Shown: positions 1 through 64,000 of the stretch, in pieces
How positions within the stretch are numbered: the first letter of the stretch is position 1
How the letters are laid out: the number at the start of each line of letters is the position of its first letter
Assembly (NCBI GenBank): GCA_002762985.1
Contig: PCXZ01000032.1
Span: 1 to 64,000 of the forward strand
DNA: 64,000 nt
DNA from: Candidatus Woesearchaeota archaeon CG10_big_fil_rev_8_21_14_0_10_44_13
GTDB taxonomy: Archaea; Nanobdellota; Nanobdellia; Woesearchaeales; UBA12501
Reading direction: 5' to 3'
Translations under genes and position numbers: made by a program
Notes under the pieces: generated by a model
What the model was told of the DNA's origin: nothing
Database searches by the model: none
The model's input: the letters and a program-made list of their open reading frames with translations, nothing else

Positions 1-368
1 CTTAGACCAAGCTGTTTTATGTCAATCTGAAGGCCTGTCTCTGTCTCATGTCTTTTCTCAAAGAACAGTCTTATGGCCTTCTTTTGGCTCAGGTAATGGT
101 TTCTGAGCTGGAACTTGATCTCTTCGGGAACTCTTTCCAGTAAAGCCCAGCGATAGACAGTAAACGGATTGTAGGAATTTTCTATCAGGGCATTGTATAG
201 CTCCCTTTCCTTTCCGACAATCATCGCTTTCCGTTTGTTGTAGTGGTATGTTGCCAGTCTGCTCAATAAAGGGCACATTTCCTGAACACTTAAATCAGGG
301 AAGTGCATCTTGACCAGCCCCCTGACCTTTTCCAGCTCTTCAAAAACACTTTTGCGAATTCCTGCCAT
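1..368 (-). CDS. Hypothetical protein, N-terminal part (runs off the window)
   Basis: Reading the minus strand from the ATG at 368 gives 122 codons with no stop, so the gene continues beyond base 1. The start is supported by a perfect Shine-Dalgarno sequence, AGGAGGT, about 8 nt upstream, much stronger than most starts in this window. The visible part is charged and probably helical, with no signal peptide or membrane segment (it begins MAGIRKSVFEELEKVRGLVK). I do not recognise the family. It is divergent from rio1, with 178 bp between the two starts and a TATA-like element (CATTTATAATC on the minus strand, near 450-460). Function unknown. Confidence 0.72.
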   Translation of the reverse strand, partial: MAGIRKSVFEELEKVRGLVKMHFPDLSVQEMCPLLSRLATYHYNKRKAMIVGKERELYNALIENSYNPFTVYRWALLERVPEEIKFQLRNHYLSQKKAIRLFFEKRHETETGLQIDIKQLGL

Positions 369-514
369 TCTTTACGACCTCCTATTTAGCTGTTGTCTCA
401 GATGCCAGAATTCACAGGAATCAGCCCGTCAGCGCAAATATTCGCAGATTATAAATGTTTCGTTTTTTACTACTGAATAGGGGTGTTTGAAAGAGGGAAC
501 GAATACAAGCAGAA

Positions 515-522
515 TTTATAAA
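515..522 (+). promoter_or_regulatory. TATA box of rio1
   Basis: TTTATAAA lies 25-32 nt before the rio1 ATG at 547. With usual archaeal spacing, transcription would start at or just before the start codon, so the mRNA is probably leaderless. No Shine-Dalgarno sequence is present. Confidence 0.7.
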
Positions 523-546
523 CCCCCCTGAACCCCCCTCTTAAGT

Positions 547-1260
547 ATGGCACAGACCGCAAAAGAAAAATTCAAGACTTATAAGGACGTATTCGACATG
601 CATACTGAGAGGAATCTTTTCAAACTCTCGGGCCAGGGCCATTTTGACAGGCTCGAAGGGCCTGTGTCCATAGGCAAAGAGGCAAATATATTCACAGCGA
701 TAAAAGGCGATAGATGTGTCATAGTCAAGATCTATCGCCTTGAAACCTGCGATTTCAACAGGATGTATGACTACATAAAGATGGACCCTAGGTACAGCGG
801 ACTGAAGAAGAAGAGAAGGAAGATTATATTCTCATGGTGCCAGAGGGAGTTCAGGAATCTCATGAAAGCCAGGCAGGCAAAGATAAAAGTTCCAATGCCC
901 ATCACATTCAGGGACAATCTCCTTGTGATGGAATTTATAGGCGAGTCAGAGGTTGCTCCAAAGGTCAAGGACAAGATACCCAAAAATCCAAGTAAATTCT
1001 ATAAGGATGTCCTTGAAGACATGAAAAAGCTGCATAAGGCAGGATTGGTCCATGGCGACCTCTCGGAATTCAACATCCTAAATTACAAAGAGAAGCCGTG
1101 CTTCATAGACATGTCGCAGGCATCACCCTTAGAAAGCGCGAATGCAGAGGATCTTCTCGACAGGGACATAAAGAATATTGCAAGGTTCTTCAGCAAGATA
1201 GGCGTTAAGGCTGATAAGGATGAGATGAAAAAATACATATTAAAATCTAGGAAATCTTAA
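547..1260 (+). CDS. rio1: RIO1-type serine/threonine protein kinase
   Basis: Atypical protein kinase/ATPase of the RIO1 family, which acts in late maturation of the small ribosomal subunit. Visible motifs are the flexible nucleotide loop SIGKEANIF (residues 41-49), the ATP-binding lysine in VIVKIYR (K61), the catalytic loop VHGDLSEFN with D171 and N176, and the metal-binding FIDMSQA with D188. At 237 residues it is a compact RIO domain close to the usual archaeal size. The ATG at 547 follows a TATA box at leaderless spacing. It sits near the KH-domain rRNA-processing gene, which fits a ribosome-biogenesis neighbourhood. Its last 14 nt overlap the convergent gene that ends at 1247. Confidence 0.95.
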   Translation: MAQTAKEKFKTYKDVFDMHTERNLFKLSGQGHFDRLEGPVSIGKEANIFTAIKGDRCVIVKIYRLETCDFNRMYDYIKMDPRYSGLKKKRRKIIFSWCQREFRNLMKARQAKIKVPMPITFRDNLLVMEFIGESEVAPKVKDKIPKNPSKFYKDVLEDMKKLHKAGLVHGDLSEFNILNYKEKPCFIDMSQASPLESANAEDLLDRDIKNIARFFSKIGVKADKDEMKKYILKSRKS

Positions 1261-1822
1261 GCATGAGCCTTATCTTATCGGCGATCCTGGCAAAAAAGCC
1301 CTTTTCGGGAGATTCATAATTTTTTTCTGCTGTTTGGACAGGAATGGAAAGGTTCTCCATGGTGATCCCACCTTCGCTGTAATTGGATTCTGTCTCTATC
1401 ATTATCTTGTTCTCGCTGCTTTTATTCGCGCTGGCATTCATCTCCTCCCCTATGCTCAATATCGCGCCTCCGATTATGACCCTGCATATATCCCTGTCCT
1501 TGAGCTGCTGATGCACTCTGACTACTTCCCGAGCATAGATCCTTACATCCCCCACTTTGACATCAGAATCCTCTTTCACCCATACAGTCTCATTGTCAAC
1601 AAGAAATCCGCACATCTTGCTCTGCTCGCCTGAGACGTCCAGAAGCTTGACTGAATGCACAGTGGCTATCCCATCCCTTATGCTTATTGTCCTGACGATC
1701 TGGCCCTGCTCCATCCAGATTATATTGCTGAATGCGAGGCATGCTGCAGATGACAGAAGGGATATGATTAAGAATATCACTAAAAAGGCGGGCTTTTTTG
1801 TCATATCAACAATGTGGGCCAT
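1247..1822 (-). CDS. Signal-anchored hypothetical exported protein
   Basis: 191 residues. The N-terminus has a basic/hydrophobic signal sequence (about residues 9-31, after MTKKPAF), so the protein is probably exported or membrane-anchored. The rest alternates beta-like stretches with two spaced Cys (near KMCGF and RDICRV). A second possible start is the Met at residue 7. I recognise no family. The tail overlaps the end of rio1 by 14 nt in convergent orientation. A TATA-like element (CTTAAATATATC on the minus strand, about 1848-1859) lies upstream, so it probably has its own promoter. Confidence 0.75.
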   Translation of the reverse strand: MAHIVDMTKKPAFLVIFLIISLLSSAACLAFSNIIWMEQGQIVRTISIRDGIATVHSVKLLDVSGEQSKMCGFLVDNETVWVKEDSDVKVGDVRIYAREVVRVHQQLKDRDICRVIIGGAILSIGEEMNASANKSSENKIMIETESNYSEGGITMENLSIPVQTAEKNYESPEKGFFARIADKIRLMLKIS

Positions 1823-1886
1823 ATGATCCCTCCGTTAGATGGATATAAAGATATATTTAAGGCTATACCTCAAATATGATTGCGGA

Positions 1887-1939
1887 TAAAAAAACCAAAA
1901 TAAAAAAAAGAAAATCGTGCGGAACTTTGGTTCACGCAC
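1887..1939 (-). terminator. Hairpin plus T-tract terminator of the 2062-3213 gene
   Basis: A stem (GTGCG + GAAC pairing with GTTC + CGCAC, one bulged A, loop TTTG) spans 1917-1939. On the minus strand it is followed by a long T-rich tract covering 1888-1915. The order matches transcription of the minus-strand gene ending at 2062. It resembles an intrinsic terminator and separates this gene from the next minus-strand gene. Confidence 0.6.
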
Positions 1940-2061
1940 CGGATAGCCAACTTTCTAGGTATATTAAAATTGGTTTCATTTATAAATCTTTTGTGGACCA
2001 TAGATTGAAATAAGCTCAAATAACAGCCCATTTTAGAAAATAAGGAAGAATAATGATCCTT

Positions 2062-3213
2062 TTAGTCTTTACCCAAGAACCATTCCGTCAATTCCACTTT
2101 CTTAAGCTTCCCTATCGTTTCTACCTTCACCACATTCTTCGATTCTAAGGATTGGAAGACTCTTGCAAGCGTTGTCTTGGGGATTCCTGTCTCGTTCCTT
2201 ATTGTCGCCTGCGTGCTCTTGTTGCCGTTCTGAAGAAGGACATTGACGATCTTCTGCTCCTTGTCATTCAATGTCTTCATGACATCCCTTGCCCTCGGAT
2301 TCAGCTCGTCTTTTGCCTCTTTCTCCTCTTTTGCTGCCTTTGCGCCCTCTTTGGATTTCTCTGCTCTGGATTCCTTCTTCTCAGCTTTCTCTTTGCTTAC
2401 GAACCTCTTCTTGACTTTCCTGACAAACTCCTCTCTGACCTCTTTTTTTATCCTCTTGCGTATCAGGAAATAAGAGAGAGCCAACAACACTACCAGGAAC
2501 GCCCCGAACATGATATAATAAAAATAACTCTTGAAATAAGAGGTCTTCACCTCTTCGCTCAATATGACCTCTACTGTCTTGGATCGGCCCATGGCCACGA
2601 TTGCGGATGTTGAACCGACTAGATTGTTCGATGCAGCATATATCTTGCATTCCCCTACCGGCATGAAATCTGCCTTATAGCTGCCGAATTTGTCTGTCTT
2701 TGCGCTCGTCCTGTGGGATTTGCACTTGAAATCCACATCAGCTCCTGCGACGAGGTTTGCAGATTGGTCTGAAACCTCTACTTCTATGGATCCAACAGGA
2801 ACAACATAAAGCACTTCGCCCCTTGTGACAAGGTCTTCAGTTATAGTATATGCGCTCTCGCCGGTATAATCCACCTCTGGTGTTGAAAGATTATCGATGT
2901 AGACAAGAAGGCTCCATTTCCCCGGGCTTATCCTATAGCTGAATGTCCCTCTCTTGTCAATGTATTTTGTTAGGTTTATAGTGCCGCCTGTGCCGTCCTT
3001 CACCCACACCATATCGACAGGCATAGAAGGTATTATTTCCCCTGAGTTTATGTCTTTCAGCGTAACGAAGAAGTCCACATAATATGTGTCCGTATATGAG
3101 ATTGTCTCTGCAGAAGCCGCAATAGGCATGAAGAACGCCATAAGAAATGCCAAGGCTGACACAAACGCCACAGCACCCTTTAAACTCCCTTTTCCAGGTT
3201 TAATATGCCCCAT
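2062..3213 (-). CDS. Membrane-anchored protein with extracellular beta domains and cytoplasmic winged helix
   Basis: 383 residues in clear segments: signal peptide (1-35), beta-rich extracellular region (about 40-222) including a carboxypeptidase-regulatory/Ig-like stretch near 140-220 (KTDKFGSYKADFMPVGECKI), one transmembrane helix (about 230-251), a basic/KE-rich linker (252-305), and a C-terminal winged helix-turn-helix (about 310-383, TQATIRNETGIPKTTLARVF). The wHTH resembles MarR/TrmB-like DNA-binding domains. The layout suggests a one-component membrane sensor that binds DNA on the inside; the signal sensed is unknown. It ends at a hairpin terminator near 1917-1939. It is divergent from the KH gene. 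Confidence 0.82.
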   Translation of the reverse strand: MGHIKPGKGSLKGAVAFVSALAFLMAFFMPIAASAETISYTDTYYVDFFVTLKDINSGEIIPSMPVDMVWVKDGTGGTINLTKYIDKRGTFSYRISPGKWSLLVYIDNLSTPEVDYTGESAYTITEDLVTRGEVLYVVPVGSIEVEVSDQSANLVAGADVDFKCKSHRTSAKTDKFGSYKADFMPVGECKIYAASNNLVGSTSAIVAMGRSKTVEVILSEEVKTSYFKSYFYYIMFGAFLVVLLALSYFLIRKRIKKEVREEFVRKVKKRFVSKEKAEKKESRAEKSKEGAKAAKEEKEAKDELNPRARDVMKTLNDKEQKIVNVLLQNGNKSTQATIRNETGIPKTTLARVFQSLESKNVVKVETIGKLKKVELTEWFLGKD

Positions 3214-3410
3214 AAGCTGATACTATCATTATCTCTATTTAAAGTTTTTTATGCCTCCCTATGCAAAGGCCATTTACAAACCTTTAAAAATAGGGCCTTT
3301 TTTAGATTAGTATTGGTGGATATACAAAATTAGCAGATATGCTCAAGCTGGTATGGGCATGCAATTGACGTAAATCATGTAAATCAAAAGCATAAGATGG
3401 ATAAAATAAA

Positions 3411-3977
3411 ATGGAAGAATACACTTACGAGATAAAGATACCAAGGGAAAGGGTGGCCGTGCTCATAGGGAAGAAGGGAGAGATCAAGAGGGAAGTAGAG
3501 CAGGCTACAAAGACGAATATCGATGTCGATTCCACTGAAGGAGATGTATTGATAAGAGGCAAGGACAGCATAGGCATGCTTTCTGCAAAGGATGTCGTGA
3601 TGGCGATAGGCCGCGGTTTCAATCCCGAGATAGCGCTCCTTCTCCTGAAGCAGGATTATTGTTTTGAGCTGATAAGCATAGCTGATTATGCAGGGAAATC
3701 AAGGAACAGCATGGAAAGGCTGAAGGGAAGGATAATAGGGAGCGAAGGGAAATCAAGACGCACGATAGAGACCCTGACAGAGACAAACCTCTCGGTCTAT
3801 GGCAAGACGGTCGGCATAATAGGCGAGATAGCGAATGTCGACTGCGCAAGGAAGGCGATAGAGAAGCTGCTTGAAGGCTCGCAGCATGCCGGTGTATACA
3901 AATGGCTTGAGAAAAAGAGAAAAGATTTAAAAATGAGCGGCTTTGCAGGCAAAGGGATGAAACAACCTGAAGAGTGA
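3411..3977 (+). CDS. Two-KH-domain rRNA-processing protein (archaeal Dim2/Pno1 type)
   Basis: 188 residues with two KH domains. KH1 carries the loop IGKKGEI (around 18-24). KH2 carries IIGSEGKSRRTIE (around 107-119) followed by a typical KH beta strand. The order and length match the archaeal Dim2/Pno1 (Krr1-like) family, which binds the 3' region of 16S rRNA and works with RIO kinases in small-subunit maturation. rio1 lies 2 kb away on the same strand, which is supportive. The ATG at 3411 has no obvious Shine-Dalgarno sequence. The topoisomerase VI operon follows 50 bp later, possibly co-transcribed. Confidence 0.9.
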   Translation: MEEYTYEIKIPRERVAVLIGKKGEIKREVEQATKTNIDVDSTEGDVLIRGKDSIGMLSAKDVVMAIGRGFNPEIALLLLKQDYCFELISIADYAGKSRNSMERLKGRIIGSEGKSRRTIETLTETNLSVYGKTVGIIGEIANVDCARKAIEKLLEGSQHAGVYKWLEKKRKDLKMSGFAGKGMKQPEE

Positions 3978-4027
3978 TATGGTAGTTTCATAAAAAATCT
4001 AAAATCAATTACGTTTTTGATGCACAG

Positions 4028-5767
4028 ATGGCACAGACAAAACTTGCAGAAGAGAAAAATGGTGATAGGCCGATAGCGCATGAGCTGGCAAAACAACAGA
4101 GAGAGATTTCTGTCGCTGAATTCTTCGAGAAAAACAGGCATCTGCTGGGATTCAACAATCCCAGGAAAGCATTGCTTACTGCGATCAAGGAAGCCGTAGA
4201 CAACAGCCTTGATGCATGCGAGGAAGCCAAGATCCTTCCAGAGCTGCATATCGAGATGATAGATATGCAGAATGACAGGTTCAGGATAATAGTTGAAGAC
4301 AATGGCCCTGGCATAGTGAAAAGCCAGATACCGAACATCTTCGCAAAGCTCCTCTATGGATCGAAATTCCACAGGCTCAAGATGGGCAGGGGCCAGCAGG
4401 GGATAGGGATAAGCGCTGCTGCTCTCTACGGCCAATTGACGACAGGAAAACCCATCAAGATAAAGTCAAAGATCTCACCGAAGGATCCTGCGCATTATTA
4501 TGAGCTGCATATAGACACCCAAAAGAACAAGCCTGAAGTCGTGAAGGAGGAGATTGTCGAATGGAAAAAGGAGCAGGGGACAAGGATAGAGCTTGATCTT
4601 GAAGGGATCTACCAGAAAGGCCCGCAATCAGTAGACAATTACCTGAAGCAGACTGCAATCGTAAACCCCCATGCGACCATAATCTACACAAACCCGAAAG
4701 CTGAACAGATAATATTCGCAAGAGCCACAAATGTATTGCCTAAAGAGCCCAAGGAGATAAAGCCGCATCCTTACGGCGTTGAGATAGGGATGCTGATGAA
4801 GATGATGAAGAACACAGAGGGCAGGACAATGCAGAGCTTCTTCGCAAATGATTTCTCGAGAGTAAGCCCGGGTGTAGCAAAAGAGATCTGCACAAAGGCA
4901 GGCATACTGCCCAATTCCGGCCCGAAGTCAATGACAAGGGAGCAGGCAGAACGCATAATAAATGCGATAAAGGACACAAAGATAATAGCCCCACCCACAG
5001 ACTGCGTCTCCCCTATAGGAGGTGAAGACCTGAAAAAAGGGCTTAAGAAGGAGATAAATGCGGAATTCTATTGCGCCACAACAAGGCCGCCGGCAGTCTA
5101 CAGGGGCAATCCGTTCATAATAGAGGTTGCGATAGCTTACGGAGGAGAACTCGGCCAGGAGGATACTGTCAAGATAATGAGATTCGCGAACAGGGTTCCT
5201 CTGCTGTACCAGCAAAGCGCCTGCGTGTCTACTGAAGCGATAATAGACACTAACTGGAAATCCTATGGCCTGCAGCAGAGCAAGGATTCAATGCCATACG
5301 GGCCTGCAGTGATATTGGTGCATATGGCCTCAGTATGGGTGCCTTTCACATCAGAAGCAAAAGAGGCTATCGCCCATTATCCTGACATCACAAAAGAGAT
5401 CAAGCTGGCTTTGCAGGAATGCGGAAGGGAATTGCTTAAGTACACTGCAAAGAAAAGGAAATACAGCGATGAGCTGAAGAAAAGGGGGTATATCGAGAAA
5501 TATATCCCTTTCATAGGGGAAGTTCTCAAAGACCTCCTTGACCTGAAGAAGAGCGATGAGGAGAATATCGAAAAAAACCTCAAAGAGCTGCTTGAGAAGA
5601 GCAGAGGAAAACTCGAGGATGTTGCTGAAGAGAACGCCGAGTATGATGAAAGTTTCGCAAAGATAGGCGCAGAGAAAGAGAGCGAAGAAGAGCCTGAAGA
5701 AGGCAGCGACGAAGATGCTGACAAAGAGAGCGGCAAAAAATCCAAGAAGAGGGCAAAAGATGAATAA
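4028..5767 (+). CDS. top6B: DNA topoisomerase VI subunit B
   Basis: ATPase subunit of the type IIB topoisomerase that relaxes and decatenates DNA. The GHKL ATP-binding fold is clear: EAVDNSLDACEE (E55, N59), VEDNGPGI (90-96) and the lid GRGQQGIGISAAALYGQ (120-136). The H2TH and transducer regions follow. The last 60 residues are a Glu/Lys-rich acidic tail (roughly 520-579), low complexity and longer than in many homologues. At 579 residues the length is normal for the family. The start at 4028 is the first in-frame ATG. Its stop overlaps the start of top6A by 8 nt, so the two subunits are translationally coupled. Confidence 0.97.
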   Translation: MAQTKLAEEKNGDRPIAHELAKQQREISVAEFFEKNRHLLGFNNPRKALLTAIKEAVDNSLDACEEAKILPELHIEMIDMQNDRFRIIVEDNGPGIVKSQIPNIFAKLLYGSKFHRLKMGRGQQGIGISAAALYGQLTTGKPIKIKSKISPKDPAHYYELHIDTQKNKPEVVKEEIVEWKKEQGTRIELDLEGIYQKGPQSVDNYLKQTAIVNPHATIIYTNPKAEQIIFARATNVLPKEPKEIKPHPYGVEIGMLMKMMKNTEGRTMQSFFANDFSRVSPGVAKEICTKAGILPNSGPKSMTREQAERIINAIKDTKIIAPPTDCVSPIGGEDLKKGLKKEINAEFYCATTRPPAVYRGNPFIIEVAIAYGGELGQEDTVKIMRFANRVPLLYQQSACVSTEAIIDTNWKSYGLQQSKDSMPYGPAVILVHMASVWVPFTSEAKEAIAHYPDITKEIKLALQECGRELLKYTAKKRKYSDELKKRGYIEKYIPFIGEVLKDLLDLKKSDEENIEKNLKELLEKSRGKLEDVAEENAEYDESFAKIGAEKESEEEPEEGSDEDADKESGKKSKKRAKDE

Positions 5768-6839
5768 GGTCGTAAAGGGGATAAAGGATATTGTAGGGGA
5801 TGTATATGACAAGATAATAAAAAAGAAAAGCCCAAACCTGGATATCCCCCTGAGGTCATTGCAGAACGTCTCTTATGATCCTAAAAAAGGCTATTTCGAG
5901 CTTAAAGGAAAGCTAATCTCAAGGACCCTCACTGCTTCGACGGTAAAGACATTCGCACAGACACTGCTCATGATGAGGGAATCAAAGAATATCGTAGAGA
6001 CAGATGACATAGCGACAAAGAGAGAGATATATTATGTGAGCAAGAACTGGGGGGATGCGATGTTCCATGAACAGCCTGAATCAGACACTGTTATGGATGA
6101 CATCGAGGCCATGATGTCTGTGAACAGGGAGCAGCTTGGATTCATCCCTGAGGAAAAGGGAGGGGATGTGGCAGGCAGGCTCATAGTGATAGACAAGGAT
6201 GAATCGGGCAAAGAGCTCAGGATAGACTGCACAAGATTCGGCTCCGGCGCTTACTCGATCCCGAGCTCAGTGGAAGAATTAAAGTTCGAGACTGAAGCCA
6301 AGTTCATACTTGCGATAGAGACTGCAGGTATGTTCCAGAGGTTGGTGAAGCATGGCTACTGGAAGAAGGCAAGCTGCATCCTAATCAGCATGGGCGGTGT
6401 GCCTACAAGAGCCTGCAGAAGGTTCATCAGGAGGCTCAGTGATGAGAGAAAACTGCCTGTCTATGTCTTTACTGACGGAGATCCCTATGGCTTCCTCAAC
6501 ATCTACAGGACACTGAAGGTCGGCTCTGGAAACGCTGCACACATAAACCAGTTCTTCTGCGTCCCGCAGGCGAAGTTCATAGGAGTGACCCCGCAGGACA
6601 TAATAGATTACAAATTGCCCACTCACCCGTTGAAGGATGTGGATATCAAGAGGATAAGGGATGGGATAAAGAACGATCCTTTTGTCAAGGAATACAAGGA
6701 GTGGGAAAGGGCATTGAATCTCATGGTCAAACTGGGCAAGAGGGCAGAGCAGCAGGCATTCGCAAAATATACCCTGAATTATGTGATTGACACGTACCTG
6801 CCGGAAAAATTAAAGAACCAGAAGAGCTGGCTGCCTTAA
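5760..6839 (+). CDS. top6A: DNA topoisomerase VI subunit A (Spo11-like)
   Basis: DNA-cleaving subunit, 359 residues, forming an A2B2 enzyme with the upstream product. The winged-helix CAP domain contains KREIYYVSKNWG (about 88-98); one of the adjacent Tyr91/Tyr92 should be the catalytic tyrosine, by analogy with Spo11. The Toprim domain shows the acidic residues in FILAIETAG (E187) and VFTDGDPYG (D239, D241). I place the start at the ATG at 5760, which overlaps the top6B stop, because the in-frame Met at 5715 lies inside the acidic tail of top6B and adds 15 unrelated residues. No unusual insertions are seen. Confidence 0.96.
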   Translation: MNKVVKGIKDIVGDVYDKIIKKKSPNLDIPLRSLQNVSYDPKKGYFELKGKLISRTLTASTVKTFAQTLLMMRESKNIVETDDIATKREIYYVSKNWGDAMFHEQPESDTVMDDIEAMMSVNREQLGFIPEEKGGDVAGRLIVIDKDESGKELRIDCTRFGSGAYSIPSSVEELKFETEAKFILAIETAGMFQRLVKHGYWKKASCILISMGGVPTRACRRFIRRLSDERKLPVYVFTDGDPYGFLNIYRTLKVGSGNAAHINQFFCVPQAKFIGVTPQDIIDYKLPTHPLKDVDIKRIRDGIKNDPFVKEYKEWERALNLMVKLGKRAEQQAFAKYTLNYVIDTYLPEKLKNQKSWLP

Positions 6840-6929
6840 AAAGCGCAAAATTAAAAAACATAATTGTGCAGAACCGTTCCGGGGTAATCAATTTATATAT
6901 GGGATAAATCACCAAGATATGAGGAAAAA

Positions 6930-7418
6930 ATGAATTTTTTACTGCATTTCCTGATCAATTATTCTGCATGCACGCTTGTTTTTGGAGATGTGAGCAGCAT
7001 GTGGCTCTATATCCTGTTGTTCTCAAGCGCAATAGATCTTGATCATATCCCCCACATGAGAAGAAAAAAGCCGAAGAAACTTATTGAATGGATGGAGTAT
7101 ACTGCTGATGTTAGATCAAGGTTCCATGAGATTTACGGCCTAGTATTATTCATGCTGATATTCGTTGTCGCATATTTTTTCGTGGAAAACAAGTTGCTGG
7201 TACTAGTGGGCATTTTCTGCTTCGCGCTGCATTTTATCGTTGATATACTGACGGGGGACACGAGGCCTTTCTACCCTTATTCAAAAAAAGAGATTGGGCC
7301 GTTGCTTGTGAAAAACAAAAGGGTAAAGATGATGCTCGATGTGGGGCTTACGGTCTTCATAGGGGGGTATTTCATATTCAAGATGCATCTTATAAGGGGT
7401 TTATTGGGTCTTATCTGA
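6930..7418 (+). CDS. Membrane-bound metal-dependent hydrolase-like protein (YdjM/DUF457 type)
   Basis: 162 residues with about four hydrophobic helices. Candidate metal ligands lie where this family has them: DLDHIPH near residue 45, RFHEIYG near 64-70, and HFIVDILTGDTRPFYP near 104-119. The family is annotated as inner-membrane metal-dependent hydrolases; in some bacteria such proteins act on phospholipids or are LexA-regulated, but no substrate can be read here. A TATA box (ATTTATATATGGG, about 6891-6903) and a weak GAGG before the ATG support an independent transcript. Confidence 0.8.
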   Translation: MNFLLHFLINYSACTLVFGDVSSMWLYILLFSSAIDLDHIPHMRRKKPKKLIEWMEYTADVRSRFHEIYGLVLFMLIFVVAYFFVENKLLVLVGIFCFALHFIVDILTGDTRPFYPYSKKEIGPLLVKNKRVKMMLDVGLTVFIGGYFIFKMHLIRGLLGLI

Positions 7419-7492
7419 TATTAAATGCCTAAAGCGATGGCCTTAAACCTCTCACAACCTTTATAAATTATATGCTTAATTCTCAGTATTGT

Positions 7493-7681
7493 GGGCCCGT
7501 AGCCTAGCCTGGGAACGGTTTACAGCCGATTGGGCAAATAAGGCACCAGCCTTCTATTGGGCAATGTTCAATCGCTTTAAACATAAGTCCAAGGGTAAGC
7601 TGGGGATCGAGGGTTCAAAAGAGACCGTTATATGCGCATTGAGCATAGAAGCAACGTCTCATGAAAGTCCCTTCGGGCCCG
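7493..7681 (+). tRNA. tRNA-Arg(UCU) with three introns
   Basis: The mature tRNA can be assembled from four exons: 7493-7512, 7538-7556, 7598-7619 and 7668-7681. Acceptor GGGCCCG pairs with CGGGCCC; the D stem is GCCT/AGGC; the anticodon stem is CCAGC/GCTGG with anticodon TCT at 7553-7555; the T stem is GAGGG/CCCTT. The discriminator is G and a full CCA is not encoded. Introns fall in the D loop (7513-7537), at 37/38 (7557-7597) and in the T loop at 59/60 (7620-7667). Each junction pair fits a bulge-helix-bulge with 3-nt bulges and a 4-nt central helix: GCCT/GGGC, CTTC/AGGG (one mismatch) and TTCA/TGAA. A TATA box TTTATAAAT lies about 7460-7468. Exact junctions may shift by 1-2 nt. Confidence 0.92.
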
Positions 7682-7781
7682 CATTTTTAATATTATCTTA
7701 TGTTGCCGACTAATAAATGTCAATAAAAACAAGTTAGATTAAAGGCAAAAAAATATAAATGGGCCAATAAACTTGAGGGGT

Positions 7782-7900
7782 GGCGACGTAGCCAAACGGC
7801 TAAGGCAAGAGGCTGCAAAGGTATGATAAGGCTGCATCAAGAATGCATCCTTATAAGATACAGATCCCTCTCATTCTGGGTTCAAATCCCAGCGTCGCCT
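7782..7900 (+). tRNA. tRNA-Cys(GCA) with one intron
   Basis: Acceptor GGCGACG/CGTCGCC, D stem GCC/GGC, anticodon stem AGAGG/CCTCT, T stem CTGGG/CCCAG. The anticodon GCA (7815-7817) and discriminator T (7900) are the identity marks of tRNA-Cys. The intron is 7819-7865 at the canonical 37/38 position. It folds into a strong internal hairpin (ATAAGG/CCTTAT enclosing TGCAT/ATGCA). The central helix CTGC/ACAG has one mismatch. Promoter AAATATAAAT at 7751-7760. A run of seven T follows immediately and probably ends transcription. Confidence 0.95.
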
Positions 7901-7930
7901 TTTTTTGTGTTTACTTTGTGTATGTGTATA

Positions 7931-7960
7931 ATTACTGAAAAAATTACTGAAAATTACTGA
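7931..7960. repeat. Three short direct repeats before the YjbQ gene
   Basis: ATTACTGA occurs three times, at 7931, 7943 and 7953, ending directly before the AGGTGG ribosome-binding site of the next gene. It could be a regulatory site in the 5' leader or simple slippage. No function can be assigned. Confidence 0.4.
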
Positions 7961-7972
7961 AGGTGGAAAGAA

Positions 7973-8398
7973 ATGATGATGAAGACAATCGGGATAAACA
8001 CCACAAAAAAAGAGGAGATATTGGATATCACTCCCAGAATAGAGGAGATAATCCAGGAATCCGGAGTAAAAGAGGGGTTATGCAGCATCTATTCAAAGCA
8101 TACTACTGCCTCAATAATTATAAACGAGAATGATGACCCTTGCGTGCAGGAGGATATTCTTAAATTCTTCAGCCAAACTGTGAAGAAAGGAGTATGGACA
8201 CATGATTTCAGCGGGAGATGTGACCGGGATCAAAACGGCAATTGCCACATAAAAGCTTCTATGATAGGCCCATCGGAGACAGTGCCCATCAAGGACGGAA
8301 AACTTCTTCTTGGGAGATGGCAGAGCATATTCTTCTGTGAATTCGACGGCCCCAGGAGTCCGCGGGAGATTGTTGTCACGATATTGGGCAGGGAGTGA
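7973..8398 (+). CDS. YjbQ/UPF0047 family protein
   Basis: 141 residues, the full length of the YjbQ/UPF0047 family. Conserved features are the SKHTTASIIINEN segment (about 42-54), the metal-site region WTHDFSGRCDRDQNGNCHIK near 78-97, and the C-terminal GRWQSIFFCEFDGPR. Members can show weak thiamine-phosphate synthase activity in bacteria, but the physiological role in archaea is unsettled. An AGGTGG ribosome-binding site precedes three consecutive Met codons (7973, 7976, 7982 region), so the exact start is uncertain by a few residues. mbf1 begins 4 bp after the stop, so the genes form an operon. Confidence 0.9.
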   Translation: MMMKTIGINTTKKEEILDITPRIEEIIQESGVKEGLCSIYSKHTTASIIINENDDPCVQEDILKFFSQTVKKGVWTHDFSGRCDRDQNGNCHIKASMIGPSETVPIKDGKLLLGRWQSIFFCEFDGPRSPREIVVTILGRE

Positions 8399-8402
8399 GC
8401 TT

Positions 8403-8864
8403 ATGCCTAGCTGTGAGATGTGCGGGAAACAGGACAAGCTTTTCAGGACATTGGTGGAGGGTGCAGAGATGACCCTGTGCAAGGACTGCTCAAGATTTGG
8501 AAAGACGCTTGCTGCCCCAAGGATTGTTATAAAAAAAGAGGTCCTGAAGACGAAACAGGAGACGAAATACGAACCGATAGAAGTCATTGTCCTCAATTAT
8601 GGCCAGCTCATAAAAGAGAAGAGGGAGAAGATGGGCCTTAACCAGGAGGAGTTTTCGGCAAAGATGAACGAGAAGGAATCGCTGATACACAAGATAGAGG
8701 CTGGGAAGCATGAGCCTACGATAGAGCTTGCAAGAAAGCTCGAGAATTTCCTCAATATAAAGCTGATTGAGACAAGCGAAGAGGAAAGCGTCATGCCGGC
8801 AAAAAGATCAGGGCCGGTCACGATAGGCGATGTGATATCGATAAAGACAAGGAAATCAAGATGA
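8403..8864 (+). CDS. mbf1: Multiprotein bridging factor 1-like transcription factor (archaeal MBF1)
   Basis: 153 residues. An N-terminal zinc ribbon has two CxxC pairs (C4/C7 and C26/C29). A linker follows, then a cro/C1-type helix-turn-helix around residues 68-125 (LIKEKREKMGLNQEEFSAKM). This is the archaeal MBF1 architecture. Archaeal MBF1 is conserved and linked to transcription and ribosome-associated functions. I start at the ATG at 8403, directly before the first CxxC; an earlier in-frame Met would run inside the YjbQ gene. The stop overlaps the next gene's start by 4 nt. Confidence 0.93.
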   Translation: MPSCEMCGKQDKLFRTLVEGAEMTLCKDCSRFGKTLAAPRIVIKKEVLKTKQETKYEPIEVIVLNYGQLIKEKREKMGLNQEEFSAKMNEKESLIHKIEAGKHEPTIELARKLENFLNIKLIETSEEESVMPAKRSGPVTIGDVISIKTRKSR

Positions 8865-9148
8865 AGGCAAGCGGCAAAAATGGGGGAATGAAGATCCCTA
8901 AAAAAAAGGATTCGACATACGCATGGATATCCTTCCTGCTCCTGTTCTTTTTCTGGGTCCCTCTGCTGAACCTGATAATCCTCCCGGCATCGATTGTTTT
9001 CGGGGCAAAAGCCATAAGGGATGTGAGGGCAGATCCTAAGAGATATGGCGGCAAATGGATTGCGATAATCTCTGTTTTATGCTCGGCCATCTCATTCATA
9101 TTCTCCGTGGTTGTCCTTTACATGGATATTATCGGGAAGCTGTACTAA
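8861..9148 (+). CDS. Small two-helix membrane protein (DUF4190-like)
   Basis: 95 residues: a basic N-terminus, two transmembrane helices (about 22-50 and 67-88) and a short linker containing GAKAIRDVRADP. The pattern of hydrophobic helix, polar GxxA turn, second helix resembles DUF4190 proteins of unknown function. Its ATG overlaps the mbf1 stop (ATGA), so it is the third gene of the YjbQ-mbf1 operon. Confidence 0.72.
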   Translation: MKASGKNGGMKIPKKKDSTYAWISFLLLFFFWVPLLNLIILPASIVFGAKAIRDVRADPKRYGGKWIAIISVLCSAISFIFSVVVLYMDIIGKLY

Positions 9149-9222
9149 GAATTGTTGTGTTGAGAGAAAAGAGGAAACCCGGCAAAAGAAAGATTTATTA
9201 ACAGACAAAAAAGGAAGATTTT

Positions 9223-10482
9223 ATGGCATTAAACCTAATCATGGTCTTCGGAGGGGTCATTTTTGCAGTCCTGTTTGCATTTCTGATGTTTGTCTTCATC
9301 ATAGTGATGGCATCTTTCTTCAGGAAAGAGAAGGAAATGGATCACGAGCCGGAAGTCAGTGTCATCATCCCATGCTATAATGAGGAAAAGAACATCAAAG
9401 GGTGCCTTGACGCGGTTTATTCCCTTGATTATCCCAAAAGCAAGATTGAAGTTATTGTTGTAGATGACGGAAGCACTGACAACACGCTTAAGATACTGAA
9501 GGAATGCCGGAAAAAAAACAGCAAGATTGTGATACTGGAAGGGAAACACGAAGGCAAATCCGCGAGCCTCAACATGGGCGTCAAAAAAGCAAAGAAAGGC
9601 ATAATCTTCACTATTGATGCTGATACTGAAGTGGACAATGGTTCGTTGAAAAAATTGGTGAGGCCATTTGCCAGGCCTGATGTCGGAGCGACAAACGGCT
9701 CATGCATAGCGAGGAACAGGCATTCCATGCTTGAGGTGTTCCAAACAGTAGAATATCATTATAATAACCTTATAAGGAAAAGCTTTTCGATCCTTTTCAG
9801 GAACGGCATATGGTTCTTCGGGGCCTTCGCCTGCTATAAGAAGGATGTCCTTAAGAAGATAGGCTATTTCAAGAAAGACACTATGAATGAGGATATGGAT
9901 GTCGCATTGGAGATCTATCGCGGGGGTTACAAGACAATCAATGTCTATGATGCATTGAGCTATACCCTAGTTCCTGATACCTACCTCAGATTCTTCAGGC
10001 AGAGGGTAAGGTGGTGGGCAGGCGTGCTGCAGGCGCTCCACAAGAACAAGGGATTGTTCGCCAGGGGATCGAATGCATCCATACTCTTCCTTTTCATCAA
10101 CCAGTATTGGTGGTCTTTCTATGCGATAGTTTCGCTTCCGATAATAATCTATCAGATTTTCTACTGGCTCCCTTATAATATGGCAGATTTCAGCTCTTTG
10201 TTCATGTATCTTTTCAGATGGTTCAGTTTCCTGGGGCCGCTAAATGTGCTATACAAGATTCCTGAGTGGGGCATATCCCTTTACAGCATATTCGGCGTCC
10301 TCTCCGGCATAATAAGCGCCATACTCATAGTGATATCCTTATACACATTCAAGGATAGATTGACGATAAAAAATGCTATAGGGGTATTCTTCTATTTCCC
10401 ATATACAATAATTTTAAATACTATTACCTTAATAAGCCTTATAAAGCTAATCTTTTTAAAGAAAAAGCATTTTTCATACTGA
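9223..10482 (+). CDS. Processive-type family 2 glycosyltransferase, membrane-bound
   Basis: 419 residues. One N-terminal transmembrane helix (about 8-30) is followed by a GT2 domain: VSVIIPCYNEE (45-55), VVDDGSTD (D81, D82), IDADT (D132/D134), the acceptor acid in MNEDMD (E223/D224) and QRVRW (Q260-W264). The last motif fits the QxxRW signature of processive synthases such as cellulose or hyaluronan synthase. Several transmembrane helices follow (about 285-410) and could form a polymer channel. It probably makes or extends a surface polysaccharide from a nucleotide sugar; the sugar cannot be read. It is paired with a second GT2 just downstream. Confidence 0.9.
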   Translation: MALNLIMVFGGVIFAVLFAFLMFVFIIVMASFFRKEKEMDHEPEVSVIIPCYNEEKNIKGCLDAVYSLDYPKSKIEVIVVDDGSTDNTLKILKECRKKNSKIVILEGKHEGKSASLNMGVKKAKKGIIFTIDADTEVDNGSLKKLVRPFARPDVGATNGSCIARNRHSMLEVFQTVEYHYNNLIRKSFSILFRNGIWFFGAFACYKKDVLKKIGYFKKDTMNEDMDVALEIYRGGYKTINVYDALSYTLVPDTYLRFFRQRVRWWAGVLQALHKNKGLFARGSNASILFLFINQYWWSFYAIVSLPIIIYQIFYWLPYNMADFSSLFMYLFRWFSFLGPLNVLYKIPEWGISLYSIFGVLSGIISAILIVISLYTFKDRLTIKNAIGVFFYFPYTIILNTITLISLIKLIFLKKKHFSY

Positions 10483-10594
10483 TATTTAATCATATTTCAG
10501 GAGATATCAGGAGAATAAGGGAAAAAACAGATAATATGCTTAAAAACGCCCAAAATGGACCTTTAAGCCAAAAAAAGAGTGAAAGGCATTCATT

Positions 10595-11935
10595 ATGGTA
10601 GCAATAATCAGCATAATCGATTTGGTTAGGGAAGCGAACATCGCTTTTTTGAGATGGAATCTGGAACATGGAAGGCCCATACTTGACAGGCTGCATCTTG
10701 TGTTTGACAAGATATTCTATTTCTTCCTCGCCATAATGATAGGCTTAAGCATATTCTACCTCATATTATCAATAATCTCTCTTTTCCCGGACAGGAAAAA
10801 CAAAGAGAGGGCATTGAGCGCAGATAATATCCCTTTTGTGACTATACAGATACCGACAAGGAATGAATTGATAGCATTAAGATGCGCAGAAAAATGCCTT
10901 GAATTCGATTATCCGAAAGACAAGTACGAGATATTGATAGGTGATGACAGCAATGACGGGGAAGTCTCAAGAAAGCTGAGGGAATTCGCGGACCTGCACA
11001 GCATGGTCAGCGTGATAAAAAGAAAAGAGAATATTGGTTTTAAGCCCGGCAATCTCAACAATATGCTGAAGCGCTCGAACGGCGAGATAATAGTGATCTT
11101 TGATTCGGATTTCACGCCAGAGGCAGATTTCCTGAAGAGGATAGTTGCTCCTATGGTCCATGACAAGAATGTCTCTGCAGTGCAGGCAAGATGGAATTTC
11201 AATAACTTCAGCCAGAACACAGTCACTGTGCTTTCCTCAACAATAGTCTATGTATTCCACCACATCGTCCTTTCATTCATGGACAGGTTCAGGTCAGGTT
11301 CATTGTGCGGATCGGCAGAGGCTGTCAGGAAAAGCGACCTCATAAGGCTTGGGGGCTGGAGATCAGGCAGCCTTACAGAGGATGTTGAATATTCATTGAG
11401 GCTGTATAAGGAGAATAAGAAGATAATCTATCTGGCAGGCCTTGAATGCTATAGTGAAGTGCCTTACAAGGCAAAAGACCTTTACAAACAGCAGATGAGA
11501 TGGGCTTATGGCGTAGTTGCGGCCTATATATCCCATTCAAAAGACCTTGTTTTCAGCAAGACCCTTTCGATAAAAAAGAAATTGCTGAGTTTCTGCGCCG
11601 GCTTCGGCTATTCCCTGCCGATAATGATCATGTCCTTGTTCTTGTTCGGATTATTGAGCTTTGTGACGGACAGGCCCGGCCCGATTGACATCCCAAAGTT
11701 CGTCTCAGAGACGGGCAGGAATGTATTGCTAACTTCGGGATTGATAGCAGCAAGCTTCGTCTCTTTGTACAAGGCAAAGAAACTTAAGTATTCGTTCAGG
11801 ATGATATTGGCCTCTTTCAGCATAGGGATTGTAACGACATTCTATGTCAACAAGGGCATATTCAAATCGGTCATGAAAAGGCCGATGGAATGGTATCTTC
11901 TCAACAAGAATGCCGATTATGCCTCAGATAGGTAG
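10595..11935 (+). CDS. Cellulose-synthase-like family 2 glycosyltransferase
   Basis: 446 residues. A transmembrane helix near 40-62 precedes the GT2 core: TIQIPTRNE (83-91), IGDDSND (D117, D118), IFDSDFTP (DSD at 170-172), LTEDVEYS (acceptor acid near 262-263) and QQMRW (299-303). Further membrane helices lie at about 325-420. The FDSD and QxxRW motifs place it with cellulose-synthase-like processive enzymes. It may act with the preceding GT2 on a common surface glycan. Only distant similarity is seen between the two, so they are not a recent duplication. Confidence 0.88.
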   Translation: MVAIISIIDLVREANIAFLRWNLEHGRPILDRLHLVFDKIFYFFLAIMIGLSIFYLILSIISLFPDRKNKERALSADNIPFVTIQIPTRNELIALRCAEKCLEFDYPKDKYEILIGDDSNDGEVSRKLREFADLHSMVSVIKRKENIGFKPGNLNNMLKRSNGEIIVIFDSDFTPEADFLKRIVAPMVHDKNVSAVQARWNFNNFSQNTVTVLSSTIVYVFHHIVLSFMDRFRSGSLCGSAEAVRKSDLIRLGGWRSGSLTEDVEYSLRLYKENKKIIYLAGLECYSEVPYKAKDLYKQQMRWAYGVVAAYISHSKDLVFSKTLSIKKKLLSFCAGFGYSLPIMIMSLFLFGLLSFVTDRPGPIDIPKFVSETGRNVLLTSGLIAASFVSLYKAKKLKYSFRMILASFSIGIVTTFYVNKGIFKSVMKRPMEWYLLNKNADYASDR

Positions 11936-12054
11936 AATAAAAGACAGGATAAAAGCGATTTTTAACATATAACTTTACAATATAAGATATCCATAATAAA
12001 CTATTTATAGGTATGCCAATTGTATATTAGTTAACTTATTGGAAGAGCAAACAA

Positions 12055-12774
12055 ATGAAAAAAAAATCTGTTAAAGGCAATAATGGCGAAACGGAATTAA
12101 AGATAGGATGGAAAGCCATGCCATTGAAAGAGAAGATTTCTGATCCTGCATCAATCTGGTTTTTTGCAGTGATGGTAATATACCTCATCCAGGCAGTATT
12201 TGCAGCATTCTATGAATCTTCGCCTCCTCTTGTGGATTTTTTCACAGTAACTCCCATCATCATCATAGCATTCATACTCCATCTTCTGTTCAGGTTCAAC
12301 AGGACAGTGCCTATTACATTGGGCATAGGATTCATGTTTCATATACTGGGGCTGTACAAGATCATACCTTACAACCAGTATTATGTTGGAGAATTGTATG
12401 GCGCTCCGCAGCTTTACTATCATTATGACTGGATTGTCCATATTATGGGGGTAGGTTTCATGGCAATAGCATTATCCTCTGTGCTTTATCCTTATCTGAA
12501 GAGGGCATTTGACAGCAGGTTCATGACATTCCTCATATTGATCCTGTGCACCGTCGGCCTTGGCTCGTTGAATGAGGTCGTAGAATTCATGGGGTATGGT
12601 GTTTATGGTTATGGGGAGGGATTTTTGGAGTTCGGTTCAGGGGACAGCTCGCCAAGCCAGGGGCCATGGACAAACTCCTGCACTGACATGCTCAATAATA
12701 CGATAGGAAGCGTTGTTTTCATAGGGGCATTCGTCCTAAATAAGAAGTACGGCTGGTTCAGCGGATCCCATTGA
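12055..12774 (+). CDS. DUF2238 (YjdF-like) multi-pass membrane protein
   Basis: 239 residues with about six transmembrane helices. Family-like conserved spots are YYHYDWIVHIMGVG (about 121-134), GLGSLNEVVEFMGYG (around 165-180) and CTDMLNNTIGS near 215-225, with His, Glu and Asp placed as in DUF2238/YjdF proteins. Function is unknown. The ORF ends in a 17-nt overlap with the convergent MurG-like gene. A TATA box (ACTATTTATAGG near 12000-12012) precedes it. Confidence 0.82.
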   Translation: MKKKSVKGNNGETELKIGWKAMPLKEKISDPASIWFFAVMVIYLIQAVFAAFYESSPPLVDFFTVTPIIIIAFILHLLFRFNRTVPITLGIGFMFHILGLYKIIPYNQYYVGELYGAPQLYYHYDWIVHIMGVGFMAIALSSVLYPYLKRAFDSRFMTFLILILCTVGLGSLNEVVEFMGYGVYGYGEGFLEFGSGDSSPSQGPWTNSCTDMLNNTIGSVVFIGAFVLNKKYGWFSGSH

Positions 12775-13810
12775 TTACAGAATCAAGTTTCTTGAATGTA
12801 TCCGAGTTATTATCCGGTTTATCTTTGAATTCATACCTTCTAAGATTCCTCTTGTAATTTTCAATGTTTCCCATGAATTCCTCTATCTGGTTCTTGCTTG
12901 TGATGCTTGACATCTTCCCATAGCCGAGCCTTTCCAGATATAAGGCATTGAGGATCTGCTCAAAATGATTTTTTATGGGTATCGAGAGTATCGGCTTTTC
13001 AAGGTGCAATGCTTCTGAAATAAGCGTAAACCCTCCATTAGTTATGAGCGCTTTGCAGCCTGCAAGCTCCCCGAAGAACCTGTTTTCATTGAATTTCCTG
13101 AAAACAATATTGTGGTCTTTCTTTTCGATGCCAAAGCCGTATACTATGAACCTCTGGTCTATTTTTTTGAGCTCTTCTATCAGTTTTTTGTTGGAATCAG
13201 AAGTCTGGTACACAAGGATGTAATCCTTTTCTGCGCGCTTCAATCCTAATACCTCTTCCCTGATTATTGGCGCAACCAGATGCACATCGCTTGATTTCGG
13301 TTCGCTATGGAAGAAAGACGTAACAAGATAATGTCCTGCTTTGGGTATTATCAGCCTATTGACCAATCTTAACTGAAGATAATCCAAGATGTATCTTTTT
13401 GGGTAGGTTATCTTTACCATATTGCTCAAATGGTGGTTGCCTATGCTTATGGTTGGGATTGACTTGAATAGGCCAGCATATGCGGAGATTATATCAAAAT
13501 CCGAGATTATGATGTCTGGCTTGAAATCCTTAATCTCGCGGCTTATGAAGCTGAAAGACGCTGCCAATCTGGAAAAATTCAGGATATTCGAGAATAATGT
13601 GCTTACTTCATCAATCCCGTTTTTCTTATAGTTGATATGAAGGCCTTCTATCTCATTCACATCATCAAACTTCCCTGAGAGATAGGAATAGGCCCTGCTG
13701 CTCGAGAATATCTTCACATCATTCTTCTTCTTCAGATGCTCTATTATCGGCCTGCTCCTTACAGCATGGCCCATGCCTTCCCCGCAGACACTGTATATTA
13801 TCCTTGCCAT
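12758..13810 (-). CDS. MurG-like (GT28/GT-B) glycosyltransferase
   Basis: 350 residues. The N-terminus MARIIYSVCGEGMGHAVRS has the GEGMGH glycine-rich turn of the archaeal MJ1255-type family, related to MurG and GT28. The C-terminal half contains the nucleotide-sugar region GCKALITNGGFTLISEALHLEKP (around 255-277), with the TNGG and E signatures. It should transfer a sugar from a UDP-sugar to a lipid or glycan acceptor at the membrane. I start at Met 13810 because the upstream 18 residues (from 13864) look non-family. It is the last gene of a three-gene minus-strand operon with two GT-C-like membrane proteins. Confidence 0.88.
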   Translation of the reverse strand: MARIIYSVCGEGMGHAVRSRPIIEHLKKKNDVKIFSSSRAYSYLSGKFDDVNEIEGLHINYKKNGIDEVSTLFSNILNFSRLAASFSFISREIKDFKPDIIISDFDIISAYAGLFKSIPTISIGNHHLSNMVKITYPKRYILDYLQLRLVNRLIIPKAGHYLVTSFFHSEPKSSDVHLVAPIIREEVLGLKRAEKDYILVYQTSDSNKKLIEELKKIDQRFIVYGFGIEKKDHNIVFRKFNENRFFGELAGCKALITNGGFTLISEALHLEKPILSIPIKNHFEQILNALYLERLGYGKMSSITSKNQIEEFMGNIENYKRNLRRYEFKDKPDNNSDTFKKLDSVINGIR

Positions 13811-13896
13811 CTTGTTGGTTTTAAATATGATGATACGTGCTCTTGCCGGCAGAAGATACGGCAAAATCCACAGTTAACCCCCTATCAAGTTCTATG

Positions 13897-15366
13897 TTAA
13901 GATACTTCTGTCTGCCATATCTCGCTGTTGGCATTGCTATATACTTTCCTGAAGGTCATATTGTTCCTTAGCAGATAAAGCAGGCCTTCGCTCTTCTTGC
14001 TCCATACGAGGCCCTGCCTCATCTCTTCGTCTATGAATATATAAGAGATGTTATAAGCCCTTAAGATCTCGGCAGAATCATCAAGATCCATGCTATAAAA
14101 CATCTCATTGGTATCATTGTATTTCTTATCAAAATTAGATATGGATGAGGAAAAGCCGTCTATTAATGCCGGCCTCTGCGCAATTGATTCTATCCAGTGG
14201 CCCCTTGAATAATGGGACAGCACTATCTGGCCAGGATAAGAATTCTCATTCAGCCATTCCATGCTCTCAGCCATGCTGTTGTCCGGCATCGAGAAAGGCA
14301 TCCTGTTCAGGTAGGATGCTGTTGAAAACAGCAATCCGCATCCTATAAGGATGAATGAAAGATTCCTTATCGGGGGAAATTTCCATTCCAGGGTATTAAG
14401 CCTTTTCAGGCCGACAGATGCAAATATCGTGAGTATGAATGTGTTATAAAAGCTTGTCTCTCCGCCCATATATGCTGTTGCACCGGTAATAAAAAGTAAG
14501 GCCATATACAGCGGATAATATCTTCCTTTATCTTTCCATGAATAAAACACACCTATGACCCCAAGAACAATCGCGAATGGACTGAACCCTGCCTTTGCTC
14601 CGAGATCAGAGCTTATCACTTTCAGGAGGTTAGTTACCGGGAATTCGAAGTTGTAATAGAACCTTACAGGATGCACAAAGTAAAAACCCACAAGGACGAT
14701 TGTTGCAATAAACGCCCTCATCTTGTTCTTGTTATCAAGATTATAGAAGAAGAAAATGATGATGAGTATGATCAATGAATTGAATACGCCGGAAAAAGAT
14801 GCAATAATGAAACACAGGACTGAAAGCCCGAAAATCACCCTGTTCTCCCTCAAGAACAGATAACTGCCAAGAAGGATCATGAATATGGAAAGGCAGTTGG
14901 GGGTTGAAACCGTGAAAAGATAGAGGAATGGCGGCGAAATGAGGAGCAGAATGGAGATTATGAATCTCTCAAAATCACCCACACCTAAGCTCTTAAGGAG
15001 GAGATAGAATATTATGATGGAGAGTATGCCTAATGCGAATGGCAGAAGCTTTGAAGCAATATCCATTCCAGTTATATGCCCTACGCCGGCCAAAGCGTAA
15101 TGGTAAGGCAGGAAAACAAAATCCCTCCCCCCATAGATAAGGGTGTCCCTATCATACCCTCCGTTGATCAGATTTTCTGCTGTGCGATAATGATGGTATG
15201 CCTGGCTGCCTATGAGCGTATTGTTGCCCCCAATGAACCTTATCATGTGCGGCAGCATCAATATGATGAAAGAGAGGATGATTATGTAAAAAAGGTATCC
15301 CCTCTTGCGGACCTTTGCCGGATTTTTTTTGTTTTCTTTATTCAATTTCTTCATTTTCATCTTCAA
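13897..15366 (-). CDS. GT-C/AglB-like multi-pass membrane protein (first of a pair)
   Basis: 489 residues: a very basic N-terminus, about 11 transmembrane helices, then a soluble C-terminal domain (about 365-489). The first extracellular loop holds GSQAYHHYRTAENLING and LIYGGRDF. Right after the last helix comes MEWLNENSYPG, then SHYSRGHWIESIAQRP and ALIDG. This is laid out like the segment of STT3/AglB oligosaccharyltransferases that carries WWDYG, but that motif is absent. It is probably a GT-C family lipid-linked sugar transferase or degenerate relative. The neighbouring upstream gene has the same layout, 25 bp away. Confidence 0.72.
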   Translation of the reverse strand: MKMKMKKLNKENKKNPAKVRKRGYLFYIIILSFIILMLPHMIRFIGGNNTLIGSQAYHHYRTAENLINGGYDRDTLIYGGRDFVFLPYHYALAGVGHITGMDIASKLLPFALGILSIIIFYLLLKSLGVGDFERFIISILLLISPPFLYLFTVSTPNCLSIFMILLGSYLFLRENRVIFGLSVLCFIIASFSGVFNSLIILIIIFFFYNLDNKNKMRAFIATIVLVGFYFVHPVRFYYNFEFPVTNLLKVISSDLGAKAGFSPFAIVLGVIGVFYSWKDKGRYYPLYMALLFITGATAYMGGETSFYNTFILTIFASVGLKRLNTLEWKFPPIRNLSFILIGCGLLFSTASYLNRMPFSMPDNSMAESMEWLNENSYPGQIVLSHYSRGHWIESIAQRPALIDGFSSSISNFDKKYNDTNEMFYSMDLDDSAEILRAYNISYIFIDEEMRQGLVWSKKSEGLLYLLRNNMTFRKVYSNANSEIWQTEVS

Positions 15367-15391
15367 GATTGCTCTTTGTCCTGTTTTTCAT

Positions 15392-16897
15392 TCAAAGCGT
15401 CTTAAGCCTGCACATTGACCTGTAAACTTTTATATTATTGTCATAGACCAGGCTGAAACATTTTGAATCTTTGGCGTATGCCAATTCCCCTATGCCAAAC
15501 TCCTGCTTGGCCCTGGGTGTGAGGAGCACATATTCTACGCCATACTTATCGAGCAGTTTCAGTGCATTTGTCTCGAATCGCGCAGTATATGCCTTTTCGA
15601 TATCGAGGTGTCTTTCCTCTGCATCCTTGACCATCAGGAAATTATCGTCTGCGATATCCTTCCTTTTGGCTATGGATGTCACAAGATAACCTTCGCTCAA
15701 AGGCGCAAGTATGGTCGAATTTTTTTCTGTGTTGAGGCTTATCCATTTAAGGACTGAAACCTCCTCATCGCTTATGGTGTTCCTTACTGCCTCGTTTGCG
15801 TATAATATCGAAGGGATGATGGATGTCATCAGCAGGGGTATCAGGAAAAGTATGAATAAGAGGTTTGCGAATCTTGCAAAACGCGTATTTTTCCAGTAGT
15901 CGAATGACCACCTGTAAAACCTGGCGAAAAGTATCACTGAGATTATCCCTAGGCATATCAGGCCTACATAAAGCTCTATGAGCTTCAGCCAGAGCAGAAG
16001 CACTGTTGCAAATGCGAATGAGGTGAAGAAACATGATGCCCTGTGGCTCGGATTGTATATGTGCTGCAGTATTGCGTATGTGGCATATAGGAGAGGGATA
16101 GAGCCTATCTGGTATATCGCCCCGAGTATCGTTATGTTGCCGAAGTAATTCTTGAGTATCTCGATAGGGACATTCTGCCATATCACAGAATAGCCGTTGA
16201 AGAGGAATGCCTTCTTATAGACTATGAAAAGAAACCATGTCACAAAGAGTATTGAGAAAAGCATGGTCTCTACTTCAGCCCTGTTATGGTTCATGCGGTC
16301 AATCTTCAGAAGGAAGATGTAGAAGATGAATCCTATCGGAAGAAGTATGGCAATTGGGCTTATCATTGTGAACAAAAATAGGCTTATAAGGTAGACATAT
16401 ACATATCCTGGATCCTCTATCCTCATGAAACAGTATACACAGAAGAAAAGAAGAGGGAAAGTGATGGCATAGACTGACAATGAATTGAATGTCGTCTTGA
16501 AGAATACGGGGATGAAACCTGAGATGGATGCTGAGAAAAGCGCTGCGGGCTCATCTTTTGAAAGCTCGTATGCCGCAAGATATACTACTACTACAAGGAG
16601 AGATGCGAAGATATTGACAATCACCTTGCCGACAAGCTCTATGGGCAGGAGGATGTTGAAAAATGCCAGCATGTAATAAAAGACAGGGCTTCCTATGTTT
16701 GTCCTGCCGCCATAGCTCAGAGGGTCATGCACAATGGGCAAACCTGTTGAGAGTATGCTTTCAACCTGCCTTTGGTTGAAATAATCCTTATTGTCTGAGA
16801 AATAGGGGGTCTGGAAAGCATAGTAAAACCTTAATGTCAACACTACAAGGAAGATTATCAAGACCATATATTGGGTTTTAGTGGGTTTAAAAGCCAT
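15392..16897 (-). CDS. GT-C/AglB-like multi-pass membrane protein (second of a pair)
   Basis: 501 residues with about 12 transmembrane helices. Its first loop reads FSDNKDYFNQRQVESILSTG followed by PLSYGGRTN, matching the loop position and YGGR motif of its neighbour. The C-terminal soluble domain begins VLKWISLNTEKNS and APLSEGYLVTSIAKRKD, again the place where AglB carries WWDYG. Acidic/polar residues in loop 1 (DN) fit a GT-C active site. The likely role is dolichol-phosphate-sugar-dependent glycosyl transfer at the outer face. It is first gene of the minus-strand operon; a TATA-like TTTTTTAAAC lies near 16921-16931. Whether it is catalytic is unknown. Confidence 0.72.
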   Translation of the reverse strand: MAFKPTKTQYMVLIIFLVVLTLRFYYAFQTPYFSDNKDYFNQRQVESILSTGLPIVHDPLSYGGRTNIGSPVFYYMLAFFNILLPIELVGKVIVNIFASLLVVVVYLAAYELSKDEPAALFSASISGFIPVFFKTTFNSLSVYAITFPLLFFCVYCFMRIEDPGYVYVYLISLFLFTMISPIAILLPIGFIFYIFLLKIDRMNHNRAEVETMLFSILFVTWFLFIVYKKAFLFNGYSVIWQNVPIEILKNYFGNITILGAIYQIGSIPLLYATYAILQHIYNPSHRASCFFTSFAFATVLLLWLKLIELYVGLICLGIISVILFARFYRWSFDYWKNTRFARFANLLFILFLIPLLMTSIIPSILYANEAVRNTISDEEVSVLKWISLNTEKNSTILAPLSEGYLVTSIAKRKDIADDNFLMVKDAEERHLDIEKAYTARFETNALKLLDKYGVEYVLLTPRAKQEFGIGELAYAKDSKCFSLVYDNNIKVYRSMCRLKTL

Positions 16898-16970
16898 ATA
16901 AGCCTCTTAATAGGTTTCAGTTTAAAAAAGTTTAGCAATTCCGGGAGGTTGAAAAATAAATTGGCCTCCT

Positions 16971-17075
16971 GAAAGCCGCTAATGCGCTCCGTCAGCTTCT
17001 GAAACTGCGTTTTTGTCAGATTTATAGGTATCTTATTCTGTAAAACTTGGACTTCGCTAGGCAGTAGCGGCTTTC
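16971..17075. repeat. 11-bp inverted repeat in the divergent promoter region
   Basis: GAAAGCCGCTA at 16971-16981 is exactly complementary to TAGCGGCTTTC at 17065-17075, with 83 nt between. A smaller hairpin (GGAGG/CCTCC, about 16944-16969) lies next to it. The region separates the divergent GT-C operon and radB. It could be a folded small RNA or a regulatory site. Confidence 0.5.
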
Positions 17076-17139
17076 TTGCTTAATTTGACTGCACCAAAAA
17101 TAAGAAGATATTTAAATAAGAATTGCTAGAATATGCCCT

Positions 17140-17823
17140 ATGGGGGCCAAAAGAATACCAACAGGGATATCCGTCCTGGACAATGTCCTTAGGGGGGGTT
17201 ACGAGCCTGATGTCATCACGACTTTATACGGTCCTGCCGGCTCCGGCAAGACGAACTTCTGCATAATGTGCATGATAGAGACTGTGAAAAGGAACAAGAA
17301 AGTCATCTATATAGACACTGAAGGGGGTTTTTCTGTTGAAAGGCTGATGCAGGTCTATAATGATTACAAGACTGTTCTTGACAGCACCCTCTTCTTCAAG
17401 CCGACATCATTTGAGGACCAGAAGAAGGTCTTTGACAAGCTCAAGAGCATTGTGACAGACAAGATAGGCCTTATCATAGTGGACAGCATTTCCATGCTGT
17501 ACAGGCTTGAGATGGGGAAAACAGAGGAGGTATATCACACCAACAGGGAGCTTGGCCTGCACTTGTCCATACTCACTGATATCACAAGGAACAGGAACAT
17601 CCCTGTGCTTCTCACCAATCAGGTATATTCTGTCTTCGATGAGAGAGACAAGGTGAATATGGTAGGAGGGGATATAATAAGATATGGTAGCAAATGCCTG
17701 ATCGAGCTGCAGAAGGCCCACATGAACAAGAGGAAGATTTTCATACGCAAGCACAGGTCATTGCCTGAGTCCGAAGGCCATCTGTTCGAGATAAGGGAAG
17801 AAGGGATTTCTGAAGTCCAGTGA
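17140..17823 (+). CDS. radB: RadB recombinase-like ATPase
   Basis: 227 residues, the short RecA/RadA-family paralogue of archaea, without the N-terminal HhH domain of RadA. Walker A is GPAGSGKTN (31-39); Walker B is LIIVDS (111-116); a family-like NQVYSVFDE segment follows. RadB is thought to modulate RadA-dependent homologous recombination. The gene has a TATA element TTTAAATAAG (17110-17119) and a short leader. It is convergent with rps2. Confidence 0.94.
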   Translation: MGAKRIPTGISVLDNVLRGGYEPDVITTLYGPAGSGKTNFCIMCMIETVKRNKKVIYIDTEGGFSVERLMQVYNDYKTVLDSTLFFKPTSFEDQKKVFDKLKSIVTDKIGLIIVDSISMLYRLEMGKTEEVYHTNRELGLHLSILTDITRNRNIPVLLTNQVYSVFDERDKVNMVGGDIIRYGSKCLIELQKAHMNKRKIFIRKHRSLPESEGHLFEIREEGISEVQ

Positions 17824-17861
17824 CAAATACATGATTCAGGTAATCATCTTATTTATGTAAT

Positions 17862-17887
17862 CATGCTGCTGATTACTGTGCAGCATG
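17862..17887. terminator. Hairpin between convergent radB and rps2
   Basis: CATGCTGC (17862-17869) and GCAGCATG (17880-17887) form a perfect 8-bp stem with a 10-nt loop. It sits between two converging genes and could help end both transcripts. There is no T-tract directly after it, so the role is a guess. Confidence 0.45.
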
Positions 17888-17926
17888 CCTACCAAACCGC
17901 CAAAATCCTTATCGATTGTTTATTGT

Positions 17927-18520
17927 TTATGATTCATCAACAAAATCTTCCAGCTTCATGGTCATCTCAGGCAAGCCTCTCTTTGCAAGGTATTCCTTTG
18001 CAATGATGTAGAAAATCAATCCCAGGGCTTTCTTGCCCTTATTGTTGCATGGGACGACAAGATCTATGTTGTTCGCATTGTTGTTCGTATCACACAAAGC
18101 CACCACAGGTATGCCTGCTTTCAAGGCGTCATTCAATGCGTTCCTGTCAGGCCATGTATCCGTCACCATCATGAGTTTCGCTTCTGTGAATGTCTTCAAT
18201 GCTGAATTTGTCAGGATTCCGGGAGGATATCTTCCTGCGAACACCCTTATCCCTGTCGCTTTGCCAAAAGCTGATACCGCTTTCCAGCTGTTCTCCCTCC
18301 TGCTTGAGACGATCATGTCCTTCGGCTTGAACTGGGCAAGAAGATTGGCGCATATGCCTATCCTCTCATCTATCTTCTGCATGTTCAGTATGAACAACCC
18401 GTCAGGCCTTGCCTTATAGATGAACTGCTCCATGTGCCTTGTCTTGAACTTTGTCCCGATGTGTATGCCTGCCCTGAGGTACTCGTCCATGGGCACAAGC
18501 AGTTTCTGTTCTTCTGTCAT
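17927..18520 (-). CDS. rps2: 30S ribosomal protein uS2
   Basis: 197 residues, archaeal/eukaryotic-type S2. Recognisable stretches are LRAGIHIGTKFKTRHMEQFI (near 15-34), GRYPPGILTN (around 97-106), VTDTWPDRNALNDALKAGIP and CDTNNNANNIDLVVPCNNKG. It binds the small subunit between head and body. The usual start ATG at 18520 follows GGAGG about 7 nt upstream (ATGGAGGAATC on the minus strand). A leader of roughly 120 nt with several small hairpins precedes it. Confidence 0.97.
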   Translation of the reverse strand: MTEEQKLLVPMDEYLRAGIHIGTKFKTRHMEQFIYKARPDGLFILNMQKIDERIGICANLLAQFKPKDMIVSSRRENSWKAVSAFGKATGIRVFAGRYPPGILTNSALKTFTEAKLMMVTDTWPDRNALNDALKAGIPVVALCDTNNNANNIDLVVPCNNKGKKALGLIFYIIAKEYLAKRGLPEMTMKLEDFVDES

Positions 18521-18680
18521 TTTGATTCCTCCATGTTTTCAATGATTGTCAAACCAACAGGGAAGCAAAGGATGTTAATACAACAGAACTAAGATTGTTC
18601 TGCTGCATTTTTCTTGCCTCAGCAGCGCATGCAAGGTCCTGGCAAGCCAGCTATTCCCTGCATATTGGCTTTATAAGAGA
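18521..18680 (-). promoter_or_regulatory. Promoter and hairpin-rich 5' leader of rps2
   Basis: On the minus strand CTTATAAAGCC (about 18669-18679) is a good TATA box, giving a leader of about 120 nt before the rps2 ATG. It contains complementary pieces: CTGGC/GCCAG, CTGCT/AGCAG and AGAAC/GTTCT. Ribosomal-protein leaders often hold an autoregulatory fold; here that is only a possibility. Confidence 0.4.
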
Positions 18681-18724
18681 AAATAAGGGGGTTGTTTAAA
18701 AAGGTTTTTGTTTTATGTGAAGAA

Positions 18725-19501
18725 TTATCGGCCTGCAAATCTTTGATGCATGTCCCTCATCTCTTTAAGCTGAGGCATGCTGTATGGCTTCTCTTTTCCC
18801 TTGATGTCAAAAACGACATAAGGCCCCTTAAGTCCTGTATCGACATGGCCTGTCACAAATTCACCCATCCTGAAAAATCCCGGAAAATCTTCAACTTTTG
18901 TTTTCCCATCACCATCTACGATCAAAGAACCATAGAGATGATTGGCTGCAGCATCTATTATCGGCGCATGTGTTGCGACGAGGACTAAGGCGTTTTTGCC
19001 GATCTTTCCTGAACCTCTCTCAATCTCTTCATTTACTCCTTCTATCACTGCGTCAAGAACACCATAAGCGAATCTGGCCATGACTGGAAGATTAGGCTCG
19101 TCTGTCCTGGGCCTGTAGAAATCCAAAAGCAGGACTTCCCTGTACTTATCAGCCACTTCGATTTTGTCATCTGAAAAGGGAGGCAATTTTTCTGATGCCC
19201 AGTTGACGCCTGCAAAACCAAGGCTGGACTTTTCTGCCAAAGTAACCAATCCAGAATCGTTTATATTGTATTTTGCGCCTGCAAGCATCATCTCTACAGT
19301 CCTATGTGTCCTTAAGAACTCAGATTTAGCTGCATGAATATGAGAATAATGAGGATAAGCGCCTATGACACTCTTTCCTATCTCGTAACACTCGACTTTG
19401 CCTTCTTGAGATAGGTCTACCTTCTTATCGTCGTCGCTGCCAGCAACAACGCTTTTTTTCTCCTTTTTCCCGTGCCTTGTTATAAGCAAATCTATTGACA
19501 T
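18725..19501 (-). CDS. Histidine phosphatase (phosphoglycerate mutase-like) superfamily protein
   Basis: 258 residues. The branch-1 signature TRHGKK holds the phospho-accepting His10. SEFLRTHRT (around 60-68) holds the conserved Arg, and ATHAPII holds the second catalytic His178. The fold is that of phosphoglycerate mutase or broad histidine phosphatases; the exact substrate cannot be read. No signal peptide, so cytoplasmic. It is preceded on the minus strand by an AT-rich region with a TATA-like TATATATTAG near 19528-19540. Confidence 0.88.
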   Translation of the reverse strand: MSIDLLITRHGKKEKKSVVAGSDDDKKVDLSQEGKVECYEIGKSVIGAYPHYSHIHAAKSEFLRTHRTVEMMLAGAKYNINDSGLVTLAEKSSLGFAGVNWASEKLPPFSDDKIEVADKYREVLLLDFYRPRTDEPNLPVMARFAYGVLDAVIEGVNEEIERGSGKIGKNALVLVATHAPIIDAAANHLYGSLIVDGDGKTKVEDFPGFFRMGEFVTGHVDTGLKGPYVVFDIKGKEKPYSMPQLKEMRDMHQRFAGR

Positions 19502-19585
19502 TCGACCACCTTATGGGGATTATAAAGAAGAACTAATATATAAATCTTTCGGTTTTTAACTACTTAATAGTGGTTATTATCTAGT

Positions 19586-20119
19586 TTATTTAGCCTTAAA
19601 CTCCTCCAAAACCTCGTAAACAGGCCCTCCTGGCGCAAGCGTGCTCTTTATCAGCTTGAATGAATCCACCCTGAAATTGACTTTCTTAACATCCATCCTC
19701 TTCAGGCCCCCTATCAGGGCTTTCTTGTCCTTGATGAATTTTACCCTTGCCAATGTAAGGTGCGGATGGAATCTTTCCTCTTTTTGGAACATGCCTTCGA
19801 GGCTTCCCTCGATCTGCTGCTGCAGGGCATTTATCTTTTCCTTAGGCTCCAATCCGATCCATGCTGCCCTTATGTAATCTTCAGAAGGGAAAACGCCTGC
19901 ATCGCTTAAGTTTGCAGTGAATGCATCGAACTTTATCCTGCTGAGCCTTGACTTCAGCTCCCCAACCAGTTTCTCATCAACCTCCCCGAGAAACTTCAGT
20001 GTGAGATGGAATTCCCTCGTGAAACCCAGGCCGGGATCAGTCTTCTTCAGCGCAGCCTGCTGCCTCTTAAGCTCATTCTCCGCCTCTTCTGAAACATCAA
20101 AAGCCATGAATAATCTCAT
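19586..20119 (-). CDS. thpR: RNA 2',3'-cyclic phosphodiesterase (2'-5' RNA ligase family)
   Basis: 177 residues, the normal size of the ThpR/LigT family. The two catalytic HxT motifs are present: HLTLKF (H38, T40) and HPHLTLARV (H120, T122). Enzymes of this family open 2',3'-cyclic phosphates and can join tRNA halves with a 2'-5' bond. Given the intron-containing tRNAs in this genome a role in tRNA processing is conceivable, but archaeal tRNA ligation is mainly attributed to RtcB. Confidence 0.93.
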   Translation of the reverse strand: MRLFMAFDVSEEAENELKRQQAALKKTDPGLGFTREFHLTLKFLGEVDEKLVGELKSRLSRIKFDAFTANLSDAGVFPSEDYIRAAWIGLEPKEKINALQQQIEGSLEGMFQKEERFHPHLTLARVKFIKDKKALIGGLKRMDVKKVNFRVDSFKLIKSTLAPGGPVYEVLEEFKAK

Positions 20120-20218
20120 GCCTGCACCTCAGCAAAATCTTAGTCAAAATATCAATAAAAAAAAGAAGAAAAAAAGTCAATATAAATATTTGGTTTCTGC
20201 CGAATAGCTTCAGCTTAT

Positions 20219-20608
20219 CTAGCCGGATTCTTCTTCGCCGAAATCCTCTTCTTCAGAGGGCTCCTCTTGCTCGCCTTGTTCAGGCTTAGGGGCTTCTGAC
20301 TCGTCGCCGAAGTTCTCTGAGTCCTCTGGCTGCTGCTGTTCTGCTTCCTCAGATTTAGCTTCGCCTGAAGATTCTCCTACCACTTCAGCAAAACCGACTT
20401 TTCTCAGGACTTTGGTTATCCTTATCCTGACTTCCTGGCCTTCTTTTGTTCCAGGCACAAAAAGCACAAAGCCGTTCTTCTTTGCTATTCCGTCTCCTTT
20501 CTCTCCGACTGCCTCTATCTTCACGTCCAATTCGTCGCCCACTTTCACAGGCGCAAAACTTGTTCCGAATCCTCCTCTTCCCCTGAATCCTCCTCTATCT
20601 CTATCCAT
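20219..20608 (-). CDS. TRAM-domain RNA-binding protein with RG-rich head and acidic tail
   Basis: 129 residues from the ATG at 20608. An Arg/Gly-rich N-terminus (RDRGGFRGRGGFG) is followed by a complete TRAM domain (about 20-75: VGDELDVKIEAVGEKGDGIA then FVLFVPGTKEGQEVRIRITK). The last 50 residues are a Glu/Gln/Pro/Ser-rich acidic tail. Stand-alone archaeal TRAM proteins act as RNA chaperones, but most are about 60-75 residues, so the added tail is unusual. Upstream in-frame Met at 20647 is possible but adds unlike residues. Confidence 0.85.
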   Translation of the reverse strand: MDRDRGGFRGRGGFGTSFAPVKVGDELDVKIEAVGEKGDGIAKKNGFVLFVPGTKEGQEVRIRITKVLRKVGFAEVVGESSGEAKSEEAEQQQPEDSENFGDESEAPKPEQGEQEEPSEEEDFGEEESG

Positions 20609-20773
20609 ATTTAATTCCACCTTTTGGCTTATTTTCAATCTACGCAAAATACAATAATAATGCGTATTTTCCCTATTAGAGGTTATTTATTTATAAATAT
20701 AGTGATTAACGGCTTATTGGAGCCATTATCAAAAGCCAAAACAATTATAAAACACTGCCTCTTCTTGCAGCTT

Positions 20774-21424
20774 ATGATTGACATAGTGGTCCCAAGGGAT
20801 AATGAAGAGAAGCTTGCTGCAATGGCAGAAAGGCTCGGTTTTTCCAGCCTATGCCTCCTTTATGAAAGGATTGATACAGTCAGGAATGGGCAGATTGAGA
20901 AGCTGAAAAAGAAGTTCAAGATAAGATTATACATCGGCGCTGCAGGAAATGCAAATGCTGACATAATCTTCTGCGACATCTCGAAAAATGACATAAATGA
21001 AGTCGTGCAGAACAGGAAGATTGATGTCCTTTTCGGTTTTGAAAGCCTGAGAATGAAAGACAGGCTGAAGCAGAGGAGCTCTGGCCTTGATCCCGTGCTG
21101 TGCAAGATCATGGCAGAGAAGAAGAAGATCTACTGCATAGATTTCGGAAGGATCCTTGGCATGGGCAAAGAGACAAAAGCATCGGTCTTGGCAAGGCTGA
21201 AGCAGAATATAATGCTCTGCAGGAAATTCAGGATAGAGATTGCTATCGCATCATTCGCCTCTTTCCCTCTGAGGATGAGGAACCATGCAGACGTGCTCGG
21301 GTTCCTTGCTGCCCTCGGCCATGACGACGGCAAAGGCCCTTTCGAGGCCATCGATAAGAGGATAATCCTTAATAAGAAGAAGAAGGAAGGCAAGGTCATT
21401 ATGGAGGGTGTTGAGAGGGATTGA
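20774..21424 (+). CDS. rnp3: Ribonuclease P protein component 3 (Rpp30)
   Basis: 216 residues, a TIM-barrel RNase P subunit related to eukaryotic Rpp30, needed for 5' maturation of tRNA. Family-like parts are the N-terminal MIDIVVP, RKIDVLFGFE, SSGLDPVLCKIMAEKK, KASVLARLKQNI and IASFASFPLRMRNHADV. I choose the ATG at 20774; the 50 upstream in-frame residues do not match the family and overlap the promoter area of the divergent TRAM gene. Confidence 0.93.
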   Translation: MIDIVVPRDNEEKLAAMAERLGFSSLCLLYERIDTVRNGQIEKLKKKFKIRLYIGAAGNANADIIFCDISKNDINEVVQNRKIDVLFGFESLRMKDRLKQRSSGLDPVLCKIMAEKKKIYCIDFGRILGMGKETKASVLARLKQNIMLCRKFRIEIAIASFASFPLRMRNHADVLGFLAALGHDDGKGPFEAIDKRIILNKKKKEGKVIMEGVERD

Positions 21425-21539
21425 ATATGTTGATTTGATTGTTTTATATTTTATTGTTCTAAATCATTCTTTTTTACACCACGACACCCTCAACAGAAAA
21501 TCTGCGGATTTTTTTAGTTGATTTGTTTCAAAATCAGCA

Positions 21540-21574
21540 ATCCATTCGCACAGGGGGGTTTCATCCATTCGCAC
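21540..21574. repeat. 12-bp direct repeat
   Basis: ATCCATTCGCAC occurs at 21540-21551 and again at 21563-21574, a 23-bp period (about two helical turns). It lies next to the long palindrome upstream of the surface-protein block. It could be a binding site or part of a mobile-element end. Confidence 0.5.
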
Positions 21575-21576
21575 CG

Positions 21577-21719
21577 CCATCAAGGAGGGTATCCTCACTT
21601 CGTTCGGAAGCCCCATTCCGTACGCTTCTTTTTCTTGCACAATTCTCTGAAAAGATCCTTTCGAGATGATTGAATTATTCGGACCACTCCGAGCGCAGCG
21701 AGGATGTAGTTCTTGATGG
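21577..21719. repeat. Long imperfect inverted repeat
   Basis: The left arm is CCATCAAG (21577-21584) plus ATCCTCACTTCGTTCGGA (21591-21608). The right arm is TCCGAGCGCAGCGAGGAT (21688-21705) plus CTTGATGG (21712-21719). The 18-nt parts pair at 16 of 18 positions (one of them G-U) and the 8-nt parts pair exactly, enclosing about 79 nt. No ORF lies inside. It could be a structured RNA, a REP/MITE-like element or a protein-binding palindrome. Confidence 0.6.
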
Positions 21720-21720
21720 A

Positions 21721-21741
21721 GGGGTCAAGGAACAAGACCCC
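21721..21741. terminator. Small hairpin after the palindrome
   Basis: GGGGTC (21721-21726) pairs exactly with GACCCC (21736-21741) across a 9-nt loop. It stands directly before the TATA box of the surface block, so it may insulate that promoter or belong to the larger palindromic element. Role uncertain. Confidence 0.4.
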
Positions 21742-21751
21742 TGATAGAAAC

Positions 21752-21764
21752 CTTTTTAAATAAA
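21752..21764 (+). promoter_or_regulatory. TATA box of the surface-protein block
   Basis: CTTTTTAAATAAA lies about 50-60 nt before the ATG at 21815. This predicts a leader of about 30 nt, containing AAAAGGGGC as a possible ribosome-binding site. Similar AAATAAA-type TATA boxes recur before 28665, 32952 and 45004. Confidence 0.6.
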
Positions 21765-21814
21765 AATATTAACTTAAACCTAAAATCAGGGCAAATAACA
21801 AAAAAGGGGCTAAA

Positions 21815-24800
21815 ATGCTGAATAAGAAGCTTTTCGTATTTCTATCGGTCCTAGTTCTTGGCGTATTTTCAGCAGAGATTGTCTGGGCAGGCCAGGTATT
21901 AACTGCAACTGTCAACATAGATGATAATGGTTATGCGACCACTAATGATATGGTTGCGCCAGCTACAGCGGGCTGGGTGACTTATGCAATAAATTTAAAC
22001 GGAAATCCTACTGTATTAGGTGAGCTGAGGATTAAGATAACAAATGCAGGATGCTTTAATGTAAGGAATATATATTACATAAGCGGGAGCATGACCTCTG
22101 CAGTTGATGGGGTTGTGAGAACAATCTGCAATGCAGGACAGGGCGGAAATCCGAGTGAAGTCGCAATCGCGCTCATCCCAAACATGGCAGTTACAAGTGT
22201 GCTCTTCGACATCAAGAATGATCTTGGAGCCGCATTAGAGGCTGTTCCGGTCCCATGCGCCACAGGATTATGGTGCATGCTTTCTTATACTAAAACTGCA
22301 ACTGGTGATACTTGTTATTCATGCAGTGAATGCCCGACAAGCGGCTGTATCTGCGCAGCTAGCTCAAGCTGTAGTGGTTCAGGCCCATCAGGTACATGTG
22401 CGTCTAGAAGTTTTGACAATGAATATACTTATACTTCATCATATAGCACTTGCACTGCAGCACCAACATCGGATATGAATAGTGAGAGGTTCATATTGAA
22501 ATGGACGTCTGCAGTTGACAGGGACAGCGACGGCTACACTACAGTCGATGACTGCAATGATGCTGACCCCACAGTCTATCCGAATGCGCCGGACATCTGC
22601 GACGGCAAGGTGAATGCCCAGCGATGGAGCCCAGTAGATGATGACAATCCAGGTGAAGTGCTTCATTGCGAAGCTCAAGTGGCCCAAAAGGATGTAGGTT
22701 GTGATGTTGATGGGGATAAATACTGCGATAAGAACAAGAACGTGAGCCTGTTATGGCTTGCACAATGCTCGCAAGGCACTGGAGAAGAAAGATTAGTCTC
22801 TGGCTGCTGCTATAATACCTTGGGGTGGTATAAACAGGTGACAGTGAAAACTGCAATCGCAAGCGTATACAACAAGCTCCTTCAGCATGATGCAGCCCTC
22901 AAAAGCGTATTAGGGAACCCCCCCACTCCTGAACAGCTTACGCAATACTTCCAGAACAGGAAGAAATTATTCTGGGCGGCAAAGAAGACCATCTTAGGGG
23001 CAACACCCGTTGAGGTCCATATGGCAAGAGGCAATGATTGTGATGATTCAAAATCATATATCAATCCTGATGCGGAAGAAAAATGCTATGTTGATAATGA
23101 TGAAGAGGAGAAAGACGATGATTGCGATGACGGCACTAATACATTGCCGATAATAACCCATTGGGATGATTCGCCTTACACTGGCATAAATGAGGGGTGC
23201 GAGGACAGCAGCCAGACTGACTGCGAATATTCCTCAGAGGGGGATATTGAAACAGCATCTAATGACATAGCGAGGCTCCCGTCAAACAGGTATTGGATAG
23301 GGTTCAGGGATGGAGATGGATCCTGCTGCGGAAACAACACCTACACGCCGGGCACAGTCATAGGCGGCTACACCTACACTACTCCTAATGAGTTTTTCAT
23401 CTGGAACCCAGGCAACACAAACCCATTGATGTACAGCTATTCAGCATGCTTTGATTCTGTTCCTGTGAGAAACAATGGGGACACTGCGATGAATCTCCTT
23501 TATTTCAGCTATTTCTGCGAGACCCCTGAAGGAGGCGGATCGCCTACAGGATGCATATTCCTCAACTCAGGCATACCATATTTCCAGAGGATCACGAGAG
23601 TGGGTTCTGTCATGATACCCAGTCCTGTTGCAAGCCCGATTGAAGTAGATGAGGGCATTGTATATACATTGCATGCAAATGTGACCCTTCTGACAAGCGA
23701 TCCTACTATTGCCGGTGAACTCAATTATTTCGAGATTGAAGAGGGATTGGAAGAGGGAGGGATAATGGGTCCTCCTAACCCCACAAACATAGGGATAGCA
23801 GGCGGTGAAGGCTCGAAGATAATAGAATACAATTATACTGTTCCGGAAAGACCTGAAGGCCATAAGATAAAACAGGTCAGGTTTTCCCTGGATATTGTCG
23901 GCTCTACTGAAGTCATAATGAATGATGTGAAATTCTACAAGCCCTATTACAAGAAGATGCTCAACCTGAACGGCACATTCTATACATGCGACCTTGAGCC
24001 AGAAAGCGTATTCTGGAGCCAGATGGACACGAGAGCCAGCATGAATCCATTGGGGGTCTATCCATTGCTTGCATCCCAATATCTCAAAGTGCATTACACT
24101 GATCAGAGGACAGTCAAAAACTACAGCTGCCCTGTTGTCGGCAATAATTTCTGCTCATATGCTGGCGGCTGGAAGAAGAACGTCGACGGGATAAGCGACA
24201 ATAACCTCAGCAAGATACCTGAAGAAGAGAGGCTTATGAAAGACGGAGGATATTTCAAGGAATTCTACATGAAGGAAGACTGCTGCCCCGTCGGATATTG
24301 CTGGGATGGGACAAAATGCGATAATGGCAACCATAAGTTTGTCGGAGTCCATATTGCCAATGCGACCATATATAATGATGCTGCAGAGAAGGACGAGAAG
24401 AGGCATTACAAGTGCGTTGATGGGTTCTGGCAGAACGCCACATTGAAGACAGACCAGTTCAACATGACTACAGGCTACTGCGGCGAATACCAGTGCCTGT
24501 ACAAGCCGGCAGAAGGCAGCTCATTGTGCGTGAACAACGGAAATTATACATTTGATGATTATTGCCTGATGGGAACATGGACAAGCAGGACAAACCTTGT
24601 CGCCATGCAGCTCATAGACCTTGTGCAGAAAGACGGCTCAGGGGAATATGTCATTTTCTGCGACAGCTTTGAAACTGCATTGAATGATTATGATTACACT
24701 GACCCGCTCATAGGGCCCATACTCCAATTCATCGTAGGCGAAGGAGGAAGCAGCGGAGAGACTCCTTTCTTTGACTGCGGGTTCGGAGAGAACGGATGCA

Positions 24801-25645
24801 CGAATAATTTCTGCGTGCTGAAGTATGTGAACAAGGATAACATCGAGAAGGTGGTCTTTGGCACATCGCTCAATCTGCCGATAAATGTCACAAGGGACGA
24901 CCCGAGATATGACCTTTCATTCCTAAGGCTGCTCGGTTTTGAAGCCATGAACATAATCCCAGGCGAGGATGTAATAGACCACTACAATTACTGCGACGGT
25001 GTCATGGCCCAGCAGAGAGAAGGTTACCTCGGATGCAGGCATCCTTCCCCGGGAAATAATGATTATGCTGAGAATGAGGATAATGATGTATGGTATGATA
25101 TGAGGACGCAGAGCATCATATACTCTGTCCAGAAGGTGAACTTGGGGAGGTATAGCGCATGGGAATCATTCATAAGTTTCCTCAAAAAGCCTTTCACAAG
25201 GATAATAAACGCCATAACAAGCATAACATCAAGCAAATACAACAGGGCGGATTACTCTTTCGTCAAGAACATAGGCAAGTTCAGGAGGCTTTACATAAAT
25301 GACCATTTCACGGGCGGGTTCAGGAGCGTAAAGGGTGTAATTGAGCAGGTAGGGGTCGAGACTGCCATGGTGGTCGATTATTACAAGATCGGTGTTGACA
25401 TCTGCAAGAAAGTGATCGATTACAACACGAAGTATTCCACTGCGTGCCAGCACGGCCCGATATACTGCCCTATGACCTGCGAACCCATGGTGAATTCGAC
25501 AGACACATGGAGCTTCAGGATAGAAAGCAAGGATGAGACTGCTTTTGAGCTTTGGCCTGATCTCACTTCCAAGATAAGAATCACAGGAGATGAAGTCAAA
25601 GCGCCGAATTCCCCGTCAAGCGCAGGGGATTTGGGCTACAATTAA
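21815..25645 (+). CDS. Giant secreted Cys-rich surface protein with MopE-like metal-binding motif
   Basis: 1276 residues. A signal peptide (1-26) is followed by a Cys-rich region. At 235-265 lies a Ca/metal-binding-type repeat of the MopE kind (DRDSDGYTTVDDCNDADPTV), and a second Asp-rich stretch near 404-440 (NDCDDSKSYINPDAEEKC). A mixed beta-rich, Cys-rich body follows with many N-glycosylation sequons. There is no C-terminal membrane helix, so it is probably released, or held by partners. Two short Cys-rich spots (DCCPVGYCWDGTKC) resemble parts of its neighbours. It is the first gene of the 41-kb co-directional surface block; the next gene begins 18 bp later. Confidence 0.85.
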   Translation: MLNKKLFVFLSVLVLGVFSAEIVWAGQVLTATVNIDDNGYATTNDMVAPATAGWVTYAINLNGNPTVLGELRIKITNAGCFNVRNIYYISGSMTSAVDGVVRTICNAGQGGNPSEVAIALIPNMAVTSVLFDIKNDLGAALEAVPVPCATGLWCMLSYTKTATGDTCYSCSECPTSGCICAASSSCSGSGPSGTCASRSFDNEYTYTSSYSTCTAAPTSDMNSERFILKWTSAVDRDSDGYTTVDDCNDADPTVYPNAPDICDGKVNAQRWSPVDDDNPGEVLHCEAQVAQKDVGCDVDGDKYCDKNKNVSLLWLAQCSQGTGEERLVSGCCYNTLGWYKQVTVKTAIASVYNKLLQHDAALKSVLGNPPTPEQLTQYFQNRKKLFWAAKKTILGATPVEVHMARGNDCDDSKSYINPDAEEKCYVDNDEEEKDDDCDDGTNTLPIITHWDDSPYTGINEGCEDSSQTDCEYSSEGDIETASNDIARLPSNRYWIGFRDGDGSCCGNNTYTPGTVIGGYTYTTPNEFFIWNPGNTNPLMYSYSACFDSVPVRNNGDTAMNLLYFSYFCETPEGGGSPTGCIFLNSGIPYFQRITRVGSVMIPSPVASPIEVDEGIVYTLHANVTLLTSDPTIAGELNYFEIEEGLEEGGIMGPPNPTNIGIAGGEGSKIIEYNYTVPERPEGHKIKQVRFSLDIVGSTEVIMNDVKFYKPYYKKMLNLNGTFYTCDLEPESVFWSQMDTRASMNPLGVYPLLASQYLKVHYTDQRTVKNYSCPVVGNNFCSYAGGWKKNVDGISDNNLSKIPEEERLMKDGGYFKEFYMKEDCCPVGYCWDGTKCDNGNHKFVGVHIANATIYNDAAEKDEKRHYKCVDGFWQNATLKTDQFNMTTGYCGEYQCLYKPAEGSSLCVNNGNYTFDDYCLMGTWTSRTNLVAMQLIDLVQKDGSGEYVIFCDSFETALNDYDYTDPLIGPILQFIVGEGGSSGETPFFDCGFGENGCTNNFCVLKYVNKDNIEKVVFGTSLNLPINVTRDDPRYDLSFLRLLGFEAMNIIPGEDVIDHYNYCDGVMAQQREGYLGCRHPSPGNNDYAENEDNDVWYDMRTQSIIYSVQKVNLGRYSAWESFISFLKKPFTRIINAITSITSSKYNRADYSFVKNIGKFRRLYINDHFTGGFRSVKGVIEQVGVETAMVVDYYKIGVDICKKVIDYNTKYSTACQHGPIYCPMTCEPMVNSTDTWSFRIESKDETAFELWPDLTSKIRITGDEVKAPNSPSSAGDLGYN

Positions 25646-25662
25646 AAAAAGTTTAGAAGAAG

Positions 25663-28098
25663 ATGAGGCATGATATGAAACAAAAATTTGTTTTGTTCTT
25701 TGTCATAGTAATCGCGGCCATGATGGCCCCCGCTGCCAGCGGGGTTAAAGTCAGCATGGGAAGCTGCGATGAATTGGTCGCTTTCTCAGGAAGTTTCTGC
25801 TCAGACAGCCAGACATGCTTGGGTTATGATCAAGAAGCAATAGACCCTGATGTTTATGTCCCTTGCCCAAAAGGCACATCATGCGTATCTGATGAAACAG
25901 TAAACAGCATTGCGGGCTGCTATTGCGATGATAATGATGGAGATTTCCATTGCGGCACGATAGATGATTGTGATGATGCTCAGCCGGCAGCATATACCGG
26001 CAATCCGGAAGTCTGCGGTGACGGGATTGACAATGACTGCGATGGCAGTATTGATGAGAAGTGTGTGTGTAACGACGGCGAAACAAAAGAAGTGACTTGC
26101 GGGGATTTTGGAGAGTGTGTGAGGACTGCAACGCTCACATGTGAAAATCACCAATGGGGTGAATGCGTGCCTGGAACTCCTGCAGATGAAGCATTGACGC
26201 CGTGCGATGGCCTTGATAATGACTGTGATGGAAAGACAGATGAAAATCTTGATCTAGATAATGACGGATATACGACATGCGATATCCCTTCTAATATAAA
26301 CAAGGACTGCAATGACAATGATAACAGGATACACCCATTTGCGCAAGAGGTCTGCGACCAATTAGTGGATTATGACTGTGATAGCCTTGTCAAATTCAGG
26401 GATCCGGACTGCCATTATTACATCCTTAAACCAATAATATTCAACATAACCCTCTCGGAAGAGATCATAATGAAAGATATGATAGCTTTCACATGGGATT
26501 TCGGTGATGGCACTGTTTTCGGGACGCCTTATGTAGATGAGGCATTGCCTGCTCAGCATTCATACTTTTCTATAGGGGATGATGATGGAGGATATACAAT
26601 CATATTCAGGATGATGGACAAGTATTTCAACATCTACACTGCTACGCAAGATATAAGGATCGAGCTTTCCCCTGAAGGGGGCATCTGCGGAAGCAAATGG
26701 GACTGCGATGGCGGCTATTGCAATCCTGAAGGGATATGCTCGACGCCAAACTGCACAGATATGTGGATGAATGGTGATGAGACAGATGTCGATTGCGGAG
26801 GGGAATGCAATGACGAGGGAAAAAGATGCGGAATAAGGAAAAAATGCGGTGATGGCAGCGATTGCTTCAGCGGCAACTGCGTAGAAGGGCAAGTGGGCAA
26901 GCAATGCTGGTTCGTCGAAGGCAGCTGCAGGATGGCCCTCAACTGCGAAGATGATGAAGGCTGCGTGTTCTCGGTATCAGACATAAAAAATGCGCATGTC
27001 TCAAGAGACTGCGGCGATACAGGGTACCCATTGAAGATATGCTGCCCAGGCTTGGTGTCTATTGAAAATCCAGCAGCAGGGACACAATATGACTCATTGA
27101 TGGGTGTTTCCTCATACACTGATGCTCATGCGCAAAAATCAGGTTGCATGGATATGGCAGCTGGCTGCAGCGACGTTTACACTGATATTTATGTCAAAAA
27201 CCCAGAAAATACCCCTGTGACATGCGAATATAATGAAGGGGGATGCCCGTCTGGCATATGTGTGACAGGCATATCTGATTTCACGAATGCCCATGTCGGC
27301 AGTTGTGATGATTATTATGATAAGATATGCTGCAATGTAGGCGATGTTGAATGCGGAAACGGGTATGTTGAAGGCAGCGAGGTCTGTGATGGAACAAGCT
27401 TAGGCGGACAGAGCTGCCAGAGCTTGGGCCTTGGAGGAGGAACATTATCCTGCAAACCGGATTGCACAGGCTTTGACACTGCTGGCTGCGGGAATATTGT
27501 TTTTGTGACGAGTGAAGGTTTCAATGGCAATTTGAGATATGCTGCTGCAGAGATAGGCTACATGGACACAAGCGGAAAGGGATTATTATCAGCAGATGTG
27601 TTATGCAACTACCTGGCAGATGCTGCTGCTGCAACAAAACCTATCCTTGCAGACAGGACATTCAAGGCATGGCTTTCATCATCAAGTGTGTCTGCTTCAG
27701 ATAGATTGGCGCATTCACCAAATAGGTATATCCTTGTTGATGGGACAATATTGGTTGCAGATAACTGGAATGGTCTGGTTAGTCTTACGCCAATGGCATT
27801 TGAAGGCTCTGCAGGGGGCAATTTTGGACCAGGGGCAGGCACATACCTGAAGAATCCGATAAATAAAGACGAGAAAGGCAATGCTGTATCGGGTGCAGCA
27901 GTGGTATGGACAAATACGATGACTGATGGAACAAAGAAAGAGACCAATCCGAGCAGAACATGTAGTGATTGGACAGATGATGACGTTCACGAAGATGGAA
28001 GAGTAGGATTAGCATCGAATAAAGATATTAAATGGACAGAAGATAACCAAGAATATGGTTGCTCAAGCACAGCCAGATTATACTGCATTTCACAATAA
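25663..28098 (+). CDS. Secreted protein with MopE-like repeats, PKD-like domain and C-terminal DUF1554-like domain
   Basis: 811 residues. A signal peptide (about 1-27) is followed by three or four MopE-like repeats (about 85-260; NPEVCGDGIDNDCDGSIDE, CDGLDNDCDGKTDENLD). A PKD-like domain (about 270-340; AFTWDFGDGTVFG) follows, then Cys-rich segments including two ending in CC. The last 200 residues (611-811) look like DUF1554: SADVLCNYLADAAA, FKAWLSSSS, RYILVDG, VVWTNT, CSDWT and ARLYCISQ. DUF1554 has a C-type-lectin-like fold known mostly from bacteria such as Leptospira, so this may be a ligand-binding tip. The start may instead be Met5. A co-transcribed partner of the preceding gene. Confidence 0.82.
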   Translation: MRHDMKQKFVLFFVIVIAAMMAPAASGVKVSMGSCDELVAFSGSFCSDSQTCLGYDQEAIDPDVYVPCPKGTSCVSDETVNSIAGCYCDDNDGDFHCGTIDDCDDAQPAAYTGNPEVCGDGIDNDCDGSIDEKCVCNDGETKEVTCGDFGECVRTATLTCENHQWGECVPGTPADEALTPCDGLDNDCDGKTDENLDLDNDGYTTCDIPSNINKDCNDNDNRIHPFAQEVCDQLVDYDCDSLVKFRDPDCHYYILKPIIFNITLSEEIIMKDMIAFTWDFGDGTVFGTPYVDEALPAQHSYFSIGDDDGGYTIIFRMMDKYFNIYTATQDIRIELSPEGGICGSKWDCDGGYCNPEGICSTPNCTDMWMNGDETDVDCGGECNDEGKRCGIRKKCGDGSDCFSGNCVEGQVGKQCWFVEGSCRMALNCEDDEGCVFSVSDIKNAHVSRDCGDTGYPLKICCPGLVSIENPAAGTQYDSLMGVSSYTDAHAQKSGCMDMAAGCSDVYTDIYVKNPENTPVTCEYNEGGCPSGICVTGISDFTNAHVGSCDDYYDKICCNVGDVECGNGYVEGSEVCDGTSLGGQSCQSLGLGGGTLSCKPDCTGFDTAGCGNIVFVTSEGFNGNLRYAAAEIGYMDTSGKGLLSADVLCNYLADAAAATKPILADRTFKAWLSSSSVSASDRLAHSPNRYILVDGTILVADNWNGLVSLTPMAFEGSAGGNFGPGAGTYLKNPINKDEKGNAVSGAAVVWTNTMTDGTKKETNPSRTCSDWTDDDVHEDGRVGLASNKDIKWTEDNQEYGCSSTARLYCISQ

Positions 28099-28133
28099 TA
28101 ATTCACAATAATAAAAAATATGAGGTGAGAAAA

Positions 28134-28478
28134 ATGAGGATTAATGTGAATATAGAAAAAAAGCATTTCTGGATGTTTATGGCTGTCTTGATGCTTGGCA
28201 TAATCTCCATCGCAGGCATAATGGTCAATGCCCAGGCAGCTACAAAGCCCAATCCGGGGCATAGCCTTAGTGAGTTAGCAGGAGATGGAACAGGGACTTA
28301 TTGTGTCCTATCCAAGCTAGGAATATGCCCCGCTGGATGGACAAGCAAAGCAACAGCAGTAATCATAAGTGAATATAACCCATGCATTGCAACTTTTGGT
28401 GTAGGTGCAAGCAACAACGTTCCTGCTATCCCAAATACAAATTGGATCTGGTGCCATTCTACTCTTTGCTGCATCTAG
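28134..28478 (+). CDS. Small secreted Cys-containing protein
   Basis: 114 residues. GAGGTGAG, 5 nt before the ATG at 28134, fixes the start. A basic head (MRINVNIEKKHFW) leads into a hydrophobic signal/anchor (about 14-33, ending VNAQAA). The secreted part has GHSLSELAGDG and ends with five Cys, the last two adjacent (CHSTLCCI). I recall comparable N-termini on small variable surface proteins of DPANN and CPR genomes, but cannot verify this. It follows the DUF1554-like gene by 35 bp and may be a minor subunit of the same structure. Confidence 0.78.
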   Translation: MRINVNIEKKHFWMFMAVLMLGIISIAGIMVNAQAATKPNPGHSLSELAGDGTGTYCVLSKLGICPAGWTSKATAVIISEYNPCIATFGVGASNNVPAIPNTNWIWCHSTLCCI

Positions 28479-28482
28479 GGCC

Positions 28483-28512
28483 ATTATTTTTCTAATTTTT
28501 TCTTTTATTTGA
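28483..28512 (+). terminator. T-rich terminator after the first three surface genes
   Basis: Directly after the stop at 28478 the plus strand has several T tracts (ATTATTTTTCTAATTTTTTC). Oligo-T runs are the usual archaeal termination signal. A new promoter follows before 28665. Confidence 0.5.
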
Positions 28513-28604
28513 CTGCACTTGCAGAATGCATCTGATTTGACTACTGACTAAAATCTGATTAAGATTAAGTATGATATTTTTATCAGGTATATGTTCTTTT
28601 TTCT

Positions 28605-28670
28605 GGACAAATTAATCCTATTAAGCACAATATTTATAAATAAAGTGTCCATTTAAATAATCTAATGTCC
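28605..28670 (+). promoter_or_regulatory. TATA box and possible operator of the 28665 regulator
   Basis: TATTTATAAA (28631-28640) lies 25-34 nt before the ATG, predicting a leaderless mRNA. Half-sites surround it: GGACA at 28605-28609, TGTCC at 28646-28650 and TGTCC at 28666-28670, the last overlapping the start codon. A repressor bound there would block initiation, which would fit autoregulation. Confidence 0.45.
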
Positions 28671-29252
28671 AATATTAAAGGCAAACCAACCCCCCTTACC
28701 CTAAGCAACAATGTCCTGGAAGCCCTTGCTGCTGTCTTGAAGCACGATTTTGTGCATATAAGGGAGATCTCAAGGATGACAGGCGTTTCCCCGACCACAG
28801 CAGGCAATGCGCTCAAAGAGCTTGAGGAAAACAACATACTCTCAAAAAAAACATTGGGCAAGAACTGCTTCTATTCCCTGAACAAGAACCAGAAATCTAG
28901 GAAACTCGTAGCCATTGTCGAGGATTATAATTTCCTGAAAGCATGCTCTGACAAGGCATTCAGCATTTTTTCAGAAGGCATTCTCAAGGATGTCAAGGAC
29001 ATAAAGAACTTCATCGATTTCATGACGGTCTCTGATGATGGCTCAGGGCCATCGATACTTCTTGTCACAAGCCTTGACAATGATACTGTAAAATCAAGGC
29101 TGTCGAAATCGAGCTCAGACAGGATAAAAAAGATCATGATCTTGACAAGGGAAAATTTCAGGAATAATCTTGAAGAGGACATGATAAAAAATCTGCTAAA
29201 GGACCATATCACGATATTCGGAACTGAAAGATTGATTGACACAATCTATTGA
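28665..29252 (+). CDS. Winged-helix transcriptional regulator
   Basis: 195 residues. An N-terminal winged helix (about 15-68: VHIREISRMTGVSPTTAGNA then NNILSKKTLGKNCFYSL) is followed by a mixed alpha/beta C-terminal domain with ILLVTSLDND and KKIMILTRENF, possibly a nucleotidyltransferase-like or ligand-binding fold. The wHTH resembles that of the 51781 gene (both have an SR..G...TA core, an NxIxxKK turn and a YSL strand), so the two are paralogues in one block. It likely controls nearby surface genes. No signal peptide. Confidence 0.82.
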   Translation: MSNIKGKPTPLTLSNNVLEALAAVLKHDFVHIREISRMTGVSPTTAGNALKELEENNILSKKTLGKNCFYSLNKNQKSRKLVAIVEDYNFLKACSDKAFSIFSEGILKDVKDIKNFIDFMTVSDDGSGPSILLVTSLDNDTVKSRLSKSSSDRIKKIMILTRENFRNNLEEDMIKNLLKDHITIFGTERLIDTIY

Positions 29253-29347
29253 AATGGTGTTTATTGGGTTATCTGCATCATGCATCATCCGCAAATCCAA
29301 ATAAGCATGAGTAATCCAATGGCATCGTGATCAGGATTGATACAAGG

Positions 29348-32300
29348 ATGAAAAAAAAGAGGAGAGGCAGTAAAAAGAGGAATGTAAGGGCGCAGATAAG
29401 CGCTTTCATACTTATAGGCCTGGTGATAATGACTGTCTTTTTCTTCGCATATTACGTCAAGAGGCAGATCCAGGTGCAGGCGGCAGAGCAGAAGATAGAT
29501 GCTGCTGCAGAGATACTGCAGAGCACGCCTGTGCTGAATTATTATGTGACATTGTGCCTCAAGGATTCTATCGAAGGCGCCCTTCTGCTTGCAGGGAGGC
29601 AGGGAGGCAACATCTACATCGATCAGGGGGGCCTTGCAGACCGTGATTCGATCCCCATCTTCAAGTACAAGGGGGACAATGTTACCTATGGCATGACGAG
29701 CATAGACTCGCAGATCCCCAATGCGATGAGGCTTACTGATGACCCCACATATCCTCTGCCTTATGAATACCCCTGCATAAAGACCGTACAGCCCATATCT
29801 TACAGGTGCCCTTATGATTATCTTTTTGGGATTCCGACCGAGAGCAGCATTGAAATCAATGGAGTGCAGTTCAATCCCCAGACAAATGCTGCAAAATTCT
29901 TCCCTTTCAGCCAGAGCAATCTGCCCCTGTTATGCATACCTAATGGCCCGAATGACGTCGACATGGGGATATTCCCTTTCCCATGCCCTTCTGGTGCATA
30001 TGGCCCGGACTCAATACAGCAGCAGATAAAAGTGTATGCTGAGAAGAGGATGCAGAACTGCACGAATTTCTCCGCGATAAAACAGATGATAAATTTTAAC
30101 ATAACGGCGAATCCGCCGCAGATCCTTCCCATAATGGGCGAGAATGACATGGTGATCAAGGCCACTTATCCCATCAACATAACCATAGGTACATACGGTT
30201 CTGTAAGATTGTTTGAATTCGAGGTGAAGCTGCCTGTCAGGCTGAAAAAGATCTACGGGCTTGCGCAGTTCCTTGTCGAGAATGATGACAGCTATCTTGA
30301 TTTCAACATGACAAGTGATTTTGATTCCAAGCTGTATTATACCCCTTACTGGGATCCTTATATTAAGGTTGAAAAATTCTGCCCAAAATGCGATCTTGAG
30401 GGCGGCGAGAAAGATTCGACAGACATCTTCCAGATCAATGACTCGGCATCCAACATAATGGGCAATGATTATTATTTCAGGTTTGCCGTCGAGAACAGGG
30501 ATCCTGCGCTCGACTGGATACATAAGACCTCGCCTGAAGAGCAGCAATTTGATTATATCATCCAGGAAGGGGATGAGATAATAATAGAGCCGAATGGGTA
30601 TGACCCTGATGATAATGACGACCTATTCTATTTTTATGAGCTATGGAAGCAGGATTACGACGAGGTATTCAACCCTTTCTGCTGCAATGAGATCAACCCA
30701 GATTCATCGGTGATCTGCAAGAATGACCCATGGAAATGCATAGAGAAAGCGCCTGCAGCTTCACTGCAATTATGCATGGACGATTACCTGCAGCAGGACA
30801 CGAATGTCTGGACTACCTCGAACATGTACAAGATACCTAATCCCATCAATCCTTCGAACACTTTCAGGAGCTCAAATTACCTTACAAAAACGACTGACCC
30901 CGGAAAGATAGGCAATAACCCAAATTCAGAGGACAATAATCCTGTGCATTATCCGTGCAATAAGGACGAGCAGACAGGAGAATGGCTCGGTACAGCTTAC
31001 AGCAGGGACCTTGGTCCGCACAACGCGACAGTAAAAGTATGCGACGGGCACGGGAAATGCGACTGGCAGAGCGTGCTCATAATGGTTACAGACATACCAA
31101 GGCCGGTGATAAGCATAATTAATGATTACGGCACAGAAGATGCCTCATTGGAAGACCCTTTCATATTGGATGCGTCAAAATCAAACATATTCTCTGTTGT
31201 TGACAGATATCTATGGAAGGATGTCATACCCGGCCTTGAGCCCGAGTTCATGATTGATGTCGCTTACTCTGAAACAGAGAACGGCAGGCTGAGGATACCC
31301 CATCCCTTCGGCGATTATGACATCACGACGATAAAAGTCGCGGGAAACTTTTTCAGGCAGACAGGCCCGCAGACATTAAGCTTAACTATCGGCTCCCAGA
31401 CTGACACAAAAGAGATCAATGTGAAAGAGTGCATACCCTACAGGAGCGCTGATTCCCCTTATCCATACAATAAAGGCGATAATCCTTTCATGGGCAATCA
31501 TGCGTGCTGCGAGGACACTGGAACATATTCTGATGCCTCAAAGATATGCTATCAGGACGGAGAGTATGGGGCGATAAGATATTTTGAAGAAAACAAATAC
31601 ACTGGACTTGGCATGCCCCGGCTTGTCTACTGGCACCTTGATGAAGGATTGACACAGGATGCTCCTTCCCTTAACAGCAATTATGGCAATGACATCTTCT
31701 TCAGGAAATTCGAAAGGCATTGCAGCGGAGACAGGGGGAATATATGTTCCGGCAATGGCCAGGAGGATATGTATCCCTCAGCATCATGCAATGATTTAGA
31801 GGGGCATTCGTGGCAGGATGAAAGATGCCAGGGTCCGCCCCAGGATGTCTCAGCTGCATCAGACAGGCCATGCATTGATTACCTCCCTGGCCAGACATTT
31901 GAGTCGGTTGAAGGCGTCAATAAGATGGGAGTGGGCATAGTAAATGGATATTGCTCTGATACGCCAAAATGCACAAATGGGATTGATTACAGGTTAGATG
32001 GTCCGTTCAAATGCCAAAAGGCTGTGTGCGAGGACGGCCATTGCTCAAAACCTTACACGACTGATGCAATGAAATGCATGTGCAGCTCTGCAAGCTGCTC
32101 TTCACAGGGAGCAGATCAAAAATGCGATGTGTTCAGCTATGATGATATGGTCTCGGGAGGGAGATGCCTGCCAAGCAAAGAAGGATTCTGCGATTCAACT
32201 TGCCATTTCTCTGACCCTGATGAGTCAATGGCTGCGTGCTCGGGCTGCAGTTACACATGGAAATGGACAGGGTGGGGGTCATCTGAGACAAATGTCGCAA

Positions 32301-32731
32301 GGGACAAGTGCTGCGGCGATGAGACGGCAAACGAATTCCATATAATAGCTGCTGACAATACTGATGCGTGCTGCGACAATAGGGACGCAAATGGACAGCT
32401 TCTGCATGGCAATGAATGCGTCATAGCAGGGGTGTGCAAGAACAGGCTCCCTGCACCTGAGGTATGCAATGGACAAGATGATGACTGCAACCCTTATACT
32501 GCAGATGGATCAGGAGAACCTAAACCTTCAAATGAAAACCAGGAGGGGGTATGCTTGAACAGCAAAAAATCCTGTTCAGGCATGCAAGGATGGAAAGATG
32601 ATTATTCAGGCATACCAGGATACCAGGTTGCAGAGACGAATTGTGATGACGGCCTGGACAATGATTGCGATGGATGGGAAGATTGCCAGGATGATGGCTG
32701 CAAAGGCCTTACAGTTTGCACGAATCCATGA
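29348..32731 (+). CDS. Large anchored surface protein with class III prepilin-like N-terminus
   Basis: 1127 residues from the ATG at 29348; a GTG at 29327 would add 7 and cannot be excluded. A strongly basic head ends in VRAQ (13-16) and one hydrophobic helix follows (about 19-38, SAFILIGLVIMTVFFFAYYV). This is the form of an archaeal class III prepilin signal or a simple N-out anchor. The extracellular part is beta-rich (probable Ig-like/PKD-like domains) up to about residue 700. It then becomes very Cys-rich, ending in MopE-like repeats (CNGQDDDCNP, CDDGLDNDCDGWEDCQDDGC). It is probably a structural or adhesive subunit of the surface apparatus. Confidence 0.82.
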   Translation: MKKKRRGSKKRNVRAQISAFILIGLVIMTVFFFAYYVKRQIQVQAAEQKIDAAAEILQSTPVLNYYVTLCLKDSIEGALLLAGRQGGNIYIDQGGLADRDSIPIFKYKGDNVTYGMTSIDSQIPNAMRLTDDPTYPLPYEYPCIKTVQPISYRCPYDYLFGIPTESSIEINGVQFNPQTNAAKFFPFSQSNLPLLCIPNGPNDVDMGIFPFPCPSGAYGPDSIQQQIKVYAEKRMQNCTNFSAIKQMINFNITANPPQILPIMGENDMVIKATYPINITIGTYGSVRLFEFEVKLPVRLKKIYGLAQFLVENDDSYLDFNMTSDFDSKLYYTPYWDPYIKVEKFCPKCDLEGGEKDSTDIFQINDSASNIMGNDYYFRFAVENRDPALDWIHKTSPEEQQFDYIIQEGDEIIIEPNGYDPDDNDDLFYFYELWKQDYDEVFNPFCCNEINPDSSVICKNDPWKCIEKAPAASLQLCMDDYLQQDTNVWTTSNMYKIPNPINPSNTFRSSNYLTKTTDPGKIGNNPNSEDNNPVHYPCNKDEQTGEWLGTAYSRDLGPHNATVKVCDGHGKCDWQSVLIMVTDIPRPVISIINDYGTEDASLEDPFILDASKSNIFSVVDRYLWKDVIPGLEPEFMIDVAYSETENGRLRIPHPFGDYDITTIKVAGNFFRQTGPQTLSLTIGSQTDTKEINVKECIPYRSADSPYPYNKGDNPFMGNHACCEDTGTYSDASKICYQDGEYGAIRYFEENKYTGLGMPRLVYWHLDEGLTQDAPSLNSNYGNDIFFRKFERHCSGDRGNICSGNGQEDMYPSASCNDLEGHSWQDERCQGPPQDVSAASDRPCIDYLPGQTFESVEGVNKMGVGIVNGYCSDTPKCTNGIDYRLDGPFKCQKAVCEDGHCSKPYTTDAMKCMCSSASCSSQGADQKCDVFSYDDMVSGGRCLPSKEGFCDSTCHFSDPDESMAACSGCSYTWKWTGWGSSETNVARDKCCGDETANEFHIIAADNTDACCDNRDANGQLLHGNECVIAGVCKNRLPAPEVCNGQDDDCNPYTADGSGEPKPSNENQEGVCLNSKKSCSGMQGWKDDYSGIPGYQVAETNCDDGLDNDCDGWEDCQDDGCKGLTVCTNP

Positions 32732-32893
32732 GGATGATCTAAAATTAATCCATGATAGATATATCCTGCAGGCAGGTCAGAATGATTGATAAAAAATGAC
32801 TAAAAAATGGCAAAAAACAGCAAAAATGCACGCAAAATTGATGTATGAAAATAAATAAGAAAACAAGCTAAAGTGAACATAGAATAAACGCAA

Positions 32894-32906
32894 TATTTTT
32901 AAATAA
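32894..32906 (+). promoter_or_regulatory. TATA box before the 2057-residue protein
   Basis: ATTTTTAAATAAA lies about 46-58 nt before the ATG at 32952. The 220-bp gap before it (32732-32951) otherwise shows only AT-rich sequence with no gene. Confidence 0.5.
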
Positions 32907-32951
32907 AACAGCTTTAAAACGGCTTATTCGATCCGAAAAAACGGTGAATTG

Positions 32952-35900
32952 ATGGGTAAAAAGAGGTTTTTGATAGTTTTGGCAGTGATTTCATTATTTT
33001 CTATGCTCTTTTCTGTGCTTCCGGCCTCAGCGCAGGGCACGACTCTTGCCTGCTGTGTGACAGATGACTCATGCACGCCTACAACATCCGGCACTTGCTC
33101 TGCGGGGACGTATTATTCTGTTGCCTGTTCGCAGATGCCTAACTGCGACATAGGCTGCTGCTGCCAGCAACAGCTCAACACGGCAAATGTGGTCGTCACA
33201 ACGAAGAAAAAATGCGATGTTTCTGTGGGCCAGTTCTTCGACCTGAGCGCTTACACCGCCACAACTGCAACTTATGTCCAGGGCTGCAACGCAGTATGCG
33301 GCCTCTCTTCAACATGCTCACCAGGCGATAAATTATACTGCTCTGACAAGACAACTGTGCTTGCGACGTGCACCAGCGAGGGAAAGTTCGGAGTTTCACC
33401 CGGTGCATCCTGCCCGAGCGCCGCAGGGACATTGACAGATACTGATCATGACGGTGTCCCTGATTCGGAAGACCTGTGCCCGAAAGAACCAATGCTTACT
33501 GTCCCTCAAGGCACAAAAGAGACGGATTGCAATACGAATAATTGCTGCACGGATAACATTGATAATGATTGCGACGGGGTCCTTGACTGCAATGATGTCG
33601 ATTGCTGCTCTGTGCAGACATGCTTCTCAACACCAACATGCATAGTCGTTACTTGCGGGAACAATAAGGTCGATTCAGGGGAAGAATGCGATGACGGCAA
33701 CAAGGTAAGCGGGGACGGATGCAGCAACATATGCAAGAGTGAATATTGCGGCGACGGCATTGTCCAGCCCGCAATGGGCGAGCAGTGTGATTTCGGTGAT
33801 AATGTATGGGTGAATTGCTATGCTCCGAACACGGTTGATGATGTCTCCACAACAGACAAGATTGAAGCCGCGTGCACTCTGATCACAGAGAGAAAAGCGG
33901 GCGCAATAACCCAATGCAATGATGGCATAGACAATGACGGAGACACCTGCTTTGATTGGCCATTTGACAGGGGATGCTCTTCTGAATCAGACATTACAGA
34001 AGATGATGTGGCTGTGCTGCCGAACGGAGAAGCCGTATCAGGGGATGACCCCAGGCAATGCACGATATGCGGCGATAAAGAACTTAACACCCCTAACAGC
34101 CAGGGATTAAATGAGGATTGCGACGGGAGCGACAGCCAATGCGGCAGTTCTCCTTATCCTGACGGGATCTGCAGGGATGACTGCACTTGCGCATATGAGT
34201 GCTCTGACAATCCCGGCGCACCTGACACATTCGAGATCACGCCAGTTAAAGGGCAGTTCGCAAACCTTATCGAATGGCAGCTGCATCAGTCTCCAAACTG
34301 CATAGTCGATAAGATGTATCTTTACAAATGCTCCAGCCTTGCTGCGCAATGCGAGCCGGATCAGCTCATAGCCATCAACAGCACTATTGCCGGAAATGTA
34401 TTCTACCAGCACAAGGACAAGCCTGTCTCCCCAAGCTCCAGATACTGCTACAGGGTTGATGTGCATTACACAACGGGCGCAGTGTCAAAATCAGAGGTAG
34501 AATGCATAACCACTGGAGATGTCAACTGCATGGCGAATGGGGGCGGCGAATTCTGCAAGGACAATGTCAGGTATGATTGTGCAGATGATAATTTTATAGA
34601 CACTGAGCTGCAGAACTGCTCGACGCTTTCGACGGTGAATCCTGAAGATTTCGTATGCATAGGGCCTTTCCGCGATAAAACAACTATGTGCCTGTACCAG
34701 AGCCAGTGCGCATTGTGCAACGGCTTATTCGGGCTGTTTGCAATCGATGCCACTGCGATATACGAAGGCCCGCTCATAGACGGCACTGATGAGGGGAAAG
34801 GTAGTTATCCATGCAGCAAAATACCGACATGCTACAATGATACTACAAGGACGACCATAAACAAGTATAGCAGCTGCATAGACATACAGAACTGCTATGA
34901 TTACACTTCTGAGTCTTCATGCACTGAGAACAAATGTCAGTTAGGAGAATGCGAATGGGTCTCTTCAGTCAAGGCATTCAGCGAGCTTGGTGTGGGATTA
35001 TGCAGGCCCAAGACAAAAGAGCTGCAGAACTGCAGCCTCTGCGGGGACTTCAGGAGGGATGCCCAGAACAGGTTCTACGGCGATTGTGATGTCGAAGTGT
35101 GCAAGCTTTACGGTGACTGCTATTACAGTTACGGCCAGTGCGGCCCCAAGGAGCAGACAGGCTGCTGGAATTATGTGACTGAAGAGGATTGCACTTACTC
35201 CAACAAGAGCATTTCAAAGAATTCATTAGAAGCATTGAATGTCTCAGTAAACACGCAGTGGGGAAATATAACACTCACCGAAAGCTTCAGCAAATTCATG
35301 AAAGTCGGAGGGAACAACAAGCTGCTGCAGAAGAGCAATGACTACTTCGCATTCGGGCTTTGCAAATGGATCAAGTACAGCGGAAACAGGGCTGATGTGC
35401 CAGATTATATCTGTGTGAAAGACGCTGATAACAACACGGTCCCTGACTGCAACTATGGGGAGGAAAGCAGGACATGCCAGATCGATAATATCGCCCCTAA
35501 AACATCATTCCTGATTGAAGGCAGGCCCATAAACGGCGAGGGAAGGCTTCTCCTGCCGAAGAAGATCGATCTTGATTACTACCTGGATGAGAATGCCAAG
35601 GTGTATTTCTGCATAGCAGATGAGGATGCAAGCAAAGGGGTGCAATTTTGCTATCCCAATGAAACCAGCATGTGCGGACTGGAGAAGACATTCAGGGGAG
35701 CCACAGGAAATTACAGGCTGTATTATTTTGCTGAGGACAACGCACATAATCTTGAGAATGTCAGCTATATGCCTGTGAGGATAGAGGTTGAATCACCGAG
35801 AATAACTGCAACTGCAACACCTCTCAGCTATGGCGACGGGAATGATTATGAGATAAAACTCACCTCAGACAGGTATGTAAAATGCTCAGGCATCCTGATG

Positions 35901-38900
35901 AAAGGCAACGGGATGCCCATAATCTCAGAGAATATGATCAAGTTCGAGATTGACAATGAGTTCACAAGGGATTATTATGACCTTCCCGATGAGAGATATT
36001 ACTTTGAATATGAATGCATAGATTATGTCGGGAATGTGAACAATAGCAGGATATGGATCAATGGCCATGAAGGCGTCAACACGAACAGAATATCAAATCT
36101 CATGCCTTATGGCCCGCAGAACGACACCTCCGTTAATATCACTGTCCAGACAACCGAGGATGCCAGCTGCAGATATGCCCTGAAAAAAGGTGCTGCTCCG
36201 GGTTATGAATCCATGACTGACTTCTCCAGGAATGCTGAAGGCACATTCCATACTGCACATCCTTCCCTTGTGCCTAATGAGTATTACGAGTATGTTGTAA
36301 AATGCAAATTTGGTGATGTCATTGAAGGCAATGACAATGACATGATAAGGTTCTCGATAGACCAGAAAGGGCCTTCAATATACCCTGTGACGACATTCGA
36401 GGCATATGATTATGATATGAGCCAGACATGGGGGAAAGACCAGGAGATAAGGCTGCAGTGCAAGGATGATTATTTTGAGAGGGTGAAAAAGGCATTCAAT
36501 ATGGATTATGGATGCAAGGATATGGTAAGCTACAAGGAGGATGTTGGTGACGAATACTCTCATGTTGAGCTGGACGAGAATGGCTTGATGCTTGACACTA
36601 TCCCCTTAACCGGCACAGGCTCGCATAAGATATACTTTGTTGCGAATGATACAGGGAATAATTCAGAGGATAATGATCTCACAATAAACATAAATGAAGA
36701 CAGGCCCACACTGACAATAAATATATTTCCTTACCCTATGGGACCAGGATCTGTCCCAATAACAGGACCGATATCTTATGGGGATTATATAGTGAAAGTC
36801 ACTTCGACAAAAAGCCTGAATGATGTGAATATGTCTTTTGTCGCTGGCGGACAGACTAACGAAGGGATATACCTCAGCAACGAAGACTTCGGAAAGACGT
36901 ACTATGTGCTATTGACAATACCCAGCCCAGGAGAAGGCGGACTGCCGAAAGGGCCGATCTATGACGGGACAATAACTGTCACAGGTCTTGTAAGGATGCC
37001 TGGATCTTCATGCACATTGGACAAGATAGACAGCACAGCACTCTTTGCCACAAGGGTTAAGGAGGTGAAGATAGTGACTGCAGATCCTGCTGTCGTGATA
37101 GAGCCTTCCCTTGACAACTATGATGCAAAAGGATATCCATTAAGGAAGAAGAACGGGATATATTACACTAATGAATCAAGGCTGTACATAAGCGGCAAAA
37201 GGACATCAGACATAGTCAATGAAGTGAGATTCTATGTCCTCAATGGCGACAATATGATCTCGGACAGGGCATCTCCTCAGAAAGTCTACAGGTATGATGC
37301 AGGGAAAAATTCACCTCTGCGGCCTGGAAACCCATTGAACACTGCTCCGATAGGCATAGCTTCGCCGACAGGGCAGAAAGGCAGCTACACATTGAATGCT
37401 GCGCAGAACTCGAATCTTGGGCTTGGAAAATACATAAGGGTGACAGACGCCAACAAAGAGAGAGGGAGCTATGGCCATTACAGGGAACACTATCTCATCG
37501 ACTGGATAGAGAATATAGGCGAAGGGGTATGGAAACTAACATTGAAGGATCCCCTGGAAAACGACCTGAGCCTGAGCGACAGCATTGATGTTTACTCAGC
37601 CCCTTATCCGAATGAGATCTTCGGGGAATACATAGACCTTGATGCAGGAAACAACACCTTCTTCTTGAGGCCTAAGAGTGTTTCAGGAGTTATGCCCCTT
37701 GAAACGGAATCATTCATAATATTCACTGACCCGAATGCACCTGTAGTGGTGAGCCAGACACCGAACAGAGGCACGACAAACAACATACACACGCCGATAT
37801 CGATAGTTGTGAGAGAAAACGCAAGGGAATCGCTGGTGGACACAGGCTCAATAAAACTCATGCTGGATGATCAAGAAATAAAAGATATGGAAGTCAATGA
37901 ATATTCTCTTGGCAGCTTCATATATTATGAGATAAGTTACATACCTCCTCAGCCGTTGAATGACGGCACATACAATGTGAAGTTCGAAGGCAATGACAAT
38001 GCCGGCCATGGGTTCACGAACTCCTCGCAGGCAGGCCCTGAATGGACATTCACGATGGACACAAAAGCGCCATCAACACCAATATTGATGATAGAGAATG
38101 GGACATTACATGATGGGTTGTGGTATGTGAACAGGTCGCCGGGCATAGAGCTTGAATTCCCCGATGAGGATAAGGTTAATATGACTGCGATATACAAGGA
38201 CAATCCTTTTGCAGGATTCGACATGGGCTATGAATGCGGTGATGACTGCGGCCTGAATAACCTTTACAAGGTCACATTCGATCCTCCTCTTGAGCCAGTG
38301 CAGCTTATAAGCCCTAACCAGATGTTTGTGAAAGATGAATTCCAGATCATAGTCGAGGCTTACAAGACCCTTGCAAACAGACAAAAGAGCCCAAAGGGGC
38401 TTTATTATATCGATAAGATAGTAATTGATAACATAACCCCTGAGATATCAGAGATCTCATTCCCAGGAAGGATAAAAGTGGATGGGGACATCTCAATAAA
38501 GGCGCGCATACCTAATGAGTTCCATGACCTGAATGTCACCCTGATAGCGAATAAGACTGATGGAGCGGTTTATACATCGGGCTATCCTCTGGAGCAGGTA
38601 AGCAAGATGGGAAGCTTCTATGAGTTCAAGTGGCATTCCCCCTATGTGAGCAGCGCCGGGAAACCTCCTGAAGTTGAGCAGACTTTCACATTGGTAGTCT
38701 CCGATTATGCCGGCAATTCCAAATCCGAAGAGATAACGACCACTGTTGATCTCCAGGTGCCGGATATCAGGTTCATAAACATCAGCGTCACGCCTACTAT
38801 CGAGCAGCTTGACCAATACATGACAAAATACACGAACATACTTGTCATGGGCAATTTCAGCGATGATGATGTAGTAGAGATATTTGTCATACCCGGAGAT

Positions 38901-39125
38901 TATATCCCCACCCAGAAACTCTATGAGAATGTGAGCCAGTCTGCTGATATCTTCGGCAAGATGTTCATGGTAAACCTGCAGATAAACGGCACGATAAACA
39001 AGACAATCCTCAATCATATGACCTTGTTCATCGTTGATGAAGCCGGCTACCAGGTCAATATCCCATTGAACATTGTCGCTGATCTTGAACCTCCTAGGGT
39101 CATCGGTCAGCCGCAGTGGGGCTAG
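32952..39125 (+). CDS. Giant secreted multi-Ig-domain, Cys-rich protein
   Basis: 2057 residues, the largest product here. The signal peptide is about 1-29. The N-terminal third is Cys-rich with a thrombospondin-type-3-like Ca motif (TDHDGVPDSEDLCP), MopE-like repeats (CTDNIDNDCDGVLDCNDVDC) and a Myxococcus-type Cys-rich repeat (DUF4215: CGNNKVDSGEECDDGNKVSG). A fibronectin-III-like stretch follows (near 420-520). The C-terminal two thirds look like serial Ig-like beta sandwiches. There is no C-terminal helix, so it is fully extracellular and must be held by partners. ATG 32952 is preferred over the TTG at 32949. It probably forms a long adhesive fibre. Confidence 0.85.
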   Translation: MGKKRFLIVLAVISLFSMLFSVLPASAQGTTLACCVTDDSCTPTTSGTCSAGTYYSVACSQMPNCDIGCCCQQQLNTANVVVTTKKKCDVSVGQFFDLSAYTATTATYVQGCNAVCGLSSTCSPGDKLYCSDKTTVLATCTSEGKFGVSPGASCPSAAGTLTDTDHDGVPDSEDLCPKEPMLTVPQGTKETDCNTNNCCTDNIDNDCDGVLDCNDVDCCSVQTCFSTPTCIVVTCGNNKVDSGEECDDGNKVSGDGCSNICKSEYCGDGIVQPAMGEQCDFGDNVWVNCYAPNTVDDVSTTDKIEAACTLITERKAGAITQCNDGIDNDGDTCFDWPFDRGCSSESDITEDDVAVLPNGEAVSGDDPRQCTICGDKELNTPNSQGLNEDCDGSDSQCGSSPYPDGICRDDCTCAYECSDNPGAPDTFEITPVKGQFANLIEWQLHQSPNCIVDKMYLYKCSSLAAQCEPDQLIAINSTIAGNVFYQHKDKPVSPSSRYCYRVDVHYTTGAVSKSEVECITTGDVNCMANGGGEFCKDNVRYDCADDNFIDTELQNCSTLSTVNPEDFVCIGPFRDKTTMCLYQSQCALCNGLFGLFAIDATAIYEGPLIDGTDEGKGSYPCSKIPTCYNDTTRTTINKYSSCIDIQNCYDYTSESSCTENKCQLGECEWVSSVKAFSELGVGLCRPKTKELQNCSLCGDFRRDAQNRFYGDCDVEVCKLYGDCYYSYGQCGPKEQTGCWNYVTEEDCTYSNKSISKNSLEALNVSVNTQWGNITLTESFSKFMKVGGNNKLLQKSNDYFAFGLCKWIKYSGNRADVPDYICVKDADNNTVPDCNYGEESRTCQIDNIAPKTSFLIEGRPINGEGRLLLPKKIDLDYYLDENAKVYFCIADEDASKGVQFCYPNETSMCGLEKTFRGATGNYRLYYFAEDNAHNLENVSYMPVRIEVESPRITATATPLSYGDGNDYEIKLTSDRYVKCSGILMKGNGMPIISENMIKFEIDNEFTRDYYDLPDERYYFEYECIDYVGNVNNSRIWINGHEGVNTNRISNLMPYGPQNDTSVNITVQTTEDASCRYALKKGAAPGYESMTDFSRNAEGTFHTAHPSLVPNEYYEYVVKCKFGDVIEGNDNDMIRFSIDQKGPSIYPVTTFEAYDYDMSQTWGKDQEIRLQCKDDYFERVKKAFNMDYGCKDMVSYKEDVGDEYSHVELDENGLMLDTIPLTGTGSHKIYFVANDTGNNSEDNDLTININEDRPTLTINIFPYPMGPGSVPITGPISYGDYIVKVTSTKSLNDVNMSFVAGGQTNEGIYLSNEDFGKTYYVLLTIPSPGEGGLPKGPIYDGTITVTGLVRMPGSSCTLDKIDSTALFATRVKEVKIVTADPAVVIEPSLDNYDAKGYPLRKKNGIYYTNESRLYISGKRTSDIVNEVRFYVLNGDNMISDRASPQKVYRYDAGKNSPLRPGNPLNTAPIGIASPTGQKGSYTLNAAQNSNLGLGKYIRVTDANKERGSYGHYREHYLIDWIENIGEGVWKLTLKDPLENDLSLSDSIDVYSAPYPNEIFGEYIDLDAGNNTFFLRPKSVSGVMPLETESFIIFTDPNAPVVVSQTPNRGTTNNIHTPISIVVRENARESLVDTGSIKLMLDDQEIKDMEVNEYSLGSFIYYEISYIPPQPLNDGTYNVKFEGNDNAGHGFTNSSQAGPEWTFTMDTKAPSTPILMIENGTLHDGLWYVNRSPGIELEFPDEDKVNMTAIYKDNPFAGFDMGYECGDDCGLNNLYKVTFDPPLEPVQLISPNQMFVKDEFQIIVEAYKTLANRQKSPKGLYYIDKIVIDNITPEISEISFPGRIKVDGDISIKARIPNEFHDLNVTLIANKTDGAVYTSGYPLEQVSKMGSFYEFKWHSPYVSSAGKPPEVEQTFTLVVSDYAGNSKSEEITTTVDLQVPDIRFINISVTPTIEQLDQYMTKYTNILVMGNFSDDDVVEIFVIPGDYIPTQKLYENVSQSADIFGKMFMVNLQINGTINKTILNHMTLFIVDEAGYQVNIPLNIVADLEPPRVIGQPQWG

Positions 39126-39152
39126 TGCTTTTTTATTCATCAACATTATGCT

Positions 39153-39163
39153 GATTATATAAG
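39153..39163 (+). promoter_or_regulatory. TATA box and RBS of the 39189 gene
   Basis: GATTATATAAG (39153-39163) is followed by GAAGGGTGG (39178-39186) just before the ATG at 39189. The gene probably has its own promoter in the 63-bp gap. Confidence 0.5.
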
Positions 39164-39188
39164 GGTACGATCATGTGAAGGGTGGATA

Positions 39189-42100
39189 ATGAAAAAGAGG
39201 TGGATTTTATTACTAACTGTATTTGCAATCATCTTTGCAGCTTCTGCAATGGCCCAGACCGGCACTACAGACACTGGAGGAAACACCAATACTAATGTGA
39301 ACAGGCCAGTATGCTCTGATTACATAGACAATGACAATGACGGCCTTACGGATTTCCCCAATGATGTTGGCTGCCTTAATGACACTGACAGCAATGAATC
39401 TAATATAGTCGGGCCTTCTGCGATAGATACAACAGGGATTAAAGTTATAAAATATTCTGTAAGCCCAACGATAGATGTTGTATTCAGCGAATTCATAAGG
39501 CTTGACAGCGTGTATCTTTATGCGATAAATGATGAGACAACGGCCATGATGGCCCTTGGCATAAATCCTCCCTCAATACCGGTTGTTACTATAAATGACA
39601 GCAATACTATAAGCGCAAAACCCCTGATAAACCTTTTTAACGGCCTTTATGAGCTTGTCCTCAATGTGCAGGACATGGTGGGCAATACGGCTACAGCGCG
39701 CCAGAAATTCGTCATAGATGTTCCTGTGACTGACATAGATATAGTCGAACCGAGGCTGGGCGTCTCTAATGGGGCGGCAGCGGACCTTGTGATAGAGACT
39801 TCAAGGAATGGCCAGCCGGACAACACAATATGCAAGATAACAACCTCCCCTTTCATCTATGATTTCCAGTCTGATGCATTAGTCCCTTTTGACGCAGTAT
39901 CGCAGCCAAGACACAACATGTCCGGTTTCTTCAATAATGCTTATTTCAGCGATTATGCCATATTCTACATACTCTGCAATGATACAAATTCCCTGAAGAG
40001 GGTGAACAGGGAAAGGTTCGAGCTGTACATAGACCGGTCTGCCCCGGGCATATCCTCTTTTGATTTTTATCCTGCAAAAGTCGTCGAATATCCTGAATTC
40101 GAAAACAGGATGAAAGTGATATTGAACGTGACATCAAATGAGCCCGTGATATGCAAATATTCCAATGAAAGCAAGGATTATGAGGCGATGACAAGTTTCC
40201 CTGGATATGACCTTAATAATTTCTATGCTTACACAAAGAACAACAACACAATTGCATATTATCTGCCTGATGTAAGCCCTGCAAGCCATGATTTCTATGT
40301 GCAATGCGAGGACAGGGCGGGATGGAGATCCCCTGTTGTGAAAAAAACATTGCAGGTGGACCTCTCTTCAGCGCTCGATATGACTGTAGTGGAGCCGAGA
40401 CAATACACTACTAACAAGAGCATAACGATGAAGATGACGACTGTCAAGAGGGCTGTATGCGTGATAGGGAACAGCACTTCAGATTCGAAGATGATGAATA
40501 CTGATACTACAGGAAAGACGCACAGTTATTACCTGGGCCAGTTCGGCGACGGAAGCTATACATACAAGATGAAATGCACAAGCCAGTCAGTAGGCGGATT
40601 GTACGTGCAGGAACAGGAGCTCATGTATACATTTACAGTTGATAACACAAAGCCTTCTGCACCCAACATCACAGGCTCGAAGAACACGTGCTTCCAGACA
40701 AGGTTTGAGTTTGTCCCCCCGATAACTTTCACGGCCACTGATGCTGAATCGGATATAGATTATTATCTCTATAAGATGGATGCGGCTGCAAAACCTATCC
40801 TGAACTGGACAAGGACAAATGGTGATATAGGCCTTGTAAGCAAGGATTACAAAGATGAAGACCTTAATCTTTCAAAGGCAAAATCATACAAGATAACTGC
40901 AAAAGCAGTCAATGGGGCCGGACTTGCTGGCGCAGAAGCCAGTGTCACAATAACATACAACCCAGATGATGTAATATGCTTTGAAAAGAATCCCCCGGTA
41001 ATAGTGCTTGCCAAGAACGAGACAGAGGGTAATACTATAGTGGAGATAGCATGCAGCGACCAGAGCGGGTGCGACAACCAGTCATACTATTACGGCCTTT
41101 GCGATGTTGAGGGCTGCAGTCCGACAACAAAGCTTGATTATCCTTTCATGATCACAGTCTATGACACAAAATACCTCTCTTATAATGTGAGCGACATACA
41201 CGGCTATGCGGCTACCGGAACAGAGAAGATAGAGGTCAAGTCAGGCGATACCTGCGGCAATATGGTGAAGGACGGCGATGAGACGGATGTGGATTGCGGC
41301 GGGAAATGCAAAGGATGCGAAGGGGGCAAGAGCTGCATAGTGAACACAGACTGCGGCTCGAATTCATGCAAGGATAATATCTGCACTGAGCCCAGGTGCG
41401 ATGATAATCTAACAAATGGGCCATATGGCAATATGGAGACGGATGTGGATTGCGGGGGATATTGCGGCGCAACATGCGGGATAGACCTCACATGCAACAG
41501 CAATGGGGACTGCTTGAGCGGATTCTGCAACCCCGGCAAAAAATGCGGCATTGCCACATGCGATGATGGGTATAAGAACGGCAATGAGACAGGGATTGAC
41601 TGCGGCGGCGATTGCGGAGGGGACTGCAATGACAAGGATGGGGACGGCATAGATGACTTATGGGAAGAGAAATATTGCGACGGAGACTGCGATCCTACAG
41701 AAGACCTGGATGGGGATGGGCTGAATAATCTTAGGGAGTTCCAGCTTAGGACTGATCCTGCAAAGAAAGACAGCGACGGTGATGGTTATCTAGACTATGA
41801 GGAGATAGAGGCAGGCACGGATCCCCTTGATCCGGACAGCTACCCAAAGAGCGCAGCGAGCATACTTCTCATACTTGTAGGCCTTATCTTCATGGCGGGG
41901 GGGGCAGGTTATCTGGTATACAAGATATATTTTGTTGAAAAGCCAATGGCAGAGATTGCCAAACCCCAGACGGGCAAGACTCCTGAGCAGATTGCCGAAG
42001 AGAGGAGAGTGATGGAAGAGCAGCAGAGAAGGATGATGGAGCAGAGAAGGAAAGAAGCAGAGGAAAGGCAGAAGAGATATGATGAGATGAAAAGGAGGAT

Positions 42101-42599
42101 AGAAGAGAAGAGGCAGGGCGAGGAGACCAAGAAGAAAGAGGAAAGGCAATCGTTGTTCGGGAAATTCGGGGGGATGATGTCTGGCAACCAGCAGCAAAAA
42201 ACAGAAAGGCCGGAAACAAAGATAGAGAAGATAGAGATAAAGCCGAAGGTGGATATCACAGCAAAAGCGAAGACGGCTGTGAAAACTCCTGAAATCGGGA
42301 TAAGGGGCAAAGATGACTGGCTTTCAGTCGATAAACTGAAAGAGGATTTCGGGGCTATAGCTCATGAGGCTGCCAAAGAGAAGATAAAGGCGACTGAACA
42401 GAGGCTTGCGCAGGTCAAGGATGAGGAGTTCGGCAAGCTCGAGGAGATCACAAAAGACAAGACAAGGCCCAAGAAAGAGGACATATTCAAAGAGATGGAG
42501 AAGAAGATAAAGGGCGAAGACAATGGCACATCAGAAAATGATGATATTTACAAAGGCCTGGAAGAGATGGGCAGCAAAACCAAAAAACAGAAGAGATAA
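39189..42599 (+). CDS. Surface protein with Ig-like domains, Ca-binding repeats, one TM helix and cytoplasmic coiled coil
   Basis: 1136 residues in order: signal peptide (1-22); MopE-like motif (CSDYIDNDNDGLTDFPNDVG); serial Ig-like domains to about 680; Cys-rich repeats with the motif GDETDVDCGGKC occurring three times (about 690-815); thrombospondin-type-3 Ca repeats (about 815-887, DSDGDGYLDYEEIEAGTDPL); transmembrane helix (about 890-916); then a 220-residue Lys/Glu/Arg-rich cytoplasmic region, probably a long coiled coil. This is the one giant protein that physically spans the membrane, so it may anchor the extracellular assembly to something inside. Confidence 0.86.
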   Translation: MKKRWILLLTVFAIIFAASAMAQTGTTDTGGNTNTNVNRPVCSDYIDNDNDGLTDFPNDVGCLNDTDSNESNIVGPSAIDTTGIKVIKYSVSPTIDVVFSEFIRLDSVYLYAINDETTAMMALGINPPSIPVVTINDSNTISAKPLINLFNGLYELVLNVQDMVGNTATARQKFVIDVPVTDIDIVEPRLGVSNGAAADLVIETSRNGQPDNTICKITTSPFIYDFQSDALVPFDAVSQPRHNMSGFFNNAYFSDYAIFYILCNDTNSLKRVNRERFELYIDRSAPGISSFDFYPAKVVEYPEFENRMKVILNVTSNEPVICKYSNESKDYEAMTSFPGYDLNNFYAYTKNNNTIAYYLPDVSPASHDFYVQCEDRAGWRSPVVKKTLQVDLSSALDMTVVEPRQYTTNKSITMKMTTVKRAVCVIGNSTSDSKMMNTDTTGKTHSYYLGQFGDGSYTYKMKCTSQSVGGLYVQEQELMYTFTVDNTKPSAPNITGSKNTCFQTRFEFVPPITFTATDAESDIDYYLYKMDAAAKPILNWTRTNGDIGLVSKDYKDEDLNLSKAKSYKITAKAVNGAGLAGAEASVTITYNPDDVICFEKNPPVIVLAKNETEGNTIVEIACSDQSGCDNQSYYYGLCDVEGCSPTTKLDYPFMITVYDTKYLSYNVSDIHGYAATGTEKIEVKSGDTCGNMVKDGDETDVDCGGKCKGCEGGKSCIVNTDCGSNSCKDNICTEPRCDDNLTNGPYGNMETDVDCGGYCGATCGIDLTCNSNGDCLSGFCNPGKKCGIATCDDGYKNGNETGIDCGGDCGGDCNDKDGDGIDDLWEEKYCDGDCDPTEDLDGDGLNNLREFQLRTDPAKKDSDGDGYLDYEEIEAGTDPLDPDSYPKSAASILLILVGLIFMAGGAGYLVYKIYFVEKPMAEIAKPQTGKTPEQIAEERRVMEEQQRRMMEQRRKEAEERQKRYDEMKRRIEEKRQGEETKKKEERQSLFGKFGGMMSGNQQQKTERPETKIEKIEIKPKVDITAKAKTAVKTPEIGIRGKDDWLSVDKLKEDFGAIAHEAAKEKIKATEQRLAQVKDEEFGKLEEITKDKTRPKKEDIFKEMEKKIKGEDNGTSENDDIYKGLEEMGSKTKKQKR

Positions 42600-42641
42600 T
42601 GTGATAATATCACATCAATCAATCCAAAAAGAAGATGAACA

Positions 42642-43676
42642 ATGAAAAAGAGAGGGCAGATAGGGGAGCAGTTTAACTGGATCTTCATCATCGTTGCAGG
42701 CGCATTGATCCTTGCGTTCTTCGTCATGGTCGTTAACAAGCAGAGGGAGCTCTCTGAGAAGAAGCTTTCAGCGGAGCTGCTCGCTGACCTTGATATGATA
42801 ATAACTGGCCAGGCAGTGAGCCCAGGCACTACGAGGCTGCTTGAGATGTCAAACCTTGAGCTGAGCTTCACGTGCGAGGATTATTCCATGGGGGGGGTGC
42901 CCAAAGGCACCGGAAACTCAATCCTGTTCACCCCTTCAAAGCTGAAAGGATCCAACATCATAGCATGGACATTGGACTGGAATATGCCTTACAGGGCCGC
43001 AAACTTCATCTACGTAACTGTGCCCGAGATAAAATATTTCCTTATTGACCCAGCAGAGAGCAATGGCCAGGACAGTTATGGCATCAAATCAGATTTCCCT
43101 GAGAAGGCCGATGTGACTGCGGTAAAGGAGACCCCTGAAGAGTTTGAGAGTTACCAGCGCGTAAGATTGGTCTATTTCATGAAGCCGCCGGGGGATGAGC
43201 AGTCATTAAGCCTGCCGTCTGATGCCCTGTCAGACTTCAACGATGACCAGGTTTCTGTCCTGTACATAGATGCAAAAAAGGCTGAAGATTTCAATGGCAA
43301 TGCTGATCTCTATTTTTACAAGAAGAAAGGCGATATGATGGTTAGGGAGGGCTGGATTCCGGGGTCCCTTGGGAAAGAGATAGTATATGGCGCCATATTC
43401 ACTGATGATTATGACCTTTACCTGTGCAATATAAAAAAAGCCCTCAGGAAACTTGAGGTTGTCACTGAAATCTATAAGGAGAGGGTCGGCTATCTTGCGA
43501 ATGGCCTGCCTGTAGGAGATCCATGCTCGCCTTATTATGGCCAAACGCCTTTGCAGGGTATAATAGACGAGATTAATGCTGATGTCATAAATGTGGGCAA
43601 CATATTCCAGTACATGAAACAGATCCAGAACATGAATGACCTTACGGTATTTGCTTCGTGCCCTGAGATATATTAA
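42642..43676 (+). CDS. Pilin-like anchored protein (KRGQ type)
   Basis: 344 residues. The N-terminus MKKRGQIGEQFNWIFIIVAG has RGQ at 4-6 before a hydrophobic helix (10-32), as in class III prepilins cut by an archaeal prepilin peptidase. The extracellular domain is mixed alpha/beta with few Cys, and I do not recognise a family. The KRGQ...FNWIF form is one I associate with Woesearchaeota/Pacearchaeota surface operons (recollection, unverified). It begins the run of small pilin-like genes; the next gene starts 30 bp later. Confidence 0.8.
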   Translation: MKKRGQIGEQFNWIFIIVAGALILAFFVMVVNKQRELSEKKLSAELLADLDMIITGQAVSPGTTRLLEMSNLELSFTCEDYSMGGVPKGTGNSILFTPSKLKGSNIIAWTLDWNMPYRAANFIYVTVPEIKYFLIDPAESNGQDSYGIKSDFPEKADVTAVKETPEEFESYQRVRLVYFMKPPGDEQSLSLPSDALSDFNDDQVSVLYIDAKKAEDFNGNADLYFYKKKGDMMVREGWIPGSLGKEIVYGAIFTDDYDLYLCNIKKALRKLEVVTEIYKERVGYLANGLPVGDPCSPYYGQTPLQGIIDEINADVINVGNIFQYMKQIQNMNDLTVFASCPEIY

Positions 43677-43706
43677 TTGATAAGATAATAAAAAACACGA
43701 CAAAAA

Positions 43707-44222
43707 ATGAAGCCGCTCAGGAAAAAATCACAGATGAAGACGTTCGAGTCTGTTGCAGTGCTCATAATATTCTTCATCCTCATAGGGTTGGGCCTAATAT
43801 TTTATACTGGTGTGCAGAAGACATCGATGAAACAGATCTACACAGAGAGGGTTGAGCAGGAAGCCGTGAAGATGGCCATGAGGGTCTCTTACCTGCCCGA
43901 GATACTGTGCAGCAGGAGAAAGATCGTCGAGGATGACTGTTTTGATGTCTATAAGCTCGATTCTGTCAGCAGCTGGATAAGCAGGGACGAGAAGATGTTC
44001 CTATATTACCAGGGGGATTTCAAAGAGAGCGTAATAACGATCAAGCAGATATTCCCTTACGGAAGGACGTTCACGATCTACAGCAACCAGCCTGAACAGG
44101 AAAAGATGAAGGATTATTACATAATCCCCACATATATCCCTGTCTCATTGAAGAATTCGTCCATGAAGAATGAGAACAGCATAGGTCTGCTTAATGTGAC
44201 TATGTTCGTGCCGAAGGTGTAA
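43707..44222 (+). CDS. Pilin-like anchored protein (KKSQ type)
   Basis: 171 residues. A short basic head with KKSQ (6-9) precedes a hydrophobic helix (about 14-34), then a small soluble domain with two Cys (ILCSRRK, DDCFDVY). No recognised family. The size and layout match a minor pilin. It is tightly spaced with its neighbours (30 and 49 bp) and probably in the same transcript. Confidence 0.78.
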   Translation: MKPLRKKSQMKTFESVAVLIIFFILIGLGLIFYTGVQKTSMKQIYTERVEQEAVKMAMRVSYLPEILCSRRKIVEDDCFDVYKLDSVSSWISRDEKMFLYYQGDFKESVITIKQIFPYGRTFTIYSNQPEQEKMKDYYIIPTYIPVSLKNSSMKNENSIGLLNVTMFVPKV

Positions 44223-44271
44223 AAAGCATGAATTATATCACTGTGAGATGTAACTGTGAGAAGCAATTAAA

Positions 44272-44862
44272 ATGAAGAAACGCATGTCTGTATCCAATTG
44301 CATGAAAAAGGCCAGGAAAGCGCAGATGGAGATGATAGGCATAGCCATAGTTGTCGTCCTTTTGGTCATAGGGATGGCATTTGTCTTCAAGGCCCTTATG
44401 AAGGCGCCGGAAAGGACCCATGAGAAATTCACCAAGGAACAGACTGCACAGAGCATAATCATAGCGATAAGCAATTCTGATGCCGGCTGCAAAGGGGTCG
44501 AGATGAAAGAGCTCATGCAGGACTGCGGAAATAATGTCAACAGCGTTGAGGATTTTGAGCTCGGCCAGTCAGGAAGCATACAATGCGGCAGCACAGACAG
44601 CTGCAGGTACCTCAATAGGTCATTAAAGGTCATATTTGAAGAGACCTTGAAGCTCCAGAGGCTGCCCTACAGGTTCATATTATATAAAACATCCATAGAC
44701 ACGCCGATATTGTATATAGAGGACGGCGGCTGCAACGAATATAACATAAAAGTGATGAGGAAATTTGACACTGGCAAGCCTGGCGAACAGCCTCTTCCGC
44801 TGGATTCAGGTGGCAATGTCTATGCGAGACTTGATATCTGCACATTGGCCGGCAGGATCTGA
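44272..44862 (+). CDS. Pilin-like anchored protein (RKAQ type)
   Basis: 196 residues. The basic head ends in RKAQ (15-18), followed by a hydrophobic helix (about 20-40). The soluble part has seven or so Cys and no recognisable domain. The polar leader is slightly longer than in classic archaellins but similar to others in this run. Last gene before a fresh promoter at 44913. Confidence 0.78.
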   Translation: MKKRMSVSNCMKKARKAQMEMIGIAIVVVLLVIGMAFVFKALMKAPERTHEKFTKEQTAQSIIIAISNSDAGCKGVEMKELMQDCGNNVNSVEDFELGQSGSIQCGSTDSCRYLNRSLKVIFEETLKLQRLPYRFILYKTSIDTPILYIEDGGCNEYNIKVMRKFDTGKPGEQPLPLDSGGNVYARLDICTLAGRI

Positions 44863-44912
44863 TACAGGTTATTTAATGGTTATTGGTGCCATAGGTTTGA
44901 AGTCACCGAAAC

Positions 44913-44924
44913 ATTTATAAATAA
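44913..44924 (+). promoter_or_regulatory. TATA box before the 45004 gene
   Basis: ATTTATAAATAA in a 141-bp gap, about 80 nt before the ATG at 45004. It predicts a leader of roughly 55-60 nt. GAGGTG at 44993-44998 is the ribosome-binding site. Confidence 0.55.
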
Positions 44925-45003
44925 AGTAACCTAGATTTACAAAATCATCAGTATTAAAGTCAGGTATTAAAAATCAAAAAAATACAAAAACCGAGGTGCT
45001 AAA

Positions 45004-45270
45004 ATGGCTTTCAAAAAAGGCGATCTTTCTATAAACATAGTGATCATTGCTGTCATAGCCTTGCTTGTGCTTGTCGTGCTCTCCTACATATTCGTAGGCA
45101 AGATCAGCCAGACAAGGAAAGGCATAGACAAATGCGAGAATTCAGGGGCAGTGTGCAAAGGATTCTGCGAGCTGGACGAGAGAAAGCTTGAGAAGGACTG
45201 CAATAATAACGGCAATACAGATTATAATGAAGGAGCTTTGATAGACGGCGTTTGCTGCCTGAAAGTCTGA
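45004..45270 (+). CDS. Short pilin-like protein ending in a CC cysteine module
   Basis: 88 residues. KKGD (4-7) is followed by a hydrophobic helix (9-30) and a small six-Cys head that ends DGVCCLKV. The start is fixed by GAGGTG. The small Cys head recurs, with different sequence but the same end, in the next genes. It is small enough to be a major repeating subunit if the helices pack like archaellins. Confidence 0.78.
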   Translation: MAFKKGDLSINIVIIAVIALLVLVVLSYIFVGKISQTRKGIDKCENSGAVCKGFCELDERKLEKDCNNNGNTDYNEGALIDGVCCLKV

Positions 45271-45343
45271 TTTATGGCAGATATTCCAAATTTTTTATTT
45301 TTATCATTGTTGGCCATCAATCCATATAGATCGAGGTGAATGA

Positions 45344-46129
45344 GTGAATTCTTTTAAGTATAAGGGCATAAAAAATAAGAAAGGCATGGATAAGTTGATG
45401 GAGGTAATCCTTGTTTCAGTGGCCCTGCTCGGGATGATATTCATCATCTGGATCATAACAAGGTCTGATGTGAACAAGGCAGCAGGCATTGTGCCGTGTT
45501 TCTCCCCTACTGAAGAAGCGCACTGCCTGGGGACTGTTGATGATTGCACGAAATCCGGCGGCAACCTGTTCAAGGTTGGCACATGCCCCACAAAAGATAA
45601 CCCTGTCTGCTGCATAGGCGGTTCTGGCAAACCTTCCAGCAGCCCTGCTGTCGCTACAACAAGTCCAGATCAGGCTGCGCCGACAACAGCAACAACGCCT
45701 TCAGAAGCCCCACAACTGAAGGGAACGATGCAATTCTTCTGCAAATGCAAGATTGAGAATGGCTACCTGGTCGGGCCGAACTGGCTCAGTTCAATAGTGA
45801 GTTTTGCCCTCAGTTTCAATAAGATGGACATGGCTGATATTAAGAAAGGCAATACTGACTTCAAGTCTAAAAAGGATGCAGAATATGAGATACAGGCCAG
45901 AGGCACAGATGATGTGAAATACTGCAGGATATCCGTTGTTGGCCAGAATTATGATGCAGAAGGCGCCTGCAGCAAGGATAACGGGCCCAGCGTCAAGGTT
46001 AAATTCGCAAAAGAAGGGGATTATGATGTAAACCTCTTCGGATATGACAAGAAGGGAGGTACAAGGGCAGCGTCTGCTGTTGTTGATATCAAGATTGAGA
46101 GTGCTACGGGCAGCGTGGCCGTATCATAA
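45344..46129 (+). CDS. Pilin-like protein with CC cysteine module and beta domain, GTG start
   Basis: 261 residues. The GTG at 45344 is chosen because GAGGTG (45334-45339) lies 4 nt upstream; the alternative ATG at 45386 lacks one and would remove the KKGM motif. KKGM (12-15) precedes a hydrophobic helix (about 19-39). A Cys module ending NPVCCIGG follows, then a Ser/Thr/Pro-rich linker (about 88-125) that would suit O-glycosylation, and a C-terminal PKD/Ig-like domain (RGTDDVKYCRISVVG to FAKEGDYDVNLFG). Confidence 0.78.
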   Translation: MNSFKYKGIKNKKGMDKLMEVILVSVALLGMIFIIWIITRSDVNKAAGIVPCFSPTEEAHCLGTVDDCTKSGGNLFKVGTCPTKDNPVCCIGGSGKPSSSPAVATTSPDQAAPTTATTPSEAPQLKGTMQFFCKCKIENGYLVGPNWLSSIVSFALSFNKMDMADIKKGNTDFKSKKDAEYEIQARGTDDVKYCRISVVGQNYDAEGACSKDNGPSVKVKFAKEGDYDVNLFGYDKKGGTRAASAVVDIKIESATGSVAVS

Positions 46130-46206
46130 GATAAGATGAAGATATAAAGAGATACCATGATATGATTGGATTATCATGTGATAAAAGATATATCAAAGGT
46201 GAAATC

Positions 46207-46503
46207 ATGGATGGAAAGAAAGGAATGGAGCTTTCATTGAACGTCATCATTGTGGCCATAGTGCTGTTCATAGTGATGATAATACTTGTGGCATTGTTTA
46301 CTGGAAAGATGGGCGGCATACGGAAGTCCCTCAATAAGACCGAATCCCAGTACAGCCAGGACAAATGCCAGATCCCCGGCACAGACAGGGTATGTGTAAT
46401 AACCCAAAGCTCATGCGAGAACAGAGGAGGTTTTGTATATGAAGCCCCGCAAGGAGGCAAATGGTCAGATTGCTATCTTGGCCAGATATGCTGCTCGCAG
46501 TAA
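46207..46503 (+). CDS. Short pilin-like protein ending in CC
   Basis: 98 residues from the ATG at 46207, which follows AAGGTGAAATC. An earlier in-frame Met (46162) would add 15 residues and lacks a ribosome-binding site. KKGM (4-7) precedes a hydrophobic helix (11-31) and a head with six Cys ending GQICCSQ. Same plan as the 45004 product. Confidence 0.77.
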   Translation: MDGKKGMELSLNVIIVAIVLFIVMIILVALFTGKMGGIRKSLNKTESQYSQDKCQIPGTDRVCVITQSSCENRGGFVYEAPQGGKWSDCYLGQICCSQ

Positions 46504-46534
46504 ATGCAGTAAGGGATCGGATGAGGATTAAGCC

Positions 46535-46828
46535 ATGATAAAGAATAAGGAAAATAAGGCGCAAGACAAGGGATTCAGGAACAAGAAAGGGCAGAGCCTG
46601 ACTTTTTTCCTGAAGGTCCTTGCAGTGGCAGCAATAGTTGTCATAATAATCTTCATAACAAGCGATAGCTTCAAGAGAATATTCAAGGCTGAGACTGGCT
46701 GCGAGTCTGACGCTGCATTCGAGAGGAAATGTTCTTTGACGTGCAGTGAAGGCTGGTCTGTAGATAACACAAAGACGTGCAAGAGCCAGGGTGACACAGA
46801 AGTGAAGTGCTGTTACAGGGCAAAATAG
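46535..46828 (+). CDS. Short pilin-like protein ending in CC
   Basis: 97 residues. A 16-residue polar leader precedes KKGQ (17-20), then a hydrophobic helix (24-42) and a head with six Cys ending VKCCYRAK. Same plan as the products of 45004 and 46207. No close sequence identity among the three heads apart from the Cys pattern. Confidence 0.76.
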   Translation: MIKNKENKAQDKGFRNKKGQSLTFFLKVLAVAAIVVIIIFITSDSFKRIFKAETGCESDAAFERKCSLTCSEGWSVDNTKTCKSQGDTEVKCCYRAK

Positions 46829-46898
46829 AAGATGATATGATAAGATCATTCCGATAGGTTGCTCCAGAAAATACAGAAACTGATATCCGAGATCTAAA

Positions 46899-47726
46899 AT
46901 GGGTTCTTTTAGAGATAAAATCCTGAAAAATGGCAAAAAGGCCATGGTGATGAAGTATATAGTCTTTCTTGTGATCGCCCTAATCAGCCTTATCCTCGTT
47001 TTCAGTTTCCTTTACAAGCTATACTCAAAGACAATTGGGTTCAGCGGTGAGAAGAACTGCAGGAATTCCATAGTGCTCCAGGAAACCCTTGCTGATAAGA
47101 TGCCTACAACCAAATACACGAAACCCTGGCCGGCGACATGCAAGACAAAAGACAAGGTCAGTGAAGCAAAGACCGCTGAAGATGCCAAGAAAGACCTGGC
47201 TGAGATGATGTGGTGGTGCTGGTGGATGATGGGGGAAGGGGCGATAAGGCCCTTTGACAAGGATTGGTTCTCCGGAGGGAGGAAATGCTTCGTATGCTAC
47301 ACTGCGCAGTTCCCCTATCTGCAAGGACAGGTCAGCAGGCAGGGTTTCACCTCTTATCTGCGGGAAAAGGGCAAAGAAGGCGCGACCTATTATGATTATC
47401 TGAAATACAGCGAAGATAAGGTGATTGAAAACCCCATGACTGATGATATAGACAAGAAAGGCATTTATGCGATAGTCTATACTTCCCCTGCTGATCCGAC
47501 TTTCAGCCCTATCCTCGGCTGCCTTGGCATTGGCGCTATCGGGGCTTTGGGAGGGGGCATTGTGGCTGTTCCCAGCTATATCGGCTGCCTGGGGGCATCT
47601 GCAGTCGTGCAGGTCGTAGAATCCATGAAAGAGGATCTTGTGTATGTTGCTGATGTGAGCAAAAACAGCGCAAGCTGCTACGGGAGCTGGTACACTGGAG
47701 GGGAGAGGGTCCAAACAACAGAATAA
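46899..47726 (+). CDS. Pilin-like protein with CWWMMGEG motif (copy 1)
   Basis: 275 residues. KKAM (13-16) precedes a hydrophobic helix (19-40). The soluble part has PWPATCKTKD, then MMWWCWWMMGEG, KCFVCYTAQFP, YYDYLKYSEDKVIE and a Gly/Ala-rich hydrophobic segment (about 204-235), which may be membrane-active or buried. The same order occurs in the 48046 gene, so these are paralogues from a tandem duplication. I recognise no named family. The abundant Trp/Met and CxxC-like KCFVC could bind metal or form disulfides. Confidence 0.8.
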   Translation: MGSFRDKILKNGKKAMVMKYIVFLVIALISLILVFSFLYKLYSKTIGFSGEKNCRNSIVLQETLADKMPTTKYTKPWPATCKTKDKVSEAKTAEDAKKDLAEMMWWCWWMMGEGAIRPFDKDWFSGGRKCFVCYTAQFPYLQGQVSRQGFTSYLREKGKEGATYYDYLKYSEDKVIENPMTDDIDKKGIYAIVYTSPADPTFSPILGCLGIGAIGALGGGIVAVPSYIGCLGASAVVQVVESMKEDLVYVADVSKNSASCYGSWYTGGERVQTTE

Positions 47727-47739
47727 TATGGGATAAAGC

Positions 47740-48039
47740 ATGAATAAAGCCATAAAAACAGGATTGTTAAAACCAAAACATTTAAAATCAAGGCTTCTTA
47801 AATACTTAAAAATGGTGAAAAGAGGCAAAAACCAGGTAATAAAGGCATATTCTGCATTCAAAACCTCATTCAAAAAAATGATGGATTCTTCTTCATTTTC
47901 CAGGTCATTTTCCCCGTTTAGGTTTCATTTAAACATAAGAGCCCAGATGGAGAATTCGACAGTCGCGATAATAATCGCGGTAGTGATGATATTCATTGTG
48001 CTGGCATTGCTGATATTGAGGCTAAATGAATTCGCCTGA
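47740..48039 (+). CDS. Small pilin-like protein with unusually long leader
   Basis: 99 residues. A 66-residue very basic Ser/Phe/Lys-rich region comes before RAQM (67-70) and a hydrophobic helix (74-93); almost nothing follows the helix. If processed like a prepilin, the product is essentially just the helix. It sits between the two CWWMMGEG genes (14 bp and 7 bp gaps), so it is probably co-expressed with them. An internal start near the motif is possible. Confidence 0.65.
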   Translation: MNKAIKTGLLKPKHLKSRLLKYLKMVKRGKNQVIKAYSAFKTSFKKMMDSSSFSRSFSPFRFHLNIRAQMENSTVAIIIAVVMIFIVLALLILRLNEFA

Positions 48040-48045
48040 GATACC

Positions 48046-48942
48046 ATGAAGAATAAAAAATCATTCATTGAGTGGGAAGTGATGAAGATAATACTCATAC
48101 TTTTCTCATTCATATTGCTTTTTGCCTTCCTGTACAGGTTTTACTCCAAGTCTACAGAATTTGCCGGCGAGGAAGCCTGCCATGATTCCCTCGTGCTTAC
48201 GCAGACTCTTGCTGAGAAAGTTGCAACTGGCCAATATCTGAAGCCGTGGCCAGCCACGTGCAAGACAAAAGAAGTAGTGAGCAAAGCCACTGAAATTGAC
48301 CAGGCCAAGAAAGAGCTTGCAGAGAGGATGTCGTGGTGCTGGTGGATGATGGGTGAAGGGGTTATAAAGCCTTTTGACAAGGATTTTTTTGCCGGAGGCA
48401 AAAAATGCTATGTATGTTATACTATGCAGTTCCCTTTCCTGAAAGAACCTGTCAGCAGGCAGGATTTCATGTATTACCTGCAGCAGCAGGGAAAGGAAAA
48501 AATGACTTATTATGATTATCTGAAATATGGCGAAGACAAGGTGATAGAGAGTCCTTTGACTGATCCGATAGACAGCAAGAAGATATATGCAGTGGTATAC
48601 ACATCGCCATCTGATTTCACATTCAATTTCATCCTGACATGCCTGAAGCCTTCTTTAGAGGTCGGTGCTGGCGCTGCAACAACCGGTGCAGTTGTTTGCG
48701 GCACTGCAGGGGCAGTTGTGGCGGGTCCGCCAGGCGCTGCAGCAGGAGTATTATTCTGCGGGCTTACAGGGGCTGTCTGGGGTTCAATAGGCACGTATGC
48801 TTTATGCGCTCCGGCAAGCATAGTCACGCAGATCATTGAAAAGACCAAAGAGGACCTAGTGTATGTGACTGATGTCAACAGGGGGCAGGCAGGCTGCGAA
48901 GGCACATGGTACAAAGGTGTAGGAGAGGTCCAGACAGCATAG
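48046..48942 (+). CDS. Pilin-like protein with CWWMMGEG motif (copy 2)
   Basis: 298 residues, paralogue of the 46899 product. Shared blocks in the same order are the hydrophobic helix (about 13-32), PWPATCKTKE, MSWCWWMMGEG, PFDKDFFAGGKKCYVCY, QFPFLKEPVSRQDF, YYDYLKYGEDKVIE and IYAVVYTSPSD. The C-terminal hydrophobic Gly/Ala-rich segment is longer and more repetitive (about 200-255) than in copy 1. The leader has KKSF in place of KKAM. Function unknown. Confidence 0.8.
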   Translation: MKNKKSFIEWEVMKIILILFSFILLFAFLYRFYSKSTEFAGEEACHDSLVLTQTLAEKVATGQYLKPWPATCKTKEVVSKATEIDQAKKELAERMSWCWWMMGEGVIKPFDKDFFAGGKKCYVCYTMQFPFLKEPVSRQDFMYYLQQQGKEKMTYYDYLKYGEDKVIESPLTDPIDSKKIYAVVYTSPSDFTFNFILTCLKPSLEVGAGAATTGAVVCGTAGAVVAGPPGAAAGVLFCGLTGAVWGSIGTYALCAPASIVTQIIEKTKEDLVYVTDVNRGQAGCEGTWYKGVGEVQTA

Positions 48943-48990
48943 ATTTATAATAAATGAGGTCATAGAGCAATATCATTAAAAGGTGAGATC

Positions 48991-49290
48991 ATGAAAACTC
49001 TTATCAAAAAAGATGCCAGGAAGACGGTTTCAGATAACCCCCAATTTATGAGTCCCTTTTTTGGGAGAAGCCTTGGTGATATAAGGGTGGCTCTAAAAAC
49101 AATGATGCTCTCAATCCCTCATGCAAAAAAAGGGGAGGAGATGGTTTCTCCGAGGCTGCTCGAATACATCATAGGTGCATTAGGGATGATTGCGATAATA
49201 GTCTTGATATATATGGTCTTCAAACCTGAAAATGCGGCCCAAGTGGCATCAAGCTGCGTCACGCAGTATATAGGGCCTAAATTCACTTAA
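48991..49290 (+). CDS. Small pilin-like protein with long leader
   Basis: 99 residues. AAGGTGAG upstream supports the ATG at 48991. A 45-residue polar leader is followed by KKGE (46-49) and a hydrophobic helix (58-77), with a short tail holding one Cys. It follows copy 2 of the CWWMMGEG gene just as the 47740 gene follows copy 1, so a two-gene unit appears to have been duplicated. Confidence 0.66.
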   Translation: MKTLIKKDARKTVSDNPQFMSPFFGRSLGDIRVALKTMMLSIPHAKKGEEMVSPRLLEYIIGALGMIAIIVLIYMVFKPENAAQVASSCVTQYIGPKFT

Positions 49291-49366
49291 CATGCGGGCA
49301 TATATCAATAGCCCATATCCCAAAAAATTTATCGAAAAAAGGCATTCAGACATTCAAGGTGAGCAC

Positions 49367-50188
49367 ATGAAAAAAAAATCGATGGCGATCTCAACAACAT
49401 TCTACATGATAATAATGCTTGCTCTGCTGCTTGTGCTCACATTCATCTATTTCGGCGGCACAGGCTTCTTCCAGAAGATATACAAACTGACAGACAAGCT
49501 GGGCCTGACGAAGCTTGCAAAGGATGTCGAGGAAAAAGAGAAAAACATAACTGAAAGCAGGGAAAAATTAAGCCCCGAGGAACAGAGGGCTGAAGAGCAG
49601 ATAAAATCCGTCGTCGATAAGATCGTCCAGGGCATACAATCCTGCCTTGCCGGACCAAACTGCGTATGCAGGATAGACGGCCAGCAGATACCTGAAGGAT
49701 ATGTCATAAGGTTCCTGAATGCCCCTGCTGAAAAAACGGTCTATGTAAGCGTATTCAGGTTCAAGGAGAGGGGCTGGTACCAGGCTAATTATGACGAGAA
49801 TTACCAGGGCCAGACAGGAGTGCATTTTGTCTATGGCACAAATTACAATCTGGATAATACCCAATCATGCATTGTCATAGACCTTGAAGAGCACTATCTT
49901 GACGGGGATGATGATGTGGACCATATACAGTTAAGGGATCCTGAAGCAGGCATGATACAGCTTTTCTGGGAAGGAGACAGGTACAGGGCGACTGAATCAG
50001 TCAGTCCTGGCGTGGTATATAATAGTGAGAGGGATTATGATGTGTATGGCGCTGGCAGCTACAGCCTCAACTCGATATACAAGGCAAAGGATGGAAGATT
50101 CTGCTTTTTCGCAGAAAGATTCGTCGATGAAGACACTGATCTTGTAGACCGCATAGTCTGCGGCAAGAGCGAAGAGCAGCCCAGTTAG
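49367..50188 (+). CDS. Pilin-like anchored protein with coiled-coil stalk
   Basis: 273 residues from the ATG at 49367 (AAGGTGAG upstream); an earlier Met at 49292 has no such signal. KKSM (3-6) precedes a hydrophobic helix (10-30). A charged helical region follows (about 45-95, KDVEEKEKNITESREKLSPE), probably a stalk, then a beta-rich head with three or four Cys (CLAGPNCVCRIDGQQIP, FCFFAERF). The domain is not one I recognise. Confidence 0.76.
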   Translation: MKKKSMAISTTFYMIIMLALLLVLTFIYFGGTGFFQKIYKLTDKLGLTKLAKDVEEKEKNITESREKLSPEEQRAEEQIKSVVDKIVQGIQSCLAGPNCVCRIDGQQIPEGYVIRFLNAPAEKTVYVSVFRFKERGWYQANYDENYQGQTGVHFVYGTNYNLDNTQSCIVIDLEEHYLDGDDDVDHIQLRDPEAGMIQLFWEGDRYRATESVSPGVVYNSERDYDVYGAGSYSLNSIYKAKDGRFCFFAERFVDEDTDLVDRIVCGKSEEQPS

Positions 50189-50199
50189 GAGGTGGAATA

Positions 50200-50610
50200 A
50201 TGACAGAAGCATATAGAAAAAATAAAGGAAGATTCAAAGAGAATAAGAAGGCCCAAAGTTCGACTACTTTCCTGAAAGTCCTGCTCGAGGCAGTTGTAGT
50301 CCTTGTTGTAATAGGGGTATTTTTGTATGGGATGTACCTTAAATCAGCAAAGAGAAGCATTAATCCATTATTAGACAAAATAGGCACAGAAATCGAGAAA
50401 GTGGATCCTCTCGCACAGAGCGAAGATGATTATGACCAGGATGGGGTGCCTAATAATGCAGATAAATGCTGCAGCTGCGACAGGATAGGCAGGACAGGAG
50501 TCATAAATGACCCGGCGCTGGATCCCACAAAAACAAGGATGGGTTGCGCAGAAGGACAGCAGCCAAGCAGCTGCCCGACATCGCCTTGCCAGACTGTTTT
50601 GGTCTCATGA
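50200..50610 (+). CDS. Short pilin-like protein with Ca-motif and Cys-rich head
   Basis: 136 residues. GGAGGTGG, 8 nt before the ATG, supports the start. KKAQ (16-19) precedes a hydrophobic helix (25-45). The head has a thrombospondin-type-3-like Ca motif (DDYDQDGVPNNADKC) and seven Cys. This links it to the Ca-binding repeats of the giant proteins. Confidence 0.77.
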   Translation: MTEAYRKNKGRFKENKKAQSSTTFLKVLLEAVVVLVVIGVFLYGMYLKSAKRSINPLLDKIGTEIEKVDPLAQSEDDYDQDGVPNNADKCCSCDRIGRTGVINDPALDPTKTRMGCAEGQQPSSCPTSPCQTVLVS

Positions 50611-50676
50611 CCGCAGGTTTGTGAGTATATAAGACAGTATGAGACAGGATATTAAATAAGATACCAAAAAAGAAAA

Positions 50677-51612
50677 ATGAAGAAAAAAGCGCTTATAGGC
50701 TTCGTAGTCGTGCTTGTGCTGACGCTTACCTTGGCAGGGCTCACTATGTACAAGGTTGCAGAGATATTCGGCCTGCATCAGACCCAGAAGGCCATGGATT
50801 CCTTCTATAGATTTGTATATAAGGTGAATGACAGCTCTGTCAGGCCTGTAGGGACAAAGGAATCAACTGCATTATACGTCGATGAGAAGAGCACCATACT
50901 GGGTTTCAGCAAGAATTCCAAAGAGATTTTCATCCCAACGGGCATAAACCATCACAGCCCCCGGCCCCCCGAATGCATTGCGGGAAATGCGTGCATATGC
51001 CTCTGCAGGGATTATGACTGGAGGATAGACTTCAGTAAATATGAGTATTATTTCGGCATGGAATTCCTGCCGATAAGGTGCAGGGAAAGCTTCATCTGCG
51101 AAAATTTTCAAGATTTTGATTTCCCCCAGAAGATGACAAAAGAGGATTTCGGGATGGATATAGAGATGGAAGGGGGATTCATAATCGCAAGGAACTTCAT
51201 GCTCGGAGACCAGAAGATAGAGGCAAGATTGACAGGAATCTACATAACAAATGAAGCGCCCGGCCTTGTGAGCGTTTCATACAATGTGGAAGGGGTCTCA
51301 AAGGAAACCCTGCAGAGGCAGAACGAGAGGGATGAGACCGGAAAAATGATGTGGGAGGCGAATACTGCTTTCACGAACAAGCAATGGGATACAGCCATAC
51401 AGAAATATGATGAGATCATAAGCAAAGGTTATCTTAGCTATCTTTCAGAAGGCTCCAAGGAGCAGGTATACCTATTCAGGGCAATGTGCTATTACAACAA
51501 GCATGACAGGGAGAATACATTAGAGGCAATGGATGAAGCCTTGAACCACACAGAAGATGACACATTAAAGAAGATGATAAGGGAGAAAATGGCTGAAGCA
51601 GAGACATGGTAA
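50677..51612 (+). CDS. Membrane-anchored protein with C-terminal TPR-like repeats
   Basis: 311 residues. One N-terminal hydrophobic helix (about 5-24) is followed by a domain with paired Cys (CIAGNACICLC, RCRESFICENF). The C-terminal 90 residues are helical, with TPR-like spacing (MWEANTAFTNKQWDTAIQKY and YLFRAMCYYNKHDRENTLEA). TPRs usually hold protein partners, so this may be an assembly or scaffold component. It is the last gene before the 51781 regulator, which lies after a 168-bp AT-rich gap. Confidence 0.76.
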   Translation: MKKKALIGFVVVLVLTLTLAGLTMYKVAEIFGLHQTQKAMDSFYRFVYKVNDSSVRPVGTKESTALYVDEKSTILGFSKNSKEIFIPTGINHHSPRPPECIAGNACICLCRDYDWRIDFSKYEYYFGMEFLPIRCRESFICENFQDFDFPQKMTKEDFGMDIEMEGGFIIARNFMLGDQKIEARLTGIYITNEAPGLVSVSYNVEGVSKETLQRQNERDETGKMMWEANTAFTNKQWDTAIQKYDEIISKGYLSYLSEGSKEQVYLFRAMCYYNKHDRENTLEAMDEALNHTEDDTLKKMIREKMAEAETW

Positions 51613-51692
51613 GATATATCAGGGGTTAGTTCTTTGTCAAGAGTTAGTTGAGGCATAGGGTTGGATAAGTTGGGCATTGATTATGTTTTTTT

Positions 51693-51782
51693 TATAGAAC
51701 AATTGTATTTTTAATAACATAACTTACATTTTATATATAAAATAGTAAACTATATATAGAACAAATGTTTTATATATAAAAT
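51693..51782 (+). promoter_or_regulatory. Repeat-rich promoter/operator of the 51781 regulator
   Basis: Two kinds of site alternate. TATAGAACAA(T/A)TGT is at 51693 and 51755, 62 bp apart. TTTTATATATAAAAT is at 51729-51743 and again at 51768-51782, 39 bp apart, the second copy including the first two bases of the ATG. The first copy is part of a 16-bp perfect palindrome and could be the TATA box. The second would place a bound protein over the start codon. This looks like autorepression. Confidence 0.55.
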
Positions 51783-52194
51783 GCTTGAAAAGTATGCCTT
51801 GTGGAAGGTCATTGAAGTTCTTGTAAAAGGGGAAGAGGAATATTCTGTAAGGCAGATGTCAAGGACTGCAGGCATAGGCGCAGGGACTGCAAAAGCGTGC
51901 CTTGATTACATGCATGAAAACGGGATTATAAAGAAGAAAGTGATAGGCAATATCTACCAATATTCCCTGGATCTTGCGAATCCTGCTGCAAGGCAGATAA
52001 AGAATGCGTATTTCGCAAAGGAATTGCTCCAGAAGGCCGGCCCTAAGACATGGATCTGCTCCAATGAGAAAGAGGTTGTCGTTGTCACGACAATGGAATC
52101 GTTGAAGATTGAGGGGATAAGAATCATAAAAACAAATGAGCATGATTTCGAAAGCCTGAAAAAAAGCTATCTCGACATAATCACGATAAGATGA
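51781..52194 (+). CDS. Winged-helix transcriptional regulator
   Basis: 137 residues with an N-terminal winged helix (about 5-62: YSVRQMSRTAGIGAGTAKAC, NGIIKKKVIGNIYQYSL) and a short alpha/beta C-terminal domain (EVVVVTTMESL). The wHTH parallels that of the 28665 product, but this protein is shorter. The ATG is flush with an AT-rich repeat, so the leader is very short. It probably represses itself and the following wall-hydrolase genes. Confidence 0.8.
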   Translation: MLEKYALWKVIEVLVKGEEEYSVRQMSRTAGIGAGTAKACLDYMHENGIIKKKVIGNIYQYSLDLANPAARQIKNAYFAKELLQKAGPKTWICSNEKEVVVVTTMESLKIEGIRIIKTNEHDFESLKKSYLDIITIR

Positions 52195-52277
52195 GAGGAC
52201 ATTAACACTGGCTTGAGCAACAGGCACGATTAAATGCGCAAAAGTAAATATACCAAAGAGCGTAAAAAAGAGCATAA

Positions 52278-53513
52278 ATGAAAATAAAAAAGAGGCATGG
52301 AAAGAGAACAGTTACTTCTAGTCTTGAGACTGGCACAAGTAGAAGTGGGGCATATAATATGCATTCCTCCAGGATAAGATATAAAAAAGCGATGGAATCC
52401 ACAACCATGGTCTTTTATTATGCGGCCTGCCTTTTTTTCGCTTTTTTCGTCATATTCACATATATGAGGATAGCTTACACTGGCGCAAAAAGCACTAAAT
52501 TCAATATGGAATTCTTTGTGAATGATGTCGGATTGATGACTGATTCATTATCTGCTGTCCCTGGCGACGTTGACTACGATTATAAAAAAAGCCCGTCCAA
52601 GTTCATATTCGATTTCAGGGAGAGTGCCCTCTACGTCTATACTCCTATCGAGACCGCTAATGTAAAACTAAACAAAGAGGGCATAAGCGACACATGGTCT
52701 TCATATAACCTGTTGTTCGAGGCAGGGAAGCCGTTTGTCAAAAAATTCACTTTCCCGCCGATAATCTCGTTCAGGAAAAAGGGCAGCATGCTTGAAATAT
52801 CCTCTTCAGGTGTGTTCAATGACAGGGAATTCTGCCCCATCATGGATACCTATTCGGACTTGAAACAGGCCAATATAACTATAGAACCCGGCCATTATAT
52901 GTCAGAGCCTGGCTATGTGAGCGGAAACCAGAAAGAGTTCCAGCTCACAGAAGCGATAGCAGAAAGCATAGCTGTGCTGTGCAGGAGCCATTCGATGAAC
53001 TGCAAGATACTCAGACAGGGCACTATGGCTGAAAAGGTTGCAGAGATGAACACAGAACCCAAGCCGAATATGGCCATAAGCCTGCATATAGGGGATTACC
53101 AGAATCCTGATGACAACCCATTCAGGGCAATGTATATCTTCAGCTCTTCAAAAAGCGAGAAGCTCGCGTGCCTCATATCGAACAAGTTCAGGGAGGATTA
53201 CATCGTCCTGGAGAGCGAGAAGATAGTCCCATTGCTGAAATATTCCCAGGATTATGCCTCGATCTTATCTGAAAATGCGCCTTCAGTTGTCCTTGAGATC
53301 GGCAACATCAGGAATATTATGGGCTTCGACCAGGACGAGGACATAAACAAGATTGCTGCGATAATAGTGAGCGGCATCGAGGAATACTACAAGAAAGAGG
53401 CAGTCAGCGCTGAAGGGGAAGAGGAATTCGAGGAGCTGAATAAGGAGATGAAAGGCGCTAAGGAAATGCCTGCAGATGGCGACAAGAGCAAGGTGAAGGT
53501 CATTACAAGGTAG
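52278..53513 (+). CDS. Anchored Amidase_3-like protein, catalytic residues kept
   Basis: 411 residues. KKAM (37-40) precedes a hydrophobic helix (about 45-63), the prepilin-like layout of the block. The region 199-370 has the order of an N-acetylmuramoyl-L-alanine amidase of the Amidase_3 type: IEPGHY (H206), QKEFQLTEA (E220), SLHIGD (H270) and VVLEIGN (E340), matching the zinc ligands and catalytic Glu, although the wider sequence is divergent. It could cut the amide between MurNAc and L-Ala, or a similar bond. The end is acidic/lysine-rich. Divergence makes real activity uncertain. Confidence 0.7.
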   Translation: MKIKKRHGKRTVTSSLETGTSRSGAYNMHSSRIRYKKAMESTTMVFYYAACLFFAFFVIFTYMRIAYTGAKSTKFNMEFFVNDVGLMTDSLSAVPGDVDYDYKKSPSKFIFDFRESALYVYTPIETANVKLNKEGISDTWSSYNLLFEAGKPFVKKFTFPPIISFRKKGSMLEISSSGVFNDREFCPIMDTYSDLKQANITIEPGHYMSEPGYVSGNQKEFQLTEAIAESIAVLCRSHSMNCKILRQGTMAEKVAEMNTEPKPNMAISLHIGDYQNPDDNPFRAMYIFSSSKSEKLACLISNKFREDYIVLESEKIVPLLKYSQDYASILSENAPSVVLEIGNIRNIMGFDQDEDINKIAAIIVSGIEEYYKKEAVSAEGEEEFEELNKEMKGAKEMPADGDKSKVKVITR

Positions 53514-53570
53514 AATCCAAGAAGGATTATCAAAAGCAATTATCCAAAAAAATACAAAACATGAGAGAGG

Positions 53571-54407
53571 ATGCAGCAAAAGATGCGACAAAAAAACATG
53601 AGATTTGTGAAAATCTGCATATTCATGGTAATTGCGGCCCTGCCTTCGCTAGCCAATGCAGCGATATATGGGGATGAAGCGTTTGTAGATGGCTTCGTGA
53701 CTGACCAGAGGCTTGTTGATTCTGTTGATAGTTTCCTGGAAACGACAAACACGACTCTTGCGCTTGCTGTGCTAAACAACACGGAGGATATTGCTGCTGA
53801 TGCTGAATTTTACTATAACCTGAGCAAGGCTGACATCACAATAGTGTATGATTTCGGCGATAATAAGATAGCGATAGCGAAGCCGAGGGAGAGGGAGGTA
53901 TTGAGCGACCAGAAGATAAACCAGCTGCTTGACGGCAGGCAGAGCCAAAAGACATTCATTGTCGACGCAGGTGATGCGAACTTATACCTCCTGAATCTTG
54001 TTGAAGACATCAAGACAGAGCTGAGATCCGGCGAGAAGATATATGGTGTGTGTTCCATAATAAAAGACGGCTACTGCAATGAGAGCTGTTATGACGACCT
54101 TGACTGCGATTGCGGCAACGGCATATGCGAGTACCATGAGAATTACATAACCTGCCAGAAAGACTGCAAGAAGACGTCTGAGTATGGCTGTGCGATATTG
54201 AGCGACAATTACTGCGATAAGAACTGCCCATTGACGGACATAGACTGCAGTTTCGGGAGCCTCAGTGAGAAGACATTCGATATCGCAAAAAAGAAAAGGA
54301 CGACTGCCGTAGTGCTGCAGGCTGTTATCGGGGCCCTGTTGTTCATGCTTGTCGTCATACTGATATATGTGCTTGAAAAAAATAAAGGATTCAAAAAACC
54401 GCAATGA
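53571..54407 (+). CDS. Signal peptide/TM protein with Cys-rich juxtamembrane region
   Basis: 278 residues. Signal peptide (about 10-31), an alpha/beta domain resembling in outline TPM-like extracellular domains (about 40-150), then a Cys-rich part with CYDDLDCDCGNGIC and CPLTDIDC repeats, one transmembrane helix (about 247-268) and a short basic tail. The Cx(n)DxDC repeats resemble those in the 57624 product, so these two may be partners. No enzyme motif seen. Confidence 0.78.
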   Translation: MQQKMRQKNMRFVKICIFMVIAALPSLANAAIYGDEAFVDGFVTDQRLVDSVDSFLETTNTTLALAVLNNTEDIAADAEFYYNLSKADITIVYDFGDNKIAIAKPREREVLSDQKINQLLDGRQSQKTFIVDAGDANLYLLNLVEDIKTELRSGEKIYGVCSIIKDGYCNESCYDDLDCDCGNGICEYHENYITCQKDCKKTSEYGCAILSDNYCDKNCPLTDIDCSFGSLSEKTFDIAKKKRTTAVVLQAVIGALLFMLVVILIYVLEKNKGFKKPQ

Positions 54408-54414
54408 TGGATGG

Positions 54415-54921
54415 ATGAAATATATGAGAAGTGTATGGAAATCAAAAAGAGGGGAGGGAGAGGAAAGGACGCAAGAGGCACCAAACTACTCGATATATTT
54501 CCTGATAGTCGCGATCATAGTCCCATTATTCGCTATCTTCCTTGTCATTGCGACATCCTCATACAGTGTTGAAACTACAAGCATACTCGGAAACCTTGAA
54601 AGCGCCGTGGTAGGGTTCAGGATATTGAATTCGCCAGAATGCTTCGTCTATCAGGATGAGGCTACAAAAAGGACATACCCCCACACGATAGAACTGAAGA
54701 AATGCACGCCTGAAAGGCTTGAAGCCTGCATGGGCAATATGTCGGGAGTATGCTTCAAGTCCCAGATAAAAGTCGGAGGGGAGGTAATGAAAGAGCTGCA
54801 GAGCAGGAATTACAGGAGGCCATCTGAGATAAAGGTGAGCGTTTGGCCGATAAAGGCCAAGGATGAGGGCGAAGAGAGGCAGGGATTCATGATCATAAGC
54901 ACGAGCAAGCAATGCGGTTGA
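54415..54921 (+). CDS. Anchored pilin-like protein
   Basis: 168 residues from the ATG at 54415; a GTG at 54367 would overlap the preceding gene by 41 nt. A basic head (with KRGE at 11-14) leads to a hydrophobic helix (about 25-48), then a small domain with four Cys. It is not recognised. The stop overlaps the next gene's start by 10 nt, so translation is probably coupled. Confidence 0.72.
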   Translation: MKYMRSVWKSKRGEGEERTQEAPNYSIYFLIVAIIVPLFAIFLVIATSSYSVETTSILGNLESAVVGFRILNSPECFVYQDEATKRTYPHTIELKKCTPERLEACMGNMSGVCFKSQIKVGGEVMKELQSRNYRRPSEIKVSVWPIKAKDEGEERQGFMIISTSKQCG

Positions 54922-55514
54922 GCCCCCACTGGAATTTGGCTGAAAAGATGGCTGAAAAGAATTTGATTGAAAAGCTGAAGATGGACATAAGGAAATCAAA
55001 AAAAGGAGTAGTGCACACATGGTTTGATTATGTATTCGCGATAGTCGGAGGCATAGTAATATTCGTGATAATATTCTTTGTGACTACATCGGGCACAGCA
55101 AGGGTCGAGAATGAGATAAAGGCCCAGGAATTCGATATAAGGTCTGATGAGACGCTTGTGTTTTACCTCTCAACTTGCCTCAGCAAAGGCCAGATCAATG
55201 ATCTCTTGTTCAATAATGAGAGGTTTAAGGTAGCAGAACAGCTTGCAGGCTCAAAAACGACATTTGCCGACCTGATAATTGCCATAGGCGAGAATGATGA
55301 TGAGGATTACAAGGAGATATTGAGGGCCCAGACAGAATACCTGCTTAATACGACTCTTGGGAATGAGAAATGGAAGCTTGATATAAGATATCCTGGTGGG
55401 GAGGAACTTTCGTTCGGGGGATTGAAGGGCGAGACAAGGGTTTTTGAGCTAAGGCTGCCTTCAACAGGCTATCAGATGATAAATGTCAAATTGACCGCAA
55501 AAAAGGAGAAATGA
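54912..55514 (+). CDS. Anchored pilin-like protein (KKGV type)
   Basis: 200 residues (an internal Met at 54948 is an alternative start). SKKGV (29-33) precedes a hydrophobic helix (about 38-58) and a helical/beta soluble domain of unknown type (DETLVFYLSTCLSKGQINDL). It overlaps the previous gene by 10 nt and precedes the wall-hydrolase fusion gene by 17 bp. Confidence 0.74.
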   Translation: MRLSPHWNLAEKMAEKNLIEKLKMDIRKSKKGVVHTWFDYVFAIVGGIVIFVIIFFVTTSGTARVENEIKAQEFDIRSDETLVFYLSTCLSKGQINDLLFNNERFKVAEQLAGSKTTFADLIIAIGENDDEDYKEILRAQTEYLLNTTLGNEKWKLDIRYPGGEELSFGGLKGETRVFELRLPSTGYQMINVKLTAKKEK

Positions 55515-55530
55515 AAGAGGATCCAGATAA

Positions 55531-57639
55531 ATGGCCCAGATAAGATATTTCAGGAGCATTAGGAAAAACTGCATGAGGAAGGACAGGAGAGGGGCAATGC
55601 TGCTCTATCTCGCAACAATAGGTCTCCTTATAGCATCATTCACGTTCCTTACGCTGAAAGTCATGGAGAAGCCTGCAAAATGGGAGCCCAAGTATGTCGG
55701 TGAGCACCAGCTTGCATTGCTTAAGACTGCAATAAATGCAGATAAATTCCTACTGTTCATAGACCAGGCCTCGAAGCCGACTGCGATGCAGTCCATCTAT
55801 AACCTGGCTCAGAAAGGGGGTTTCCCTGCCGGCTCAGAATGCGGGCAGTACATTGGCTACCAGAAATGGAGGACTTTCTCGAAGGACAGTAATGAGATGA
55901 AAAACTGCATCCCTGATGAAAGCACGATAAAATATGATATATCGTATGCCTTTAATAACGAGCTCTATAAATACCTCAATGTTTACTGGGGCTACCAGAA
56001 ACAGAATGCCATGGCTGTTAATGCCGGATCAGGGGATCTGGCAGGAAAAACGGTCATATTGGACCCCGGCCATGGAGAAGGGTATAGCGGTCCATCAGGC
56101 GCAAGCGGCGAGCAGGAAGCCACCCATGCGATCTCTGCGAAACTCAAGATGCTGCTTGAGCAGAAAGGGGCCATAGTCTATGAAACACCTTCAGCTTATG
56201 GGATGACTGAGAGGGCAAATTTTGCGAATGAGAAGAAGGGAGATATATTGGTTTCTATACATTTTAATGGTGTTTCTGATGTGAATACTGCCGGCCTTGA
56301 GGCTTTCTATGGCGCTGAGAACAGCGGGACAGCAGACGGCAGCCCTGAAAAAGATAAGGTTCTTTGCGAGAATATCATCCCAAAAGTGAAGGATGTAATC
56401 AGCAGCGAGCTTAGGGGAGGAGGCATAAAGCCTGACACTGGCACTGACGTCGGCTCGCTGTCAAACCTGAGGAAGACAAACATGCCCGCATGCCTCATAG
56501 AGATGGAATTCATATCCGCGAAAAAAAGCATAAAATTCAACAACAAGGAATATGGCAATTACAAGGATCTTTTCCGGAGCGAAGATTACCAGAATGCTGC
56601 GGCAAATGCACTGAAAGAAGGCATAATAAATTATTTCAGTGCTGTCGGAAACCTGCAGCCAGAGCCAAAAAAACCTGAACCCTCCTTGGTGGCAAGCAGC
56701 GGGATGGAACAGACAACGACATCTGCGATTCAGGGCCTTATGAAAACAGAGAATGATGAGTATATCACGGGGACGCCTGTCATGGTGCCTTATGCTGCCC
56801 CTCAGCAGGCCATCAATCTGCCATTGGGCGTTTTAGGCAAGATGCCTCCTGACAACTATGAGGTGAATCTTGAGCAGAAGGACAAGCTGAAGATAATGGG
56901 GATTGCCAAAGACAAGGCAGAATTCGACATAGTATTGGGTGAGATAAAGAGAAAAAGCGTAGCAAAGATGATTTCAGAGGGTGTTGAAGGCGGGATAAGG
57001 AATCTCGTTGATATAGGGGGATGCAGCATAGATTCGCCTCAGACAGACAGCCAGTCTATAGGCAATGCCAATGTCGGGAGGCTTGAGAATGGTGTGAAGG
57101 TTCCAGATGAAGGGACATATTATCTTATCGATCCTCCTGCAAGGGGCAGAGGAAGCAATTATGCCACTAATGAGCTTTACATAGGCCTGCAGAAGACAGG
57201 ATGCGTTCTTATGAAGAATTACAATGTAAAGCTGATATTCAGGGATATGAGCAAACAAGGAGGCGGAAAGCTTGGGAAACATCTATCGCATACAAGCGGA
57301 AGGGATGTTGACATGGGTTTTGTATGTATTAAGGATGAAAAAAGGTTCCCCTGCTACAGGAATGTCGTCCAAGGCGGCGGAGTAGTGCCTGAATTTGACC
57401 CTGCGGGGAACTGGCTGCTCATGAAGACTGTGTTTGATACAGTTGAAGTCGATCATGTCTTCCTTAACAGATATATAATAAAATTAATCATGGACTGGGC
57501 AGAGGCGAATGAGCCTGACAAAATTGCTGTTGAAAAGGTAAAAAAAATACTTGAGAGGGATGAGCTTGCAAATCACGTAACTCATTATCATCTCAGGATA
57601 AAATGCCCTGAAGGAGACGCACAATGCAGGATAGACTAA
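55531..57639 (+). CDS. Amidase_3 plus MepA (peptidase M74) fusion, murein-hydrolase-like
   Basis: 702 residues. RRGA (19-22) precedes a hydrophobic helix (24-44), then a linker and an Amidase_3 domain (about 172-370): ILDPGHGEGYSG (H181), E196, SIHFNG (H244) and CLIEMEF (E324). A Pro/Ser-rich linker leads to a C-terminal domain (about 510-700) with the M74 MepA signature: GKHLSHTSGRDVDM (H584, H587, D594) and THYHLRIKCP (H685, H687). In bacteria the first cleaves MurNAc-L-Ala and the second cross-linking peptide bonds. I see no pseudomurein-specific features. It overlaps the next gene by 16 nt. Confidence 0.86.
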   Translation: MAQIRYFRSIRKNCMRKDRRGAMLLYLATIGLLIASFTFLTLKVMEKPAKWEPKYVGEHQLALLKTAINADKFLLFIDQASKPTAMQSIYNLAQKGGFPAGSECGQYIGYQKWRTFSKDSNEMKNCIPDESTIKYDISYAFNNELYKYLNVYWGYQKQNAMAVNAGSGDLAGKTVILDPGHGEGYSGPSGASGEQEATHAISAKLKMLLEQKGAIVYETPSAYGMTERANFANEKKGDILVSIHFNGVSDVNTAGLEAFYGAENSGTADGSPEKDKVLCENIIPKVKDVISSELRGGGIKPDTGTDVGSLSNLRKTNMPACLIEMEFISAKKSIKFNNKEYGNYKDLFRSEDYQNAAANALKEGIINYFSAVGNLQPEPKKPEPSLVASSGMEQTTTSAIQGLMKTENDEYITGTPVMVPYAAPQQAINLPLGVLGKMPPDNYEVNLEQKDKLKIMGIAKDKAEFDIVLGEIKRKSVAKMISEGVEGGIRNLVDIGGCSIDSPQTDSQSIGNANVGRLENGVKVPDEGTYYLIDPPARGRGSNYATNELYIGLQKTGCVLMKNYNVKLIFRDMSKQGGGKLGKHLSHTSGRDVDMGFVCIKDEKRFPCYRNVVQGGGVVPEFDPAGNWLLMKTVFDTVEVDHVFLNRYIIKLIMDWAEANEPDKIAVEKVKKILERDELANHVTHYHLRIKCPEGDAQCRID

Positions 57640-58976
57640 GATTTGTGAAAAAAATATGGATTTTAGCGGTTGTGTTATTGCTAGCCTGCGCAATAGCCTC
57701 CGCATATGAGGTCACTGAAGATGAGAAGATGATGCTCTTTTTCATAGATGACAAGATGGAACTGAATGATGTGAAAGTCATAAGAGACAACGCTTTCTAC
57801 AGGCAGGCAAGCGGATACGAAAGCATGTTTGACATCCTTGACGATATCCCTGAGAATGGAAGGTATATCGAGCTTCTCGATAAGGATGGCGAAGTTGTCT
57901 ATGATTTCAAGTTTTTCATGGATTTCGGTCTTCCTTACAATGAGGAAGTGAGCAAAATAAGGGTTTACAATGGCCTAACTAAGGACAGCCCTGTGCTGAT
58001 TGAGAAGGACATAAGCTTCTGCAATCACAACAATGTCTGCGAGCCATGCGAGGGCATCGGTTGCAGCATAATGGAAAGCTCTGTCACCTGCAGCGACTGC
58101 AGGACAGGAAGCAAGGACAGCTATTGCGACCTTAAAAAAGATGGTGTGTGCGACCCGGACTGCAATAACATCGACATGGACTGTCCTGGATGCACAGACG
58201 GAAAATGCTATTATGATGATTCGATGGACGAGGTGAACATGTGCCCCGGCTTCGGAGGGGAGGTCTGCAGGAGCATGGAGGAATGCGCAGGAGAGATTAC
58301 AGGCGGCAATGATGATGGTTTCTGCTGCATTGGCAATTGCGTTGATCCGACTGTTGAAGAAGAGTATATCCCTCAAGAGCCCGGGACGCCAGAGGAGATC
58401 GCTTTTACAGGGGGTTCTGATTACCAGGGCCAGGATATCGAGGAGATAAACGATCCTGTCCGGCTGTTCAATATGAATTATAACAGCTCGATTCCCGTTG
58501 AGGATGAATCGAAGAAGATCCTCTGCAGCAATGTCGGGAAATCCGTATGCGGGATGTTTGAGAGATGCATCAATGGGCAGAATGTCTACTCAGACGATGA
58601 AGGGGGCAACTGCTGCACAGGAGATTGTGCTCCTTTGAGCGATGATGAGTTCAATAAGGCTTACAAGGATGAATTCGGCGAGGATTACAGCAAGGCTGCA
58701 GGAATCAAGCCAACAACCACTGCAGAAGAAGGGATTGCTCCTGCCCTGGAGGCTGAGCAGATAAGCCAATGGTGGTTCCTGCTGGCGATAATCCCTCTTG
58801 TCGTGATAATACTCATTTATGATGCCGAAAGGAAGAAAAGCGAGGAAAAAAAGAGAAGGGTAGATTATGAATATGGCTATTATAAGAATTATGGCTATAA
58901 TGACGACCAGATAAAACAGATACTCGTCCAGAGGGGATGGAAAAAGAAGGACATAAGGAAGGTAATAAAGAAGTAG
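57624..58976 (+). CDS. Signal peptide/TM protein with Cys-rich repeats
   Basis: 450 residues. Signal peptide (1-27), an N-terminal alpha/beta domain, Cys-rich segments (near 132-245 and 295-335, including CDLKKDGVCDPDC, DDGFCCIGNC and GGNCCTGDC), an acidic linker, a transmembrane helix (about 384-402) and a basic C-terminal tail that ends in a small helical region (YNDDQIKQILVQRGWKKKDI), perhaps a UBA-like three-helix fold. The start lies within the end of the preceding gene (16 nt overlap), so they are coupled. Confidence 0.78.
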   Translation: MQDRLRFVKKIWILAVVLLLACAIASAYEVTEDEKMMLFFIDDKMELNDVKVIRDNAFYRQASGYESMFDILDDIPENGRYIELLDKDGEVVYDFKFFMDFGLPYNEEVSKIRVYNGLTKDSPVLIEKDISFCNHNNVCEPCEGIGCSIMESSVTCSDCRTGSKDSYCDLKKDGVCDPDCNNIDMDCPGCTDGKCYYDDSMDEVNMCPGFGGEVCRSMEECAGEITGGNDDGFCCIGNCVDPTVEEEYIPQEPGTPEEIAFTGGSDYQGQDIEEINDPVRLFNMNYNSSIPVEDESKKILCSNVGKSVCGMFERCINGQNVYSDDEGGNCCTGDCAPLSDDEFNKAYKDEFGEDYSKAAGIKPTTTAEEGIAPALEAEQISQWWFLLAIIPLVVIILIYDAERKKSEEKKRRVDYEYGYYKNYGYNDDQIKQILVQRGWKKKDIRKVIKK

Positions 58977-59006
58977 TTTAGGATAATATGTGTTGTGTAG
59001 GTTCAA

Positions 59007-62000
59007 ATGACTTCAAAAGGCAGATCAAGGATAATGTGCAGGTTTTTGCTAGCTTTAGTCCTTTTTTCATTGGTATCTTCGCCTGTTCTCGCTGCTGAAA
59101 CAACGCAGGACAAGGGTGTGCTGCAGCAGCCGGATGATAAAAACCAGCAAAGCCAGCAGGCGCCTGCGAGTCAGCAATCCGGCTTCAGGTTCATAGTCCT
59201 GAGCGATGCGAACCCGAGCTATGGCACAGAAGGATTGAATTCCAAATTCCCTGATGACCTTAAGGGCATACCGGGGCTGAATCCTGTATTTGTGATACAT
59301 GCTGGGGATATGATAGGGGGAGGTAATCCTTATAGCATGGAAAAATATGATAAGATGTGGGTTCCGTTCTTCGAAGCAATAAAAGCCATAACTGCTGCGA
59401 GGATACCTTATCTGCCCTGCCCCGGCAATCATGATGCCGGCTTTGGTGTCAAGACTGCAAAAGAGTCTTACGGCAAGAATTGGCTTGCGAACAAGCCATC
59501 TGTCTCAACGAGCGGAAACTATCCTTATTATTATTCGTTCGATTACAGCAACAATCATTTCATAATACTTGACAGCTCGAACATAAAGCTTGGCTCAACG
59601 CAGATACAATGGCTTTCGGATGATCTTGCGAATGCAAAAAACAAGGATAACACATTTGTGATTCTGCATATACCTTTCATGTCATCAGGCATGCTCCATC
59701 CTGAGACTGCTGATAAGTCTGCCCTTGATATCATATCCAATGCCGGCGTAAAATACGTGTTTGCCGCCCATAACCATGTCTATCGCGAGCATGATTACCA
59801 GAATGTGAAACAGATAACTATAGGGAGTGCGGCAGACGACCCGAGGGGAGAGAAAGATAATATGTTTGTTGTTGTTGATGTCATGGGCAAGGATGATGTT
59901 AAGATTTACCCTGCAGGCCTCAAGTCAGGATTCAAGAATACTATTGATGGACAGCCAATACCCTCTGCGCCTGCAGGCTCTGTGCCGTCATTTGACCCTG
60001 CTTCAGTCATCGGCACAAACTGCGTGCCAGGACAGAACGATTTCTCTTCCTTGCTTTCAGGTGAGGGCATTTCATATGAAAGCTATCCTTACAAAGGCGG
60101 GATTTTCCATTCAATGACCATAGATCCTAGTAGGTATGATGTCGTGCTGATAAATGCAAAGAAAGCCACAGGAAAATCTTCAGCGACTCTTGCCGAGATA
60201 CTAAGGAACACCCCCGGGGCGATAGCCGCCATCAATGGGGGATTTTTTGAAGGGGGGGGAAAGCCTACAAATTCAATTGTAGTTGATAATGAACTGATAA
60301 ATGGTGTTTACGACAAGTTCCACACTACGTTCGTGAACGAAAACGGAAAATATAAAGTGATCACTCTTTCGCAGCTTCTTTCCTACAGCCCTGAAAAGAT
60401 AAGAAACGAAGTGAAATCTGCGGTCACTGCCTTAGGTCTTGTCTCGAATGGGAATAATGTCGGCAAATCAGGCGACAGGGCGCCGCGTTCTGGAGTATGC
60501 ATAACAAAGGACGGCCTTATCAAGTTTTTGGCGAGCAATGGCATACAAAAAGGCAGCAGTTTAGTAGGAGGATATGCCTCAATAGGGGAATTCGCCCAGG
60601 AAGCAATAGACAGGCATGGGTGCTTAGACGGAGTAAATCTTGATGGAGGAGGGTCTACATCAGTAGAATACCACATAAATGGCAAAGATGTGTCTTTACT
60701 TGGGGAGAGAAATGCTGCACTCTGCAGGGGATCAGACCAAGAATTCCCATGCCAAAGGCCTGTTGGTGATGCTTTGGTTATTTTGCCTAAACAGGGCATG
60801 AAAGGGCCTGCTACAAAATCCTTGCCTAATATTGCAGGCTCTGCGCCCGCTGCAACAATTACTTCGGCTTTCACTGCTGTTGATGATATAACTGGGATGG
60901 CTGCTGCACAGCCTTCCTCAGTATATTCTGCAGACCTGTCAGGAAGCCTGAATACAATAACGATAAGCTCCCCTGATTATTTACAGATAAGAAGCGCTTA
61001 TGAGCTGACAGGACAGGAACTGGCAACACCAAAAACCGTGCTTGACAAGGCGAATGAGAAAGGGGGCCAGATTGTAGCTGTGACTAACGGTGCTTTCTTC
61101 GGCTACAGCAATCTGAATGGGAAAGACAGGGGAAGCACTAATGCCGGGCCGACATGTCTCTATATAGAGAATGGAAGGCAATTCTTCCCTTATGAATATC
61201 CTGATGACAAGAAGAATCCTGATTTCCTGTGCAAAAACCGCAATGAGTTCTATATAACAAATAAGAATGAGGCAGGCATATTGCCTTACGGCCAGTTCGA
61301 AAGCAAATTCTCGGGCAACAATTATGCAGAGATAAAATATGCGATCCAGGGCGTCAATATACTGTATGATAATAATATAGTAACAGAATACCCTAAAGAT
61401 ATAGAGTTCACTTTCCATGGCGGGAAGAAAGAGAGGAATGGGATATGCATAACAAATGACAACAAGATAATCCTGTTCGTGAATACCGACAAGATAGGGC
61501 TGATAGATCTTGCCACAAAGCTCAAGAACGAGCTGGGTTGCAGGCATGCGATAAACACTGATGGTGGCGCGACATCCTCGATGTATGTCAAAAACGAGGA
61601 TTATTATTTCAAAAGCTTCTCTGATGACACAGCCCAGAATAAGGTCTGCAGCACAGTCAAATCGGCAAGCGATTTCGTCAGACAGTCGAATGGAAGGACG
61701 CAGGGGCATGGCTGTGCATTGAATTTCTTCCTTGTTTCAGAATCAAAAACTGCAGTCACTGGAAGCCCTTTAATCAGTTTTGCGGCTCCGACAGAGCAGA
61801 TAGGATGCATCTGCCAGGATAGCATAGAAAGCTCTGTCATAGCCGTGCCCTCATCAAACACTGCTGTCAGCCAGGGGCAGTCTGCTGTCACTGGCGCTGC
61901 TGCAGAAACTAAAGACAAGCCGGATATAGGGTATGATTTCTCCGGCATAGACAGGGGTTACCAGGGATTCGGGGCAAAAAAAGACCTCTCAAAGATATCC

Positions 62001-63317
62001 AAATTCGAGCCATATATACAGGAAGCTAGCCAGAAATTCGGTGTTCCTGCTGAATTCATAAAAGGGGTAATAATGACCGAATCAGATGGGAAAACCAAGC
62101 CCTCTTCGACAAAAGCAGGAGGAAAATTATGCGACAGCTCAGGCATGTGCTTATGCAATTCAGCAAGCTATTGCGGGCTCATGCAGACCGGCCATTTCAG
62201 CGATAAATGCGACTCCTCTTATGAATGCAATTGGGATAATTTCCAGAAAGGTGATGAAGGGGCAAGAGACCAGATATTTTCAGGGACTAATTTCATAAAA
62301 ACATTGATGTCTGACAAGAGGTTGGGCTCTCCTGAAAGCCCGGATTATTTCTACTGGATCGCCGCAGGATATAATGGTGGGGCAGGATCCTCTGCCATGA
62401 TAAGGGAATCAGCTGCTGAGAGGCTTGGGATCCCTCCGGAAAGGGTGCAGTGGAAAGACGTGACAATAGAGGATTCAAAAAAGAACCAGGAGAAAAATTT
62501 CCCAACCCGCCCAGGCAAGACAGAAGAGATATTCTACTATGCTTCAAAAGTGATGTCCATTGTGCAGGCGGCTGCCGGAGGCATGAGCCAGGCCATGCAG
62601 CAGACAATCGCCCAGAAATGCCAATACAGCCAGGTCTATGATTATACAAGCATAGGCAAATACTACATAAACCCCTCTTTTACAGTCGATGTGGATTATA
62701 ACATTAATCATTACAAGCTCATCTCAGATGCAGTCAAGGGCCTCATCTCTGAATGCAGCAAAAAGGACTCTGACGACCTGAGAGAATGCATAAAGGAAGG
62801 AGTGGATGACGCTGGCGGGATTGATGAAGGGAATCTGAACCTGTACAATGGGCCGTGCGATTATGCAGAGAATATGATGAGCGATTTTGCAGAATGGACT
62901 GATGCGTGCCTGGAATCAAGCAGCGACAACTGCATATGTGAGATCCCTCTTGAGTATGAATATGAAAAAGAGAACACTGATGAGGAAGTCACGATAGAGG
63001 CTTCTGGCTCTGGCACGATACAGATAACCGGCGCAGGGCAGACCCAGTCTTTGACCGGATCTGTTGTCGGGAGCAAGAAGATAATGACAAAAAGCGGCGC
63101 AGAATCGCATTATGCAAAGAAAACAGGCAGGATCATAGAATTTGTAGACAGCTCAGGCGGGGCCAAATGCAGGATGGATAAAAGGACCTATAAATTCTGC
63201 GCAGAGACAAAGAACCTCTATATGATATATGATGAAAAACAGAAAAAACTGGCCCTCATGCCCATACAGTACAAGTTTGCTGTCGACTTCTCTGAGCAGG
63301 CCGCTGCAAGCCCATAA
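59007..63317 (+). CDS. Secreted metallophosphoesterase, two NAGPA-like domains and lytic-transglycosylase-like domain
   Basis: 1436 residues. Signal peptide (about 1-30). Calcineurin-like phosphoesterase (60-300): SDANPSYG (D67), HAGD (D101), GNHD (N141), H221, AHNH (255-257). Two phosphodiester-glycosidase (NAGPA/DUF2233) domains: about 355-595 (AAINGGFF, RAPRSGVCI, NLDGGGSTS) and about 640-910 (VTNGAFFG, RNGICIT, NTDGGATSS). SLT-type lytic transglycosylase (about 1000-1185): MTESDGKT (E1025), YCGLMQTG, AAGYNGGAG. The last 235 residues are Cys-containing and unidentified. No C-terminal anchor. Together these would act on phosphodiester-linked sugars and a murein-type glycan. The fusion is unusual. 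Confidence 0.85.
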   Translation: MTSKGRSRIMCRFLLALVLFSLVSSPVLAAETTQDKGVLQQPDDKNQQSQQAPASQQSGFRFIVLSDANPSYGTEGLNSKFPDDLKGIPGLNPVFVIHAGDMIGGGNPYSMEKYDKMWVPFFEAIKAITAARIPYLPCPGNHDAGFGVKTAKESYGKNWLANKPSVSTSGNYPYYYSFDYSNNHFIILDSSNIKLGSTQIQWLSDDLANAKNKDNTFVILHIPFMSSGMLHPETADKSALDIISNAGVKYVFAAHNHVYREHDYQNVKQITIGSAADDPRGEKDNMFVVVDVMGKDDVKIYPAGLKSGFKNTIDGQPIPSAPAGSVPSFDPASVIGTNCVPGQNDFSSLLSGEGISYESYPYKGGIFHSMTIDPSRYDVVLINAKKATGKSSATLAEILRNTPGAIAAINGGFFEGGGKPTNSIVVDNELINGVYDKFHTTFVNENGKYKVITLSQLLSYSPEKIRNEVKSAVTALGLVSNGNNVGKSGDRAPRSGVCITKDGLIKFLASNGIQKGSSLVGGYASIGEFAQEAIDRHGCLDGVNLDGGGSTSVEYHINGKDVSLLGERNAALCRGSDQEFPCQRPVGDALVILPKQGMKGPATKSLPNIAGSAPAATITSAFTAVDDITGMAAAQPSSVYSADLSGSLNTITISSPDYLQIRSAYELTGQELATPKTVLDKANEKGGQIVAVTNGAFFGYSNLNGKDRGSTNAGPTCLYIENGRQFFPYEYPDDKKNPDFLCKNRNEFYITNKNEAGILPYGQFESKFSGNNYAEIKYAIQGVNILYDNNIVTEYPKDIEFTFHGGKKERNGICITNDNKIILFVNTDKIGLIDLATKLKNELGCRHAINTDGGATSSMYVKNEDYYFKSFSDDTAQNKVCSTVKSASDFVRQSNGRTQGHGCALNFFLVSESKTAVTGSPLISFAAPTEQIGCICQDSIESSVIAVPSSNTAVSQGQSAVTGAAAETKDKPDIGYDFSGIDRGYQGFGAKKDLSKISKFEPYIQEASQKFGVPAEFIKGVIMTESDGKTKPSSTKAGGKLCDSSGMCLCNSASYCGLMQTGHFSDKCDSSYECNWDNFQKGDEGARDQIFSGTNFIKTLMSDKRLGSPESPDYFYWIAAGYNGGAGSSAMIRESAAERLGIPPERVQWKDVTIEDSKKNQEKNFPTRPGKTEEIFYYASKVMSIVQAAAGGMSQAMQQTIAQKCQYSQVYDYTSIGKYYINPSFTVDVDYNINHYKLISDAVKGLISECSKKDSDDLRECIKEGVDDAGGIDEGNLNLYNGPCDYAENMMSDFAEWTDACLESSSDNCICEIPLEYEYEKENTDEEVTIEASGSGTIQITGAGQTQSLTGSVVGSKKIMTKSGAESHYAKKTGRIIEFVDSSGGAKCRMDKRTYKFCAETKNLYMIYDEKQKKLALMPIQYKFAVDFSEQAAASP

Positions 63318-63341
63318 ATTGCAGTTTGAGTGTTTTTTGTG

Positions 63342-63354
63342 ATGATTTTATCAT
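63342..63354. terminator. Hairpin after the surface block
   Basis: ATGAT-TTT-ATCAT is a perfect 5-bp stem, just after a T6 run (63333-63338) that follows the stop at 63317. It probably ends the surface transcript. Confidence 0.4.
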
Positions 63355-63387
63355 GACCTTGTTATTATATAATATACACCACAACAA

Positions 63388-63397
63388 AATATATAAA
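63388..63397 (+). promoter_or_regulatory. TATA box of the RPA-like gene
   Basis: AATATATAAA lies about 32-41 nt before the ATG at 63429. AAGGTG at 63418-63423 serves as ribosome-binding site. Confidence 0.6.
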
Positions 63398-63428
63398 CTG
63401 CCTTAAAAACCCTCCTTAAGGTGTTAAA

Positions 63429-64000
63429 ATGAACATTCCTTATGATATGGTTGTGGAAAAAATAAAAGAGAAAGGGCTGAGCGATGAGGAGATAAGCCTG
63501 AAGATAAAGCAGAAGATGGACCAGCTTTCGGGGCTTATATCAAAGGAAGGGGCAGCGCACATAATCGCAAATGAGCTTGGGATAAAGCTTGTTGACCAGG
63601 CTTCTGGCAGACTGAAGATAAAGAACCTTCTTATGGGCATGAGGAATGTCGAGATAGTAGGAAGGGTGCAGGAGATTTATGAGGCACGTGAATTCAAGAC
63701 AGAGACAAGGACGGGCAAGGTCGGCTCATTGATATTGGGTGATGAGACCGGGACAGTAAGATTGGTCCTTTGGGGCGGCCAGGCCGATAAGATGAAAGAG
63801 ATAAACAAGGGGGATGTCGTGCAGATCGAAGCCGGCTATGTGAAACAGAACAACAACAGGATGGAAGTCCATCTTGGCGACAGGGGGAACATGAAGATAA
63901 ACCCTGAAGGCGAGAAGATTGCTGAAGTGAAGAAGGCTGAAGCAAAAAGAAAAAGCATCTCTGAGCTTAAGGAAGGGGATATAGATGTCGAGCTCTTTGG
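63429..64000 (+). CDS. Archaeal RPA-type single-stranded DNA-binding protein, N-terminal part
   Basis: 190 codons are visible and the gene runs off the window. The N-terminal helical region (ISLKIKQKMDQLSGLISKEG then AAHIIANELGI, about 22-53) is typical of archaeal replication factor A proteins. It is followed by an OB fold (about 68-165: NVEIVGRVQEIYEAREF, GSLILGDETGTVRLVLWGG, GDVVQIEAGYV). A second OB fold probably starts near the edge. It binds single-stranded DNA in replication and repair. Housekeeping content resumes here after the surface block. Confidence 0.9.
   Translation, partial: MNIPYDMVVEKIKEKGLSDEEISLKIKQKMDQLSGLISKEGAAHIIANELGIKLVDQASGRLKIKNLLMGMRNVEIVGRVQEIYEAREFKTETRTGKVGSLILGDETGTVRLVLWGGQADKMKEINKGDVVQIEAGYVKQNNNRMEVHLGDRGNMKINPEGEKIAEVKKAEAKRKSISELKEGDIDVELF

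Follow-up and report, generated by a model that had tools for sequence, protein, structure and literature searches.

A tRNA-Arg(UCU) gene interrupted by three introns lies at positions 7493-7681 (+ strand) of the stretch of DNA analysed here (the window; 64,000 nucleotides of contig PCXZ01000032.1, assembly GCA_002762985.1) from Candidatus Woesearchaeota archaeon CG10_big_fil_rev_8_21_14_0_10_44_13, and comparison of its exons with related genomes confirms, at the level of sequence, that the gene is real. The four exons join into 75 nt once introns of 25, 41 and 48 nt are lost, and we consider it very probable that this is a functional, single-copy tRNA gene whose transcript is spliced three times by the endonuclease EndA and joined by the ligase RtcB. 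The genes for topoisomerase VI B (4028-5767) and A (5715-6839) lie upstream, and a tRNA-Cys(GCA) gene starts 100 nt past its end. The features of the locus, by position in the window, are as follows.

7460..7469, + strand: TATA-like box TTTATAAATT, 5' of the tRNA-Arg(UCU) gene
7493..7512, + strand: exon 1, with the acceptor 5' strand, the D-stem 5' strand and the D loop up to GG
7513..7537, + strand: intron 1, 25 nt, in the D loop; central helix GCCT/GGGC, 4/4
7538..7556, + strand: exon 2, with the remainder of the D arm, the anticodon stem 5' strand and the loop up to A37
7553-7555, + strand: anticodon TCT, in exon 2
7557..7597, + strand: intron 2, 41 nt, at position 37/38; central helix CTTC/AGGG, 3/4; inner helix TGGGC/GTCCA
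7598..7619, + strand: exon 3, with A38, the anticodon stem 3' strand, the variable loop, the T-stem 5' strand and TTCAAA
7620..7667, + strand: intron 3, 48 nt, in the T loop at 59/60; central helix TTCA/TGAA, 4/4
7668..7681, + strand: exon 4, with T60, the T-stem 3' strand, the acceptor 3' strand and discriminator G73
7684..7688, + strand: T5 run read from the sequence, a possible terminator, 3' of the gene
7782..7900, + strand: tRNA-Cys(GCA) with one 47-nt anticodon-loop intron; exons at about 7782-7819 and 7867-7900

The box at 7460..7469, which we take to be TATA-like from the archaeal TATA consensus, is a putative promoter element of the tRNA-Arg(UCU) gene. Rfam, through model RF00005 (52.1 bits), found only the neighbouring tRNA-Cys(GCA) here, which ARAGORN also reported. 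Inspection of introns 2 and 3 of tRNA-Arg(UCU) by eye showed no box C/D guide RNA.

In the unspliced stretch 7493-7681, ARAGORN reported no tRNA whether its intron option was on or off, and the Rfam tRNA model had no match even at E<=10. On the spliced gene, ARAGORN called tRNA-Arg(TCT), and all stems pair (acceptor 7/7, T stem 5/5). The spliced 75-mer found a match at E<=0.01 in 56/60 whole genomes of relatives, and the best orthologues are uninterrupted and align without gaps over positions 1-75 (genomes G006, 92%; G002, 91%; G031, 88%). Together with the ARAGORN call, these alignments bear out the preliminary description in its naming of a tRNA-Arg(UCU), its three intron sites (D loop, 37/38, 59/60) and its exact 75-nt product. 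Matches of the 75-mer in the organism's own genome (G000; 1,515,128 bases in 36 contigs, 98.46% complete) comprised the gene's own exon pieces and tRNA-Ala(UGC), so that no second tRNA-Arg(UCU) was found there. In the 31 long open reading frames of the window, AGA accounts for 124 of the 576 Arg codons; AGG is by far the most frequent Arg codon in these frames (406/576).

The gene was also followed through related genomes by means of its neighbour top6A, whose closest matches (80 loci) belong to Ca. Woesearchaeota or Nanoarchaeota MAGs at 83% identity, in agreement with the earlier impression of a DPANN-like genome. In the first 18 of these loci, tRNA-Arg(UCU) was readable in 15 and not readable in L055, L056 and L060; it has three introns in L046, L048, L049, L052 and L062, two in L045, L047 and L057, one in L050, L051, L054, L058, L059 and L061, and none in L053. 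For L048, L052 and L062 the exons were read a second time manually, and ARAGORN accepted the spliced products. The D loop, 37/38 and 59/60 are all interrupted in L046, L049, L052 and L062, while the introns of L048 lie in the D loop, at 30/31 and in the T loop; the 37/38 intron stands at the identical place in G009/L047, L045, L046 and L049. Further, 31 tRNA-Arg loci, partly taken from the 75-mer search, were read by a spliced aligner as uninterrupted in 18 cases and interrupted in 13. Judged by the anticodon, four of these loci encode tRNA-Arg(CCU), so that the figures for UCU are 15 without and 12 with introns; they overlap with the counts of the 18 top6A loci (L047 is a G009 contig and L053 is probably from G002). 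Site 30/31 is a recurrent one in tRNA-Arg (L048, L058, L061, L152, L153), with introns that end in CGCTAA or CGCTAG. The endA gene and tRNA-Arg(UCU) are on different contigs in the window's own genome and within about 1 kb of each other in four relatives:

G006:C15:59002-59870, endA and tRNA-Arg(UCU) in proximity
G005:C82:21856-22911, the same
G008:C113:1295-2074, the same
G004:C61:43278-44032, the same

The three junctions had been described as clean bulge-helix-bulge motifs with 4-bp central helices, which holds for introns 1 and 3, where GCCT/GGGC and TTCA/TGAA pair 4/4 between two 3-nt bulges, and fails for intron 2. Intron 3 has one extra A opposite the 5' bulge, and its inner helix (GAGAC/GTCTC with one unpaired A) is 4/4 past the unpaired base. 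Intron 2 has a good inner helix and, in the canonical register, a central helix of 3/4 with a mismatch (C7554 x A7592) and two G-U pairs, making it a relaxed motif at best. An alternative register for intron 2, CCTT/AAGG, has a central helix of 4/4 and was rejected, its inner helix being merely 1/4. When each intron was shuffled 20,000 times with the splice sites fixed and scored by central plus inner pairing, shuffles that paired as well as the observed sequence amounted to 0.6% for intron 1, 0.6% for intron 2 and 0.04% for intron 3. The 37/38 motif is thus the weakest of the three, contrary to what the labels canonical and non-canonical imply.

Folding of the whole precursor gave central-helix pair probabilities of 0.80-0.88 for intron 3, the motif of which alone is dominant, about 0.16 for intron 1 and about 0 for intron 2, and, with weak pairs allowed to open, a structure that holds the motifs costs 3.2 kcal/mol more than the minimum. 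The 3/4 central helix of intron 2, its near-zero fold probability and the low value of intron 1 count against cutting at all three sites; given these low probabilities, removal of every intron would have to depend on the order of splicing or on assistance by proteins.

Evidence for the T-loop motif extends beyond this gene. In a set of 29 T-loop introns (13 from G000 and 16 from relatives), sites were placed by acceptor and T-stem pairing only, which succeeded without recourse to the motif for 26, each without ties, and failed for one G006 copy. Four central pairs are present in 21 of the 26 placed introns, and two Gly genes outside the 26 are also 4/4. Base 57 and its intron partner form A-U in 12 of the 26, G-C in 10 and G-U in one, with three mismatches (A-C twice, A-A once); the permutation P was 0/20,000 for pairing and 0.0001 for Watson-Crick pairing. 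This covariation indicates that the motif is real, and the 26 rows represent fewer events, since the introns of L048 and L049 are identical, as are two Val introns.

The gene is one of many interrupted tRNA genes in its genome. As read here, G000 has 42 tRNA genes, of which 33 are interrupted by 45 introns (32 genes with 44 introns, plus tRNA-Leu(UAA) in L159) and nine are uninterrupted, that is, 1.07 introns per tRNA gene. For comparison, the available text of PMC8450103 gives Thermoproteales a value of 0.84 and counts 71 introns among the 46 tRNA genes of Pyrobaculum calidifontis. Rfam reports 24 tRNAs above cut-off in G000 against the 42 genes read, and queries with G006 tRNAs exposed hidden genes that are split mostly in the T loop. 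Because ARAGORN defaults and Rfam miss many tRNAs here, MAGs of the group will look tRNA-poor. The G000 introns are at 59/60 in 13 cases, in the D loop in four and at 53/54 in two, with the remainder in or near the anticodon arm. Central helices are 4/4 at 11 of the 13 T-loop sites, three of the four D-loop sites and both 53/54 sites, and mostly 3/4 or less at 37/38, where some borders, those of Cys, Ala(CGC), Leu(GAG), Ser(GCT), Ile(TAT) and Lys(TTT), were set by eye and are perhaps off by one. A second triple-intron gene in G000, tRNA-Ser(GGA), has introns at 37/38, 53/54 and 59/60; at this locus (L263:2500-2760; G000:C11, minus strand) the two T-arm introns are separated by a six-base exon, TTCAAA. 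Many orthologues in G006 are uninterrupted, among them Gly(GCC), Gly(UCC), Gln(UUG), three Val, Ser(GGA), both Met and Arg(UCU). Among the mostly uninterrupted tRNAs of G006 there is also a cluster of extra tRNA-Ser-like genes with T-loop inserts (L253, L255, L256, L258), one of which, L255, has a poorly paired acceptor stem.

A single splicing-endonuclease gene was found in G000; its product, EndA, has 199 aa with domains PF02778 and PF01974 and is alpha-type by domains and size. One RtcB ligase gene is present. The best solved-structure match of EndA is the alpha subunit of Nanoarchaeum equitans (3iey_A, 134.5 bits), followed by Methanocaldococcus jannaschii 1a79. It lacks the Crenarchaea-specific loop, a 10-residue insertion in Sulfolobus tokodaii EndA (2cv8), and no such insertion was seen by eye in the EndA frames of 20 loci. 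At E<=10, PF01974 has one match in G000 and one each in 39/40 genomes. The beta-subunit model NF007086, with which Sulfolobus acidocaldarius was detected as a positive control, gave no separate subunit above cut-off in 21 genomes; in G000 it matches EndA itself and, at 15.9 bits, a site inside a 546-aa frame, and this second weak match, like one of 16.6 bits in G016, looks like chance. Since no beta subunit was found, EndA presumably acts as an alpha homotetramer, and the earlier expectation that the non-canonical introns need an endonuclease of broad specificity is unsupported by this single loop-less enzyme. An unrecognised second subunit or loop that broadens its specificity, as that expectation assumed, seems unlikely: the N. 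equitans alpha subunit does work with a beta subunit, and a gene could lie hidden in a contig gap region (1.5% incompleteness), but the single PF01974 match and the NF007086 search with its positive control speak against it.

Alpha-only enzymes are described as confined to strict motifs in the available text of PMC4033280 and PMC6379350, and efficient removal of relaxed motifs is ascribed only to alpha-beta and epsilon enzymes in that of PMC6379350 and PMC12397907. Intron 2 is not strict, which counts against the reading that EndA cuts all three sites, and its C-A mismatch and weak G-U pairs would suit a case in which an alpha-type EndA cannot cut all of them and one intron is retained or removed by another RNase. 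We hold this to be very improbable, because the 75 positions are ungapped in uninterrupted relatives, so that a tRNA which kept the intron would differ from all its orthologues, and the 37/38 introns of four relatives stand at the same place.

Similarities among the introns suggest that they have spread. Among the 78 pairs of own T-loop introns, compared with the constrained 3' end removed, six were similar at p<=0.01, against 0.78 expected from shuffles; similar pairs include Arg(UCU)-Gln(UUG) and Arg(UCU)-Gly(GCC), and the T-loop introns of Val(GAC) and Val(UAC) are identical. The T-loop intron of Gln(UUG) shares an element of 67 bases with the D-loop intron of Ile(UAU) (93%) and the anticodon intron of Ala(CGC) (91%). 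This element also occurs in the genome outside tRNA genes, and the relative L045 has an identical copy of its hairpin part within the D-loop intron of tRNA-Arg(UCU). The element was located at:

L261:265-331, 67-base element
L260:517-581, the same
L019:1543-1606, the same
L045:5214-5251, its hairpin part
G000:C14:18140, the same
G000:C33:5608, the same

Such sharing resembles the intron transposition of Thermoproteales (Fujishima et al. 2010, as cited in PMC4090602) and is consistent with a transposition-like spread, for which the statistics are moderate and the mechanism conjectural. At L282:1200-1560 (G000:C22, minus strand), a tRNA-Ser 5' fragment followed by the repeated element lies just upstream of an intact tRNA-Ser(UGA), and a tRNA-Ser 3' fragment lies downstream. 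That tRNA-Arg(UCU) is itself a decayed pseudogene with acquired insertions, AGA being read by another tRNA, is scarcely credible: one insert is similar to other introns of the genome and to a dispersed repeat in it, and Rfam and plain ARAGORN fail to recognise the locus, but exon conservation largely refutes it, with every stem paired after splicing, an intact orthologue in G006, no other copy found and the same architecture at the syntenic locus of other species.

A triple-intron gene as such is of a known kind, and an intron-rich DPANN tRNA set was not found described in the literature searched. Judged by titles and the opening of abstracts, no paper listed in that search, outside which subscription papers largely lay, was on tRNA introns in Woesearchaeota or DPANN. 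The earlier statement that triple-intron tRNAs are known mainly from Thermoproteales is outdated, given two Asgard lineages described in 2024 and the five further Woesearchaeota loci reported here. In Thermoproteales (Pyrobaculum; Sugahara et al. 2007/2008, as cited in PMC4090602), tRNAs likewise have up to three bulge-helix-bulge introns at canonical and non-canonical sites, those listed in PMC4090602 including 59/60, 53/54, 30/31 and 20/21; however, these archaea belong to another phylum and have an alpha-beta EndA with the Crenarchaea-specific loop that is absent here. The Asgard Atabeyarchaeia and Freyarchaeia, a different lineage, resemble G000 in that most tRNA genes are interrupted (92-95%), many of them repeatedly and at non-canonical sites, according to the available text of PMC11291895. 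ARMAN-2 is also a small-genome DPANN-type archaeon with non-canonical introns, but its EndA is described as a three-unit epsilon-2 enzyme with its own loop (PMC4033280, PMC12397907, in the parts available), whereas here it is a one-unit alpha protein. Nanoarchaeum equitans also belongs to DPANN, and among solved structures its EndA alpha subunit comes closest to the enzyme described here; it has, in addition, a beta subunit and tRNA genes that are split, in contrast to the contiguous gene of G000, for which no beta subunit was found.

On the reading that we favour, the tRNA-Arg(UCU) gene would be transcribed with all three introns, a single alpha-type EndA would, as a homotetramer, cut at the D-loop, 37/38 and 59/60 bulge-helix-bulge motifs, RtcB would join the exons into the 75-nt tRNA, and the mature tRNA would read AGA, plus AGG by wobble. 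The sequences themselves demonstrate its basis, namely exon identity, exact joins, motif pairing, T-loop covariation, one EndA and one RtcB. The three introns are probably part of a wider gain of tRNA introns in the lineage. The T loop, with its near-invariant TTCRA, would have aided this gain, since it supplies an identical half-motif in every tRNA.

Intron-rich tRNA sets have been linked to loop-bearing EndA types in reviews (PMC4090602, PMC6379350, PMC12397907, in the parts available), and G000 looks like an exception to this tie. Chances seem to us about even that a loop-less, alpha-only EndA processes a tRNA set of which about three-quarters is interrupted, several genes two or three times, by way of strict motifs at unusual sites and relaxed ones at 37/38; so plain-looking an enzyme is not expected to handle such a genome-wide spread. 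This genome and its relatives, which look intron-rich and have a loop-less alpha enzyme, make the idea of enzyme-intron co-evolution directly testable. If this reading is true, the rule that intron spread needs alpha-beta or epsilon enzymes would be broken, and the near-invariant T loop would be a landing site of spreading introns.

Follow-up and report, generated by a model that had tools for sequence, protein, structure and literature searches.

A conserved cluster of prepilin-like proteins with a swappable wall hydrolase suggests a surface device used by tiny archaea on bacteria

Bacterial-type wall hydrolases have been described in archaea, including Nanoarchaeota/Woesearchaeota, both as peptidoglycan hydrolases that kill bacteria (PMC12352652) and in "vampiristic" Woesearchaeota (PMC9723730). 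Text searches found neither pilins nor class III signals mentioned in the former, and neither pili nor secretion in the latter. In addition, large murein-transglycosylase proteins of Pacearchaeota and Woesearchaeota form the family fam00969 (Castelle et al. 2021, PMC8204110). The locus described here resembles fam00969 in its lineages, in placing a wall-cutting domain on an extracellular protein, and in its proposed bacterial target (PMC8204110). The two are set apart by their description: that study gives a domain, whereas here the domain occupies a slot in a conserved prepilin-like cluster, and this slot is filled by many unrelated hydrolases.

The locus also invites comparison with archaeal type IV pili, the archaellum, and other type IV filaments, with which it shares class III signals, an A24 peptidase encoded in the genome, and a lead subunit modelled with a long N-terminal helix and a beta-rich head. 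Unlike these machines, it has about 17 different subunits with a fixed wall-hydrolase subunit among them, it lacks an ATPase and a platform, and the fold search listed no match to solved pilins. The bindosome assembly system (Bas) of Sulfolobus is similar in that its class III-signal proteins are other than ordinary pilus fibres. A very weak BasB match for the protein encoded at 43707 (E 0.043, far below the cut-off) establishes no homology, and, unlike in Bas, no sugar-binding proteins were seen.

In the window (the whole 64,000-nucleotide stretch analysed, on whose forward strand all positions are given), the interval from 42642 to 57639 contains about 17 genes whose products are distinct single-helix proteins sharing a class III (prepilin-type) N-terminus, that is, [KR][KR][GAS] or a near variant before one helix. 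The preliminary description of this DNA had reported about 15 in succession, and the open reading frames, N-termini, and helices lie at the places given. The run is not strictly unbroken, however, since genes for a helix-turn-helix protein (51781) and for a Sec-type protein (53571) lie within it. A further protein, placed at 29348 (here 29327), does carry the motif, yet its family is another one, scattered over the genome.

The lead subunit (42642..43676, 344 aa, site KRG/Q) is followed by core subunits 2 (43707..44222, KKS/Q) and 3 (44272..44862, RKA/QMEM). Next to these lie a small Cys-rich protein (45004..45270, KKGD), with similar small proteins in the same place in relatives, a protein with a weak PKD-like region (45344..46129, KKGM), and two more small Cys-rich proteins (46162..46503, KKGM, start probably 46207; 46535..46828, KKGQ). 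The paralogs 46899..47726 (KKAM) and 48046..48942 (KKSF, a family present in most loci) enclose a possible small prepilin-like protein (47740..48039, RAQM). This open reading frame and the small protein at 48991..49290 (KKGE, start uncertain) are less certain genes, since the gene caller skipped the former and called the latter only in shortened form (from 49102); neither has homologs in the relatives' neighbourhoods read. Two further prepilin-like proteins, 49292..50188 (KKSM, start probably 49367) and 50200..50610 (KKAQ, ending in a short Cys-rich tail that weakly resembles TSP3), precede a core family with a TPR-like C-terminus (weak TPR matches) and a weaker signal (50677..51612, KKKA).

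The remainder of the run begins with a winged-helix regulator (51781..52194), which is a paralog of the protein at 28665 and, in the distant relative L123, has a homolog next to the ortholog of 52278. It is followed by a core subunit with an Amidase_3 fold (52278..53513, KKAM; E 2.4e-10), a Sec-signal Cys-rich membrane protein that lies between core genes here and in the same place in a few relatives (53571..54407), core subunits with an atypical signal (54367..54921, KRGE) and with KKGV (54912..55514), and the terminal subunit (55531..57639, RRGA). Upstream lies a large surface protein (39189..42599, 1136 aa) with a Sec-type signal, Ig-like and TSP3 repeats (Pfam Big_13, TSP3_bac), a C-terminal helix, and a charged tail; most relatives encode a protein of about 1000-1200 aa 5' of the 42642 ortholog. 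An apparent fusion of this giant protein with 42642 in one genome (G012) proved to be an artefact of a run of N. Downstream, a Sec-signal Cys-rich membrane protein related to 53571 (57624..58976) is followed by a Sec-exported protein of 1436 aa with a metallophosphoesterase, two NAGPA domains, and an SLT-like domain (59007..63317).

Most subunits have no Pfam family. In line with the preliminary impression that their heads are nearly all unlike, an all-against-all comparison found a single related pair (46899/48046, E 2e-88). The AlphaFold model of the lead subunit (pLDDT 93.9) has a 56-residue N-terminal helix and a beta-rich head, an arrangement broadly like that of type IV pilins, yet no pilin is among the fold-search matches listed for it or for 44272. 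The matches that were found for the lead subunit are not meaningful (E 0.08 for the best Foldseek hit; Z 6.3 over 67 residues for the best VIA hit), and that of 44272 to a sensor domain (Z 7.8) is within the chance range.

The cluster is not peculiar to its source genome. Orthologs of the lead subunit occur in 122 of the 145 genomes of the order and in 289 of the 371 genomes of the phylum, and the locus is syntenic in Woesearchaeales, with eight core families collinear in 42 of 42 loci tested. Individual adjacencies were counted as well: the 42642-43707-44272 trio is directly adjacent in 43/48 loci, and the 43707 ortholog lies directly 3' of that of 42642 in all 44 loci with both. Around the 52278 ortholog, that of 50677 lies directly 5' in 38/42 loci and that of 54367 directly 3' in 38/40, itself followed directly by that of 54912 in 37/37. 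Thus, the many prepilin-like N-termini noted at the outset are real but no oddity of one genome, as the cluster is common across the order. Between the two arrangements first envisaged, a composite tip or several alternative fibres, one composite assembly fits better, because single core orthologs hold the same order in every locus tested.

In the terminal protein, a conserved prepilin-like N-terminus precedes an exchangeable domain predicted to cut peptidoglycan, here Amidase_3 (E 2.8e-25) with Peptidase_M74. In 21 of 30 relatives, the slot is filled by M23, SLT, Amidase_2, Amidase_3, NlpC/P60, or M15, beginning mostly at residue 175-242; the other nine terminal proteins have no recognised hydrolase domain. 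The cluster carries genes for two amidases and an M74 endopeptidase as well as one that is transglycosylase-like, and the C-terminal domain of 59007 is one that is found on the 55531-type protein in relatives. In the 55531 amidase, the zinc ligands and catalytic Glu are intact and align with the Cwp6 amidase, and by sequence criteria this protein is a predicted N-acetylmuramoyl-L-alanine amidase. The 52278 amidase keeps catalytic-type residues in this genome, while the alignment shows them changed or degenerate in several relatives. Sequence comparison with solved structures gave no match for the SLT-like segment, the M74 segment, or the 52278 amidase, and a scan of the genome contigs with the 55531 protein gave no hit. 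To our knowledge, archaea have no peptidoglycan, and a bacterial target is therefore likely for the terminal hydrolase.

Neither an ATPase nor a GspF/TadC-type platform was seen in the cluster of the window or in those core clusters of relatives that were read. The co-encoded ATPase and platform of type IV filament machines occur only elsewhere in this genome, which has three classical pilus motors (ATPase and platform loci with classical pilins, contigs C21-C23). A search for a prepilin peptidase found one, an A24 (type IV leader) peptidase (PF01478, C13:2354-3220), which is present in 133 of the 145 genomes of the order; PF06847, tried as the peptidase family, is absent from the genome. In addition, a CpaF-like ATPase (C24:34116-36401; T2SSE 53.9 bits, solved CpaF E 1e-25, FlaI E 4e-14), which classes as a CpaF/GspE-type secretion ATPase, adjoins an 8-helix protein (C24:31659-33959) found in 140/145 genomes of the order and 362/371 of the phylum. 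The two lie close together in most genomes in which both were located, and we regard them as a candidate motor for the cluster. In one genome (G413), the gene for an 8-helix homolog (G413:C164:16305-18500:+) and that for the lead subunit are 3.3 kb apart and run in the same direction. Co-occurrence of the peptidase, candidate motor, and cluster does not discriminate, as all are nearly universal; across the 371 genomes it is uninformative because the candidate motor is in 362. By eye, the 8-helix protein was a plausible T2SSF platform, but it has no Pfam hit, its hhalign probability against PF00482 is 6.7%, and its HMM score lies within shuffled controls. The idea that the cluster has no type IV motor at all, raised by PF00482-negative genomes, was dropped given the near-universal ATPase and 8-helix protein.

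Our preferred reading, with a probability of about 0.52, is a single composite surface apparatus of Woesearchaeales that would be built from many different prepilin-like subunits and present wall hydrolases. Sec would insert the subunits N-in, and the A24 peptidase would cut after [KR][GAS], as suggested by the enriched motif and by the fact that the genome encodes this enzyme. The processed helices may then pack into a short multi-subunit spike or a membrane-based complex, as the one-of-each synteny suggests; the 42642-43707-44272 trio would be its putative base, and the remaining heads would belong to the same structure. Assembly might be driven by a type IV pilus-like ATPase whose gene lies outside the cluster. 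The most plausible candidate is the CpaF-like ATPase together with the 8-helix protein beside it, the alternative being one of the three classical motors. Judging from domain identity and the intact catalytic residues in this genome, the terminal subunit would most likely cut the peptidoglycan of bacterial partners, prey, or competitors.

The signals themselves bear on whether the proteins could instead be ordinary, uncleaved N-in/C-out anchors of a static envelope or S-layer-associated complex, in which K/R merely follow the positive-inside rule. We consider this unlikely. A loose version of the pattern is found in 13 of 15 cluster proteins with an N-terminal helix and in 95 of 216 elsewhere in the genome (Fisher p = 0.002). 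Under a strict rule (the last K/R before the helix has K/R in front and G/A/S behind), the counts are 9/16 for the window cluster and 315/486 for orthologs in relatives, versus 4/61 for polytopic proteins (p = 3e-5 and 2e-19, the latter indicative only, as orthologs are non-independent); KR-KR-[GAS] is about nine times as frequent here as it is ahead of the first helix in polytopic proteins. In the 44272 family, Q+1 and E+3 after the [AGS] site are invariant (37 sequences). These results support the class III signals first proposed, and the cluster subunits in this respect resemble type IV filament machines. On the other hand, sites are weak or atypical in the families of 50677 and 54367, the latter of which often lacks the motif, and the missing motor within the cluster would suit static anchors. 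So would the retention of the cluster in 24 of 29 genomes with no or marginal PF00482 hits, but each of the 18 well-completed genomes that lack a clear classical platform keeps the A24 peptidase.

The same 24 genomes argue against a genuine extended type IV pilus, or a set of alternative ones, driven by a classical motor on C21-C23, since the cluster is equally frequent in genomes with a platform (98/116, p = 0.78), and the survey of draft genomes points to independent loss of the cluster and the classical platform. A single copy of each core subunit likewise argues against homopolymeric or alternative fibres. Although the genome has three classical ATPase and platform loci, we regard such a pilus as very improbable. 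Somewhat unlikely, in our judgement, is that the hydrolases serve peptidoglycan-debris scavenging or the killing of distant competitors rather than contact with living partners. Deacetylase, NAGPA, and peptidase combinations suit wall-fragment turnover, and archaeal peptidoglycan hydrolases can be weapons (PMC12352652), but here they are attached to a conserved surface assembly of many subunits and not simply secreted.

Little is known about the organisms on which Woesearchaeota live, and a conserved surface locus that ends in a swappable hydrolase of bacterial walls ties them to bacteria in a concrete way that can be put to the test. The locus also draws attention to a largely unannotated protein set that most genomes of this diverse order possess, and the composite apparatus would extend prepilin-like systems to assemblies with at least a dozen head types. 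A bolder and rather doubtful extension is a phylum-wide nanomachine, in which a prepilin-based spike with exchangeable peptidoglycan-cutting tips would breach bacterial walls, driven by its own divergent motor, namely the CpaF-like ATPase and a platform of unrelated or unrecognisable sequence. If so, bacteria, and not archaea alone, would be the usual partners or prey of Woesearchaeales.

The eight core families of the cluster (42642, 43707, 44272, 50677, 52278, 54367, 54912 and 55531, each named by the start of its window gene) keep one gene order across the order Woesearchaeales. In a sample of about 60 neighbourhoods, we found that the core was collinear in 42/42 loci where five or more of these families are present. 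Specifically, 42642-43707-44272, directly adjacent in 43 of 48 loci, is followed by small Cys-rich and 46899/48046-type proteins, and then by 50677-52278-54367-54912-55531. Orthologs of the 42642 product, which we call the lead subunit, occur in 122/145 genomes and 105/123 genera of the order and in 289/371 genomes of the phylum; the genome contigs carrying its relatives are named nearly all as Woesearchaeota or Nanoarchaeota/Nanoarchaeia, the complete AR20 genome among them. Most relatives' loci have a surface protein of ~1000-1200 aa upstream of the core, and many have downstream the same replication-protein-like gene as the window (63429). In some genomes (e.g., G108, G144, and G028) the 5' part of the cluster is retained but the remainder is reduced. 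The preliminary description had proposed a composite tip or several alternative fibres. Since each core family is represented by one ortholog in a fixed order, a single assembly with many distinct parts is favoured over alternative fibres, and we infer that the core subunits form one apparatus.

The window's genome is archaeal, 1.5 Mb in size and 98% complete. About 17 plus-strand ORFs at 42642-57639 encode proteins in which a short basic N-terminus bearing a [KR][KR][GAS]-type motif precedes a single hydrophobic helix. The run of unlike prepilin-like proteins described initially is thus present, but it is not unbroken, as genes for a regulator (51781) and for a Sec-signal protein (53571) intervene. 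The heads are indeed nearly all unlike, 46899/48046 being the single related pair, and ORFs 47740 and 48991, which have no homologs within the relatives' neighbourhoods read, may be mis-called. A loose motif pattern is enriched in the cluster (13/15 N-terminal-helix proteins, compared to 95/216 in the rest of the genome; p = 0.002), the high background being due to many other class III-like proteins in this genome. Under a strict motif rule, 315/486 cluster orthologs match, compared to 4/61 polytopic proteins at their first helix. Among the families, strict matches are frequent in orthologs of 42642, 44272, 54912, and 55531 (75-87%), moderately so in 50677 (49%) and 52278 (65%), and rare in 54367 (15%). 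The 44272 family has an invariant Q directly after the predicted cleavage site and an invariant E at +3, close to the residues that follow the site in canonical archaeal prepilins. The signals of the cluster proteins would accordingly be cleaved.

Prepilin-like surface proteins of a second set, which have [KR][GAS]Q[IL]xxFIxxG-type N-termini and long ectodomains, are scattered over window 29327-32731 and contigs C6, C10, C11, C25, C26, and C27 of the genome. Two related winged-helix regulators (28665-29252 and 51781-52194) flank and interrupt the surface-protein region, and in a distant relative (L123) a homolog occupies the corresponding position. Two large secreted proteins are encoded at 21815-28095, and three MopE-type metal-binding motifs occur in the second of them.

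In the AlphaFold model of 42642 (pLDDT 93.9), an N-terminal helix of 56 residues precedes a beta-rich head, and the C-terminal part is helical; the model of 44272 (88.5) combines an alpha/beta head with a helix at the N-terminus. The predicted long helix and head of 42642 resemble a type IV pilin in layout, but fold searches with both models gave no convincing match among solved structures.

In the protein of the last core gene, a conserved N-terminal region of about 160-200 residues, containing conserved Cys, is followed by a variable domain. When relatives' terminal proteins were scanned singly, a wall-active domain was recognised by Pfam in 21 of 30 (in 20 of them above the Pfam threshold), starting at residue 175-242 in most: M23, SLT, Amidase_2, NlpC/P60 with YkuD and deacetylase, or M15. 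The window's terminal protein (55531-57639) carries Amidase_3 and M74 at this position, and its amidase aligns with the Cwp6 autolysin across the zinc ligands and catalytic Glu, residues that are intact here. At the threshold used, neither domain has further homologs elsewhere in the genome. Beyond the core, gene 59007 (59007-63317) encodes a Sec-exported protein in which a metallophosphoesterase and two NAGPA domains are combined with an SLT-like one (profile E 2e-7, search of the proteome); one other SLT-like protein occurs in the genome. Since 59007 also bears the C-terminal domain that in relatives comes after the hydrolase, the terminal protein seems to be divided between genes here. Members of the 52278 family share an Amidase_3 fold, and the alteration of catalytic-type residues in several relatives suggests a structural or binding role in these. 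Archaea are not known to make peptidoglycan, and therefore the substrate of the slot hydrolases is most likely bacterial; the apparatus would be exposed on the surface at sites of contact with a bacterial target.

Passages of earlier papers report large murein-transglycosylase proteins in Pacearchaeota and Woesearchaeota and propose that some of these archaea live on bacteria (Castelle et al. 2021, PMC8204110), propose vampiristic Woesearchaeota (Vigneron et al. 2022, PMC9723730), and describe bacteria killed by archaeal peptidoglycan hydrolases, enzymes prominent in Nanoarchaeota (a 2025 study, PMC12352652). These passages do not connect such enzymes with any cluster of prepilin-like genes, and a literature search of partial coverage found no description of the cluster. 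The cluster conserved across the order, with its class III subunits and modular hydrolase slot, appears to be new.

A genome search for a prepilin peptidase found one, of A24 type. The initial description pointed out that normal pilus operons have an ATPase and platform; the cluster encodes neither an ATPase nor a polytopic protein. Three separate classical loci, each with an ATPase and two platform proteins and accompanied by classical pilins, lie on C21, C22, and C23 of this one 1.5 Mb genome. The classical platform (PF00482) is absent or marginal in 29 relatives' genomes, 24 of which keep the lead subunit, a share matching that among platform-bearing genomes (98/116; p = 0.78); A24 is kept in 18/18 such genomes of at least 90% completeness. 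A motor-free cluster, as read from the PF00482-negative genomes, was dropped upon finding a nearly universal CpaF-like ATPase with an adjoining 8-helix protein (G000:C24:31659-36401; L036:11659-16401). PF00437 matched in 23/23 genomes tested, in most as a CpaF-like ATPase of ~760 aa (E 1e-25 to CpaF in the window's genome). The 8-helix protein (~766 aa, no Pfam family) is found in 140/145 genomes of the order, mostly at 50-60% identity, and in 362/371 of the phylum. Since homology to T2SSF platforms was not found by Pfam, hhalign, or HMM comparison against shuffles, and since the linkage in G413, where the same strand carries a homolog 3.3 kb upstream of the lead-subunit gene (G413:C164:16305-22878), is read from search coordinates, the pair is only a candidate for the motor of the cluster. 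It may represent a divergent motor, for secretion or a pilus, in this phylum. Three small 5-helix proteins are encoded near the pair, at C24:38710-40537.

Follow-up and report, generated by a model that had tools for sequence, protein, structure and literature searches.

A single woesearchaeote gene encodes protein A, a membrane-anchored fusion of two peptidoglycan-hydrolase domains, Amidase_3 and Peptidase_M74. We propose, with a probability of roughly 65%, that protein A belongs to a surface apparatus that would cut bacterial peptidoglycan at cell contact and whose cutting modules are interchangeable. The gene lies within a stretch of 64,000 nucleotides (here called the window), which is part of an 82.6-kb contig in a 1.5-Mb genome that is 98.5% complete.

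Protein A and its membrane anchor

The reading frame of protein A has no internal stop across its 702 residues. The protein and its parts are as follows:

55531..57639, + strand: protein A, 702 aa, anchored Amidase_3-Peptidase_M74 fusion (ORF and Pfam scan)
55531..56001, + strand: conserved anchor domain of protein A, with a transmembrane segment at residues 21-45, long helices and conserved C104, G105 and C126
56053..56628, + strand: Amidase_3 domain of protein A, with H181, E194 (probable), H244 and E324 (Pfam, alignments)
57055..57630, + strand: Peptidase_M74 (MepA-type LAS) domain of protein A, with H584, H587, D594, H685 and H687

An Amidase_3-MepA fusion had been predicted from the sequence, with the proposal that it be checked against the profiles PF01520 and PF03411, and both domains exceed the curated Pfam cut-offs (27 bits for Amidase_3 and 25 bits for Peptidase_M74). 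Residues 175-366 match Amidase_3 (PF01520) with 89.8 bits (E 2.8e-25), and residues 509-700 match Peptidase_M74 (PF03411) with 47.6 bits (E 2.1e-12). No peptidoglycan-binding domain was found in protein A by the Pfam scan. A six-frame search located a single copy of the M74 domain in the window's genome.

The original prediction also held that both active sites look intact. Every ligand position is indeed kept, with H181, H244, E324, H584, H587, D594, H685 and H687 all in place, but the second amidase ligand needs correction from E196. Although pairwise alignments are split on this ligand, one pointing to E194 and another to E196, across 39 aligned amidase domains the invariant acidic residue falls on E194, two residues away from E196, and the second zinc ligand is probably E194. 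The five M74 residues (H584, H587, D594, H685 and H687) are unchanged in 13 of 13 aligned archaeal M74 domains.

Structure models were made of the anchor domain and the M74 domain, each folded separately. The M74 model (pLDDT 89.4) has the LAS fold as its predicted fold, and its top Foldseek matches are the E. coli MepA structures 1U10 and 1TZP (E 4e-11 to 2e-10, TM 0.74-0.75), which cover an active and an inactive form. Protein A does not reach the NCBIfam MepA equivalog NF006947 (48.7 bits against a cut-off of 272), so its M74 domain is a relative of MepA and not MepA itself.

Membrane anchoring, likewise anticipated, agrees with the one N-terminal hydrophobic helix at residues 21-45. This is the only hydrophobic segment of protein A; K-D-R-R-G stands just before it, and by its sequence it is a predicted signal-anchor. 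The original prediction called the N-terminus prepilin-like, and with regard to a type IV prepilin (class III signal, pilin fold) a basic motif ([KR][KR][AGSTN]) was seen inside the first 60 residues of 97 of 104 relatives. Since the helices of the anchor domain are also predicted with confidence, protein A is most likely seated in the membrane with both Amidase_3 and M74 outside, an outward topology that we infer from these two features. Comparison of the anchor-domain model with the PDB gave no convincing fold match (best Foldseek E 2.7). The VIA top match of the model, a ribosome-biogenesis chain with Z 7.2, was rejected because that score is in the range that unrelated helical models reach.

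Host genome and gene row

The archaeal host named in the original prediction is supported by the contig itself, which carries genes for topoisomerase VI, RadB, uS2, an RPA-like OB-fold protein, RadA and a TBP-like protein on both sides. For the adjacent RPA-like gene, nearly all relatives carry annotations as Woesearchaeota, Nanoarchaeota or simply archaea. The GC content of the protein A gene (0.44-0.47) is that of its surroundings. A protein search of named genomes with protein A returned no match. A viral origin was considered and rejected, since the PHROG matches are generic endolysins only, found via the amidase, and the surroundings are archaeal. Elsewhere in the window, positions 7782-7900 hold a tRNA match over 119 bases, which is longer than a normal tRNA and therefore probably contains an intron.

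Whether this archaeon makes peptidoglycan bears directly on the role of protein A, and a search for Mur ligases and MraY had been suggested for that reason. In the window's genome, 98.5% complete, no match was found to Mur_ligase_M (PF08245), PBP transpeptidase (PF00905) or FtsW/RodA (PF01098), all of which matched in bacterial controls. One PF00953 (Glycos_transf_4) protein is present, which is also true of M. jannaschii and Sulfolobus, used as controls. This MraY-superfamily member of the window's genome falls far under the relevant cut-offs (69 bits against 450 for archaeal MraY, 54.5 against 192 for MraY and 39.8 against 326 for WecA). Within the families tested (the Mur ligase central domain, PBP transpeptidase, FtsW/RodA and the MraY superfamily), the archaeon appears unable to make peptidoglycan. 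A nearly complete member of the same family (genome G005, loci L035 and L034) gave matches to a PBP-type transpeptidase (72 bits) and to Mur_ligase_M (42 bits).

Protein A stands in a row of genes on the same strand:

42642..51612, + strand: run of small single-TM proteins, similar at their N termini to the genes that precede A in relatives (by inspection)
51781..52194, + strand: winged-helix-like regulator that opens the row (sequence inspection), with a similar place in loci L019 and L020
52278..53513, + strand: protein B, anchored, with a second Amidase_3 domain in which H206, E220, H270 and E340 are present (Pfam)
54367..54921, + strand: protein E, small and anchored, a conserved neighbour on the upstream side
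54912..55514, + strand: protein F, small and anchored, conserved directly upstream of A
57624..58976, + strand: protein G, with a signal peptide, a Cys-rich domain and a C-terminal TM segment, kept in the five closest operons
59007..63317, + strand: protein C, 1436 aa, with a metallophosphoesterase domain, two NAGPA (phosphodiester glycosidase) domains and an SLT-like segment (Pfam)

The Amidase_3 domain of protein B exceeds the Pfam cut-off, and H206, E220, H270 and E340 are its candidate active-site residues. The five closest operons have a degenerate protein B; in other genomes, several Amidase_3 matches stand in the place of B, some 1.4-1.9 kb ahead of A. In protein C the metallophosphoesterase and NAGPA domains are above cut-off, and the SLT-like segment, at 14.8 bits against a cut-off of 21.3, retains E1025 and a GLMQ motif. 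The second Amidase_3 gene, the SLT-like domain of C, the group-wide anchor and the conserved row were not part of the original prediction.

The order B-E-F-A-G-C, with an RPA-like gene nearby, is repeated in five genomes of one other family. Between the anchor and the M74 domain, these five have a capsule-type domain (G208), an esterase-like segment (three genomes, by eye) or nothing (G160). More widely, 38 of the 45 loci read have adjacent E and F genes. Over its final ~220 residues, protein C is similar to the C-terminal half of A relatives elsewhere (best E 1e-15), and in several genomes this region forms a separate gene beside a short A. An anchor-cutter-framework protein is likely divided between A and C in the lineage of the window.

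Ahead of the small anchored genes, the window contains three very large exported or anchored proteins (29327-42599; 1134, 2058 and 1136 aa), and similar large genes occupy the same place in loci L136, L138 and L139. In the stretches read by eye upstream of the row, no ATPase or secretion motor was recognised, so we have not labelled the row a secretion system or pilus.

Diversity of cutting modules on the anchor

At E up to 0.01, a profile built on the anchor (roughly residues 1-150) has matches in 223 of the group's 371 genomes, usually within a conserved gene row; for the more complete genomes, the figure is 163 of 243. For comparison, M74 occurs in 14 genomes and Amidase_3 in 33, and among the matches listed only the window's genome has both within one ORF. 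The peptidoglycan-cutting domains borne by anchor relatives comprise SLT, M23, M15/VanY, NlpC/P60, Amidase_2, M74 and lysozyme types. Above the Pfam cut-off, some such family was found in 28 of the 45 relatives read (SLT 8, M23 8, M74 5, M15/VanY 3, NlpC/P60 3, Amidase_2 1), and three further relatives have a match below it. In roughly one in three of the 45, no cutting domain was recognised, and several have anchor and framework only, so cutting is not obligatory for the anchor family.

A second set of relatives (n = 48), reached through the neighbouring RPA-like gene and cleared of duplicates, shows SLT in seven, VanY and M15 in five each, Amidase_2 and M23 in three each, 3D in two and phage lysozyme in one. 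Among 116 other ORFs of the same stretches, used as a control, Amidase_3 (in four) was the sole cutting family among the 25 commonest families, and every other cutting family could occur in at most two. Catalytic motifs were seen in most M23, NlpC and SLT modules, with exceptions such as those of L102 and L121. Because the loci were picked by the strength of their match to the anchor or neighbour profile and are related to one another, these proportions are no population estimates and the diversity of modules is to be read as a pattern rather than a rate.

Individual loci add variety. One NlpC/P60 relative additionally bears a VgrG3-like C-terminal domain, the anchor-family protein at L112:8637-12179 has a TPM domain alongside SLT, and some relatives carry esterase-like or phosphatase domains in place of cutters. 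In genome G006, of the same family as the window, the M74 domain is off the anchor protein, within an ORF of ~2500 aa (L031:12297-19826) and downstream of a metallophosphoesterase-like segment. One contig labelled Candidatus Aminicenantes bacterium (L206) holds an archaeal RPA-like gene and an anchor-family protein, and is probably mislabelled or from a mixed bin.

Proposed function, alternatives and known systems

Enzymes of the Amidase_3 and M74 families free stem peptides and open cross-links, respectively. In the proposed apparatus, the N-terminal helix would hold protein A at the woesearchaeote surface, where the Amidase_3 domain could act on the MurNAc-L-Ala bond and the M74 domain could sever peptide cross-links, and B and C could contribute amidase and transglycosylase action. 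Together, A, B, E, F, G and C would form an envelope apparatus that opens bacterial walls on contact, whether to feed, to parasitise or to kill. The anchor would stay constant throughout the group and the cutting module would be swapped, probably in keeping with the wall of the partner. Direct results are the domains and their conserved residues, the M74 fold, the anchor segment, the gene row, the diversity of modules and the absence of key synthesis families; from them we infer the enzyme activity, the substrate, contact and the purpose of swapping. We count against this proposal that the Pfam scan found no binding domain in A, that a sizeable share of relatives show no recognised cutter, that B is degenerate in five operons and that the anchor fold is uninformative.

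The original prediction had given equal weight to attack on bacteria, scavenging and remodelling of an own layer. Anchoring, gene neighbourhood and the swapping of one hydrolase type for another speak more for an attack on the walls of bacteria at contact than for remodelling of an own layer. Housekeeping, in which the domains remodel the cell's own murein-like layer or mainly aid assembly of the apparatus, would fit a gene row that is kept across the group and copies that have no enzyme domain at all; given a genome with no Mur ligase, transpeptidase or SEDS match, and swapped-in domains that are mostly murein-cutting types, we consider it very unlikely. Scavenging, in which loose pieces of wall or dead bacteria would be digested as a source of sugars, amino acids and phosphate with no contact with living cells, is an unlikely reading that still carries some weight. 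The metallophosphoesterase and NAGPA domains of protein C fit a stepwise breakdown, as do the relatives in which esterase-like or phosphatase domains replace cutters. Scavenging enzymes, however, are often released, whereas anchoring would restrict the reach of protein A, and the anchor and gene row stay constant while the cutting domain changes.

A bacterial contaminant or a recent stray transfer might be suspected, since both enzyme families are known mainly from bacteria, but archaeal informational genes share the contig, the gene order recurs in other archaeal genomes and the GC content is uniform, leaving this explanation with next to no probability. It also seems quite unlikely that protein A serves chiefly as a weapon against bacterial competitors, the role proposed for secreted archaeal hydrolases. 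Peptidoglycan hydrolases of Halogranum salarium do kill a bacterium, but their kind has a patchy, plasmid-enriched distribution (PMC12352652), whereas the present row is chromosomal and group-wide, and an anchored protein could not diffuse. Killing overlaps with the contact apparatus, and sequence alone does not separate the two.

A wider reading, which we hold tentatively and at somewhat less than even odds, is that the contact apparatus is conserved and spread over Woesearchaeota and related orders, with the outer module of its anchored component repeatedly replaced by unrelated peptidoglycan hydrolases to match the walls of bacterial hosts. Hosts are known for only a minority of DPANN archaea, and the well-studied hosts are archaea. 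If the wider reading is true, much of the DPANN archaea would have bacteria as regular partners. The recurrence of unrelated wall-cutting enzymes on a single conserved anchor points to bacterial partners and can be tested domain by domain. The type of module might predict the wall chemistry of the partner, and the anchor could serve as a marker for more such systems and possibly for new lytic enzymes.

Parts of this picture are already published, namely transglycosylase domains in Woesearchaeota and Pacearchaeota and archaeal hydrolases that kill bacteria. In Castelle et al. (2021, PMC8204110), fam00969 (module 98) comprises large murein-like lytic transglycosylase proteins of Woesearchaeota and Pacearchaeota, which, like protein A, are widespread extracellular murein-cutting proteins of these archaea proposed to act against bacterial walls. 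The passages on fam00969 name only a transglycosylase domain, whereas the anchor family has many unrelated hydrolases and a conserved row; any distinction between fam00969/module 98 and protein A or C is provisional. Murein transglycosylase domains in the same two groups, with bacterial hosts suggested, also appear in PMC10936187. The vampiristic Woesearchaeota of Vigneron et al. (2022, PMC9723730) share with protein A a predicted attack on bacterial walls, but their enzyme is a GH23 transglycosylase only, and the term amidase is absent from that paper.

The bacteria-killing peptidoglycan hydrolases of Strock et al. (2025, PMC12352652) are, like protein A, archaeal and aimed at bacterial walls, with Nanoarchaeota prominent. 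Their modular enzymes, however, combine a catalytic with a wall-binding domain, and protein A, which has no such binding domain by Pfam, would probably have been missed by that survey. One third of their homologs have a secretion signal peptide, and an anchored form within a conserved row is described for none of them. In the open-licence literature we found no description of the Amidase_3-M74 fusion, of the module-swapping anchor family or of the gene row, and the fusion and the swapping of modules on a conserved anchor look new there.

Among known structures, Cwp6 (5J72), 4RN7 and CwlV (1JWQ) have the Amidase_3 domain and its active-site motifs in common with protein A, but these are bacterial autolysins whose chains have no M74 domain. 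E. coli MepA (PDB 1U10, 1TZP) shares the M74/LAS fold and the H-H-D-H-H residues, although it is a stand-alone enzyme that acts on its producer's own wall and is only ~20% identical to the M74 domain of protein A.

Follow-up and report, generated by a model that had tools for sequence, protein, structure and literature searches.

The window analysed here, a stretch of 64,000 nt from contig PCXZ01000032.1 (GCA_002762985.1), comes from a Woesearchaeota (DPANN) archaeon, whose genome is called the source genome below. It carries an operon encoding about ten pilin-like proteins, in which two large proteins with enzyme domains precede an OB-fold gene. The relevant features are as follows, with coordinates, strand, assignment and its basis.

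44272-44862, +, pilin-like protein (RKAQMEMIGIAIVVVLLVIGMAF), operon-conserved (locus comparison)
48046-48942, +, conserved pilin-like operon protein (locus comparison)
50677-51612, +, pilin-like protein (class III-like signal KKALI)
52278-53513, +, pilin-like protein with an Amidase_3 domain (41.2 bits)
53571-54407, +, Cys-rich protein with a Sec signal and a C-terminal TM, operon-conserved (sequence and locus comparison)
54367-54921, +, small conserved pilin-like operon protein, single TM (locus comparison)
54912-55514, +, small pilin-like protein (class III-like signal KKGVV)
55531-57639, +, A1-bearing protein, 702 aa (A1, Amidase_3 and Peptidase_M74 behind the class III-like signal RRGAM)
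55585-56007, +, A1, pilin-like module at the N-terminus, constant (TM helix, then a long helix, the CGxYxGYxxW loop and a helix)
56053-56628, +, Amidase_3 domain of the A1-bearing protein (89.8 bits)
57055-57630, +, Peptidase_M74 (MepA-type endopeptidase) domain of the A1-bearing protein (47.6 bits)
57624-58976, +, Cys-rich type I membrane protein with a Sec signal, conserved between the A1 and A2 genes
59007-63317, +, secreted multi-enzyme protein, 1436 aa (signal peptide, metallophosphoesterase, two NAGPA domains, SLT, A2)
59007-59096, +, probable Sec-type signal peptide region (MCRFLLALVLFSLVSSPVLA-AET from Met10; by inspection of the sequence)
59187-59783, +, metallophosphoesterase domain, residues 61-259 (Metallophos, 54.3 bits)
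60039-60821, +, first NAGPA domain region, residues 345-605 (NGGFF and NLDGGGSTS intact)
60924-61826, +, second NAGPA domain region, residues 640-940 (signature deviates: NTDGGATSS)
61959-62606, +, SLT/GH23-like lytic transglycosylase domain, about residues 985-1200 (profile, phmmer and model)
62079-62081, +, codon of E1025, the proposed catalytic glutamate (motif; model residue 71)
62652-63314, +, A2, Cys-rich constant module without a Pfam family (residues 1216-1436)
63429-64000, +, OB-fold (RPA-like) gene, continuing past the window end (syntenic marker downstream of the slot)

The 59007 protein is encoded by a single uninterrupted ORF with zero internal stops. The first-pass annotation had described it as a secreted 1436-residue protein of four units, and the motifs were found at the positions claimed: GNHD at 140, AHNH at 254, DGGGSTS at 546, DGGATSS at 852, E1025, GLMQ at 1057 and YNGG at 1122. 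All four catalytic units are thus present, but the architecture is incomplete as described, since residues 1216-1436 form an additional conserved module that had been overlooked. The signal, judged by inspection, is Sec-type and not class III, which suggests that the protein is exported. An NCBIfam scan of the protein returned only one chance 12-bit match, and no recognisable cell-wall-binding or peptidoglycan-binding domain was found by Pfam in this or in the 55531 protein. An assembly error or artefact as the origin of the fusion was ruled out by the equivalent locus of a genome from another family (L172:10713-14552), where Metallophos (67 bits), SLT (25 bits) and NAGPA (47 bits) also occur in one protein.

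Calcineurin-like metallophosphoesterases are characterised by the motifs DxH, GDxxD, GNHD, H and GHxH. In the present domain motif I reads SDAN instead of DxH and the last motif is AHNH, while the other metal motifs are largely retained; the L172 relative has SDTH, GNHD and GHDH. The NAGPA family profile matched two stretches of the protein (128.8 bits). Both domains match by sequence the NAGPA/DUF2233 phosphodiester glycosidases (5h3k Slr0280, 3ohg and NAGPA 6pky), although, unlike in that family, they are combined here with SLT and metallophosphoesterase domains in one archaeal protein.

The profile searches thus bore out the NAGPA and metallophosphoesterase assignments, whereas the SLT domain scored only 14.8 bits in hmmscan (residues 1003-1067; cut-off 21.3). 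The same stretch reached 20 bits in a whole-genome profile search and 22.4 bits together with its frame neighbours. A phmmer search with residues 976-1200 retrieved proteins bearing strong SLT domains (L060, 1.3e-5; L082, 2.2e-5). Structure prediction, which had been proposed as a check on E1025, agreed with the assignment. The best PDB matches of the AF2 model were MltC, MltE and MltF, with goose lysozyme also found, and E1025 (model residue 71) lies at the end of helix 61-72. As modelled, the region is a lysozyme-like fold with a Glu at a helix end and with the GLMQ and YNGG motifs. The earlier proposal of a secreted archaeal enzyme acting on a bacterial wall is supported by the domain calls, this model, the L172 relative and the phmmer matches. 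Its suggested mode of action, removal of decorations followed by strand cleavage, is more speculative, as motif I of the metallophosphoesterase and the second NAGPA signature deviate.

The idea of a stand-alone fusion enzyme did not hold, as the protein belongs to a conserved pilin-like operon in which the hydrolases are exchangeable. Using a regular-expression test, class III-like signals were detected in 335 of 663 operon ORFs versus 36 of 707 control ORFs (Fisher p 7e-88). The operon ends with the A1 protein, just upstream of the OB-fold gene. A1 was found in 279 of the 353 genomes of the order Woesearchaeales, nearly always in single copy. The downstream neighbours (the OB gene, a YdjM-type membrane protein, a small protein and RadA) are fixed, in sister orders too. 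Relatives of the 57624 protein are also present at L027, L171 and L172. A2, about the last 220 residues of the 59007 protein, is an undescribed module that is common to hydrolase proteins across the order. Of the 68 named loci that could be tested, 62 have A1 and/or A2 upstream of the OB gene, 56 of them at a distance of 300 bp or less; the two modules are fused in one gene at 24 loci, occupy two genes at 16, and A1 occurs alone at 18. Because A1 and A2 are one gene in 24 loci, the proteins that carry them probably form one complex. The predicted fold of A1 had no match in the PDB and differs from a classic pilin head, and a PDB sequence search with A1 gave only chance antibody matches. Outside the order, A1 proteins are mostly 235-300 aa long, too short for a payload.

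In Woesearchaeota, the slot between A1 and A2 can be occupied by nearly any type of bacterial wall hydrolase: SLT, M23, Amidase_2/3, VanY/M15, M74, NlpC/P60, phage lysozyme, VgrG3-type and 3D domains. Among 74 A1 proteins searched with Pfam, the matches were SLT (14), VanY (9), M15 (9), M23 (6) and Amidase_2 (4), followed by Amidase_3, M74 and NlpC/P60 (two each) and by single cases of phage lysozyme, VgrG3-like, 3D, C39 and glucosaminidase domains. Proteins with A2 only add NAGPA, SLT, Amidase_2, M23 and others. Many A1 proteins were without a recognised hydrolase, and several were without any Pfam match. When hydrolase types were placed on a tree of the OB protein from 32 loci, at least 14 changes of type were counted, with exchanges even inside 100/100 clades. 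At the present locus two proteins share the payload, with an amidase and an endopeptidase in the 55531 protein and the phosphoesterase, two phosphodiester glycosidases and lytic transglycosylase in the 59007 protein. Three restrictions of the payload were considered and ruled out. The SLT domains of the order are not confined to the A1/A2 locus, as most lie elsewhere in the genomes; payloads are not confined to the A1 gene, as they also occur in the 52278 protein and its relatives (L171:9278-11890); and they are not confined to the Woesearchaeales, as an M15-like domain lies on another pilin-like protein in L168, which is from a sister order.

A candidate assembly machine was found through sister-order loci. 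A pair of an ATPase and a putative platform lies directly upstream of the pilin-like operon in L169 and L179, and a putative platform gene lies upstream in L168 and L165. In the source genome the pair (L177) is on another contig, and its linkage to the operon is seen only in the sister orders. The ATPase scored above the cut-off of the T2SSE profile, and its own profile matched afGspE (2oap) at 1.7e-30, and also CpaF and FlaI; by sequence it belongs to the GspE/TadA/FlaI-type assembly family. The adjoining protein (766 aa, multi-TM) resembles T2SSF weakly (hhalign probability 48%, E 1.9e-4), and its relatives in L168 and L169 had no PF00482 match. It may be a platform of the GspF/TadC type, and the pair would assemble the operon's proteins. 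An ordinary archaeal type IV pilus (TadC-type, PF00482) was rejected as the sole machine, because at least 13 high-quality A1 genomes (the 13 listed) have no PF00482 match. The divergent pair, which is also present in two genomes without such a match (G018 and G006), offers an explanation for them. The prepilin peptidase of the source genome is a Peptidase_A24 (PF01478, at C13); Arc_PepC_II (PF06847), considered for this role, is absent. A profile search of this genome, which is 98% complete, gave no match to a Mur ligase (Mur_ligase_M) or a PBP transpeptidase.

We give an even chance to the reading that the 59007 protein is exported and serves as a subunit of a type-IV-filament-like machine on the cell surface, where it carries an enzyme cartridge against the bacterial envelope. 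The last pilin-like protein (A1) and its partner A2 would be the constant holders of a swappable peptidoglycan hydrolase payload. The dedicated ATPase-platform pair would assemble the complex or push it out, so that the enzymes reach the wall of a neighbouring bacterium, where they would remove phosphodiester-linked decorations and cut glycan strands and stem peptides. Such a local opening of the wall may allow the archaeon to attach, to feed or to take up cell contents. Somewhat more tentatively, Woesearchaeota, and perhaps the wider class, may possess a dedicated wall-boring machine of the type-IV-filament kind, aimed at bacteria, with an exchangeable hydrolase cartridge on its tip proteins that is re-armed through domain exchange as the bacterial partner changes. 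Several observations speak against the filament model: the Sec signal on the 59007 protein, the deviating metallophosphoesterase motif I and second NAGPA signature, the unmatched A1 fold, the weak T2SSF homology, the machine pair on another contig, the A1 proteins without payload, the location of most SLT domains elsewhere and the lack of a peptidoglycan-binding domain.

The operon bears on the hosts and the contact mechanisms of DPANN archaea. Its near-universal presence in one large order, with bacterial-wall hydrolases on pilin-like proteins, suggests a life on or off bacteria and, if the model is correct, how uncultured archaea without the core enzymes of bacterial wall synthesis could breach bacterial walls. 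The payload type (e.g., M23 versus M15 or amidase) could predict the wall chemistry that each lineage meets. What had been a scattered remark on murein transglycosylases in some Woesearchaeota now has a defined locus, whose parts are named and whose interactions can be tested. The operon is also a source of many natural peptidoglycan hydrolases on one common archaeal carrier.

Enzymes of the phosphoesterase and phosphodiester glycosidase families set free phosphate and sugars. The 59007 and related enzymes could serve nutrient scavenging, in which dead bacterial wall is digested as a source of amino acids, phosphate and sugars, while the pilin-like proteins next to them just anchor them to the cell surface. 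The Sec signal and the SLT proteins scattered elsewhere in many genomes also fit this explanation. It is nevertheless rather unlikely, as it leaves unexplained why many types of wall hydrolase have entered one fixed A1-A2 slot in a pilin-like operon, and why this slot is present as a single copy almost throughout the order. It is unlikely, too, that the filament delivers only contact-dependent or released toxins against competitors, with no feeding or symbiosis. The killing of bacteria by archaeal peptidoglycan hydrolases has been demonstrated (PMC12352652), the switching of hydrolase type resembles arms-race toxins, and one payload is a VgrG3-type domain of type VI spikes; however, near-universal conservation in reduced genomes suggests a lifestyle need, not an optional weapon.

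The linked OB-fold (RPA-like) and RadA genes, part of a constant downstream set that extends to sister orders, could point to a competence-like pseudopilus that opens the bacterial wall to import DNA. We consider this improbable, as these genes may be mere housekeeping neighbours and the payloads consist of wall hydrolases rather than nucleases. Many pilus and secretion systems of bacteria carry a hydrolase for passage through their own wall. By this analogy the enzymes might act on the archaeon's own surface polymer, for filament passage or envelope remodelling. Such a role is very improbable given the missing Mur ligase and PBP transpeptidase matches; moreover, the payload type differs between close relatives, so the own polymer would have to change too.

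The filament model can be compared with earlier descriptions. Large murein-like lytic transglycosylase proteins of Pacearchaeota and Woesearchaeota (fam00969; Castelle et al. 2021, PMC8204110) and 'vampiristic' Woesearchaeota (Vigneron et al. 2022, PMC9723730) have been reported. In their available portions, these accounts share with the present system the SLT-type domain, large extracellular proteins, the lineage and a proposed action on bacterial walls. The same portions do not contain the pilin-like operon, the A1/A2 modules, the exchange of hydrolase class or the NAGPA, phosphoesterase, amidase and endopeptidase payloads. Modular peptidoglycan hydrolases of archaea, in which Nanoarchaeota were named as rich, include haloarchaeal M23 enzymes shown to kill bacteria (Strock et al. 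2025, PMC12352652). These are likewise archaeal and secreted with bacterial-type catalytic domains, but combine a catalytic with a peptidoglycan-binding domain and were found by homology, whereas here pilin-like and new Cys-rich constant modules occur in an operon of filament type. The type IV pili of archaea (Makarova et al. 2016, PMC4858521) share the GspE/TadA-type ATPase, putative platform, prepilin peptidase and class III-like signals; transglycosylase or peptidoglycan is nowhere mentioned in that census, whereas in the present operon wall hydrolases are borne by pilin-like subunits. Archaeal murein transglycosylases of large size were thus already known, and no description of the pilin operon with its exchange slot was found.

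VgrG3-type evolved spikes of the T6SS and tail lysozymes are cases of a wall hydrolase carried on a delivery structure. The present system shares this arrangement with them, and one Woesearchaeota payload is a VgrG3-like C-terminal domain. Unlike in the T6SS, no contractile sheath or spike genes were seen here, and the carrier is a pilin-like protein.

The first-pass annotation had described the product of 59007-63317 as one secreted protein combining a metallophosphoesterase, two NAGPA-like domains and a lytic-transglycosylase (SLT) domain. The single intact protein stands: the open reading frame is genuine and unbroken (1436 aa), and a Pfam scan placed Metallophos at residues 61-259 (54.3 bits) and NAGPA over two stretches (128.8 bits summed). 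SLT was the weakest of the domain calls and was therefore given separate tests. Its score was 14.8 bits in the plain Pfam scan against a cut-off of 21.3, and 20 bits in the genome search (22.4 with frame neighbours), which is barely at the cut-off. Residues 976-1200 matched, by phmmer, the relatives' loci L060 (1.3e-5) and L082 (2.2e-5), both bearing strong SLT domains (64.5 bits in L060). An AlphaFold2 model of residues 955-1436, in which pLDDT was near 90 for the majority of the SLT helices and low in one loop region, had MltC, MltE, MltF and goose lysozyme as its best structural matches. The SLT assignment is thus weak by profile score but favoured by relatives and the predicted Mlt-type fold, and the model places E1025 at the end of a helix, a predicted position that agrees with GH23.

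An artefactual fusion was ruled out, since Metallophos, SLT and NAGPA also share one protein at the equivalent location in L172, a locus from another family of the same order. Two signatures deviate: metallophosphoesterase motif I reads SDAN, not DxH (SDTH is kept in L172; the motif is degenerate in L027, another relative), and the second NAGPA signature reads DGGATSS.

When the whole protein was compared with 60 relatives, matches fell mainly on residues 1211-1436 and few on the enzyme domains. This C-terminal module, A2, is Cys-rich and conserved in the alignment, and no Pfam family matched it. Proteins bearing A2 otherwise hold very diverse wall hydrolases (Amidase_2, SLT, M23, 3D), and giant A2 proteins hold Amidase_3, C39, VanY, glucosaminidase, NlpC/P60, NAGPA and deacetylase domains. 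In many loci, a second constant module, A1, opens the A2-bearing gene. The TM helix of A1 bears an archaeal class III-like signal and is followed by a long helix, a loop of the form CGxYxGYxxW and a last helix; A1 had no match in the PDB. In the window, the two modules lie in separate nearby genes:
55531-57639, headed by A1 and carrying Amidase_3 and M74
59007-63317, Metallophos, two NAGPA, SLT, then A2
63429-64000, OB-fold gene (RPA-like), continuing past the end of the window

A set of 80 named loci was assembled around the OB-fold gene, and nearly all their records are labelled Candidatus Woesearchaeota or unnamed Nanoarchaeota. L086 is a Woesearchaeota locus on a contig filed as a Candidatus Aminicenantes bacterium MAG, probably through a binning error. 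A1 and/or A2 lay directly upstream of the OB-fold gene in 62 of the 68 loci with sufficient upstream sequence (at 300 bp or less in 56). The modules share one gene in 24 of these 68 loci and are split over two in 16; from the single-gene loci, we infer that the separate A1 and A2 proteins of the window function jointly. A1 was present in 279 of 353 Woesearchaeales genomes (148 of 180 good ones), almost always as a single copy. The only other SLT domain in the window's own genome (G000:C26:29880-30218, L001; 323-aa frame) is not at this slot.

Among 74 A1 proteins, Pfam found SLT (14), VanY (9) and Peptidase_M15 (9), related families in which one protein may score twice, M23 (6), Amidase_2 (4), Amidase_3, M74 and NlpC/P60 (2 each), and phage lysozyme, a VgrG3-like C-terminal domain, DUF2272, 3D, C39 and glucosaminidase (1 each). 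Payload type switches at least 14 times on the OB-protein tree of the 32 loci with a labelled payload, a tree whose deep branches are weakly supported. Switches also occur inside fully supported clades (M23/NlpC, M15/Amidase_2), and these shallow switches stand despite the weak deep branches because they are independent of them. The A1 protein at L176:6134-10573 (the same as L121:5473-9912) combines NlpC/P60 with the VgrG3-like C-terminal domain, which is familiar from type VI secretion spikes; that at L171:5756-7999 carries M74 and a strong PGA_cap match (capsule synthesis, 175.9 bits). At L045:2952-3752, just 3' of the OB and YdjM genes, a 266-aa ORF resembles, by eye, a LAGLIDADG-type homing endonuclease.

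The small proteins encoded in a row upstream of the slot have starts of the form K-[KR]-[GA]-hydrophobic. The class III-like signal, scored with a simple pattern, was found in 335 of the 663 ORFs that precede A1 versus 36 of 707 others, N-terminal TM helices being also commoner in the operon proteins (547/663 versus 202/707). In L169/L179, a 760-aa ATPase and a 725-aa multi-TM protein precede the pilin-like genes, and the latter occupies the same position in L168 and L165. Close relatives of both are found on contig C24 of the own genome (L177) and in two other genomes, G018 and G006, where PF00482 had no match. The ATPase is a T2SSE-family member whose profile retrieves afGspE (1.7e-30), CpaF and FlaI. 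The multi-TM protein shows a weak likeness to T2SSF platforms (hhalign 48%, E 1.9e-4) and, from this match, its position and its topology, is regarded as a putative platform. A prepilin peptidase (PF01478) is present. The protein at 59007-63317 is a visible piece of something larger: a conserved operon that resembles type IV filament systems, has an exchangeable cartridge of wall hydrolases, and whose mechanism we infer. At the start of the gene run 52278-63317, a small HTH-like protein (51781-52194) with a weak DIP2311-like regulator match is a possible operon regulator. Two large proteins at 21815-28098 have MopE-type repeats (Cu-binding) and a PKD-like match and are possibly additional surface proteins.

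Beyond the order, A1 was found in about 77 genomes of the same class, in proteins of mostly 235-300 aa that are too short to hold a payload. The synteny there runs from pilin-like genes through A1, the OB gene and a YdjM-type gene to RadA (L165, L166, L168, L169), RadA lying beyond the stretch covered for L168. At L168:5757-7415 (sister order), an M15/VanY-like domain is present in another pilin-like operon protein, which matched L066 at 8.5e-48 by phmmer; payloads therefore occur beyond the A1 gene and beyond the order.

Castelle et al. (2021, PMC8204110) describe large extracellular murein-like transglycosylases from Pacearchaeota and Woesearchaeota, the longest reaching 3,000 aa; predation was proposed by Vigneron et al. 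(2022, PMC9723730), and killing of bacteria by archaeal hydrolases was shown by Strock et al. (2025, PMC12352652). The archaeal type IV pilus census of 2016 mentions neither transglycosylase nor peptidoglycan, and searches within open-licence papers yielded no description of the operon of pilin-like genes, of modules A1 and A2 or of payload exchange.

The Mur ligase middle domain and the PBP transpeptidase had no match in the archaeon's own genome (98.5% complete), which makes peptidoglycan synthesis by this organism unlikely. The predicted enzymes against the glycan strand, the stem peptide and the amide bond, encoded together in one operon, therefore most likely act on bacteria. The operon may serve attachment, feeding, killing or DNA uptake, the last being retained because the RadA and OB neighbours are constant. 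PBP-type transpeptidase or Mur-ligase-type genes occur in a few relatives (G019 C1:1062871-1063686, G006 C3:119547-120416, G014 C2 and C7).
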